NCBI GenBank assembly: GCA_947471365.1
Contig: CANIWQ010000014.1
Coordinates: 1-37,323, forward strand
Reading direction: 5' to 3'
Source: Gemmatimonadota bacterium
GTDB taxonomy: Bacteria > Gemmatimonadota > Gemmatimonadetes > Gemmatimonadales > Gemmatimonadaceae
DNA length: 37,323 nt
In this document: positions 1-37,323 of the stretch, piece by piece
How positions within the stretch are numbered: position 1 is the stretch's first letter
Layout of the letters: each line of letters opens with the position of its first letter
Translations under genes and position numbers: made by a program
The notes under the pieces: generated by a model
Told to the model about the DNA's origin: nothing
What the model saw: only the letters and a program-made list of their open reading frames with translations
Databases searched by the model: none

Positions 1-85
1 CACTCCGCGCGCGGCCCGGGGCCGGCCCGCTTCGTGTATTTCGGTGGCGGCGCGAACCGCGACGAGCGGTTGGCGCGACCTTCGT

Positions 86-1444
86 TTACTTCAGGATCTT
101 GTGCTTGTAGTCGAGGCCCGTCTTGTACGGCCGCTCGGCGTACCCCGTATAGATCTGACGCGGGCGGGCGATCTTCTGTTCCTTGTCGAGGAGCAGTTCT
201 TCCCACTGCGACAGCCAGCCCGTGGTGCGGGCGATGGCGAACAACACCGTGAAATAATCGGTCGGGAAATGCATGGCCCGATAGATCAGCCCGGTGTAGA
301 AGTCCACGTTCGGGTAGAGCTTGCGCTTGATGAAGTACTCGTCGCTGAGGGCGATGCGCTCGAGTTCCAACGCGATCTCCATGTCGCGGCTCATGCCGGT
401 GACCTTCAGCACTTCGTCGCAGAGCTTCTTCACGATCTTGGCGCGCGGATCGTAGCTCTTGTACACGCGGTGACCAAAGCCCATGAGGCGACTCTCGCCC
501 TTGCCGCTCTTCACGTTCTCAATAAAGGCCGGGATGTTCTTGACGTCGCCAATCTCCTCGAGCATGCGGAGCACGGCTTCGTTCGCGCCACCGTGCAGCG
601 GGCCATAGAGCGCGGCCACGCCGGCGGCGATCGCCGAATACGGGTCGACGTGCGACGACCCCACCGCGCGCACCGCGTTGGTGGAGCAGTTCTGCTCGTG
701 GTCGGCGTGGAGAATGAAGAGAATGTCGATGGCCTTGGCGAAGACCGGATTGGCTTCGTACTTGGGCTCCGACATGCGCGCGATCATCGAGAGGTAGTTC
801 TCGGCGTACGGCAGCGAGTTGTCGGGATAGATGAAGGGCAGTCCCTTCACGTGACGATACGCGAACGCGGCGATCGTCGGCATCTTGGCGATCAGACGCG
901 TGAAGGCAATGTCGCGCTCGGTTTTGTCATGAATGTTCTTGGCGGTCGGGTAGAACGACGACAGCGCGGCGACACCAGCCGTGAGCATCGACATCGGATG
1001 CGCATCGTAGCGGAACCCTTCGAGGAACCGCTTGATATTCTCGTGCACATATGTGTGGTAGGTGATTTCCTGCACCCACTGGTCGTATTCGACCTGCGTC
1101 GGCAACTCGCCGTGACGCAGCAACCACGCCACTTCGAGGAAGCTCGCCTTTTCGGCCAGCTGTTCAATGGGATAGCCGCGATAGCGGAGAATGCCCTTGT
1201 CACCGTCGATGAAGGTGATGGCACTCCGGCACGACGCGGTGTTCATGAACGCCGGGTCGTAGCCCATGATGCCAAAATCATCGGCATTCACTTTGATCTG
1301 CTTCAGGTCCGACGTGCGAATGGTCTCGTCGGTGATCGGCGCGAAGTACACCTTGCCGGTGCGCGAGTCTTTGATCTCGAGATGGTCGCCTGCGGGCGCG
1401 GTGCCCGCGGCTCCTTGGGTCGCTGATTCAGTCATGGCCGCCAT
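86..1444 (-). CDS. gltA: citrate synthase (type II, hexameric family)
   Basis: Condenses acetyl-CoA and oxaloacetate to citrate in the cytoplasm, the entry step of the TCA cycle. The protein is about 452 residues, close to the usual 430 of the E. coli-type enzyme. Visible family motifs are LHADHEQNCST, GPLHGGANEAV (active-site His), GFGHRVYKSYDPRA (second His and Arg) and, near the C terminus, NVDFYTGLIY with the catalytic Asp. The N-terminal NADH-sensing type II beta domain is present (SRTGKVYFAPITDETIRTSDLKQ region). The ATG at 1444 is taken as start; an ATG at 1435 is equally possible, and a TTG at 1459 would extend the frame. No strong Shine-Dalgarno precedes any of them. The gene is monocistronic and diverges from the P-type ATPase. 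Identification is secure; only the start is open. Confidence 0.97.
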   Translation of the reverse strand: MAAMTESATQGAAGTAPAGDHLEIKDSRTGKVYFAPITDETIRTSDLKQIKVNADDFGIMGYDPAFMNTASCRSAITFIDGDKGILRYRGYPIEQLAEKASFLEVAWLLRHGELPTQVEYDQWVQEITYHTYVHENIKRFLEGFRYDAHPMSMLTAGVAALSSFYPTAKNIHDKTERDIAFTRLIAKMPTIAAFAYRHVKGLPFIYPDNSLPYAENYLSMIARMSEPKYEANPVFAKAIDILFILHADHEQNCSTNAVRAVGSSHVDPYSAIAAGVAALYGPLHGGANEAVLRMLEEIGDVKNIPAFIENVKSGKGESRLMGFGHRVYKSYDPRAKIVKKLCDEVLKVTGMSRDMEIALELERIALSDEYFIKRKLYPNVDFYTGLIYRAMHFPTDYFTVLFAIARTTGWLSQWEELLLDKEQKIARPRQIYTGYAERPYKTGLDYKHKILK

Positions 1445-1820
1445 GGTTCGAATGCCCAATGCTACGAGTGATCCAAGTCGGGAACTCGCAACGCTTCATG
1501 CGGTTACCGCTTGGACGTGAAAGATACTACGTGCTCGCGGCGGTGGTATCCGGAGAAGCGTAGGGGAGCCGGTCAGGGGTTCGACGATGGGGGCGTCAGG
1601 GGAATGCTGGTCACCGGCAAGCCTATGGGCGACTGGCCGATACGGACGGTATCGAGGCACGGATTTCGGCTCCAGCTGCCGGTGCGGTCCTAGCGATGTC
1701 CTCATCCGACAGGGCGCTCCGTTTGACCTAACCCCGCATCCGCCGAACACGAGGGAAGCACGGTTACGGGATTGCGACACAGGCGGCGCGCGAACGGAGG
1801 CAATCTGTGTACAATACGAG
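1445..1820. other. intergenic region between divergent gltA and mgtA-like genes
   Basis: About 375 bases without a convincing gene. Both start regions face outwards, so promoters for both must lie here. I see a TTGACC at 1723-1728 without a good partner at 17 bases, and a TACAAT at 1810-1815 just before the ATPase start. I find no recognisable Mg2+ riboswitch fold or leader peptide, but I cannot fold the RNA. Short open frames here have no family resemblance. Confidence 0.5.
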
Positions 1821-1821
1821 A
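1810..1821 (+). promoter_or_regulatory. possible -10 box giving a nearly leaderless mgtA transcript
   Basis: TACAAT at 1810-1815 matches a -10 hexamer at five of six positions and sits so close to ATG 1821 that transcription would start at or next to the start codon. No -35 box is visible at the expected spacing (CGCGCG there), so this is weak. Confidence 0.25.
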
Positions 1822-4475
1822 TGACGAGTATGGGGTCACTTCTGCCCGGAGCGCCCTCGCGGAGCGCCGCCCCGTCCGGCGATACGCTGCGGCCTTTTGC
1901 GTTTCAGTCGGCCGATGACGTGCTCGCCGCGCTGGAGAGCCGACGGGCAGGATTGTCGCCGGAGGAAGTCGAGCAGCGACGTGCCCAGTTCGGCCACAAC
2001 GAAGTGGCGCACGAGAAGCCGCCCTCGTGGTTTGCGCAGTTATGGCATGCCCTGGCCACGCCGTTCACGCTCGTGCTGTTGGCACTCGCCGGAGTGTCGT
2101 GGGCGACCGGTGACCGCGACGCGGCGTTGATCATTGGGTCGATGGTCGCGCTGGCCACAACACTGCGCTTCGCTCAGGAATATCGCTCCAACAAGGCTGC
2201 GCTCACATTGCGCGCGATGGTGCGCACGAGCGCCCTCGTGGAGCGCGAGGAAGTGGACGACGAGGGGGTCTCCAAGGGATCCAAGCGCGTCGAAATGCCG
2301 ATTGAGGAGTTGGTCCCCGGCGACATTGTCCACCTCGCCGCCGGTGACATGATTCCGGCGGACGTGCGGTTGCTCACGGCGAAGGACGTGTTCGTCAGCC
2401 AGTCCGCGCTCACCGGCGAGGCGCTTCCGGTCGAAAAGAGCGACGTGCCCCCGGCGGCCGACCTGGCGGCATCCGTCACGGAGCTTCCCACGCTCTGCTT
2501 GATGGGCACGAGCGTCATCAGTGGCGCGGCCGTTGCCGTGGTGGTGAATACCGGCGGGCGCACCACCTTTGGGTCGATGGCGCGCGGACTCGTGGGGCAG
2601 CGCGTCACCACGGCCTTTGACATTGGCGTCAACAAGGTGAGTTGGCTGCTGATCAAGTTCATGGCCGTGATGGTGCCCATTGTGTTCGTGATCAATGGAC
2701 TCACCAAGGGCAACTGGCTCGAAGCGTTTTTGTTCGGCATGGCGGTGGCGGTGGGGCTCACGCCGGAACTGTTGCCGATGATCGTGACAGCCAACCTCGC
2801 CAAGGGCGCGGTGGCGATGTCCAAGCGCAAGACGATCGTCAAGCGTCTCAACGCCATTCAGAACTTTGGCGCGATGGACGTGCTCTGTACCGATAAAACG
2901 GGCACGCTGACGCAGGACCACATCATCCTCGAGCAGCACCTCAACGTGGTGGGCGAGGAGGATGACTCCGTCCTCGACCTCGCCTACCTCAATAGCTATT
3001 ACCAAACCGGCCTCCGCAACCTGCTCGACGTGGCCATTCTCGAGCACGGCGAACTGCACGACATCCTCGGCGTCGACACCGTCTGGAAAAAGGTGGACGA
3101 GATTCCGTTCGACTTCGTGCGCCGGCGGATGAGCGTCGTGCTGGATCGGAACCGCGAAGTGCACGAACTCATCTGCAAGGGCGCCGTCGAGGAGATTATT
3201 GGATGCTGTACGCAGGTACGAGACGAAGACCGCATTGAACCGCTCGACGCCGACGCAATTGAAGCGGCAAAAGAAGTGGCGCGTGAATTGAATGAAGACG
3301 GCCTTCGCGTGGTGGCGGTGGCGTACCGCGAGTTCCCGACGCGGCAGCATCCGTTCACGGTGGCTGACGAGTGCGACATGATCCTCGCCGGCTTCATTGC
3401 CTTTCTCGACCCGCCGAAGGAATCCGCACGACCGGCGCTCGAAGCACTCCGCAAGAGCGGTGTGCGCGTGAAGATTCTCACCGGCGACAACGATGCGGTG
3501 ACGGTCAAGATCTGCCACGACGTGGGGCTCGAGGCGGGCGAGGTGGTGCTCGGCACCGTGGTCAGCGCCACGAGCGACACGGAACTGGAATCGCTCGCCG
3601 ATCGCACGACCGTGTTTGCCAAGCTCTCGCCGCAGGATAAAACGCGCATTGTGCAAGCGCTGCGGCGACGCGGTCATACCGTGGGATTCCTCGGCGACGG
3701 CATCAACGATGCCGGCGCACTGCGCGAGGCCGATGTCGGAATTTCCGTGGACACGGCCGTCGACATTGCCAAAGAATCGGCCGATATCATTCTGCTCGAA
3801 AAGAGTCTGATGGTGCTCGAGGAAGGGGTGATCGAAGGGCGCAAAACATTCGGCAACACCATCAAGTACATCAAAATGGCGGCGAGTTCGAACTTCGGAA
3901 ATGTGTTTAGCGTACTCGCGGCGAGTGCGTTCCTCCCGTTCCTGCCGATGCTCCCCGTGCAGATGCTGACGCAGAACCTGCTCTATGATTTTTCGCAGGT
4001 CGCCATTCCCTGGGATGACCTCGACCCGGAGTATCTCGACGTCCCGCGCCAATGGAAAGCGGATGACATTGGGCGCTTCATGTTGTTTGTGGGGCCCATC
4101 AGTTCGGTATTTGACATCGCCACGTTCCTGTGCCTGTGGTACGTGTTCGGCGCGGACGGCCTCGAGCACGCGTCGTTGTTCCAGGCGGGGTGGTTCATTG
4201 AAGGGCTGCTCTCGCAGACGCTGATCGTGCACATGATCCGCACCGAGAAAGTGCCCTTCCTCCAGAGCCGAGCGAGTTGGCCGGTGTTGGTGATGACCGC
4301 GCTCGTGATGACGGCGGGGATCGCGATTCCGTATCTCCCGCTCGGCGCGAAGCTCGGCTTTGAACCGCCACCCGGGTTGTACTTTCTCTTCCTCGGCATG
4401 GTGCTTGGCTGCTATCTGATGCTCACGCAGATCGTGAAGCGGTGGTACCTAAAGAAGTTCAACACCTGGCTGTGA
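1821..4475 (+). CDS. mgtA: magnesium-importing P-type ATPase (MgtA/MgtB family)
   Basis: P3-type cation ATPase of the inner membrane, expected to import Mg2+. About 884 residues, near the family length. In order: N-terminal cytoplasmic segment, first helix pair, actuator domain with SALTGEALPVEK, the phosphorylation site CTDKTGTLTQD (Asp at residue 358), nucleotide-binding domain, hinge GDGINDAGALREADVGIS, and a C-terminal bundle of helices. The phrases VTANLAKGAVAMSKRKTIVK and the stretch LLYDFSQVAIPWDDLDPEYL followed by IGRFMLFVGPISSVFDI are typical of MgtA rather than Ca2+ pumps. The frame is open upstream to 1587, but similarity begins only after ATG 1821 (MTSMGSLL); ATG 1830 is an alternative. 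A GGAGG at 1796-1800 is too far upstream to serve this start. A strong hairpin follows the stop. Confidence 0.93.
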   Translation: MTSMGSLLPGAPSRSAAPSGDTLRPFAFQSADDVLAALESRRAGLSPEEVEQRRAQFGHNEVAHEKPPSWFAQLWHALATPFTLVLLALAGVSWATGDRDAALIIGSMVALATTLRFAQEYRSNKAALTLRAMVRTSALVEREEVDDEGVSKGSKRVEMPIEELVPGDIVHLAAGDMIPADVRLLTAKDVFVSQSALTGEALPVEKSDVPPAADLAASVTELPTLCLMGTSVISGAAVAVVVNTGGRTTFGSMARGLVGQRVTTAFDIGVNKVSWLLIKFMAVMVPIVFVINGLTKGNWLEAFLFGMAVAVGLTPELLPMIVTANLAKGAVAMSKRKTIVKRLNAIQNFGAMDVLCTDKTGTLTQDHIILEQHLNVVGEEDDSVLDLAYLNSYYQTGLRNLLDVAILEHGELHDILGVDTVWKKVDEIPFDFVRRRMSVVLDRNREVHELICKGAVEEIIGCCTQVRDEDRIEPLDADAIEAAKEVARELNEDGLRVVAVAYREFPTRQHPFTVADECDMILAGFIAFLDPPKESARPALEALRKSGVRVKILTGDNDAVTVKICHDVGLEAGEVVLGTVVSATSDTELESLADRTTVFAKLSPQDKTRIVQALRRRGHTVGFLGDGINDAGALREADVGISVDTAVDIAKESADIILLEKSLMVLEEGVIEGRKTFGNTIKYIKMAASSNFGNVFSVLAASAFLPFLPMLPVQMLTQNLLYDFSQVAIPWDDLDPEYLDVPRQWKADDIGRFMLFVGPISSVFDIATFLCLWYVFGADGLEHASLFQAGWFIEGLLSQTLIVHMIRTEKVPFLQSRASWPVLVMTALVMTAGIAIPYLPLGAKLGFEPPPGLYFLFLGMVLGCYLMLTQIVKRWYLKKFNTWL

Positions 4476-4522
4476 GACATCGACGATCACGGAGACGGCG
4501 TGATGGGTTGATGATGAATGCA

Positions 4523-4557
4523 GAACGGGGGCGCCGCGAAGTGCGGCGCCCCCGTTC
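4523..4557. terminator. bidirectional terminator hairpin between convergent genes
   Basis: Perfect 15-bp stem (GAACGGGGGCGCCGC and its complement) with loop GAAGT, followed on the plus strand by TTGTTCT. It lies between the ends of the ATPase gene and the S41 peptidase gene and can serve both; the downstream T-richness favours the plus strand. Confidence 0.85.
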
Positions 4558-4575
4558 TTGTTCTAAACCGTGCGA

Positions 4576-7500
4576 CTACGGCAGCGGCTTGATCCGCTTG
4601 CCCCACGTCGGCGATGCCGGCTCCTTCGTGGCGCGTTGCACCGGCTTCGCCGCCAACTGCTTGAGCGCTTCTTGGATGGCACGCTCCAGCTGCGGGTCAC
4701 GTCCGGCCGCCATATCCTTGGGCCAGTTCTCTACGTCAATATCTGGTGCCTGCCCGACATTCTCGACGTCCCACTTGTCGTCGCGGCGGAAGAAGCCGCC
4801 ACGCGGTGCGATCATCGAGCCGCCGTCAATGAAGCCTGGTGTGTCGGCCGTGTGCACAAGGCCGCCCCACGTGCGCTTACCAACCAGCGTGCCGATCTTG
4901 CGGTTGTGGAACATCCAGGGCATGAGGTCGCCGCCGGAGCCCGCCATTTCATTGATGATCATCACCTTCGGGCCCCAGATGCCGGCGGCCGGACTCGTGA
5001 ACGGCATGCGGTCGCCGGCCACGTTGTTGAAGTAGCCGTCAAAGTCGCGCTGCAGCACGTCGATGATGTAATCGGCCGCCTGTCCGCCGCCGTTGAAGCG
5101 TTCGTCAATCACCGCGCCTTTGCGATCCTGCTGGGCGAAGTAGTAGCGATTGAAGCTCGTATAGCCCGGCTGACCGGTGTTGGGCAGATAGACATACGCG
5201 AGTTGGCCCTTGGAGAGCGAGTCCACCACGCGACGATTGTGTTCCACCCACGCGCGGGTGCGGAGTCCCTGATCGTTGGCGATCGGCACCACGGTGACGC
5301 GACGCGCACCCTCGAGCTGCGGCTTGTCGTTGAGACTCAGCACCACCTGACGATTCGCCGTGCCATCGAGCAGACGATAGATGTTATCCGGCGTCTTGAG
5401 CTCTTCGCCATTCACGGCCACGATGTAATCACCAACCTTTGCATCGAGCCCCGGTTCGCCGAGCGGCGCGCGGAGGTCGGGGTTCCAGCTTTCGGCATCG
5501 AAGATCTTGCTGATGCGGTAACGCCCCTGCTCAATGGTGAGATCGGCGCCCAACTGTCCGCCAGTGGAAGCCGGCACTTCGGGCATGTCGCCGCCACGCA
5601 CGTACGAGTGACCAACGGCGATTTCCGAGCCCATCATATCAAGCAGATAATTGAGATCGGCGCGGTGGTTTACGAATGGCAACAGCTGACCATAGAGTTG
5701 CTTCATCCGCGGCCAGTCGGAGCCGTGCATGTTCGGCACGTACAAGTAGTCGCGCTGGTTGCGCCACCCTTCATTGAAGATTTGCGCAAACTCGAGCTTG
5801 GGATCGATCTGCGCGCGCAGCGAGGCGTTGAGACGTCCAGCGCCCGCCTGCGGCGGCGTACGGTCGGCGTCGACGATAAACAGATTGGCACCGCCCCCCG
5901 CCCCGCCGGCAGCGGCACCGCGGCCACCGCCGCCGCCACCGCCGCGATACAACAGCTTGTGCCCGTCGAGACTCACGTCATAATCGGCAACGCCGGACAC
6001 GAACGCCGTCGCGCGCCGATCACGCAGCTGATACCGGTGGAGGGTGTTCCCCGCCCCGCCTGCACCGCCACGTCCGCCACCACCACCGGCGGTGCCAGCG
6101 GCCGGCGTCGGTTCGAGGAAATACACCGTGCCGGCAGCACCGGACTTGAGGCGAGTGTATTGACGTTCGGCGATCCCCGGTACGGCGAGAATGCGATTGC
6201 TGATGCCGTCAAAGTCGATGTCCACCGTCACCGCCGCGCTCCGCGGCGTGGCCGGACGTTCCGTAGCAGTAGCGGTAGCGTCCGGTGCTGCGGCGCCCGC
6301 ACCGGCGCCGCGTCCACCGCGTCCACCGGCTGCGCCACCCGCGGCGGCCGCAGGGGCGCCGGTTTCTTCGTCGCTTTCTGGCCCGAAGGGCGTCGTTTCG
6401 TTCTTCTTGAGCAGCGTCACGTAGAGCGCAAAGGTCTCGTCGTGATCGTAGTTCGACATGTCGAGCCACTGCGACTTGAGAGCGAAGTCGGTCGACGCGA
6501 AGAACCACAGATACTTGCCGCTCGCATCCCACGCCGGCCACGTCGCATCAGCGAGCCCGTCCGTGACCTGCTTGGCCTGCCCCGACTCGGCGTTCACCAC
6601 CACGACCGCCTTGTACAACGAGTTCAGGTGCTTCACGTACGCAATCCAACGCGAGTCCGGGCTCCACACCGGGTTCATGGTGCGCGACGGCACCATCCAC
6701 GGATCTTCACCGACAATCTTCGCTTGGCCCGACGCCACGTCGAGCACCCAGAGCTTGAGGTCGGTGTCGGTGTAGAGGAGCTTTTTGCCGTCGGGGCTCC
6801 ACGCTGGTGTGTAGTAGTGCTTGTGGTTCGGGAGCTTGATCGTGCGTGGCGGCGAGATGCCGTCCTGCGGCTCAATGACCAGCTCGTACTCACCCGTCTT
6901 GTCGGAGAAGTACGAGATGAACTTGCCGTCGGGGCTCCACGCCGGATCACGCTCGGCGGAACCGCTGGAGTTCGTGAGATTGCGCGCATCCCCCTTCTCC
7001 GCGGGAATGCTGAAGACTTCGCCCCGCGCTTCCACAGCGGCGCGCTTGCCCGTGGGGGAGATGGCCATCGCCGAAATGCGCGACGAGAGATCTTTCCACT
7101 CGGTCATCATCCACGGGAAATCGCCATTCACGGTGATGTTTACGATGTGCTGCTTCCCCGTCTTGGGGTCGAGCTCGTGCACATAGCCGCCCTGCTCAAA
7201 CACCACCACGCCCGCGCCGGCGTCGAGCATCTTGACGTCGTAGTCGGCGAAATCGGTTTCCTGCTTCAGCTTCTTGGCTTTGGTGTCGTAGGCCCACACG
7301 TTGGCCACGCCGTCACGGTCCGAGACGAAGTGCACGACATCCCCAACCCACGCCGGCTCCATGTCCTTGGAGTCCGTCCAGGGCGGCGACTCAAGTTCGA
7401 GTGATTTGAGGTCCACAATCCAGATGGGACGGTTCTTGCCGCCACGATAGTTGCGGCGTTCTTCGTCCCACGAGTTGTTCATGCGGTAGGCGACGCGCTT

Positions 7501-7995
7501 GCCGTCCGGTGAGATGCGCCCTTGGAAGGCGCGATTCATGGGGAGCGCTTCTTCTGGCCCCCCGGCGACGCTCACCGTGAAGAAGCGCGGTGCGGCGGTC
7601 GGCCCGTTGGTTTCGCGCGCAGAGGCAAAAAGGACCTTAGCGCCGTCGGGCGTCCACCCCTGCACGATATCGGCGGCGGTGTGCCAGGTGAGGCGCTTGG
7701 GCGTGCCGCCATCGACGGCCACGACGTAGACGTCGGTGTTGCCGTTGTAGGAGCCGCTGAAGGCCACCCATTTGCCGTCGGGGCTCAGCTTGGGATTTTC
7801 CGTGGTGCCCTGAAAACTGGTGAGTCGGCGAGCGAGCCCGCCGGCGCGCGGCACGGTCCAGATGTTCTGCGCGTAGGCAAAGGCAATGTGGTCGGCGCTC
7901 ACAGAGGGACTGCGCAGCATCCGCGTTTGGGCGGACAGCGCGGGGGTGAACACCGCGACCGCCGCGAGGGCGAGGAACGGGCGCAAACGTAGCAT
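4576..7995 (-). CDS. secreted tricorn-like S41 peptidase with propeller and PDZ domains
   Basis: About 1139 residues. A signal peptide (MLRLRPFLALAAVAVFTPALSAQ) places it in the periplasm or outside. The N-terminal half carries PD40/WD40-like propeller repeats (several WSPDGK or LSPDGK motifs). A PDZ domain follows (GLDAKVGDYIVAVNGEEL region), then an S41 protease core with DERFNGGG and NEMAGSGGDLMPW, where Ser1020 is the likely nucleophile, and APDIDVEN near the end. This order matches tricorn-protease relatives, which cut peptides admitted through propellers. Between the two propellers are three Gly/Ala/Arg-rich low-complexity inserts, unusual for archaeal tricorn. The frame is open to 8166, but the signal peptide fixes ATG 7995; no Shine-Dalgarno is visible. 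Peptidase family is secure; substrate is not known. Confidence 0.93.
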   Translation of the reverse strand: MLRLRPFLALAAVAVFTPALSAQTRMLRSPSVSADHIAFAYAQNIWTVPRAGGLARRLTSFQGTTENPKLSPDGKWVAFSGSYNGNTDVYVVAVDGGTPKRLTWHTAADIVQGWTPDGAKVLFASARETNGPTAAPRFFTVSVAGGPEEALPMNRAFQGRISPDGKRVAYRMNNSWDEERRNYRGGKNRPIWIVDLKSLELESPPWTDSKDMEPAWVGDVVHFVSDRDGVANVWAYDTKAKKLKQETDFADYDVKMLDAGAGVVVFEQGGYVHELDPKTGKQHIVNITVNGDFPWMMTEWKDLSSRISAMAISPTGKRAAVEARGEVFSIPAEKGDARNLTNSSGSAERDPAWSPDGKFISYFSDKTGEYELVIEPQDGISPPRTIKLPNHKHYYTPAWSPDGKKLLYTDTDLKLWVLDVASGQAKIVGEDPWMVPSRTMNPVWSPDSRWIAYVKHLNSLYKAVVVVNAESGQAKQVTDGLADATWPAWDASGKYLWFFASTDFALKSQWLDMSNYDHDETFALYVTLLKKNETTPFGPESDEETGAPAAAAGGAAGGRGGRGAGAGAAAPDATATATERPATPRSAAVTVDIDFDGISNRILAVPGIAERQYTRLKSGAAGTVYFLEPTPAAGTAGGGGGRGGAGGAGNTLHRYQLRDRRATAFVSGVADYDVSLDGHKLLYRGGGGGGGRGAAAGGAGGGANLFIVDADRTPPQAGAGRLNASLRAQIDPKLEFAQIFNEGWRNQRDYLYVPNMHGSDWPRMKQLYGQLLPFVNHRADLNYLLDMMGSEIAVGHSYVRGGDMPEVPASTGGQLGADLTIEQGRYRISKIFDAESWNPDLRAPLGEPGLDAKVGDYIVAVNGEELKTPDNIYRLLDGTANRQVVLSLNDKPQLEGARRVTVVPIANDQGLRTRAWVEHNRRVVDSLSKGQLAYVYLPNTGQPGYTSFNRYYFAQQDRKGAVIDERFNGGGQAADYIIDVLQRDFDGYFNNVAGDRMPFTSPAAGIWGPKVMIINEMAGSGGDLMPWMFHNRKIGTLVGKRTWGGLVHTADTPGFIDGGSMIAPRGGFFRRDDKWDVENVGQAPDIDVENWPKDMAAGRDPQLERAIQEALKQLAAKPVQRATKEPASPTWGKRIKPLP

Positions 7996-8059
7996 CGGAG
8001 GACGGGGCAAGAGGTTCTGGGTGCGGACAGGCGTGGGACGGAAAGTCGCGCACGACGTC

Positions 8060-8065
8060 CCTATA
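8060..8065 (-). promoter_or_regulatory. possible -10 box for the S41 peptidase gene
   Basis: On the minus strand the hexamer TATAGG lies about 65 bases before the start codon at 7995. No clear -35 box accompanies it. Confidence 0.2.
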
Positions 8066-8185
8066 GCATCGCGCCGACCGCTCCCCACGGCTAGGGGGAT
8101 CGACCGCACCTGTCGGCAATACCCCGACACGTGTCCCCCTGCAGCGGCCGAACCTCTCTGGGCCACGTCGTCCCGTCGCGTCCCA

Positions 8186-8212
8186 TTGGTGTGAAGCCTA
8201 CATTCCTATACC
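8186..8212 (+). promoter_or_regulatory. possible promoter for the Asp-box protein gene
   Basis: TTGGTG (8186-8191) and TATACC (8207-8212) are separated by 15 bases, a little short of the ideal 17, and lie 34 bases before the ATG at 8246. Weak sequence-only evidence. Confidence 0.3.
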
Positions 8213-8245
8213 GAATCGACCGCGCTCCTCGGACCAATCGAACCC

Positions 8246-11200
8246 ATGAATGCCCGTCTCCAGACACAGATTGCCGCAGTAGCCCTCGCCTGCTCCATGA
8301 GCAGCACCATGGCCCTGGCTCAGCGTCCGAAAGCAGCGGCGGCTCCTGCCGCCCCTTCCACCGCGCCCTCCTCCAGCTACTCGGCCGCGCTCTACACCGA
8401 TCCCAGCGCGACGTCATCGCGCTTGAAGGCCATGCGTTGGCGTCTCGCGGGTCCGTTCCGCGGCGGGCGTTCTGTGGCGGTGGCCGGCGATCCCTCGGAT
8501 GCGCGGGTGTTCTGGTTTGGTGCCGTGAACGGAGGCGTCTGGAAGACGGCCAATGGCGGGCAAACGTGGCACAACGTGACCGACGGACGAAGTGACATTT
8601 CGTCGGTGGGGGCGGTCACGCTCGCGCCGTCGGATCACAACGTCATCTATGTTGGAACCGGCGAGGCGCAGCTCCGCGAAGATCTCACGTACGGGACCGG
8701 CGTGTATCGCTCCACCGACGGCGGTGAACACTGGCAGCATCTGGGACTCGGCGACACGCAGCACATCTCCAAGATCGTGGTGGATCCGCGTGACCCAGAG
8801 CGCGTGTTCGTGGCCGCGATGGGGCATGCGTTTGGCCCCAACGCGGAGCGCGGCATCTTCCGCAGCGCCGACGGCGGCCGTCATTGGTCGAAGGTGCTAT
8901 TTCTGAATGACTCCACCGGCGCCATTGACCTCGCCATGGATCCCGGCAATCCGCGCATTCTGTATGCGTCGATGTGGAAGTTTCAGCGCACGCCGTGGGG
9001 GATGAACGCCGGCAGCGGACGCAGTGGCCTCTGGAAAAGTCTCGACGGTGGCGACACGTGGAGCGAACTGAGCTTCAATGCCGGCATCCCGCGCACGCCG
9101 CTCGGCAAAATCGGTATCGCGGTTTCGCCGACGCGGCCGCAGCGCATCTGGGCCAGCATCGAAGCGCCGGATTCCGCGGGCGGCGTGTTCCGCTCTGACA
9201 ACGGCGGCGCCACGTGGGAGCGGACGAGCGGCGATCAAAAGTGGTCAGTCCGCCCCTTCTATTACTCCGCGCTGACCGCCGACCCGGTGGACGAGAACAC
9301 CGTCTACATCATGAACCTGCAGGTGTGGCGTTCCGTGGACGGTGGACACGCGTTCTCGCAGGTGCACGTACCGCATGGCGACACGCACCAGCTGTGGATT
9401 GACCCGAAGGATCCCAAGCGGATGATCAACGCCAACGACGGCGGCGCGACCATCTCGTACGATGGCGGCAGGTCGTGGTCCACGCAGCAGAATCAACCGA
9501 CGGCGCAGTTTTATCACGTCACCACCGACCAGCAGTTTCCGTATCGCGTATACGGTGCGCAGCAGGACAATTCGACCGTCTCGATGGCGAGCCGGAGTGA
9601 CGAGGGCGCTATCGGGCTCCGCGATTTCTTTTCCGTGGCCGGCTGCGAGAATGCGACGATTGCGGTCGATCCGCGCGACCCGAATGTGACGTACGGCGGC
9701 TGCTATACCGGCATTCTCACGCGCAACGACCGTGCGACGCGTCAGGATCGCGACGTGTCGGTGTGGCTCTCCAACTACGACGGATGGGCGGCGCGCGACG
9801 TGCCCTATCGTTTTCAGTGGACGTTCCCGATTTTGCTCTCCGCGCACGACCCCAGCACGCTCTACGCGACCTCGCAGTTTGTGCACCGTTCCACCAACGA
9901 GGGCGCCAGTTGGGAGAAGATCTCGCCCGACCTCACGCGCCACGATGCCGCCACGCTCGGGCGTTCGGGTGGCCCGATTCACGGCGACATGACCGGCACC
10001 GAGTGGTACGCCACCATCTATGCGTTCGCGGAATCGTCGCGTCGCAAGGGCGTGCTCTGGGCGGGCAGTGACGACGGCCTCGTGCACCTCTCCACCGATG
10101 CCGGCGCGCACTGGACGAACGTCACGCCACGTGCCTATGGCGCGTTTACGCGCACGGCGGGTATTGAACCGTCGCACTTCGACGCCGCCACGGCATATGT
10201 CGCGGCCAACCGGTATCAGCAGGACGACTTCCACGCGTACATCTGGAAGACCACGGACGAAGGGCGCAACTGGACCGCCATCGGCACCGGACTGCCCAAC
10301 GGCGCGTACGTGCGCACCGTGCGCGAAGACCCCGTGCGACGGGGCCTGTTGTACGCAGGCACCGAGACGGGCGTGTATGTGTCACTCGACGACGGGGCGC
10401 ACTGGGAACCACTGCAACTCAACCTGCCGCGTGTCAGCGTGCGCGATCTCGCCGTGCACGGCCACGATCTCGTGGCAGCAACGCACGGGCGCGCCTTCTG
10501 GATTCTCGACGATATCTCGTCGCTCCGGCAAATGGCCGACAGTGTGACGGCGGCACGCGCGCATCTCTTTCAGCCCGCACCCGCGTTACGCTGGATCAGT
10601 GGCGGCGCGGCGAGCGCGACCGAAGGGGCGAACCCACGCGGTGGCGCGACGATTGATTTTTGGCTCAAGGACGCACCAAAGGAAAAGGTGCACCTGCAGT
10701 TTCTCGACGCCGCCGGTACGGTGATTCGCACGTACGACAGCGACACGCCGCCCGTGGACTCCGTCACCGCACGGGCCGATTCCGCGACGCGCGCCTCGTT
10801 GGCCGCGCGACGCGATTCGTTGGCATTCGACGCTGCAGATTCCGTGGTGAGTGCGCGCGCGGGCAGTAATCGCTTCTCGTGGAACCTGCACTATCCGGGC
10901 GCGACCGCGCTCAAGAACACCGTCCTCGACGAAGGCACGCTCGACGGCCCAATGGCGCCGCCGGGCACCTATCGGGTGCGGCTGATTGTGGGCGCGGATT
11001 CGCTGGTGCGCACTTTTGCCGTGGTCGCGGATCCGCGGGTGAAGACATCCGCTGCCGACCTCGTCGCGCAGTTCCAAGCGGCGCTCCGTGTGCGCAACAA
11101 GATCACGGAGCTGGCGGAGTCGGTGGGACGCATTGAAGACACGCAGGCGCAGATTGACGCGCGCCTCGAACACAGCAAGGATCAGACATTCGCCAAGCGC

Positions 11201-11530
11201 GTCGCGGACGCGGCCACCCCGTTGCGTGGGCGCTTTGAGGCACTGCGAGACGAACTCACCGAAGTCAGTTGTCATGTGGACCAGTGCACACTGGATCAAC
11301 CGATTCGCCTCTATAACATGCTGATCTCGCTCAATGCGCAGATTCAATCTGGCGATTACGGCCCGACCAAGCAGCACGGTGAAGTGTCGGTGGAGTTGTC
11401 CGCCAAGGTGGGCGCGGTACTGCGGCGCCTGCAGCAGCTTGAGGATGCGGAGCTGGCGGCGTTCAATAAACTGCTCCAAGACGTGGGGCTTCCGCCCATC
11501 TACCAGCGACCGCGCAAAACTATTCTCTAG
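8246..11530 (+). CDS. exported sortilin/VPS10-like Asp-box propeller protein A
   Basis: About 1094 residues with a signal peptide ending ALA-Q near residue 26. The body is a large propeller built from about eleven Asp boxes (S-x-D-x-G-x-x-W type), for example KTANGGQTW, RSTDGGEHW, RSADGGRHW, KSLDGGDTW, RSDNGGATW, LSTDAGAHW and VSLDDGAHW. This is the fold of VPS10/BNR-repeat proteins. After residue 770 comes an Ig-like FlgD-type segment (NRFSWNLHYPG and PPGTYRVRLIVG) and an alpha-helical tail. Such proteins are often labelled glycosyl hydrolase, but I see no catalytic residues to support an enzyme. A paralogue lies at 17100-20417. No Shine-Dalgarno; ATG 8246 is chosen from the signal peptide. 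Family assignment is secure, function unknown. Confidence 0.9.
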   Translation: MNARLQTQIAAVALACSMSSTMALAQRPKAAAAPAAPSTAPSSSYSAALYTDPSATSSRLKAMRWRLAGPFRGGRSVAVAGDPSDARVFWFGAVNGGVWKTANGGQTWHNVTDGRSDISSVGAVTLAPSDHNVIYVGTGEAQLREDLTYGTGVYRSTDGGEHWQHLGLGDTQHISKIVVDPRDPERVFVAAMGHAFGPNAERGIFRSADGGRHWSKVLFLNDSTGAIDLAMDPGNPRILYASMWKFQRTPWGMNAGSGRSGLWKSLDGGDTWSELSFNAGIPRTPLGKIGIAVSPTRPQRIWASIEAPDSAGGVFRSDNGGATWERTSGDQKWSVRPFYYSALTADPVDENTVYIMNLQVWRSVDGGHAFSQVHVPHGDTHQLWIDPKDPKRMINANDGGATISYDGGRSWSTQQNQPTAQFYHVTTDQQFPYRVYGAQQDNSTVSMASRSDEGAIGLRDFFSVAGCENATIAVDPRDPNVTYGGCYTGILTRNDRATRQDRDVSVWLSNYDGWAARDVPYRFQWTFPILLSAHDPSTLYATSQFVHRSTNEGASWEKISPDLTRHDAATLGRSGGPIHGDMTGTEWYATIYAFAESSRRKGVLWAGSDDGLVHLSTDAGAHWTNVTPRAYGAFTRTAGIEPSHFDAATAYVAANRYQQDDFHAYIWKTTDEGRNWTAIGTGLPNGAYVRTVREDPVRRGLLYAGTETGVYVSLDDGAHWEPLQLNLPRVSVRDLAVHGHDLVAATHGRAFWILDDISSLRQMADSVTAARAHLFQPAPALRWISGGAASATEGANPRGGATIDFWLKDAPKEKVHLQFLDAAGTVIRTYDSDTPPVDSVTARADSATRASLAARRDSLAFDAADSVVSARAGSNRFSWNLHYPGATALKNTVLDEGTLDGPMAPPGTYRVRLIVGADSLVRTFAVVADPRVKTSAADLVAQFQAALRVRNKITELAESVGRIEDTQAQIDARLEHSKDQTFAKRVADAATPLRGRFEALRDELTEVSCHVDQCTLDQPIRLYNMLISLNAQIQSGDYGPTKQHGEVSVELSAKVGAVLRRLQQLEDAELAAFNKLLQDVGLPPIYQRPRKTIL

Positions 11531-11659
11531 AGAGCCACTGACTTTTTAGGAACCGCTGCGCCGCCCCCCCGGGGCAGCGTACGCGCGTGGTGCTCCACGG
11601 CAAGGCGGACACCGTCACGAACTTCATCCGCCCCGTGAGTGCGGCACTGACCGGAAAAG

Positions 11660-11695
11660 ACGAACCGTCCGGCCACGAGCGGTCGGACGGTTCGT
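11660..11695. terminator. bidirectional terminator-like hairpin
   Basis: 12-bp perfect stem (ACGAACCGTCCG with its complement) that extends by three inner pairs including one G-T, loop ACGAGC. It lies between the convergent Asp-box gene and the propeller gene. No clear T-tract on either side. Confidence 0.6.
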
Positions 11696-11699
11696 AGGC

Positions 11700-11726
11700 G
11701 CCGCGCGCGCCGCGCGCGCCGCGCGC
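11700..11726. repeat. three tandem copies of a 9-base GC repeat
   Basis: GCCGCGCGC occurs three times head to tail with no mismatch, ending one base before the stop codon of the minus-strand propeller gene. Likely a slippage-prone simple repeat. Confidence 0.9.
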
Positions 11727-11727
11727 C

Positions 11728-13137
11728 TCACTTCATCTTCGCCACTTCGAGACGTACGCCAGCGCCATCGCGGACGCCCATGTACACCACGCCGTGCCCA
11801 AAGCCGGCAATCACGCGACCCGCGGGCATCAGCACACGATCGATCAACTCACCTTTCGCGTTGATCACATCGTACACCGAGCCGCCCTGCACCACCTTGG
11901 TCGTGCGGACCCACATGTTGCCGTCGAGATCACCGCGCGCCGAACCGGCCTGGAACGGCGGTGCGTAGTCGGGCAGTTCGCTCGGTGAGACCATATTGAT
12001 GGGTGGAACGTTGACGCCACCAAAACCACCGCGGCCGCCTTCGCCGCCGCCGCGCATCGGCGGCATCGGACCGTCACCGCCGATCTGCACACGTAGCTGC
12101 TGCCCTCCACCGCCTCCTCCGAGTCCCGCAACGCCGCCGCCCATCACTGCCGCGGCACCCGCCTGCATCGCACCCGTATTGCCCGACATCGCCGCCGAGC
12201 GAACCTTTTCCATCGCGACACGCGCCGAGTCGAGAAAAGCGATTTTGTCCTCTTCGGTCATCCGCTTCCAATCGAAAGGCACCTTGGGCGTCGTCGCCTT
12301 GGTGCCATCTGGACGCGTCCACTCGATGTGGTAGTCCTGGCCGCGCAACACGGCCACCGATCCGTCGGAAAGGATGGCCCAGTCGTCAACCGTCGGCAGC
12401 GGGTTCATCGTCACGTTCACTGACATTCGGCCGGCATCATCGCGCGACACCAGCACGCTTGACTTCGGAATCTTCAGATACGCGAGCGTGTCCACTTTGC
12501 GCGTCGCTAGGTCCATGCGCATGAGTGGCGCCGAATCTGGCATCGAGGGCTGCGCCGTGGCACCACTACTGTGATTGTGATCACCACCGGCCGCGGGCAT
12601 CGACATGCGAAACGCCGGCATGCCGCGAAACAGCAACCGACCGTCGCGGTCGGTGCCCGGCGTGCCATTGGGCCCACCGATCAGCAGCCCCGCCTCGTTG
12701 GCGCGCGGCACACTCATGACGCGGGCAATCTTCCCTTGGCCGTCAAGCACGAGCATGGAGAGCGACTGCGGGTCGACGAACAGCGTGGTGTCACCCTTCC
12801 ACGGGATCAGGCCGCCCGCACGCGAGCTGTACGCGTTGGCCGTGGCGCTGGTCGTGTCGGCAATCACCGCATACGAGGCAAGCGTGGTGTCGAACAGCAC
12901 GACTTTCCGCCCATTCAGGTCGTTGATGATGACGCGGCCATCGGGAAGCTGACGCGCCTGTGACACTGCGCCCAGCAGTTCCTTGGACGCGTGCGTCACC
13001 GGACCGAGCGGACGCTCGCGCACCGGCTGTTGGGCCCCGAGGGCGCCCGCGAGGGCGACGGCGGCAAAGAACGTTCGAGCGAGAGGCATGGCAGTGTTGG
13101 TTGAACGGTGGTCGTAATGGTAGTTTCGCGATTGCAT
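11728..13137 (-). CDS. secreted propeller-like protein coupled to the TonB receptor gene
   Basis: Up to 469 residues. It carries a signal peptide (MPLARTFFAAVALAGALGAQ) and repeated short beta segments such as LPDGRVIINDLNGRKVVLFD and DRDGRLLFRG, consistent with a six-bladed propeller; no catalytic motif is seen. A Gly/Met-rich insert (GGGVAGLGGGGGG and MRGGGEGGRGGFGG) lies about residues 325-375. Two starts are possible. ATG 13137 overlaps the receptor stop as TGATG, which favours translational coupling and adds 16 residues before the signal peptide; ATG 13089 gives a compact signal peptide. Neither has a Shine-Dalgarno. The tight link suggests a periplasmic or surface partner of the receptor (inference). 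I do not recognise a named family. Confidence 0.8.
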   Translation of the reverse strand: MQSRNYHYDHRSTNTAMPLARTFFAAVALAGALGAQQPVRERPLGPVTHASKELLGAVSQARQLPDGRVIINDLNGRKVVLFDTTLASYAVIADTTSATANAYSSRAGGLIPWKGDTTLFVDPQSLSMLVLDGQGKIARVMSVPRANEAGLLIGGPNGTPGTDRDGRLLFRGMPAFRMSMPAAGGDHNHSSGATAQPSMPDSAPLMRMDLATRKVDTLAYLKIPKSSVLVSRDDAGRMSVNVTMNPLPTVDDWAILSDGSVAVLRGQDYHIEWTRPDGTKATTPKVPFDWKRMTEEDKIAFLDSARVAMEKVRSAAMSGNTGAMQAGAAAVMGGGVAGLGGGGGGQQLRVQIGGDGPMPPMRGGGEGGRGGFGGVNVPPINMVSPSELPDYAPPFQAGSARGDLDGNMWVRTTKVVQGGSVYDVINAKGELIDRVLMPAGRVIAGFGHGVVYMGVRDGAGVRLEVAKMK

Positions 13138-16100
13138 CAGCGCATGATGATGACGTGGCGTTCGCCGCCGACGCCGACGGGCATGCCCATACCGCCACCG
13201 CCGCCGAACCCACCGCCGCCGGCGCCCGCCGTGCCGCTGCGGATCGCCGCGAGGTACCGCGGTTCAAGATAGCTGGCCACGATGGCTGGCAGCTTGCGCC
13301 GCTGTTCCGCGCTCAGCAGTCCCTTGGTGCCTGGGGCGAGCTGGGTCAGTATGTCCACCGTGCCTTCGCGTGCGCGACGGTACACGCGGTACGCCTCATC
13401 TTCGTCGTACTTGTCCGGAAGTGCGGCGAGCAACTTGGCGGCCGGGCTCCAGATGGAGTCGAGGCGCACCGTGTACCAACGGTTGAGCGTCGCGAGGCTG
13501 TCCGCCTGCTTCTGCGTGAGCCCCAGTGAGTCCGCCTGACGCAGCATCGTGGCCATTGGATTCACCAGCCCGCCGCCATTGGCGTACACCATTTTCAAGA
13601 TCTGCTCGCTCATCTTGTTCCCCGACGAGCGTCGACCGGCATTGAGTTGCTGCACCAGCGACTGCTTTTCGCGCGTCGGGCCAAGATCGAAGCGCATCAT
13701 TGCCGTCACCACCACCGGTTGGCGGAAGGCGTTGGTGGCCGGACTGGTGTTGCCGAAGCGCTGGTTGACTTCGTACTTGAAGCGCTGCGCCGTCGGATCG
13801 TAGCCGCGGACATAGAGTAGCTGATTATCCGGCGTCGCCGGCTGCCCCCATCCCTTCAGATTGTTCTCGCCGTGTAGCACCAAATCCGCCGCGCCGAGCG
13901 GATTGTTGATGGCCAAGCTGAGCGTGGCGCGCTGCGGCAACCCGAGTTTGAGCGGGTTGAACGAGATCGACATATTCGCCGTGGTCGTCCACGGACCTTC
14001 GCAGCTGTTGCGGTCGGCAATGCGACCGAGCTGCCCCTGCAGACAGGTGCGCACATTGGCGCTGCTCTTGGCGAGCAACGACTGCATGGCGCTCGCCACC
14101 GTCGGATCGGGAGCCGTGGCGGGATTGTAGATGAAGGCACGGTCGTTGGAATAGCCGTCGCCGTTGACGTCGCCCGCAATCGTCGGCGTGAACGGTGATC
14201 CCGACTGCACGCGGCCGTTCCACGACACGCGCACGGCGTCAAAGAAGTTGTAGCCCACCGTGTACGTCACCTGATGATGCGCGTCCATCGACGACCGCCC
14301 CCACGTCACATCGAGCGGATTCCCGGCCGTGCTCGAAAAGCCGCGATACTGCTCGCGGTAGTTCGAGTACACATACGCGAGGTTCCACGACCAGCTGGTG
14401 TTGAACGTCACTGGCGAAAAACTCGCCTGTAACTGCTGGCTCTCTGAGGTGAGATCGCTCCGCATCTCTGACACGCGGTTGTACAAACTCGTCACCCGCG
14501 CGTCGCGCGAGGCAATCGCGCCCGAGGTTGGCACAATGCTGGTGGGCTGCACGTACACGGGACGTCCGGCCTCGCTGGCCAACGCAAAACGCCGCACGGG
14601 CGAAAAATTCAAATCCACGCCAGCGCCGGTCTGGTTCATGTTGCGCGAGTACGTACCCTGGAACGTGGCCTGGAACGTGTTGTTGAGAATCGAACCGCTC
14701 CACGACAGCACGGAGCGAAGCGCACGTTGCGCGGCATAATCTTTGGAAAACAACGTCACGTTAGGCGCACTGTTGGCAAACACAGTCCCGGCCGATCCGT
14801 CAACACAGGCCGACGGAATATTCGCCAAGCTCGTGCTGTAGGCGTCCCAGTTGGGGAGCGGCGCCGCGGGGCCCATGCACGTCACCTGCTGCACCGCACT
14901 CGGCAGACCGGTGTTGTCGATGGCGTTGCCCACCAACTGCGTCTGCGGGGTGTTCTGGAATACGCCAATGCCGCCGCGCACCACCGCACGCGGGCCGCGC
15001 ACGGCACCTTCAAAACCCCCAATCTGCTGCGCCGTGCCGTAGGTCCACGAAAAGCCAACGCGCGGACTCAGGTAGACTTTGTTCGGCACGTAATCGTTGC
15101 GCACGCCAAACGTCTCTTCGAGCTTCGTATTCCGGACGGGAATCCCCTCGTACTGATTGCCGTCCACGCGCAGACCGTACTGAATCTGCAAGTCACTGTT
15201 GCGGCGGTACGAATCACCGAGCGCGATGCCACCGATATACTGCGCGCCTTCACGCTGACGCGGCGACAGATTGCGACTGAACACGGAGGGGCGTCCGGCC
15301 TGCACATCGGCGAGTGAGTTGAACGAGAACGAACCCAGCAGGTTGGTGGTCTGGTCCTGCGTGTAATCGTCGCGGCGCAGTTCGGTGGTGAGCTTAATGC
15401 GATGCTTGTTGTTCTCGCTAAACCAACTGAGCAGGTTCGAGAACTGCGCCGTCCCATTGCGCGATGATGCATTGAGAAACGCGCTGCCGCCGAACTGGAC
15501 GAACTTCACACCATTGGTGCCGTCGGCAAACGTCGAATTGACGAGCACACTTCCGCTCGGTAACGACAGATAGGGCGTCCCCCAGTTCTTGGCCGAACTG
15601 TAAGAGAGCTGTGTTTCGCTGAGCACCCCGAATCCGAAGTACGTCGAGTGGCGCCCCTGCACCATGCCGTTCCAGTTGGTGCGGTCGCCGCTGTGCGAAG
15701 GAAACTCGCTCGTGGCGTTGAGCACCGGCGTGTTCATTCCCCACGAGCCCTGATACGTCAGGTTCCACGCCGTGCCGCTCCGTGAACCTGTTGGGGCCAC
15801 ATCAATCGTCCCCAGCACTAGCCCCTGATCACTCATACGGTTGCTCGGAATGCCCCCGAGCGTGGTCGGCACCTTGAGCTGATTCAGAATATTCGTGAGC
15901 CGAGTCACGGAGTCGGCGGAGATGCCGCTCGTCTGTAAACCCAGCGCATCCGTGTTGAGCAACGTCTTGAGCTCGTTCGACCGCCGCCCAAGCTGATAGC
16001 TAAAGGTGTAGAACGATTCGTCGAGCTTCACCGGACCGGAAAAACGGCCACTCAGCGAGGTATTGCTGTATTCCTGCCCCAGCGCGCGTGCCGCGCGGTC

Positions 16101-16868
16101 GGTCCACTGCAGCGAGGGCGAGTCGAGATTGAGTGACGCCGAGCGAATTTTGAAGTTCGACCCACCACTCGTGCGCACGCTGAACCGACCACCGCTCGAC
16201 CCGCCACTGCTCACGTCCCACTGCGAGGAGTTGAGCGAACTCGAGAGCGCCGCGTCGCGCGGCAGGTCACCACCGCCGAACGCTGCGCCATTCAACGTCG
16301 TGCTGCTCTGATCGGCGGAAAGGCCAAGGACCGAAAAACCCGAGGGATCGCCATCCGCTCCAGGAATGAGCGTCACCCCTGGGAGGGACGCCGCCATCGC
16401 GGCCAGATTGCCCAACTGATCGGCAGCGAGCGCGGAGCTGTTGACCGATTTTTCGGTGCCAGAGATGTCTTTGTTCGCATCGTTGCGGTCCACGCGGTCG
16501 CGCGAACCGGTAATGCGCATCGCGTCGAGCTCCTGCGAGCGGCTCAACTTGGCGTCGGCGATCAGGATGTCCTGATCCGCCGTCCGCTTCACCTCAAACC
16601 GCTTCTGCGCGTAGCCGATCTGGTTGAAGGTGACGAAATAGTCGCCCTCGCCATTCGGGAAAGTGACGGTAAAGCGGCCGCCCTTATCGGTACGGGCCTG
16701 CCGGTTCACCGCGCCCGAGATCGACGTCACAGTGACCCGCACCCCTTCGATCGGGACCGAATCTTGGTTGATCACCTTGCCGCGGATCACGTCCGTTTGG
16801 GCGGCGAGCGGCTTGGCGGCAATCAGGAATAACACGCAGAGCAGAAACTGCAGACGGCGCAACGACAC
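13137..16868 (-). CDS. TonB-dependent receptor with carboxypeptidase-regulatory N-domain and helical C-terminal extension
   Basis: About 1243 residues. A signal peptide (SLRRLQFLLCVLFLIAAKPLAAQ) is followed by a CarboxypepD_reg-like beta-sandwich (VIRGKVINQDSVPIEGVRVT), a plug domain (about residues 115-250, with LNGAAFGGGDLPRD) and a long outer-membrane barrel ending near PVVVTAMMRFDLGP. After the barrel come about 179 more residues: a helical region with GLTQKQADSL and LLSAEQRRKLP, resembling the LTxxQ motifs of Spy/CpxP-type periplasmic proteins, then a Gly-rich tail. Receptors of this type import large ligands with TonB energy; the substrate is not deducible. GTG 16868 puts the signal peptide at the N terminus; TTG 16919 would extend it by 17 residues. 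The next gene overlaps its stop. Confidence 0.9.
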   Translation of the reverse strand: MSLRRLQFLLCVLFLIAAKPLAAQTDVIRGKVINQDSVPIEGVRVTVTSISGAVNRQARTDKGGRFTVTFPNGEGDYFVTFNQIGYAQKRFEVKRTADQDILIADAKLSRSQELDAMRITGSRDRVDRNDANKDISGTEKSVNSSALAADQLGNLAAMAASLPGVTLIPGADGDPSGFSVLGLSADQSSTTLNGAAFGGGDLPRDAALSSSLNSSQWDVSSGGSSGGRFSVRTSGGSNFKIRSASLNLDSPSLQWTDRAARALGQEYSNTSLSGRFSGPVKLDESFYTFSYQLGRRSNELKTLLNTDALGLQTSGISADSVTRLTNILNQLKVPTTLGGIPSNRMSDQGLVLGTIDVAPTGSRSGTAWNLTYQGSWGMNTPVLNATSEFPSHSGDRTNWNGMVQGRHSTYFGFGVLSETQLSYSSAKNWGTPYLSLPSGSVLVNSTFADGTNGVKFVQFGGSAFLNASSRNGTAQFSNLLSWFSENNKHRIKLTTELRRDDYTQDQTTNLLGSFSFNSLADVQAGRPSVFSRNLSPRQREGAQYIGGIALGDSYRRNSDLQIQYGLRVDGNQYEGIPVRNTKLEETFGVRNDYVPNKVYLSPRVGFSWTYGTAQQIGGFEGAVRGPRAVVRGGIGVFQNTPQTQLVGNAIDNTGLPSAVQQVTCMGPAAPLPNWDAYSTSLANIPSACVDGSAGTVFANSAPNVTLFSKDYAAQRALRSVLSWSGSILNNTFQATFQGTYSRNMNQTGAGVDLNFSPVRRFALASEAGRPVYVQPTSIVPTSGAIASRDARVTSLYNRVSEMRSDLTSESQQLQASFSPVTFNTSWSWNLAYVYSNYREQYRGFSSTAGNPLDVTWGRSSMDAHHQVTYTVGYNFFDAVRVSWNGRVQSGSPFTPTIAGDVNGDGYSNDRAFIYNPATAPDPTVASAMQSLLAKSSANVRTCLQGQLGRIADRNSCEGPWTTTANMSISFNPLKLGLPQRATLSLAINNPLGAADLVLHGENNLKGWGQPATPDNQLLYVRGYDPTAQRFKYEVNQRFGNTSPATNAFRQPVVVTAMMRFDLGPTREKQSLVQQLNAGRRSSGNKMSEQILKMVYANGGGLVNPMATMLRQADSLGLTQKQADSLATLNRWYTVRLDSIWSPAAKLLAALPDKYDEDEAYRVYRRAREGTVDILTQLAPGTKGLLSAEQRRKLPAIVASYLEPRYLAAIRSGTAGAGGGGFGGGGGMGMPVGVGGERHVIIMR

Positions 16869-16995
16869 GGAGGGATGGGCAGGTGGGTGGGTACGGCGGG
16901 GGCTTCGATATGCCCGCAAAGGCCCGATGGATTCCTCGGCTTCTCGACCGATTATTCCTTCGATCTGTTAGAAACCACCGGGCAGGTAAAAGGTT

Positions 16996-17025
16996 GCCGC
17001 CGGTCCCCCTCGGGGAACCGGCGGC
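16996..17025 (-). terminator. GC-rich hairpin with T-run: terminator of the Asp-box gene or attenuator of the receptor gene
   Basis: Minus-strand stem of nine perfect pairs (GCCGCCGGT type) continuing through a one-base bulge into four G-C pairs, followed by AACCTTTT. It lies 75 bases after the stop of the upstream Asp-box gene, but also downstream of a candidate promoter of the receptor gene, so it may act in the receptor leader. Confidence 0.75.
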
Positions 17026-17034
17026 TCCTTAAAC

Positions 17035-17065
17035 TATATACGCATCAGGCCCGAATCGGGTTCAA
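17035..17065 (-). promoter_or_regulatory. candidate promoter and operator of the TonB receptor gene
   Basis: On the minus strand TTGAAC (17065-17060) and TATATA (17040-17035) are 19 bases apart; reading the -10 one base earlier as GTATAT gives 18. The spacer holds the palindrome CCCGA-A-TCGGG (17050-17060), which could be an operator. The predicted transcript would begin just before the hairpin at 17025-16996. Confidence 0.4.
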
Positions 17066-17099
17066 AAAGGCCCAAAATCCCCCTGATTTGCCCCCGCAG

Positions 17100-20000
17100 C
17101 TACGGCAGGATCACCGGCACCGCCTTTTTGGCCAGAATGTCGGACAACTGGGGTCCCTTTGCCGCGTTGAAGCCCTTCACGTCCTTCTCCATCAGCTTCG
17201 TGAATGCGGCCTTCGCCACGCTCAGATCCTTTTCCAACTCCCCGAGCGTGGCCGCCTGCGCGTCCGTCGGCCGATACTCGGCGCCGCCGGCCACGTCGCC
17301 GCCGCCCGTGCCCACCTCGGCCGACAGCCAGATCAGCCCGAGGTAGAGTTTGTGGCGCTCGGTAAACCATTTGTCGTCGCTGTGCAGCTCCGTGCGCGAG
17401 AGCAACTGAAGCTCCACTTCGAGCGCTTTTGCGTCCACCTCGGCGAGTCGCCCCTTGGTGGCCGCGCTCGTGCTATCGGCCACAGTGAGATCTTCAATCT
17501 GCTTGCGCAACACCTCGAGCCGGTTGATGAGATCCACCGTCCCATTGATCGCGCTCACCGCCCGCACCTGCGCCGAGGTGGCCGCCTGCAAATCCGCGAT
17601 GTTGCTCGGCAACGAGGGATCCTTCGCCACGGTAAACGCCTGCGTCGCCGTGGCGTTGCCTGCCACGATTTTCACGGAATACCGCCCTGGCGCCGCCAAG
17701 GCACCCGCGCGCTGCGGTTGCTGAATGCCCCAGTGATCGACGATGCGCGTGTCCTTGTTCTTGAAGCGCGGCTCGTCCCAAATGTGTGGGTTATCGGGCG
17801 GCGTCGTGCGCAACTCGGGCTGTTTGGGCCCTTCGTGGCGCAGATCCCACGTCACGCGATTGGTGCCGGCACGCGCCAGCGTCCGCAGGGTGCGCACGAC
17901 CGTACCAGTCGAGTCCACAATCTCAATGGCGAGCGAATCGCGCGGCGCGTCCTTGAGCGTGAAGGTGACATCCGCACTTCCACCGCGCGCCGTGCGAAGG
18001 CCGGGCCGCGGCTCAAAAATACGAATCGGGGCGTCGGCCACCTGCTTGTCCGATTGCTCCAACAGCGTGATGTCGCGCAGCACCCAGAGTCCGCGCCCAT
18101 ACGTAGAGACGACCACATCGTGCTGGTGCTTGTTGATGGTGATCCACGACGCCGGCGCCGCCGGAAGCCCGGCGTCGAGCTTCGTCCACTTGGCCCCATC
18201 GTTGAGCGAATAGAATATTTCGTGCCCGGTGCTCGCAAAGAGCATGCCTTTGCGATTCGGGTTTTCGGCAATGCTCATGGCGTACGCGAGCGGATGATCC
18301 TGCGGAAGCCCGTCGCTGATGCGCGTCCACGTCTTGCCAAAGTCGGCGGTCTTGAAGATGTACGGCTTGCGGTCGTCCATCATGTGGTAATCCGCCACCA
18401 CATACGCGGTGCCGGCATCGAAGCGCGACGGTTCAATGCGACGAATCGTGGCCCACGGCGCCATCCCCGTGACGTTCTTGCTCACATCGTTCCACTGCTT
18501 GCCGCCGTCGGCGGTGTACCAGATCTTGCCGTCGTTCGTGCCAGCCCACACCAAGCCGCGCTTGATCTCACTTGGCGCAATCGAAAAGACCACTTCGCCA
18601 TAGAACTGACCGAGGTTGTCGCCAATGATGCCGCCGCTCGAGACGATGCGCGTGGGATCGTTGGTGGACAAATCGGGACTGATCACGTTCCAGCTCTGTC
18701 CGCCATTCGACGTTTTGAAAATCACCTGACAGCCGTAGTACACGGTCTGCGGATCGAAGGGATCAATGGCGAGTGGCGGCGTCCAGTGGCAACGATACTT
18801 GGAATTGTTCGGTTCAAAGTCGAGCGTGTGCCGCCACGGACTCACCGAACGCACCTGCCCCATTTTGTGATCGTAACGCGTGACCGTATTGCCGTAGCAG
18901 GTGGCCCACACGACGTCGGTGTTGCCCGGCGTGGGAATCGTGAAACCCGATTCGCAACCGCCGAGCGGACCCTGCCATGGCGATACGCCACCGCCTCGTG
19001 CCCCGAAGCCGCCGAACTCTGCAGCCGCGTCGTCACCGCTCGCGGCACTGGCCGCGCCGCCACGCCCCGCCCCCGCACCGCGCGCACCGCCGCGCCCGTA
19101 GCCGGGCACATTGCTCACCGTCATCTGCGCCGCGCTCGAGGCGCGTACAGAACGGCTGTCGTCTTGTTTGTTGCTGTAAATCCAATACGGCATCTGGTCG
19201 TCGATCGCCACGTGGTACATCTGCCCCACGGGAAGCGAGAACTGATTGAAGCTCACGCCGTGATTGCGCGTGATGCCGGCGCCGCCGTCACCCGTGGTCA
19301 CCCAGTGCGACGGATTGCGCGGATCCATCCAGATGTCGTGGCAATCACCGCATCCGCGATCGCTCAGCGGCCACGTTTCGCCGCCGTCATACGAGCGTTT
19401 GAAGGTGGAGTTGGCAATCAATACTTCGAGATCGTTCTGCGGATTGACGTCAATACGGATGTAGTAGCCCGCGCGCCCAATGAGCGAGCGATCCCAACTC
19501 ACCACTTTCCACTTCTTGCCGCCGTCGTCGCTGCGCCACACGGAGCCCTGCGTGGGCGTTTGAATGAGCGCATACATGCGCTTGCCGTTGGACGGTGCGA
19601 TGGCCACATCCACTTTGCCGAGTGGCGACTTGGGCATCCCCGCCGCGTCGGACTGACGGGCCCACGTGGAGCCGCTGTCGTGCGAGACGTACACACCACT
19701 ACCCGCGCCGCCGCTGTACATGGCGTACGTGTGCATCACCACTTCCCACGTGCCGGCAATCAAATTTTTCGGATCGCTCTTGTCGATCGATAATCCAGAG
19801 CAGCCCGTGTTTTCATTTACGAAAAGCACTCGCTGCCAGTTGGTGCCTCCGTCCGTGGTGCGATACACACCACGCTCCTGCTGCGGCCCCGTCGCGCGGC
19901 CGAGTGCGCAGACGTAGACGATGTTGGGGTTGGTGGGATGCACAATGATTTTGCCAATGCGCCCCGTTTCCTTGAGCCCCATATTCGTCCAGGTCGCGCC

Positions 20001-20417
20001 GGCGTCGCTGGACTTGTACACGCCGTCGCCCATGACGTCGGCGTCGCGAATGGCCCACGCTTCGCCGGTCCCCGCCCACACCACGCGCGAGTTCGACGGT
20101 GCCACCGCGAGTGCGCCAATGGCCTGCGACGATTGATCGTCAAAGATGGGCTGAAACGTGCGCGCGCCGTCGGTGGTCTTCCACACGCCACCGGATGCCG
20201 CACCGAAGTAGTACGTCATGGTATCACCGGGGATACCCGCCACCGAGGCGATGCGCCCACCGTTGTCGGGTCCCACGTAGTCGAAGCGCGGCGGCTGCAC
20301 CGCCTGTGCGCCACCACCACCGCCGCGCCCACCGCCGCGTTGCGCGAGCGCGGGAACGGCGACGATCGCCGAGAGAACGAGCGCAGACACCACACGCACA
20401 CGCGAGAAAGCACGCAT
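17100..20417 (-). CDS. exported sortilin/VPS10-like Asp-box propeller protein B
   Basis: About 1105 residues. The signal peptide MRAFSRVRVVSALVLSAIVAVPALAQ fixes the ATG at 20417, with AAGG seven bases upstream; the open frame to 20681 is ignored. A Gly/Arg-rich patch follows cleavage. About eleven Asp boxes are visible (KTTDGARTF, KSSDAGATW, RTTDGGTNW, RSDDGGKKW, RSYDGGETW, KTSNGGQSW, YTADGGKQW, KTADFGKTW and others), then an FlgD-like Ig segment (GTNRVTWDLRHEG, APGRYSVKIVAGN) and a helical tail, the same plan as the protein at 8246-11530. A second Gly/Ala/Arg-rich insert lies mid-protein. Unlike its paralogue it has CGDCH (19338-19352), a CxxCH motif, where the paralogue has HGDTH. Function unknown; no hydrolase site is evident. 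Confidence 0.9.
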   Translation of the reverse strand: MRAFSRVRVVSALVLSAIVAVPALAQRGGGRGGGGGAQAVQPPRFDYVGPDNGGRIASVAGIPGDTMTYYFGAASGGVWKTTDGARTFQPIFDDQSSQAIGALAVAPSNSRVVWAGTGEAWAIRDADVMGDGVYKSSDAGATWTNMGLKETGRIGKIIVHPTNPNIVYVCALGRATGPQQERGVYRTTDGGTNWQRVLFVNENTGCSGLSIDKSDPKNLIAGTWEVVMHTYAMYSGGAGSGVYVSHDSGSTWARQSDAAGMPKSPLGKVDVAIAPSNGKRMYALIQTPTQGSVWRSDDGGKKWKVVSWDRSLIGRAGYYIRIDVNPQNDLEVLIANSTFKRSYDGGETWPLSDRGCGDCHDIWMDPRNPSHWVTTGDGGAGITRNHGVSFNQFSLPVGQMYHVAIDDQMPYWIYSNKQDDSRSVRASSAAQMTVSNVPGYGRGGARGAGAGRGGAASAASGDDAAAEFGGFGARGGGVSPWQGPLGGCESGFTIPTPGNTDVVWATCYGNTVTRYDHKMGQVRSVSPWRHTLDFEPNNSKYRCHWTPPLAIDPFDPQTVYYGCQVIFKTSNGGQSWNVISPDLSTNDPTRIVSSGGIIGDNLGQFYGEVVFSIAPSEIKRGLVWAGTNDGKIWYTADGGKQWNDVSKNVTGMAPWATIRRIEPSRFDAGTAYVVADYHMMDDRKPYIFKTADFGKTWTRISDGLPQDHPLAYAMSIAENPNRKGMLFASTGHEIFYSLNDGAKWTKLDAGLPAAPASWITINKHQHDVVVSTYGRGLWVLRDITLLEQSDKQVADAPIRIFEPRPGLRTARGGSADVTFTLKDAPRDSLAIEIVDSTGTVVRTLRTLARAGTNRVTWDLRHEGPKQPELRTTPPDNPHIWDEPRFKNKDTRIVDHWGIQQPQRAGALAAPGRYSVKIVAGNATATQAFTVAKDPSLPSNIADLQAATSAQVRAVSAINGTVDLINRLEVLRKQIEDLTVADSTSAATKGRLAEVDAKALEVELQLLSRTELHSDDKWFTERHKLYLGLIWLSAEVGTGGGDVAGGAEYRPTDAQAATLGELEKDLSVAKAAFTKLMEKDVKGFNAAKGPQLSDILAKKAVPVILP

Positions 20418-20488
20418 CAGATTGCCTTGGAAGGGGCTATTCAGCTGGTCGAGCAACGGCAGGGAATGTACGGCATTGTCATTAACGC

Positions 20489-20525
20489 GGCACGGGCGCG
20501 CAGTCGTTGGCTTCGCGCCCGTGCC
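20489..20525 (-). terminator. hairpin downstream of the small membrane protein gene
   Basis: Perfect 12-bp stem (GGCACGGGCGCG and complement) with a 13-base loop, 20 bases after the stop of the gene ending at 20546. No T-run follows on the minus strand, so it may be a processing or pausing hairpin instead. Confidence 0.5.
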
Positions 20526-20545
20526 CCTCTCGCCCCAGCCGTGCG

Positions 20546-21106
20546 CTACCTCGGCCAGAGCCAGCCAAAGATCCCGGCGGTGAACAGCGCGTAGAGCAAC
20601 CCGTCCGCCGCCGACGCGAGCGTGATGCGCCAGGCTCTGCCGTACCAGATGGACGTTTGCGGCAGCGCCATGGCGTAGCAACTAAAGGTCGTCACGCCGG
20701 CAAAGCGAAACACCTCTAGGTACGAAGCGCCAGGCGGCAAGGCGCGTCCGGCCACATACGCGGCCAAGGTCCAGATCACGAGCGAATACACAAACCACGT
20801 CGCCAGTTGACTCGCCATGCCAAAGTCGCCCGGTGGCAACATCGTCAGGATGAAGCGTGGCCCCTGCTTGGCTTTCGCCTGAAACTCCGGCGACTTCATA
20901 TCTGCCATCGACGAGGGCCGCGGTGCCATGTAGTCACCAGCGCTCAGATTGAATGGGCGCAATGCCGACATCACGTCCGCTTCCCGCTCCAGCGTGCGAT
21001 AATCGCTTTTGTGCCAAGGCAGCACCATGTGCACCAGCGAACTCAGCACGAACACCGCCACAGCCGACAGCACAATCGGCAACCAGAGCGCGTGAAGACC
21101 GGTCAT
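20546..21106 (-). CDS. uncharacterised four-helix membrane protein
   Basis: 186 residues. One hydrophobic helix at the N terminus (about 7-28), a polar segment of about 70 residues containing PWHKSDYRTLE and an Ala/Pro/Met-rich stretch, then three more hydrophobic segments (about 98-120, 128-150, 160-183). The polar segment lies between helices 1 and 2. The start ATG at 21106 has a clear GGAGG four bases upstream. It reads in the same direction as the Asp-box gene behind it, 128 bases away with a hairpin between, so co-transcription is uncertain. I do not recognise a named family or enzymatic motif. Confidence 0.8.
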   Translation of the reverse strand: MTGLHALWLPIVLSAVAVFVLSSLVHMVLPWHKSDYRTLEREADVMSALRPFNLSAGDYMAPRPSSMADMKSPEFQAKAKQGPRFILTMLPPGDFGMASQLATWFVYSLVIWTLAAYVAGRALPPGASYLEVFRFAGVTTFSCYAMALPQTSIWYGRAWRITLASAADGLLYALFTAGIFGWLWPR

Positions 21107-21146
21107 AAAACCTCCGACGGGGGGTGTGTTACAGCCGACTCGGCGA

Positions 21147-21187
21147 ACAAACGTCTATAAAGTACGTAACCTTTGTTCCGGTGACAA
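21147..21187 (-). promoter_or_regulatory. possible promoter for the four-helix membrane protein
   Basis: On the minus strand TTGTCA (five of six matches to the -35 consensus) is followed 17 bases later by TACTTT, a poor -10. Coordinates are approximate. Sequence-only and weak. Confidence 0.25.
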
Positions 21188-21191
21188 ATCC

Positions 21192-21218
21192 AACGCCGGC
21201 TCGGCCCGATCCGGCGTT
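21192..21218. promoter_or_regulatory. inverted repeat between divergent genes
   Basis: AACGCCGG and CCGGCGTT form perfect 8-bp arms around an 11-base spacer, 45 bases before the decarboxylase start. It could be an operator or a leader hairpin; no regulator is encoded nearby to link to it. Confidence 0.35.
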
Positions 21219-21262
21219 ACCGCAAGTCGCTTCCTCCCCGAACCATCGCTAGAGTTCCCGCC

Positions 21263-22738
21263 ATGCCGACGCCCAGCCACAAATCCGACCTCACGCTCGA
21301 CCCCGCCAACTGGGACGAGTTTCGCGCCATCGCCCATCGCATGGTCGATGACGCACTCGACCACATGTCCACACTCAGCGAGCGCGCTCCGTGGACACCG
21401 TTGCCGCCTGCCGTACGTCAGGCGCTGACCACCGAGCCCGTGCCCCACAGGCCGCAGGGCATCGAACGTGTGTACGCGGAGTTCGCCGAGCGCGTGCTGC
21501 CGTACACCAACGGCAATCGGCACCCGCGCTTTTTTGGATGGATCCAAGGCAACGGCACACCACTCGGCATGATGGCCGACATGCTGGCCGCTGGCATGAA
21601 CGCACATCTCGCCGGGCTCGACCAAGCACCGAAGCTCGTGGAGATGCAGGTGATTGCCTGGCTCGCCGAGTTGATGGGATTCCCCAAAGATTCATCGGGG
21701 CTGCTCGTCAGTGGCGGTTCCATGGCAAACATCCTCGCCCTCGCCGTGGCGCGCCACGCCACCTGTGGCTTTGACGTGCGCGAAGACGGACTGCACAACC
21801 GTCCGCGACTCACCGTATACACCTCAAGCGAAATCCACAGCTGGGCACAAAAAGCCGTCGAACTGTTCGGCATGGGGAACGCTTCGCTGCGCCGAGTGCC
21901 GGTCAACGACGACCTGCGCGTGAATGTCGACGCCATGCGCACCATGATTGCCGCCGATCGCGCCGCCGGCATGCGTCCCATCTGCGTGATTGGCTCCGCC
22001 GGCACGGTGAACAGTGGTGCGATTGACGATCTCAACGCACTCGCCGATCTCGCCGCGAGCGAAAAACTCTGGTTCCACGTGGACGGTGCTTTTGGCGCGC
22101 TCGCCGCGCTATCGCCAGCGCTCAAACCGCGCGTCGCCGGCATGGAACGCGCCGACTCCGTGGCGTTTGATCTCCATAAATGGGGCTATCTCCCCTATGA
22201 GATTGCCTGCTTTCTTGTACGAGACGCCGAGGCGCATCGGTCAACGTTCGCCGTTACGCCCACCTATTTGCGCGACGAAGGCCGTGGCGTGATTGCCGGC
22301 GGACTGCCCTTTGCCGATCGCGGCCCCGAGCTCACGCGTGGGTTCAAAGCGCTCAAAGTATGGATGACGTTCAAGGCCGAAGGGGTGGCGCGCATTGCCG
22401 ACGTGATTGAGCAGAACGTGGCGCAGGCCGTGGCGTTTGCTGACCGCCTCGCGCGCATTCCGCACATCGTGGTTGTGGCGCCGGTGTCGCTCAACGTGGT
22501 CTGCTGGCGCGCGGTACCGCCCAACGCGAGCGACAGCGAAGCCGACAGCTTTAACAAGGAACTGCTCCTTCGCATTCAAGAAGCCGGCGTCGCGGTGCCG
22601 AGCGGGTCGCAGCTCGGCGGACGCTACATCATTCGCGTGGCTTGCTCGAATCATCGCAGCACCTGGGCCGATTTCGAAACGCTACTCGCGGGCGTCGGGC
22701 GGATCACGGGCGAGATGCTGTCGGAACGCAGCGCCTGA
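21263..22738 (+). CDS. PLP-dependent group II decarboxylase (aromatic amino acid decarboxylase family)
   Basis: 491 residues, the usual length for aromatic-L-amino-acid or related decarboxylases. Fold-type I PLP motifs are in place: SGGSMANILALAVAR (phosphate cup), HVDGAFG (Asp binding the pyridine nitrogen) and DLHKWGYLPYE with Lys306 as the Schiff-base lysine. FFGWIQGNGTPLGMMADML near residue 90 matches the substrate-side N-terminal region. The usual DYRHWQ-like segment after the catalytic loop is replaced by GVIAGGLPFADRGPELTRGF, so it belongs to a divergent bacterial branch and its substrate cannot be named. Cytoplasmic, no signal peptide. No strong Shine-Dalgarno; ATG 21263 is the first in frame with similarity. 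A strong terminator follows. Confidence 0.88.
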   Translation: MPTPSHKSDLTLDPANWDEFRAIAHRMVDDALDHMSTLSERAPWTPLPPAVRQALTTEPVPHRPQGIERVYAEFAERVLPYTNGNRHPRFFGWIQGNGTPLGMMADMLAAGMNAHLAGLDQAPKLVEMQVIAWLAELMGFPKDSSGLLVSGGSMANILALAVARHATCGFDVREDGLHNRPRLTVYTSSEIHSWAQKAVELFGMGNASLRRVPVNDDLRVNVDAMRTMIAADRAAGMRPICVIGSAGTVNSGAIDDLNALADLAASEKLWFHVDGAFGALAALSPALKPRVAGMERADSVAFDLHKWGYLPYEIACFLVRDAEAHRSTFAVTPTYLRDEGRGVIAGGLPFADRGPELTRGFKALKVWMTFKAEGVARIADVIEQNVAQAVAFADRLARIPHIVVVAPVSLNVVCWRAVPPNASDSEADSFNKELLLRIQEAGVAVPSGSQLGGRYIIRVACSNHRSTWADFETLLAGVGRITGEMLSERSA

Positions 22739-22756
22739 CACTGGGCTGAAAAAGAG

Positions 22757-22788
22757 ACGGGGGCGACGGCTGGTGCCGTCGCCCCCGT
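22757..22788. terminator. bidirectional terminator hairpin between convergent genes
   Basis: Perfect 14-bp stem (ACGGGGGCGACGGC and complement) with loop TGGT, followed by GTTGTTG on the plus strand. It ends both the decarboxylase gene and the six-gene minus-strand unit that finishes at 22805. Confidence 0.85.
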
Positions 22789-22804
22789 GTTGTTGATTCA
22801 CCGC

Positions 22805-23428
22805 TTACTCGCCGCGCACGCCACCCATCGTGCAGATGGTGCGCCACTCCGCCGCGGTCACTGGTACCACGGACAGCCGACTCACCCGAATGAGCGCCAT
22901 CGTCGCGAGATCCGCGTGCGCCTTGACGGCCTTGAGCGACACTGGCTGCGGAATTTTTGCGACCGCGCGCACATCCACCATCATCCAGGTGGGATTCGCC
23001 GCGTCGCTATCGGGGTCAAAGTGATCGTGGCCGCGCGTCGTGGCGGTGTGATCCGCGTAGCCCTCGCGCACCACTTCGCAGATGCCTGCAATCACCTGCG
23101 GGTTGGCATTCGAGTGATAGAAGAATGCCCGGTCTCCAATCTTCATGCCGTCGCGCATGAAGTTGCGCGCCGCATAATTGCGCACGCCGTTCCAGCACGT
23201 GGTGCGTGCGGGCGCTGCGAGCAGATCATCGAACGAAAACACTTCGGGCTCGCTTTTCACCAACCAATAGCGTCGCTCGCCTTTCGCGCGCGGCGAGAAC
23301 ACCGCGCCCCACGGCCCGCCAGCCGGCTGAGCCTTGGCGGCGGACACGGCACGCTTCACCGCTTTCCCCGCTGCAACGGTTTTTGCCTTCGCGCCTTTCG
23401 CCTTCAGCGCCTTCTTTTTCGCTGCCAT
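22805..23428 (-). CDS. EVE-domain protein with Lys/Ala-rich N-terminal tail
   Basis: 207 residues. The C-terminal 155 form an EVE domain of the PUA-like superfamily: RRYWLVKSEPEVFSFDDL, WNGVRNYAARNFMRDGMKIGDRAFFYHS and GICEVVREGYADHTA are characteristic. EVE domains bind modified bases in DNA or RNA. The first 50 residues are Lys/Ala-rich (AAKKKALKAKGAKAKTVAAGKAVKRAVSAAKA), like histone-H1-type tails, and would add general nucleic-acid binding (inference). The ATG at 23428 has AGGAG five bases upstream. The gap to the aminotransferase gene upstream is 23 bases and a strong terminator follows, so it is probably the last gene of the sigma-factor unit. Domain call is secure; a role in that unit is not shown. 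Confidence 0.92.
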   Translation of the reverse strand: MAAKKKALKAKGAKAKTVAAGKAVKRAVSAAKAQPAGGPWGAVFSPRAKGERRYWLVKSEPEVFSFDDLLAAPARTTCWNGVRNYAARNFMRDGMKIGDRAFFYHSNANPQVIAGICEVVREGYADHTATTRGHDHFDPDSDAANPTWMMVDVRAVAKIPQPVSLKAVKAHADLATMALIRVSRLSVVPVTAAEWRTICTMGGVRGE

Positions 23429-23451
23429 CTCACTCCTGAAAAGTACAACGC

Positions 23452-24744
23452 TTAAACAATCCCTTTCTTGATCGCCTTCGTGACCGCATCCGCAAACGTG
23501 TCAATCTCCTCCACCATCGTGTACACGTTGGGCGTGATGCGAATGCCCTGAAACTCCGGATGCACAATGGGCGTGTTTACAATCTTGTACTTATCGAGGA
23601 GCCACCCGCCAAGTTTACCGGGCTCAATCCCCTTCACATTGAACAAGCAGATGGCGCCGCTCTTCTCGCCGGTGAGCGGCGTCAACACTTCCACGCGATC
23701 GCTCTCGGCGAGCAGTCGGTTGGCCCAACGGTTTCGCAAATAGCGCAAGCGCGCAATCTTGCGCTCGGCGCCAATGCCACGACTGAACGCAACCGCTGCG
23801 CTTACGGCGTTGAAGTTGGCCTGCGGGTGCGTGCCAATCTCTTCGTACTTACGGATGTTCCCCTGATTGGCGCTCACCGAGCCCATCAACGACCAGAGCT
23901 TCGCAATCTTCGACTGACGCACATAGAGGAATCCGGTACCGATCGGCGCCAGTGTCCATTTGTGCAGACTCGTGCCGTAGTAGTCGCAGTCGAGATCGTC
24001 GCGCTTGAATGGGAAGTGATTGAAGGCGTGCGCACCGTCCACAAATACTTCAATGCCAAGCGGGCGCGCCATATCCACAATCTTGCGGACCGGCAAGATC
24101 TGGCCCGTGAGGTTGGTGATGTGCGTGACCTCAATCACCTTGGTGCGCGGCGTAATGGCCTGCCGGAATTGCTCGACGATATACTCGTCGCTCGGCGGCG
24201 GCACCTTGAAGGAGATCTGCTTGAGCACAATCCCCTCGCGGCGCACGCGCTGCTCCCACGAGGTGATCATGCGCGGATAGTTCTGGTTGGTGAGCAACAC
24301 TTCGTCGCCGCGCTTGAGATCGAGACCGAAAATCATGATCTCGTTCGCTTCGCTGGCGTTACGCACAACGGCCATTTCTTCGGGGTCGCATCCGAATTCC
24401 TTGGCGAGATCGCGGCGCGTGCTCTCCATGCGCGGCTCGAGCACACGCCACATGTGCTCCACCGGCAGCTCGTTGGTAAAACGCAAATCGCGGAACAACT
24501 GCTCGAGCACGTGGCTCGGCGTTGGCGAAATGCCGCCGTTGTTCAAGTTGATCATCGTGCGGTCGGCGTCGAATGCGCGCTGGATCTGACTCCAGTACGT
24601 CTCGTCTTCCGCCACCTCGAGCGGCGACCGTTCGCCAGCAATCGTGTTGGCCTTGAACAGTCGCGCAAAGGCATTGTCCCGCATCATCGGCAACGAGACA
24701 CCCGCGCCGGCCAGGCTCTTCACGAACGTGCGACGATCGGTCAT
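23452..24744 (-). CDS. Tat-exported class V aminotransferase (isopenicillin N epimerase-like)
   Basis: 430 residues of the PLP aminotransferase class V family, which includes cysteine desulfurases and isopenicillin N epimerases. Visible are RNASEANEIMIFGLDL (cofactor cup), FVDGAHAFNHFPF (Asp and His) and GTSLHKW with Lys262 as PLP lysine. The N terminus, DRRTFVKSLAGAGVSLP, is a good twin-arginine signal, implying that the folded holoenzyme is sent to the periplasm. No desulfurase-type catalytic cysteine loop is obvious, so a C-S lyase role is not supported. The start ATG 24744 has GAGGA three to four bases upstream, overlapping the previous stop; the gap to the upstream CBM48 gene is seven bases. 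Substrate unknown. Confidence 0.9.
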   Translation of the reverse strand: MTDRRTFVKSLAGAGVSLPMMRDNAFARLFKANTIAGERSPLEVAEDETYWSQIQRAFDADRTMINLNNGGISPTPSHVLEQLFRDLRFTNELPVEHMWRVLEPRMESTRRDLAKEFGCDPEEMAVVRNASEANEIMIFGLDLKRGDEVLLTNQNYPRMITSWEQRVRREGIVLKQISFKVPPPSDEYIVEQFRQAITPRTKVIEVTHITNLTGQILPVRKIVDMARPLGIEVFVDGAHAFNHFPFKRDDLDCDYYGTSLHKWTLAPIGTGFLYVRQSKIAKLWSLMGSVSANQGNIRKYEEIGTHPQANFNAVSAAVAFSRGIGAERKIARLRYLRNRWANRLLAESDRVEVLTPLTGEKSGAICLFNVKGIEPGKLGGWLLDKYKIVNTPIVHPEFQGIRITPNVYTMVEEIDTFADAVTKAIKKGIV

Positions 24745-24751
24745 GGCATCC

Positions 24752-25891
24752 TCAGGGTACGATGATCAAGCCGTATTCACCACCGAATTCATCCTTCATC
24801 TTCGCCAAGTTCCCCGGCGAGCGCCACGCCCCGCCGTCGAATCGAACCGCCACGCGATGCCGTCCTGAGGGGAGCCGCACCTCGAGCTCCCAACCGTTGG
24901 CCGTGCGGTGAAGCGGCGCCGGCTCCCAGCCACTGAAGTCGCCGGCAATATCCACCGACACCCCATCGGGCACGGTCACCGCCACAAAGAGGAGCGCGCC
25001 ATCGGGTTGCGGAACGAGGCGCGCGTACGATTTGACCCCCGGCACATCGGACTCGCTGCGCGAGGGCCGCCACGTGAGACGCACGGTGGCCGATGCGATC
25101 GTCGCGTCAGGCGTCCCGCGGACGGGATCCGCCAGCACGCGCCCGCCCGTCAGCGCCAGCGCCACGCGGTCTGAGACAGCCCAACTGGCGCCCCAGAGCA
25201 CCGCCTGCTGAGCGGCGTTCGTGGCGCGCCGTCCCACACGCCACGTCTTTTGCACATCCGCCGTGAACGGACCGTTCACCCAGCGGAGCGACGCCATGAC
25301 GTCGTCCACGTCGTAGCTGTACGCATCGCGATTGAGAAATATTCCAGAGGCTTCGAACAGCGGCCAATCGTCGGTGCGAAGCCGGCTACTCGACACGGAG
25401 GCCGTAAAGCCTCCGCCCTGTATCCACGCACCGCCCTCGACGGCCGTGCCGTGACTCGAGTCGAGATCACGGAGTGTCTGCCCATCGGCTAGGCTCAGCC
25501 ATGCGCCACCAGGGCCCCAGAGCACGCGCGGCCGCACTACGCCGTACACGTTGCCGCCGCGCCCCACATCTGACACGCCAAACATATTGAGCCCAGCGCC
25601 GCCCTCGATCACAAACCACGAGCCGGGATCTGGGCGCCACGCCGCGCCGCCCGCAATCTGGGCCGCCGACGAACGATCACCGGTGTTGGTGAGTGCGCCC
25701 GATACGAGAAAGGCGTAGCGCGGATCGGAGGAACGCCACGTGGCATTCACCACCGCGGCCTGACGCTCGTCGCGCGCGCGTTGCTGCACGCGCGCCACCC
25801 CGACGCCGACCTCGACTTCCTGCGGTGATTGGGCCTCGGCGGCGCGAACAGCCGCCAGCAAGAAAGCCCACGCAATGAAGCGTGGACTCAT
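24752..25891 (-). CDS. outer-membrane-barrel-like protein with C-terminal CBM48 glycogen-binding domain
   Basis: 379 residues with a signal peptide ending AEAQ near residue 21. Residues 25-285 are strings of alternating hydrophobic/polar beta strands with Gly and aromatic residues (AFLVSGALTNTG, SWFVIEGGAGLNMFGVSDVG, FTASVSSSRLRTDDW), like a small outer-membrane barrel. The last 85 residues are a CBM48/AMPK-type domain: VSVDIAGDFSGWEPAPL, GWELEVRLPSGRHRVAVRFDGGAW and FGGEYGLIIV. CBM48 domains bind alpha-glucans such as glycogen. It lies 15 bases after the secreted orphan gene and 7 before the aminotransferase. A second CBM48 is encoded at 26542-27138 in the same unit. CBM48 is secure; the barrel is inferred from pattern only. 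Confidence 0.82.
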   Translation of the reverse strand: MSPRFIAWAFLLAAVRAAEAQSPQEVEVGVGVARVQQRARDERQAAVVNATWRSSDPRYAFLVSGALTNTGDRSSAAQIAGGAAWRPDPGSWFVIEGGAGLNMFGVSDVGRGGNVYGVVRPRVLWGPGGAWLSLADGQTLRDLDSSHGTAVEGGAWIQGGGFTASVSSSRLRTDDWPLFEASGIFLNRDAYSYDVDDVMASLRWVNGPFTADVQKTWRVGRRATNAAQQAVLWGASWAVSDRVALALTGGRVLADPVRGTPDATIASATVRLTWRPSRSESDVPGVKSYARLVPQPDGALLFVAVTVPDGVSVDIAGDFSGWEPAPLHRTANGWELEVRLPSGRHRVAVRFDGGAWRSPGNLAKMKDEFGGEYGLIIVP

Positions 25892-25906
25892 GCCATGCGT
25901 GTGGCC

Positions 25907-26545
25907 TTACCGAGGGCGAACATTGACGTTCGACACAGTTGGCGGCGGCGGCAAGAGTGAAAGGACTCCTCGGCCGCGCAAGTCGAGCGCTACATCGGGC
26001 TTCAGCCCGGCAGCCACATCGCCCTGCACGTCCCGACCTAGTGCCGTAAGTTGCACACCGGTCGCGCCCCGCGCCATCAGGTCGAGCATCATCGCGGCGG
26101 CCTTTTTGGCGGGAACGCCACGGGCCACCAACTCAGTGATCACACCGAGTTCCATCGCGATCGAGCGGTTGGGCGCCCGATCCCGCATCTGCTTGATAGT
26201 TTTTTCCGAGACGCCCATCGAAATCGCGTCTGCGCCGGCAGCGAGTTCATCCACCGTCGCCGAGGGACCGAGCAGGTCGTACGCCGTCTTCATGCGCTTT
26301 TCGAGCGCGGCCATCGCCGAGCGGATGCTCTTTAGGGTTGCCTTTTTGGCCACGCCCTCGAGCGCCTTGGACACAAAGGGCTCCGCCGGCAGACGCATCG
26401 ACGAGGCGCTGACCAACTGGGCATTCACCACGTCGCGCGTGGCGTTATCGCGAATGAGCGCGAGACGCGCGTCCTGTGCGCCCGCAACGCCCGCCGCAGC
26501 TACCAGCAGCGCGGCAATCGTCAGCAAGGAAGTGCGTGTGGTCAT
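25907..26545 (-). CDS. secreted helical protein of unknown function
   Basis: 212 residues. Signal peptide MTTRTSLLTIAALLVAAAGVAGAQ, then a mainly alpha-helical Ala/Met/Lys-rich body (EGVAKKATLKSIRSAMAALEKRMKTAYDLLG, GVPAKKAAAMMLDLMARGATG) and a Pro-rich end. The start ATG at 26545 overlaps the previous stop as ATGA, the same coupling seen between the two genes before it, so it is clearly translated with the sigma/anti-sigma pair. The frame is open upstream to 26740 but that part is not supported. No known family recognised; no cysteines or catalytic motif. Its place suggests a periplasmic accessory to the sensing system (inference). Confidence 0.82.
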   Translation of the reverse strand: MTTRTSLLTIAALLVAAAGVAGAQDARLALIRDNATRDVVNAQLVSASSMRLPAEPFVSKALEGVAKKATLKSIRSAMAALEKRMKTAYDLLGPSATVDELAAGADAISMGVSEKTIKQMRDRAPNRSIAMELGVITELVARGVPAKKAAAMMLDLMARGATGVQLTALGRDVQGDVAAGLKPDVALDLRGRGVLSLLPPPPTVSNVNVRPR

Positions 26546-27138
26546 GGCGTCGGCACCATTAGCACGGAGGCGTCGCCCCCGTAATCGTTGTCGCGCGCCC
26601 GAGGGGAGCGCGGGTCGGCGACCAGCGTCGTGCCGTCGACCAGGAACGCGTATACATGGCGGCCGGGCTTTGCGAACACCGTCGCCGCCCACGGACCGTC
26701 CACTCCCACACGCGTCATGGGGGTAGCCGCGGGATCCCAACTATTGAAATCACCGACGACGGTCACCGAGCGCGCGTTCTTTGCGTCGTAGACCATCGGC
26801 ACCGGCACGCCGCGCGAGGCGGCGCCGGCATCGGCGGCCGGCGTCAGCACCGGGTGCTCCGACGTCTGCGTGCCCAGTGTTTCCGCGGCGCCCGTCAACG
26901 CAGCGCGCGTCACAAACCCGACGACCAGCGCGGCCGCCATCAGCAACCCCGTCGAGGCCAGCGAGAGCGATGGCCGACGGAACCAGCCCAAGACCGCGCG
27001 CGCACGCGCCGGCCGCATGGACCGGTGCACCGCTGCCGCAGCTGTGATTTCGAGCACGGCCATTGGATTCACCATCGGCAATGCCGACAGTGAACGCGCC
27101 GCTCTGTCAATCACCTCGTCCCGCTCGTCCGTGATCAT
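26542..27138 (-). CDS. single-pass membrane protein with periplasmic CBM48 domain, putative anti-sigma factor
   Basis: 198 residues. About 57 cytoplasmic residues of helical character (DERDEVIDRAARSLSALP, AVLEITAAAAVHRSM), one transmembrane helix (about 60-80, LASTGLLMAAALVVGFVTRAAL), a short linker, then a canonical CBM48/AMPK glycogen-binding domain (SVTVVGDFNSWDPAATPMTRV, GPWAATVFAKPGRHVYAFLVDG, DNDYGGDASVLMV). The gene starts inside the sigma factor stop (ATGA at 27138), the usual place for an anti-sigma factor. It lacks the HxxxCxxC zinc motif of classical ZAS anti-sigma factors. CBM-bearing anti-sigma factors are known in the clostridial RsgI group, where the outer domain senses polysaccharide; I infer a similar role here. 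The domain call is firm, the anti-sigma role an inference. Confidence 0.85.
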   Translation of the reverse strand: MITDERDEVIDRAARSLSALPMVNPMAVLEITAAAAVHRSMRPARARAVLGWFRRPSLSLASTGLLMAAALVVGFVTRAALTGAAETLGTQTSEHPVLTPAADAGAASRGVPVPMVYDAKNARSVTVVGDFNSWDPAATPMTRVGVDGPWAATVFAKPGRHVYAFLVDGTTLVADPRSPRARDNDYGGDASVLMVPTP

Positions 27139-27755
27139 TTCTCCACCTTGGTCAGCCGGGCGCGCAGCGTATCACACGCGCGCTTCACCCGCATTCGTAA
27201 TGCCGAGAGACCGACTCCGGTCACTGCGGCGATATCTTCGTATGACAAATCCTCGACGTGACGCAGCAGGAACGCTTCCTTCTGCTCCACCGGGAGCGTT
27301 TCCAAAATCACCCGCACTTCTTCAGCCCAGTCCGCACCGAACTCTTCTTCCTCCGGCGCTGCCGCAGCCGACACGGGCAGATCGCCGTACTCAATCAATG
27401 ACTGATGCCGCCGCGAACGAGCGTGAATCGTGCGGCACCGATTGGCCAAAATGCGAAAAAGCCAAGGATCGAACCGGGCGTCTTCCCGAAACCGCGGGAA
27501 ACTGTCGAACACCCGCACGAACGCATCCTGCACGGCCTCTTCGGCGTCCTGATCACTCCCCAACATGTTGCGCGCAAACCGGAGACACCGCGGATAGTAG
27601 TACTCCACGATCTCGATGAAGGCCTTCTCATCGCCGGCTCTGGCCCGCAGGGGAACGGCTGGATCGATCTCGTTCACGCTGTGCCTGGTCTGGAATGCAT
27701 TCCGGACGTTACCCAGCCGTCGAACAAGGCGCCACCCGAAGCCCCCCCGCGCCAT
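27135..27755 (-). CDS. ECF-type RNA polymerase sigma factor
   Basis: About 206 residues. Region 2 is AFIEIVEYYYPRCLRFARNMLGSDQDAEEAVQDAFVRVFDSF followed by PWLFRILANRCR; region 4 is LPVEQKEAFLLRHVEDLSYEDIAAVTGVGLSALRMRVKRACDTL, with the helix-turn-helix. The short acidic linker AAAAPEEEEFGADWAEEV joins them, and no region 3 is present, as in ECF factors. Starts: ATG 27755 is used; GTG 27677 (NEIDPAVPLRARAGDEKAF) would give a more typical ECF N terminus and has AGG upstream; GTG 27764 is also open. The stop overlaps the next ATG by four bases, indicating translational coupling with its putative anti-sigma factor. It heads a six-gene unit and diverges from the aldehyde dehydrogenase gene. Confidence 0.95.
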   Translation of the reverse strand: MARGGFGWRLVRRLGNVRNAFQTRHSVNEIDPAVPLRARAGDEKAFIEIVEYYYPRCLRFARNMLGSDQDAEEAVQDAFVRVFDSFPRFREDARFDPWLFRILANRCRTIHARSRRHQSLIEYGDLPVSAAAAPEEEEFGADWAEEVRVILETLPVEQKEAFLLRHVEDLSYEDIAAVTGVGLSALRMRVKRACDTLRARLTKVEK

Positions 27756-27881
27756 ACGCCCCACACTTCATTATCTATTACCCCGTGGGCTAGGGCGGCG
27801 TCACTAACGCCCCATCCGCTCGCCTTTGGGGCGCTATTGCGGCACTTTTCTGATATTCCTTTGGCCGAGCGAGCGACGCAG

Positions 27882-29501
27882 ATGACCTCCACCTTGCCCC
27901 CGACGCTAAGCACCAGTGAGACCACGGCTTCCCCCCCTTCGTTAGGGGGGCGGCCGGTTGAATCCCGCGACCCTGCCACCGGCGAGCTCTGGCAGTCCTT
28001 CCCCACCACCTCGGCGGCTGACGTCGAGGCCGCGGTCACCCGGGCCAGACAGGCCCAGCCGGGCTGGGCGGCCACCCCCTTGGGTGACCGGATTCGGATG
28101 CTGCGGCGCTTTCACGACGTGCTCTACCGCCGCCGCCACGAGGTGGCTGACATCATTACCCGCGAAAACGGAAAACCGCTCGCCGAGGCACTGAGCACCG
28201 AAATCACCATCGCGATGGACTTCGCGAATTTCTACGCAGCCGAGGCCCCACGGTTCCTCCGCGGCAAGTGGCGCACCGGCGCGACCATGGGGATGATGCG
28301 GAAGCGGGTCAAGATTTTACACGACCCCTACGGCGTGGTAGGGATCATCTCGCCGTGGAACTATCCGTTTATGCTGGCGACGGTCGAAATTTTCCCCGCG
28401 CTCGTCACGGGCAACACCGTGCTCCTCAAGCCGAGCGAGTTCACCCCGTCGTGCGGCGCGATGATCGGCTCGCTCTTCGCCGAGGCCGGCGTGCCGGCCG
28501 ACGTGCTGACGGTGCTACAGGGTGACGGCTCCACTGGCGCCGCACTGTCTGGCGCGCCGGTGGACAAGATTTTCTTTACCGGAAGTGTGGCGACTGGCCG
28601 CAAAGTGGCATCCGCCTGCGGCAGCCGACTGGTGCCCTGCTCGCTCGAACTCGGCGGCAGCGACGCCGCGATCGTGCTGGCCGACGCCAATGTGCCGCAC
28701 GCCGCGCGCGGCATTCTCTGGGGCCGCTTTAGCAACGCCGGCCAAACGTGCGTGGCGCCAAAGCGTGTGTTTGCACACGCCGACGTGTACGACGAACTGG
28801 TATCGGAGATGTCGCGAATTGTTGGCGCGCTGCGGGTGGGGGCCGGATCGTCGGTGGACAGCGACGTCGTGGCGGTCATTCGCCCGTCATCGGTCACGAC
28901 GCTCACCGAGCAGCGCGACGATGCCATCGCGCGCGGTGGTCGCGTTGCCGCGAGTGCCGCAGCACCGGTGGGATCCACGGGCAGCTACTTCGCCCCCACG
29001 GTCCTCGTTGACGTGCCGGCCGACGCCAAGGTGCTGACCGAAGAAACGTTTGGCCCGCTCCTCCCCGTGGTCAAGGTGCGCGACGACGACGAAGCGGTGG
29101 CGCGAGCCAATGCGAGCACCTTTGGATTATCCGCCAGCGTATGGAGCCGGAACACCGCGCATGCCGCCGCCGTGGCCGCGCGCATCCAAACCGGCAGCGT
29201 GACGCTCAACGACGCGATTGTTTCGCCCGGTATGGTAGAAGTCCCGCACGGCGGCGTGAAGTCCAGTGGCATCGGCCGCACGCACGGCATAGCGGGGCTG
29301 GAAGAGTGCGTACGCCCGAAGGCCGTGATAGCCGATCAATTCACCGGCTGGCGACAGGCGTGGTGGTTTGGCTACTCGCGTGAGCATGCAGACGGGCTCG
29401 ACGCCTTCGTGCGCCTCGCCCACAGCAAGAGCGTCCTCGAACGCCTCGCCGCTATCCCCGCTGTCGTCCGGCTGTTGTTTTCGCCGCGACGCCCCCTGTA
29501 A
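27882..29501 (+). CDS. aldehyde dehydrogenase family protein
   Basis: 539 residues, NAD(P)-dependent oxidation of an aldehyde to its acid in the cytoplasm. Motifs in order: SPWNYPFMLATVEIFPALVTGNTVLLKPSEFTP (cofactor), FTGSVATGRKVA, LELGGSDAAIV with general-base Glu256, NAGQTCVAPKRVF with catalytic Cys290, and the EETFGPLLPVV stretch. The segment VEVPHGGVKSSGIGRTHG near the end is a normal ALDH feature. A C-terminal tail of about 50 residues (after VIADQF) is longer than typical. The frame is open far upstream, but similarity and a sensible start begin at ATG 27882. The next gene, YggT-type, starts 14 bases after the stop. The natural aldehyde cannot be told from sequence. Confidence 0.94.
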   Translation: MTSTLPPTLSTSETTASPPSLGGRPVESRDPATGELWQSFPTTSAADVEAAVTRARQAQPGWAATPLGDRIRMLRRFHDVLYRRRHEVADIITRENGKPLAEALSTEITIAMDFANFYAAEAPRFLRGKWRTGATMGMMRKRVKILHDPYGVVGIISPWNYPFMLATVEIFPALVTGNTVLLKPSEFTPSCGAMIGSLFAEAGVPADVLTVLQGDGSTGAALSGAPVDKIFFTGSVATGRKVASACGSRLVPCSLELGGSDAAIVLADANVPHAARGILWGRFSNAGQTCVAPKRVFAHADVYDELVSEMSRIVGALRVGAGSSVDSDVVAVIRPSSVTTLTEQRDDAIARGGRVAASAAAPVGSTGSYFAPTVLVDVPADAKVLTEETFGPLLPVVKVRDDDEAVARANASTFGLSASVWSRNTAHAAAVAARIQTGSVTLNDAIVSPGMVEVPHGGVKSSGIGRTHGIAGLEECVRPKAVIADQFTGWRQAWWFGYSREHADGLDAFVRLAHSKSVLERLAAIPAVVRLLFSPRRPL

Positions 29502-29515
29502 CAGGAGAACGCATC

Positions 29516-30106
29516 GTGTCCGGCGTTGTGCAAACTCTCGACCTCTCGCTCGGATATATTCGCGGCGGATTTTTTGTGGTGGCACTCGTGCTCGCCGGTG
29601 TGAGCGCGCTCGACTGGCTCGTGCGTGCGCGCAAGGTAAATCAGTTCAGCGCGCTCGCACGGTTCATGCGCGGCACAGTGGATCCACTCATCGCGCCCAT
29701 TGAGGCGCGCGTGGTGCGCGCGGGCGGCGTGCCGCAGGCCGCGCCGTGGTGGGCGCTGGTGTTCGTGATCTTGGCCGGCATCGTGCTGATTTCATTGCTC
29801 GAGTTCGTACGCAACCAGGTCGCCTTTCTGCTGTTCTCCATCGACAGCGGACCGCGTGGCATCTACCGCGTGTTGGTGGCCTGGTCGTTTGCGATTCTGC
29901 AACTCGCGCTCATTGTGCGCGTCATTCTCTCGTGGGTGCGCGTGCGCCCCGGGCACTGGATCGTGCGCTGGAGCTACAACCTGAGCGAACCGCTCCTGCG
30001 TCCGTTGCGCCGCCTCATTCCGCCACTCGGCATGATGGACATCACGCCGATCATTGGCTATCTGCTGCTGAACCTGCTGCAGAGTTTCTTCCTCAGACTG
30101 TGGTAG
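29516..30106 (+). CDS. yggT: YggT family membrane protein
   Basis: 196 residues with two YGGT-type halves. Each half has helix-loop-helix pairs; the second half contains LIVRVILSWVRVRP, then NLSEPLLRPLRRLIPPLGMMDITPIIGYLLLNLL, the typical family signature with PxxRxIPPxGxxDxxP. The family sits in the inner membrane and has been linked to osmotic shock tolerance; no biochemical activity is established. Start is GTG 29516 with AGGAGA seven bases upstream. It lies 14 bases after the aldehyde dehydrogenase and 13 before the DUF167 gene. YggT and DUF167 genes are commonly neighbours in bacteria, which supports both calls. Confidence 0.93.
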   Translation: MSGVVQTLDLSLGYIRGGFFVVALVLAGVSALDWLVRARKVNQFSALARFMRGTVDPLIAPIEARVVRAGGVPQAAPWWALVFVILAGIVLISLLEFVRNQVAFLLFSIDSGPRGIYRVLVAWSFAILQLALIVRVILSWVRVRPGHWIVRWSYNLSEPLLRPLRRLIPPLGMMDITPIIGYLLLNLLQSFFLRLW

Positions 30107-30119
30107 CGCGGGCACGGCC

Positions 30120-30401
30120 ATGCTGACCGTGACGCCGCGCGGGGACGCCGTGCGCTTTGCCGTGCGCGTGCAACCCAAGGCGAGCCGAGTGGGCGTGGAT
30201 GGGTTGCACGGCGACGCGCTGAAAGTGCGCGTCCATGCGCCACCCGTGGACGGCGCCGCCAACGCGGCCGTGATCGAAGTAATTGCCGACGCGCTGGGCG
30301 TGCCGAAGCGCGCAGTCCGCATTGTGAGTGGCGACAGCTCCCGATCGAAAGTGGTGGAGGTGGACGGCGTGAGCGTGGCGCAGGTGCGGGCACTGGAGTA
30401 A
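30120..30401 (+). CDS. yggU: DUF167 family protein (YggU-like)
   Basis: 93 residues, the usual size. The signature VQPKASRVGVDGLHGDALKVRVHAPPVDGAANAAVIEVIADAL and the later IVSGDSSRSKVVEV match the DUF167/YggU fold. Biological function is unknown. ATG 30120 follows the YggT stop by 13 bases, so the genes are probably co-transcribed. A long hairpin begins 24 bases after the stop. Confidence 0.95.
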   Translation: MLTVTPRGDAVRFAVRVQPKASRVGVDGLHGDALKVRVHAPPVDGAANAAVIEVIADALGVPKRAVRIVSGDSSRSKVVEVDGVSVAQVRALE

Positions 30402-30425
30402 ACCCGCGCACTGTGCGGCAGCATA

Positions 30426-30465
30426 AACCAAGGGGGCAACGGCATCTGCCGTTGCCCCCTTGGTT
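30426..30465. terminator. bidirectional terminator hairpin between convergent genes
   Basis: Near-perfect inverted repeat: AACCAAGGGGGCAACGGCA and its complement with only two bases between them; the real loop is probably ATCT with an 18-bp stem. It lies between the DUF167 gene and the minus-strand miniprotein gene. Confidence 0.85.
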
Positions 30466-30526
30466 CAGCTCTGCTCCGCTCAACAACGTGCTGCGTACTG
30501 CGTACCGCGTGCTGCCTCCTACCCTG

Positions 30527-30712
30527 CTACGCCTTGCCCACGCGCCGCATGTACAGCCAGGCGGCACCCAACGAGACGCTGGTGCTGATCACCATGACGG
30601 CAATGGAGTCCCTGATTCGCGGATTTCCACTGAGCGACATCAGCCCGTACACGGCGAGAAAATTCCAGACCGCCGAAAACACATACTCCGCTACCTTCGC
30701 CAACTTGGGCAT
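30527..30712 (-). CDS. 61-residue two-helix membrane miniprotein
   Basis: Starts MPKLAKVAEYVF and has two hydrophobic helices (about 10-25 and 37-55) with a short polar turn (SGNPRIRDS) and a basic end (MRRVGKA). The ATG at 30712 has an excellent Shine-Dalgarno (GGAGG, seven bases upstream); the frame is open further upstream but this start is clearly preferred. It begins 17 bases after the lipoprotein stop. No family recognised. Confidence 0.75.
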   Translation of the reverse strand: MPKLAKVAEYVFSAVWNFLAVYGLMSLSGNPRIRDSIAVMVISTSVSLGAAWLYMRRVGKA

Positions 30713-30729
30713 CGCACGTCCTCCGAGAA

Positions 30730-31662
30730 TTAGATCGCAAAAAACTGAAACAGACTGGTCCCGACCGCCACCAGCGCAGCGACCGCCCCTTTCAACTGCC
30801 ACGGAATCGGCAGGCCGCGCATTGCCCGCAACGCAGCCGCGGCGCCACTGACGTCAGCGCCCACAAAATGGGCAAACCGGTTCCAGTCACTGCGCGGATC
30901 GGCCATCACATTCATCGCGAGTGCATCGCCACCCACCGAGCCCCAGTAGCCGGAACTCCCCGCCGCCACCGACGCGGCGGCATACACGAGCTCGGCGCTC
31001 TCGAGTGGTCCGGCGGAATTCACGGCGCGATCGATGGCGCCATCAATGTCACCCGGCGATCCCGCGCCGGTGATTTCACCTGCCATCCGTTCCACGATGT
31101 TGATGGCCGCGTCTTCATCGTCGAACGTCGCCGTGCTGAACGGCGCGACCGTCGTCGCCACCTTCTCGGCGCGTTCAATGGTCGCTACACCAGCGAACAG
31201 CGCCATCGGCTGCGCGATCGCGCGGCACTGCGCCGTGCGCGGCGCAATGTCGCTCGCCATCAGGAACGCGCGCTCCTGCGACGATTCAAAGCCGCCGTGC
31301 TGCGCCGTGGCAGCCAGATGGCCCTTGATCACCGCCAGCACCCAGTTGCAATCACGGCGCATCGCCTGCGCGGCAACCGGATCGGACGCTTTGACCGCCG
31401 CGTACTTCTGTAGCGCGAGATTCAACAACCGGTTGTGCTCTTGCCCAACCCACCGCGACCGCGCGGGAATGCGGCGCCACACCGTGGGATCTGCGTTGGC
31501 CACCACGTCGGCACTGCGCGGACCAATGATCGACGAGAGATCAGGCATCGGCGCGGGACCCACCGGACTCGCCGGTGAACGCGTATCGCTGCACGCCACA
31601 ACAGTCGCGGCGGTCAACACGGCGACAACGACTCCGGCAATGGCAAAGCGTTTCGTATTCAT
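30730..31662 (-). CDS. uncharacterised lipoprotein
   Basis: 310 residues. The N terminus MNTKRFAIAGVVVAVLTAATVVACSDT has a lipobox-like VVAC, so the protein is probably lipid-anchored. The mature part holds WVGQEHNRLLNLALQKYAAVKA and several helical Ala-rich segments; residues 60-150 contain two cysteines. The last 20 residues are hydrophobic (GAVAALVAVGTSLFQFFAI). I do not recognise the family. The ATG 31662 has GGGAGA about 10 bases upstream. It sits in a minus-strand row between a CPBP protease and the 61-residue membrane protein, with short gaps (53 and 17 bases). Confidence 0.78.
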   Translation of the reverse strand: MNTKRFAIAGVVVAVLTAATVVACSDTRSPASPVGPAPMPDLSSIIGPRSADVVANADPTVWRRIPARSRWVGQEHNRLLNLALQKYAAVKASDPVAAQAMRRDCNWVLAVIKGHLAATAQHGGFESSQERAFLMASDIAPRTAQCRAIAQPMALFAGVATIERAEKVATTVAPFSTATFDDEDAAINIVERMAGEITGAGSPGDIDGAIDRAVNSAGPLESAELVYAAASVAAGSSGYWGSVGGDALAMNVMADPRSDWNRFAHFVGADVSGAAAALRAMRGLPIPWQLKGAVAALVAVGTSLFQFFAI

Positions 31663-31692
31663 AGCAATGGTTCTCCCTTGCAGCTGGATGGA

Positions 31693-31709
31693 GGCCGCCC
31701 GTGGCGGCC
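31693..31709 (-). terminator. short hairpin after the CPBP protease gene
   Basis: 7-bp stem GGCCGCC/GGCGGCC with loop of three bases, seven bases after the CPBP stop and before the lipoprotein start. No T-run; could be a weak terminator or a processing element that separates expression of the two genes. Confidence 0.35.
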
Positions 31710-31715
31710 CCTCTG

Positions 31716-32426
31716 CTACCAGCAGTGGGCGACGGCAGCGTCGTACATCGCGTGCGCGAGCATCGGGGCGAGCAACGAACGATCGCCGAGTGCCAACGAA
31801 CCGAAGACGAGCCCCGCCGCGAACCGCGCGGCAATGAGCGACCACCCGAGAGCGGGCCTGGTAATGCCCCCGTGCGCGAGAGCGAATGTCAGCGACACAA
31901 CCACCAACGTCACGCCCGCGCGCACGCGGACGCTCCCGACCAGCTCCGCGACCGCCGCATTGACGGTCTCCATGAGCAGTCCCCGGAATGCGAGCTCCTC
32001 GGTCAGGGCCGGCAGGAGCGCGGTGAGCGCCAGCCATTGGGCACGCGCGCCGTCGAACACGGGCGCCGCCGAACTGGTGCGGGCGGACAGCAGAACGACG
32101 AGGGGGACGCCGGCGAGGACGAAGCGCGCAGCACCCCGCATCCACGCGCGGGAGCTGGCCATGTGCACCGGCCGGCCCACCCTGCTGCGCACGCCCCATG
32201 TGGCGGTCTGCACCACCGCAACGAATGCAGCGGCGCACAGCAGTTGCTCCGTCGCGGAGTTCGCAGGATGAAGCTGCGGTGCGAGCGATCGAATGATGTA
32301 CGGAGCCACTCCCACCAGCGGCACCGCCAGCGCGCCACCAATCAGAACCGGCGCCCGCACACCGAACCTCTCTCGCACCTCCCGCTGCACGTGCCACTCC
32401 CCACGACCACCGGCACGCTCGCACAT
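31716..32426 (-). CDS. CPBP family intramembrane metalloprotease (CAAX-protease-like)
   Basis: 236 residues with several hydrophobic segments. The family motifs are complete: EELAFRGLL (Glu143, Glu144, Arg148), FALAHGG (His185) and APMLAHAMYDAAV (His225, Asp229). CPBP proteases cleave membrane or prenylated substrates; bacterial members are often linked to bacteriocin maturation or self-protection. The start ATG at 32426 has a strong GGGGGAGG at the right distance. It precedes a lipoprotein and a miniprotein in the same direction. Whether either is a substrate is unknown. Family call is secure. Confidence 0.92.
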   Translation of the reverse strand: MCERAGGRGEWHVQREVRERFGVRAPVLIGGALAVPLVGVAPYIIRSLAPQLHPANSATEQLLCAAAFVAVVQTATWGVRSRVGRPVHMASSRAWMRGAARFVLAGVPLVVLLSARTSSAAPVFDGARAQWLALTALLPALTEELAFRGLLMETVNAAVAELVGSVRVRAGVTLVVVSLTFALAHGGITRPALGWSLIAARFAAGLVFGSLALGDRSLLAPMLAHAMYDAAVAHCW

Positions 32427-32605
32427 TACGCACCTCCCCCCGTTTCACTCGGCGGGATCGCAGACCCATTCCGAGCGCGGACGGAAGGATAGGGCGAACA
32501 AGGGCGCGGCGCGGCATCGAATACACGCTGGCCGAATCTGAACGTTGCCGTCACACCAACGTCACTCGCGCACGAGTCGGCAGGCCGCCAACTGCGCGAG
32601 GCTCG

Positions 32606-33283
32606 TTACTTGGCGCCGCCTCGACCGCGGCCGCCACGACGGCGCCGACGTTTTGCAGGAGCCGCGCTGGCGGGGTGCACGGCAGCGGTAGTCTTCACGA
32701 CCGGCTTTGCCGGCGTACGCGCGCCAACAGTCCGAATCGGCTTGCGTGGTGCCTGCGGCTCCGCATCGCTGTAGGGAGAGGGCTCCCCGTATGGCGATTC
32801 CCCGCCGTCATGCGGATGCGCACCAAAGAGTTCCTTCGCCGACTTCTTGCGCGGGCGCTTCGCCGGCTTGGGGGGCGGCAACACGACTTCGTCCCCAACC
32901 ATCGGCCGGAGAATGTCGAGAATGCCATCGCTCAGATGCTGCCCATACATATAGAGATGCCGCGCGCGCGCGCGCCCGCCGAGTACCCAGGCAAGGAAGG
33001 ATTTGTCGGCCTTGGCGGTGTTGCAGGTCTTGCACGCGAGCACGAGGTTGTCGCGCCGGTCGTAGGCCGACTGGCCTCGGCGCGGCGTCACATGGTCGAG
33101 CGTCAGCGTCAGGGCAGGAAAGGTGCGCCCACAGTACGCGCACACCGGACCATGCGCGTGGAGCAACCACTCGCGCGTTTCGGCGTAGGCCGCGCGCCCC
33201 GTGGGGACCGACGTGTGTTCGATGCGGGGTTTTCCGCCGCCGCCACCGCCGGAGCGCCGGCGGCGTTTCTGAGGAGTCGCCAT
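32606..33283 (-). CDS. HNH endonuclease with basic Gly/Arg tails
   Basis: 225 residues. The HNH core is VCAYCG (Cys48, Cys51), LTLDHVTPRRGQSAYDRRDNLVLACKTCNTAKAD, containing the Asp-His, Asn and second Cys-x-x-Cys pair that bind zinc and metal. This is the common free-standing HNH type; its target is unknown. The N terminus (PQKRRRRSGGGGGG) and the C terminus (AKRRRRRGGRGRGG) are basic and Gly-rich, likely binding nucleic acid. The start is ATG 33283; ATG 33334 would add 17 residues. No Shine-Dalgarno. A run of alternating C and G lies inside the gene near 32961-32974. It diverges from the ATP-grasp gene. Confidence 0.9.
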   Translation of the reverse strand: MATPQKRRRRSGGGGGGKPRIEHTSVPTGRAAYAETREWLLHAHGPVCAYCGRTFPALTLTLDHVTPRRGQSAYDRRDNLVLACKTCNTAKADKSFLAWVLGGRARARHLYMYGQHLSDGILDILRPMVGDEVVLPPPKPAKRPRKKSAKELFGAHPHDGGESPYGEPSPYSDAEPQAPRKPIRTVGARTPAKPVVKTTAAVHPASAAPAKRRRRRGGRGRGGAK

Positions 33284-33309
33284 TAAATGAACAGTACTGG
33301 GTTGGGCTT

Positions 33310-33336
33310 TCCGCCGCGAACATTCGGCGTTCATAC
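33310..33336. promoter_or_regulatory. AT-rich promoter patch between HNH and ATP-grasp genes
   Basis: The 94-base space between divergent starts contains TAATAATGT on the minus strand (a possible -10 for the HNH gene) and GAAC-ATTCGGC-GTTC, an imperfect dyad. Coordinates are approximate; I cannot place a -35 box confidently. Confidence 0.25.
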
Positions 33337-33377
33337 ATTATTAGGTAGCGGGCGGAGCGTGGTGGGCACACTGTGCC

Positions 33378-34604
33378 ATGGACTGGAACTGGAGCGGGGC
33401 CGTGGAAGACGAACATCGATTGATCGGTTACGCCCAACTGCTACGGCTCGCCCAGTCCGGAGCCGACCTCCAGCCGTTGATTGCGCGCCTCATGGAGCGC
33501 GCCAAACGGGGTGAGCGCGCGGCCGACGCGCTAATGGATCTCTCGTGGATTTTCCTGCTCGCCCAGCAGCCTGAGATGGCGGTCACCACCCAGTCGCTCG
33601 CGCTGAAGCTGCAGCAGACGTACAAACTTCCAGCCCCGAACAGACGCGTCGGCCTGCGCTTGGTGGCCTTGCTCTCCGCGGGAGACTATCTCGCCAGCAC
33701 CCCGCTCGAGTTTCTGCTCGAAGGTTCGGATGTCGCGCTAGAACTGTGCTTTGTTGGTGCGGAACTGCCATTGCCGGCCACGCTGCCGGAACACGATGTG
33801 CTGTTCGTAGCCGTGTGCGAGTCCGATGACCATCTCGAGTTGCTGCAGCACATCGACGAGCGCGTCGGCGCCGACCACGGCCGCGTCGTGAACAGCCCCA
33901 GCCATATTTCCAACCTCGCGCGTGACCGAGCGAGCGCGTTCCTGCGCTCCGCCCCCGGCGTGGCCATGCCACTGACCGTGCGTGTTTCTCGGGCGACGCT
34001 CGAATCGGTCGCGGCCGGCGCCGCAACGATCACCTCGGCCGTCGAGGTGCCCTTTCCGATCATTGTGCGCCCCGTGGGGTCGCACATGGGCAAGCGACTC
34101 GCGAAAATCGACGATGCGCCCTCGCTCGCCGCCTATCTCAGCGCAGAATCAGAAGAGGAGTATTACGCCGCCGCGTATTTCGACTACCAGAGCGCCGACG
34201 GGCAGTATCGCAAGCATCGCGTTGTCCTCATCGACGGCCAACCGTTCGCCTGCCACCTGGCCATCTCCGATCACTGGGTCGTGAGCTACATGAGTGCCAG
34301 GATGGAGGAGAGCGCATCGAAGCGCGCCGAAGAAGCGCAATGGATGGCGTCGTTCCACGAGACCTTTGCGGCGCGGCACGCTGAGGCGTTTCGCGCCGTG
34401 CATCAGCGCCTGCGGCTGGACTACGTGGTGCTGGACTGCAGCGAGACCGCCGATGGCCGCTTACTCATTTTCGAGGTGGACACCGCCGCGCTGGTGCATG
34501 CCACCGACCCCGTCGACGTGTACCCATATAAAGTGCCGGCGATGCAGTCGGCGTTCACAGCATTCCGTGCGCTACTCGAACGTGCGCGTCGAGAGATTCG
34601 GTGA
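33378..34604 (+). CDS. ATP-grasp ligase-like protein with helical N-terminal repeat region
   Basis: 408 residues. The first 80 are helical and repeat-like (LLRLAQSGADLQPLIARLMERAKRGERAADALMDLSWIF), resembling TPR. The rest is an ATP-grasp type fold: FPIIVRPVGSHMGKRLAKIDD (nucleotide-binding strand and glycine loop), YYAAAYFDYQSADGQYRKHRVVLIDGQPFACHLAISDHWVV, DYVVLDCSETADGRLLIFEVDTAALVHATDP (metal-binding Glu/Asp region). ATP-grasp enzymes join a carboxylate to an amine with ATP; the RimK/glutathione-synthetase type is closest. No precursor peptide or partner is obvious, so substrate is unknown. ATG 33378 is the first start with a sensible N terminus; no Shine-Dalgarno seen. Divergent from HNH, followed by a secreted amidohydrolase. 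Confidence 0.8.
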   Translation: MDWNWSGAVEDEHRLIGYAQLLRLAQSGADLQPLIARLMERAKRGERAADALMDLSWIFLLAQQPEMAVTTQSLALKLQQTYKLPAPNRRVGLRLVALLSAGDYLASTPLEFLLEGSDVALELCFVGAELPLPATLPEHDVLFVAVCESDDHLELLQHIDERVGADHGRVVNSPSHISNLARDRASAFLRSAPGVAMPLTVRVSRATLESVAAGAATITSAVEVPFPIIVRPVGSHMGKRLAKIDDAPSLAAYLSAESEEEYYAAAYFDYQSADGQYRKHRVVLIDGQPFACHLAISDHWVVSYMSARMEESASKRAEEAQWMASFHETFAARHAEAFRAVHQRLRLDYVVLDCSETADGRLLIFEVDTAALVHATDPVDVYPYKVPAMQSAFTAFRALLERARREIR

Positions 34605-34691
34605 TACGTGAGACGGGACGGTCGTAGCGGTCGCGGCGTGCGTGCGCTACCTTTTGCGCGGAATCGCCAGCCCTCATCCGGAGCACGTCGT

Positions 34692-36107
34692 ATGCGTCGC
34701 CTCAACGTTTCACCCACCGCGTTCGCGCTACTCGCGATCACCGCGCTCACCACACGGAGTTCCGCGCAGACGCCACGCACGGAACGCTGGCGGTGGCTCG
34801 ACTCGAGCACCGCCACGAGCAACGACCCGCGCCGCGTTCCGATGCCGCCCGGATACAACGCGCCGAGCGGCAGCATCGTCCTCACCGGCGGTCGCCTCTG
34901 GGACGGCACCGGCGCTCCGGCCCGGAATGCGACGGTCGTAATCACCGGCAACCAGATTGCCGCCATCCTTCCGCCCGGTAGCACCAACTGGCCCAAGGAC
35001 GCGCGCGTCATCGACGTCGCTGGCAAGACCGTCATGCCCGGGCTCATCGACCTCCATACGCACATCGATTATCGCAATCCGGGCAACTCCGATGCGCAAG
35101 CATTCAGCTTGGCCGACGGCGCGCTGCGCGGCGTCGAGCGGCTGCGCTACTACATCGAAGGGGGCATCACCACCATTCGCGACACGGGCTCCGATCGCGA
35201 AACCCCCTTTGTGCTCAAGCAGTGGATCACCGAAGGGCGGCTCGCAGGCCCGCGCATTTTTGCGGCGGGCTCACTGATCGTCGGCCGCGGCGGCCACGGC
35301 GGCGAAGTCGAGATTGACGGCGCGCGTGCCCTCCCGAGCGTGCGCGAAGCATCCGGAGCCGATGCCTGGCGCGACGCCGTGCGCGACCAGGTGCGCAAAG
35401 GCGCCGATTTCATCAAAGTGGCAAGCCACTTCTCCGACGAAGAAATCCGCGCCGCCGTCACCGAAGCGCACGAACTCGGCGTGAAGATCATCGCCGACGC
35501 CGAGACGTTCTACATCGAGCGGGCCGTGCGCGCGGGCGTCGACATGATCGAACACCCGCTCCCCCGCACCGACGAAACGATCAAGCTGATGGCAGAGCGC
35601 AAAGTGGCCTCAGACCCAACGCTCATTCCGTACTCGATCATCTTCCGCCTGAGCGGTGGCTACTTCGGCTCCACCAGCCGCCGCTTCACATTCTCTGACT
35701 CCGCAAACTTTGCGCTCGTCAAGAAGATGAAGGACGCGGGCATTACGCTCGGCATCGGCACCGACCTCGTCTCCGACTGGTATCGCTACCTCCCGTGGCC
35801 CTATCACGAGGAGATGCGCCAGTTCGTCCGGCTCGGTTACACGGTCCCCGAAGTCCTCGGCATTGCCACGCGCGTGAACGCGCAGTTGCTCGACATGGGC
35901 GACAAACTCGGCACCCTCGAACGCGGCAAACTCGCCGACGTGCTCGTGGTGGCCGGCCGACCAGATGTGGTGTTGGATGACATCGCGAATGTAGACCTCG
36001 TCATTCGCGATGGGCGCCTGCAGGTGCAGCGCGGGCAAGTCGTGGTGCCGCGACATGAGCCGATGCCGCCGCCGAAGGCTGGGGGCAAGGAACCGAAAGT
36101 TCCGTAA
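34692..36107 (+). CDS. secreted amidohydrolase (imidazolonepropionase-like)
   Basis: 471 residues with a signal peptide (MRRLNVSPTAFALLAITALTTRSSAQ), so periplasmic or outside. The amidohydrolase TIM barrel begins with GGRLWDGTGAPARNATVVI and contains LIDLHTHIDY (His122, His124), IKVASHFSDEEI with Lys242, AHELGVKIIADAE, IEHPLP (His288) and IGTDLVSDWYRY with the catalytic Asp. The family usually has a second His in the position of Asp269 (ADAE instead of an AHAxG motif), so metal binding may differ. Homologues of this type are prolidases and other aminoacyl- or imide hydrolases. The start ATG 34692 has GGAG about eight bases upstream. It is 87 bases after the ATP-grasp gene. Substrate unknown. 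Confidence 0.9.
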   Translation: MRRLNVSPTAFALLAITALTTRSSAQTPRTERWRWLDSSTATSNDPRRVPMPPGYNAPSGSIVLTGGRLWDGTGAPARNATVVITGNQIAAILPPGSTNWPKDARVIDVAGKTVMPGLIDLHTHIDYRNPGNSDAQAFSLADGALRGVERLRYYIEGGITTIRDTGSDRETPFVLKQWITEGRLAGPRIFAAGSLIVGRGGHGGEVEIDGARALPSVREASGADAWRDAVRDQVRKGADFIKVASHFSDEEIRAAVTEAHELGVKIIADAETFYIERAVRAGVDMIEHPLPRTDETIKLMAERKVASDPTLIPYSIIFRLSGGYFGSTSRRFTFSDSANFALVKKMKDAGITLGIGTDLVSDWYRYLPWPYHEEMRQFVRLGYTVPEVLGIATRVNAQLLDMGDKLGTLERGKLADVLVVAGRPDVVLDDIANVDLVIRDGRLQVQRGQVVVPRHEPMPPPKAGGKEPKVP

Positions 36108-36134
36108 GGCGCGGCCAGTCAACTGGCGGGTGGC

Positions 36135-36167
36135 GGAGAGCGCATCGGTCAGACCGTAGCGCTCTCC
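36135..36167. terminator. hairpin at the end of convergent amidohydrolase and ABC genes
   Basis: Stem of GGAGAGCGC and its complement (9 bp) closing an inner CGGT/ACCG stem. The right arm lies inside the last codons of the ABC gene. No T-run, so terminator activity is uncertain. Confidence 0.4.
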
Positions 36168-36847
36168 ACCACACGCCCATCAAACAGCCGTACTTCACGG
36201 TCCGCGTGCTCGGCATAGCGCACGTCGTGCGTCACCATGCAAATGGTGGAGCCGTTCGCGTGCAGTTCGCGCAGCAAAGTCATCACCGACTCGCCATTGC
36301 GCGAATCCAAGTTCCCGGTGGGCTCATCGGCGAGCAAAATGGCCGGGTCGCCCGCCACGGCGCGCGCCACCGCCACGCGCTGCTGCTGACCGCCACTCAG
36401 CTGACCAGGAAAATGCTTGGCGCGATGCGACATCTCCACTCGCGCCAACGCCGCGGCCACGCGATCCTTTCGTTCGCTCTCGGGCATTTGGCGGTACGTC
36501 AACGGCAGTTCCACATTCTCGGCGACGGTGAGATCGCCAATCAAATTGAACGCCTGAAAAATAAATCCGATCTGCCGATTCCGTACGCGGGCTCGCTCCA
36601 GCGGCGTCAGTCGCGCGACGCCCTCGCCGGCGAGCGTGTACTCGCCGCCCGTCGGCGTGTCGAGCAAGCCGAGGATTGAGAGCAACGTCGTCTTGCCGCA
36701 ACCAGACGGCCCGCTGATGGCGACGTATTCTCCCTTCGCAATCTCGAAATTCACGTCCGCCAACGCATGCGTTTCGAGTTCGTCGGTCAGAAACACCTTT
36801 TGGATTCCCTCAAGGCGAATCAGGGTGGAGCCTGGGGTCGATGCCAT
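36149..36847 (-). CDS. ABC transporter ATP-binding protein (MacB/LolD type)
   Basis: 232 residues: GPSGCGKTT Walker A (46-54), Q98 in the Q-loop, LSGGQQQR signature (150-157), ILLADEPTGNLDS Walker B and D-loop, and THD switch His207. The sequence of the signature and Walker B (LADEPTGNLDS) is typical of the MacB/LolD/FtsE group. The ATPase would power a transporter or mechanotransmission complex in the inner membrane. The gene begins 25 bases after the adaptor gene, so they form one unit; no permease follows it in this window, so the permease is probably encoded upstream beyond the right edge or elsewhere. Start ATG 36847, with no strong Shine-Dalgarno. Confidence 0.95.
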   Translation of the reverse strand: MASTPGSTLIRLEGIQKVFLTDELETHALADVNFEIAKGEYVAISGPSGCGKTTLLSILGLLDTPTGGEYTLAGEGVARLTPLERARVRNRQIGFIFQAFNLIGDLTVAENVELPLTYRQMPESERKDRVAAALARVEMSHRAKHFPGQLSGGQQQRVAVARAVAGDPAILLADEPTGNLDSRNGESVMTLLRELHANGSTICMVTHDVRYAEHADREVRLFDGRVVESATV

Positions 36848-36872
36848 CGTCTAGTTCCGTTGAAGGTCAGGA

Positions 36873-37323
36873 CTACTTGAGGCGCAGACGAGCCGCGTTC
36901 GCGTACTGCGACATGTCGGACACGATGATTTTGTCTCCCACCTCGAGCCCGCGAATGATCTCGATAACGTTCACCGAGCTTCGCCCCAGCTCCACCGACA
37001 CGCGCACGGCCGCCCTGCCGCCGTCCACCAACTTGAAGAGCGAGGCCGTGCCAGCGCCCGTGCCAAACGACGGACGGCCGCTGTACATGACGTTGGTGAG
37101 TTTCTCGATCACGATCGTGCCGTCCACACTCAAATCAGGCACGGCGCCCTTGGGCAATGCACCGTCCAGCGACACATCCACCGTCACGGTGCCGTTCTGC
37201 GCCGACGGATCTTTGCGCGTCACATGCCCGGCCACAATGCCATTGCGCGTATCCACGCTCGCCTTCTGGCCGATAGCCACGTCCTTGGCCTGCCCTTCAG
37301 GAATGCGCAACACGGCCTTCAGC
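36873..37323 (-). CDS. periplasmic adaptor (HlyD/MacA-type membrane fusion protein), partial
   Basis: The last 150 or so residues only; the 5' part lies beyond the right edge. The visible sequence reads VLRIPEGQAKDVAIGQKASVDTRNG (beta-barrel segment), then VDVSLDGALPKGAVPDLSVDGTIVIEKL and, at the end, a membrane-proximal segment with SVELGRSSVNVIEIIRGLEVGDKIIVSD, the usual C-terminal pattern of RND/MacA-type adaptors. It joins an inner-membrane transporter to an outer-membrane channel. The ABC ATPase gene follows by 25 bases, matching a MacAB-like layout. Confidence 0.88.
   Translation of the reverse strand, partial: LKAVLRIPEGQAKDVAIGQKASVDTRNGIVAGHVTRKDPSAQNGTVTVDVSLDGALPKGAVPDLSVDGTIVIEKLTNVMYSGRPSFGTGAGTASLFKLVDGGRAAVRVSVELGRSSVNVIEIIRGLEVGDKIIVSDMSQYANAARLRLK

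Follow-up and report, generated by a model that had tools for sequence, protein, structure and literature searches.

The window ligase, encoded within a stretch of Gemmatimonadota DNA of 37,323 nucleotides (the window), is supported by its modelled structure as a RimK-fold ATP-grasp ligase of an unnamed family. Relatives of the gene partner with genes for PLP enzymes and occur in flagellar neighbourhoods in several lineages, and the window genome itself carries flagellin. These PLP neighbours and flagellar loci point to a flagellum-related modification rather than to an unplaced protein-tagging enzyme. The reading developed here, which has in our judgement an even chance of being correct, is that the protein is a carboxylate-amine ligase, fed by PLP enzymes, that makes an amide-linked decoration of flagellin or of its glycan. 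A ligase family without a Pfam model, and named only generically in the plasmid annotations examined, thereby gains a testable assignment; if true, PLP-fed amide-bond chemistry would be added to the known decorations of bacterial flagella.

Fold and active site of the ligase

The open reading frame that an earlier note had described from the sequence was confirmed in its position, strand and length (Table 1). It is a real gene and not a chance reading frame, since it aligns, at 37-56% identity, with 29 homologues whose frames contain no internal stop. An AlphaFold model built from an alignment of homologues has a mean pLDDT of 93.7 and a pTM of 0.91, and in this model the larger, C-terminal part of the protein superposes on the ATP-grasp enzyme RimK. 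Other chains of RimK, LysX and ArgX superpose at Z 18.0-18.7, and the next structural matches are glutathione synthetase, Ddl ligases, synapsins and inositol kinases at Z 15-17.

Table 1. Coordinates of the ligase gene, its parts and the surrounding variable segment in the window
Feature	Position	Strand	Remarks
RimK-like ATP-grasp ligase gene	33378..34604	+	408 aa; no Pfam family
N-terminal part, residues 1-92	33378..33653	+	four helices in model, TPR-like shape; outside RimK superposition
ATP-grasp part, residues 93-408	33654..34601	+	superposes on RimK 5zct_A in the model (Z 19.1, rmsd 3.6, 269 aligned)
Nucleotide-binding loop RPVGSHMGKRL (presumed), residues 231-241	34068..34100	+	alignment and residue table
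Putative metal site D353, E366, D368	34434..34481	+	conservation in aligned rows
Family motif PYK, residues 383-385	34524..34532	+	same in 30/30 rows
Variable segment, no blastn match in G006	33329..34666		holds ligase gene only

The ATP loop (R231-G238), K279, R281, D353, E366 and D368 are all present in the window ligase. Across the 30 aligned rows formed by this protein and its 29 homologues, K279, R281, H293, D353 and the PYK motif are invariant, and E366 and D368 are conserved in 27 and 28 rows, respectively. Both motifs singled out in the earlier note, RPVGSHMGKRL and FEVDTAALVHATDP (residues 365-378), fall at the expected sites of the fold. The former is presumed, from known ATP-grasp enzymes, to be the nucleotide-binding loop, and D353, E366 and D368 are taken, by analogy with RimK, to form the metal site. 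A loss of essential ATP-grasp residues, proposed earlier as a refutation, is not seen in the window copy and occurs in three relatives from Methylosinus, in which E366 is replaced by Lys and the loop glycine is also gone. These three ligases (L029, L030 and L032; near 9959-11176) adjoin flagellar genes, and because Lys replaces E366 and the ATP loop is eroded, they may no longer be enzymes.

Searches with sequence models returned no Pfam match for the window ligase at E 1 and no Pfam ATP-grasp family at E 0.01 in any of the 30 family members; ATP-grasp_4 (Pfam 13535, the SfmE type) likewise matched neither the window ligase nor the 30 members. Against the RimK family of NCBIfam (TIGR00768) the protein scores 22.9 bits with a cut-off of 143.4, and in the PDB the best sequence match is to a RimK-related protein of lysine biosynthesis (E 0.0016). 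With no Pfam match and a score so far below the RimK cut-off, the ligase belongs to an unnamed RimK-like family, and the earlier description of a RimK-type ATP-grasp ligase is supported by the modelled fold and the retained residues.

Ahead of the ATP-grasp part, the model contains four helices between residues 18 and 78, and residues about 50-80 resemble one TPR by eye. Two Pfam TPR families each match one of the 30 members at E about 0.005, and no Pfam TPR model matches the window ligase itself. The TPR-like N terminus proposed earlier thus stands as a shape but not as a family; with only two weak, single-member matches, the term is a description rather than an assignment. It is possible that these helices recruit a protein substrate.

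PLP enzymes and flagellar genes beside the relatives

A single scan of genome contigs, using a profile of three sequences, supplied the homologues and gave 31 loci. Ligase frames without internal stops were taken from 29 of these (the copy at L009 reaches its contig end), leaving out a fusion ended by a contig end (L035) and a match of 32 residues (L036). Two of the loci, L007 and L027, are the two copies in G017, a genome of the same genus as the window genome (G000) with contigs named Kiruna2_bin-1709 (Gemmatimonadetes MAG), and both were also in the query profile. Sampling was extended by a class draw of 369 genomes, taken evenly from the class of a Sulfuriferula genome (G065), and by a phylum draw of 395 genomes, the best four candidates per genome being scored in each. 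The class draw yielded matches in 26 genomes, of which 10 were full-length with E values under 1e-100, and the phylum draw yielded the window genome and two further full-length members. Among the genomes examined here the family spans three phyla; seven plasmid records also carry a relative of the ligase, and three of these were inspected.

Neighbour clustering together with Pfam identified three types of PLP protein linked to the ligase, namely a decarboxylase (PF00282), an unnamed protein of about 530 residues and a SerC-like protein. A partner of any of these types lies within 3 kb of the ligase in 17 of the 29 loci (L006-L034), and none of the listed types was found within that distance in the other 12 (L007, L016, L018, L020, L024, L025, L028-L032 and L034); at L018 a DegT-type aminotransferase, not counted as a partner, adjoins the ligase. 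When the centre genome is set aside, all nine full-length members of the class draw have an adjacent PLP partner (seven decarboxylases and two SerC), and decarboxylase and ligase are adjacent in both of the further Gemmatimonadota members from the phylum draw. At L035:7470-9686 (forward strand) the unnamed PLP-like protein is fused in one frame to the start of the ligase, inside which the contig ends.

The unnamed protein has invariant TGSK and VDAC motifs and is probably a fold-type-I PLP protein, judging from a weak model (mean pLDDT 61, informative for fold class only) that has PLP enzymes among the 50 Foldseek matches listed; its sequence profile gave no convincing relative in the PDB. The one SerC-like partner tested scored 613 bits against a curated phosphoserine-transaminase cut-off of 563. 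A decarboxylase tree with 25 members separates the 21 that are linked to the ligase, on one fully supported side, from the decarboxylase of the window and three kin from its genus on the other. Two loci from Holophagaceae (L009:6094-11140 and L026:3606-8746) show a further arrangement in which two paralogous ligases flank one decarboxylase.

The flagellar setting of the relatives was assessed by tblastn with the flagellar and chemotaxis proteins of E. coli K-12, with CheY, CheB, Tar and FliA set aside. Such genes are present in 12 of the 29 ligase loci and in none of 40 control stretches (Fisher p 6e-6, with ancestry ignored), and 17 loci gave no flagellar match in this test. The controls start at contig ends of 16 host genomes and comprise 585,571 bases in all, compared with 450,465 in the 29 loci; 27 of them are at least 15 kb long. 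One of the 12 positive loci, L007, has cheW only, and a stricter count from which it is dropped, and in which only the 27 long controls are kept, gives 11/29 against 0/27 (p 2e-4, again with ancestry ignored); near kin among the loci include five from Methylocystaceae and three from Chromatiaceae.

The flagellar loci are found in several lineages. In Sulfuriferula (L011) a decarboxylase, the ligase and a PLP protein are accompanied by a GGDEF gene, fliC, flaG, fliD and fliS, and in Malikia (L019) the ligase and SerC occur with fliC, flaG, fliD and fliS beside flagellin glycosylation-type genes, including a GT41 among the glycosyltransferases. Flagellar context is also found in Chromatiaceae (L021, L022 and L033), in Methylocystaceae (L020, L029, L030, L032 and L034, with fliK detected by Pfam in L029 and L032) and, as a further separate lineage, in Holophagaceae. 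Pfam adds FliS next to the ligase in L026 and about 9 kb from it in L006. Closer to the window gene, the flagellin operon of G017 carries, beyond fliC-fliD-fliS, genes for a decarboxylase and a ligase, together with glycosyltransferase and methyltransferase-like genes (the methyltransferase-like gene scoring below Pfam cut-offs), and the matching operon of the window genome is without this decarboxylase/ligase island (L047, G017:C518, versus L045, G000:C21).

Of 40 host genomes, 38 have flagellin, made up of 25 of 27 locus hosts, G000 and G017, G607 and G709, and nine members of the class draw; it was not found in the two MAG hosts behind L016 and L026, the latter locus having FliS. The background is 200 of 369 genomes in the class draw, against which nine of nine draw members corresponds to a Fisher p of 0.0036 (ancestry ignored), and 20 of 61 for a set made up of the window genome plus 60 relatives; the set of 21 hand-chosen genomes that includes G607 and G709 gave 12/21, a figure that is no background rate. 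A search for sigma-28 promoters in 40 upstream stretches, for which several operon starts are approximate, showed no signal ahead of the operons, with one stretch at p 0.05 and a median p of 0.79. Five stretches upstream of flagellin served as positive controls; two had a site with one mismatch, one with three and one with four, and one had nothing.

The main rival to a flagellar role is a small-molecule pathway, producing a dipeptide-like or amide metabolite, a signal or an osmolyte, that is unrelated to flagella and whose mobile cassette often settles near motility genes. This is a tentative possibility, clearly behind the flagellar reading. PLP enzymes and an ATP-grasp ligase could by themselves constitute a complete pathway of this kind; flagellar genes accompany three of the nine class-draw members (L123, L126 and L128), and no flagellar gene lies within the stretch taken in the other six; for the plasmid cassettes of Paraburkholderia and Rhizobium, the stretch seen contains no gene annotated as a flagellar structural one, the plasmid gene table being incomplete; and within the genus of the window genome the gene is patchy, occurring in two of 18 genomes. 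Against a metabolite pathway stand the repeated siting of the cassette beside fliC, flaG, fliD and fliS in several lineages, the count of zero such genes in the 40 control stretches and the near-universal flagellin of the hosts.

Two further loci are recorded as separate observations. On a conjugative plasmid of Cupriavidus (L039:11956-13205) a relative of the ligase is split into two ORFs in the annotation, with glycosyltransferases and an flgB-named gene close by. At L036:5490-5585 the 32-residue match, to the C terminus of the ligase (E 8e-6), lies next to fliA, fliS and motA and is perhaps a remnant or a chance similarity.

The window locus and its place in the family

The genomes of the genus that carry the ligase gene are G000 and G017, and five flagellin-positive genomes of the genus are without it. 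G006, of the same genus, matches the window DNA on both flanks at 92.5-95.6% identity, with 110 bases between the flanking matches compared with 1338 in the window; because the right end of these 110 bases resembles the window, the variable piece is about 1.2-1.3 kb. Relative to G006, the ligase at this locus is a single gene gained or lost. No phage match to the ligase was obtained by tblastn in 50,697 phage records, none of 138 pattern matches in viral contigs was confirmed, and PADLOC gave no defence match for the ligase and two weak ones for the decarboxylase.

In a tree of 43 rows the window ligase groups with L007 of G017 and three genes from Holophagaceae (support 100/100), and a second clade (also 100/100) unites the other G017 copy, that of the flagellin operon, with the second copies from Holophagaceae L009 and L026. 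Of these two paralogous clades the window gene belongs to the first, as a solo copy carried by a flagellated member of the Gemmatimonadota. From this layout, its kin in Holophagaceae have a linked decarboxylase, and no decarboxylase lies near either of the Gemmatimonadota members of the clade.

Neither a linked PLP partner nor a flagellar neighbour accompanies the window copy. The earlier statement that no pathway gene is nearby is therefore accurate for the immediate neighbours in the window but does not extend to the relatives, which have adjacent PLP enzymes and flagellar loci. The neighbours of the ligase are an HNH protein (32606-33334, reverse strand), the HNH part of which resembles IscB and Cas9d models but scores far under the cut-offs, a CPBP protease and an amidohydrolase. 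None is treated as a partner, because matching DNA is present in G006, which is without the ligase.

A PLP decarboxylase (21263-22738, forward strand) lies 10.6 kb upstream of the ligase and is nearest to diaminobutyrate decarboxylase models, far below their cut-off. Some match to it occurs in all 18 genomes of the genus; the best match reaches at least 69% over nearly the full length in 12 of the other 17 genomes, and another two contain pieces at contig ends with 72%. This enzyme was rejected as the missing cassette-specific partner, being widespread in the genus and outside the linked side of the decarboxylase tree; it could nevertheless supply an amine to the ligase. Elsewhere in the window are a protein of class V aminotransferase fold (23452-24744, reverse strand), weakly similar to PvdN and cysteine desulfurases and well below the cut-offs, and two large sortilin/BNR-repeat proteins (8246-11530, forward, and 17100-20681, reverse) with a TonB-receptor-like protein between them (13137-16919, reverse).

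The solitary state of the window copy, together with its lack of a linked decarboxylase, the absence of any match to the unnamed PLP protein in a genome that is 98.8% complete and the missing gene in the close relative G006, would be expected of a remnant or stray gene that has lost its pathway and has little role in its genome. Such a history is unlikely. The frame is open and all the listed active-site residues are kept, codon-position G+C resembles that of the neighbouring genes, and the orthologue-like copy in G017 (L007, which is followed by cheW) is also intact with no PLP partner in its short contig.

Proposed function and the nearest known systems

A flagellar decoration remains the preferred reading, although several observations weigh against it: the solo state of the window copy away from flagellar genes, the five flagellin-positive genomes of the genus that are without the ligase, the loci that gave no listed PLP partner or no flagellar match, the lack of a sigma-28 signal, the two hosts in which flagellin was not found and the two plasmid cassettes. 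The proposed course of the reaction is as follows. The protein would be a cytosolic, ATP-dependent carboxylate-amine ligase of RimK fold, belonging to a family that pairs with an amino-acid decarboxylase, with or without the unnamed fold-type-I PLP protein, or with a phosphoserine-type transaminase. Judging from their families, the PLP enzymes would supply the small amine or amino acid; a carboxylate, activated by the ligase with ATP to its phosphorylated form, would then be joined to it in an amide bond. The genomic context makes the flagellar filament the most likely destination of the product, which would decorate flagellin or its glycan before export. The solo window ligase, if it keeps the task of its family, would draw its amine or acceptor from elsewhere in the cell. 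A bolder form of this proposal, which is rather doubtful, is that the family represents a new chemistry of flagellum decoration, in which a dedicated PLP-made amine or phosphoserine-like amino acid would be joined by the RimK-like ligase, in amide linkage, to flagellin or to a glycan sugar before export, the PLP modules being interchangeable across lineages.

The closest structural likeness of the protein is to RimK, and this likeness, the additional helical N-terminal part and the solo state of the window copy could instead reflect a tagging ligase that attaches amino acids directly to a protein docked by the helices, with no dedicated PLP partner. This is a little less likely again than a remnant, as the relatives are tied to PLP enzymes, suggesting a special small substrate, and likeness of fold does not show the substrate; if flagellin itself were the acceptor, protein tagging would merge with the preferred reading of a flagellar decoration. 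A graspetide-type ligase cross-linking a small precursor peptide would share the ATP-grasp fold but is very improbable, since the variable segment holds the ligase only and each of the seven small ORFs found around the window gene with a ribosome-site-like motif overlaps the ligase frame.

The open-access literature, covered mostly as titles and the beginnings of abstracts, contained no description of this ligase family or of a cassette of PLP and ATP-grasp genes in flagellar loci, and a prior mention is possible; a term search of two papers (PMC8939145 and PMC4431377) found no flagell-, decarboxylase or TPR terms.

Among characterized enzymes, RimK (ribosomal protein S6 glutamate ligase; PDB 5zct, 7qyr, 7qys and 4iwx) resembles the window ligase in fold over its whole length (Z 18.5-19.1) and in having the ATP and metal residues in equivalent motifs. 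It differs in sequence, with 9-12% identity in the superpositions and a family cut-off far above the score of the window ligase, in being without the extra helical N terminus, and in the PLP enzymes that lie beside the relatives. LysX and ArgX (PDB 3vpd, 5k2m and 3vpb) share the fold at Z 18.0-18.5 and are the best PDB sequence matches, though weak ones.

Known flagellar systems offer likenesses of setting. In type A Clostridioides difficile and in P. aeruginosa PAO1, a flagellin sugar bears an amino-acid-derived group whose genes lie in the flagellar locus, but by the available text the link is a phosphate, and the proteins proposed are kinase-like and cytidylyltransferase-like rather than an amide ligase (PMC4441256). 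The type B flagellin locus of C. difficile contains an ATP-grasp gene, CDR20291_0245, near flagellin glycosylation genes, but this is described in the accessible part of the source as Pfam 13535 and carbamoyl-phosphate-synthetase-like (PMC5207246). A parallel in setting and length is SfmE (SO_3265) of Shewanella oneidensis, an ATP-grasp_4 protein of 412 residues, about the length of the window ligase, encoded in the sfm flagellin-modification operon (PMC3765264). According to the available text, deletion of sfmE gives a flagellin mass shift slightly smaller than that seen when its partners are lost, and the mutant spreads less in soft agar but still swims (PMC3765264). SfmE belongs to a different ATP-grasp family by the annotation of that paper, and it is partnered by a PseI-like protein, a reductase and a methyltransferase, with no PLP decarboxylase or SerC mentioned in the part available (PMC3765264). 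SfmE provides a precedent for an ATP-grasp gene in flagellin modification.
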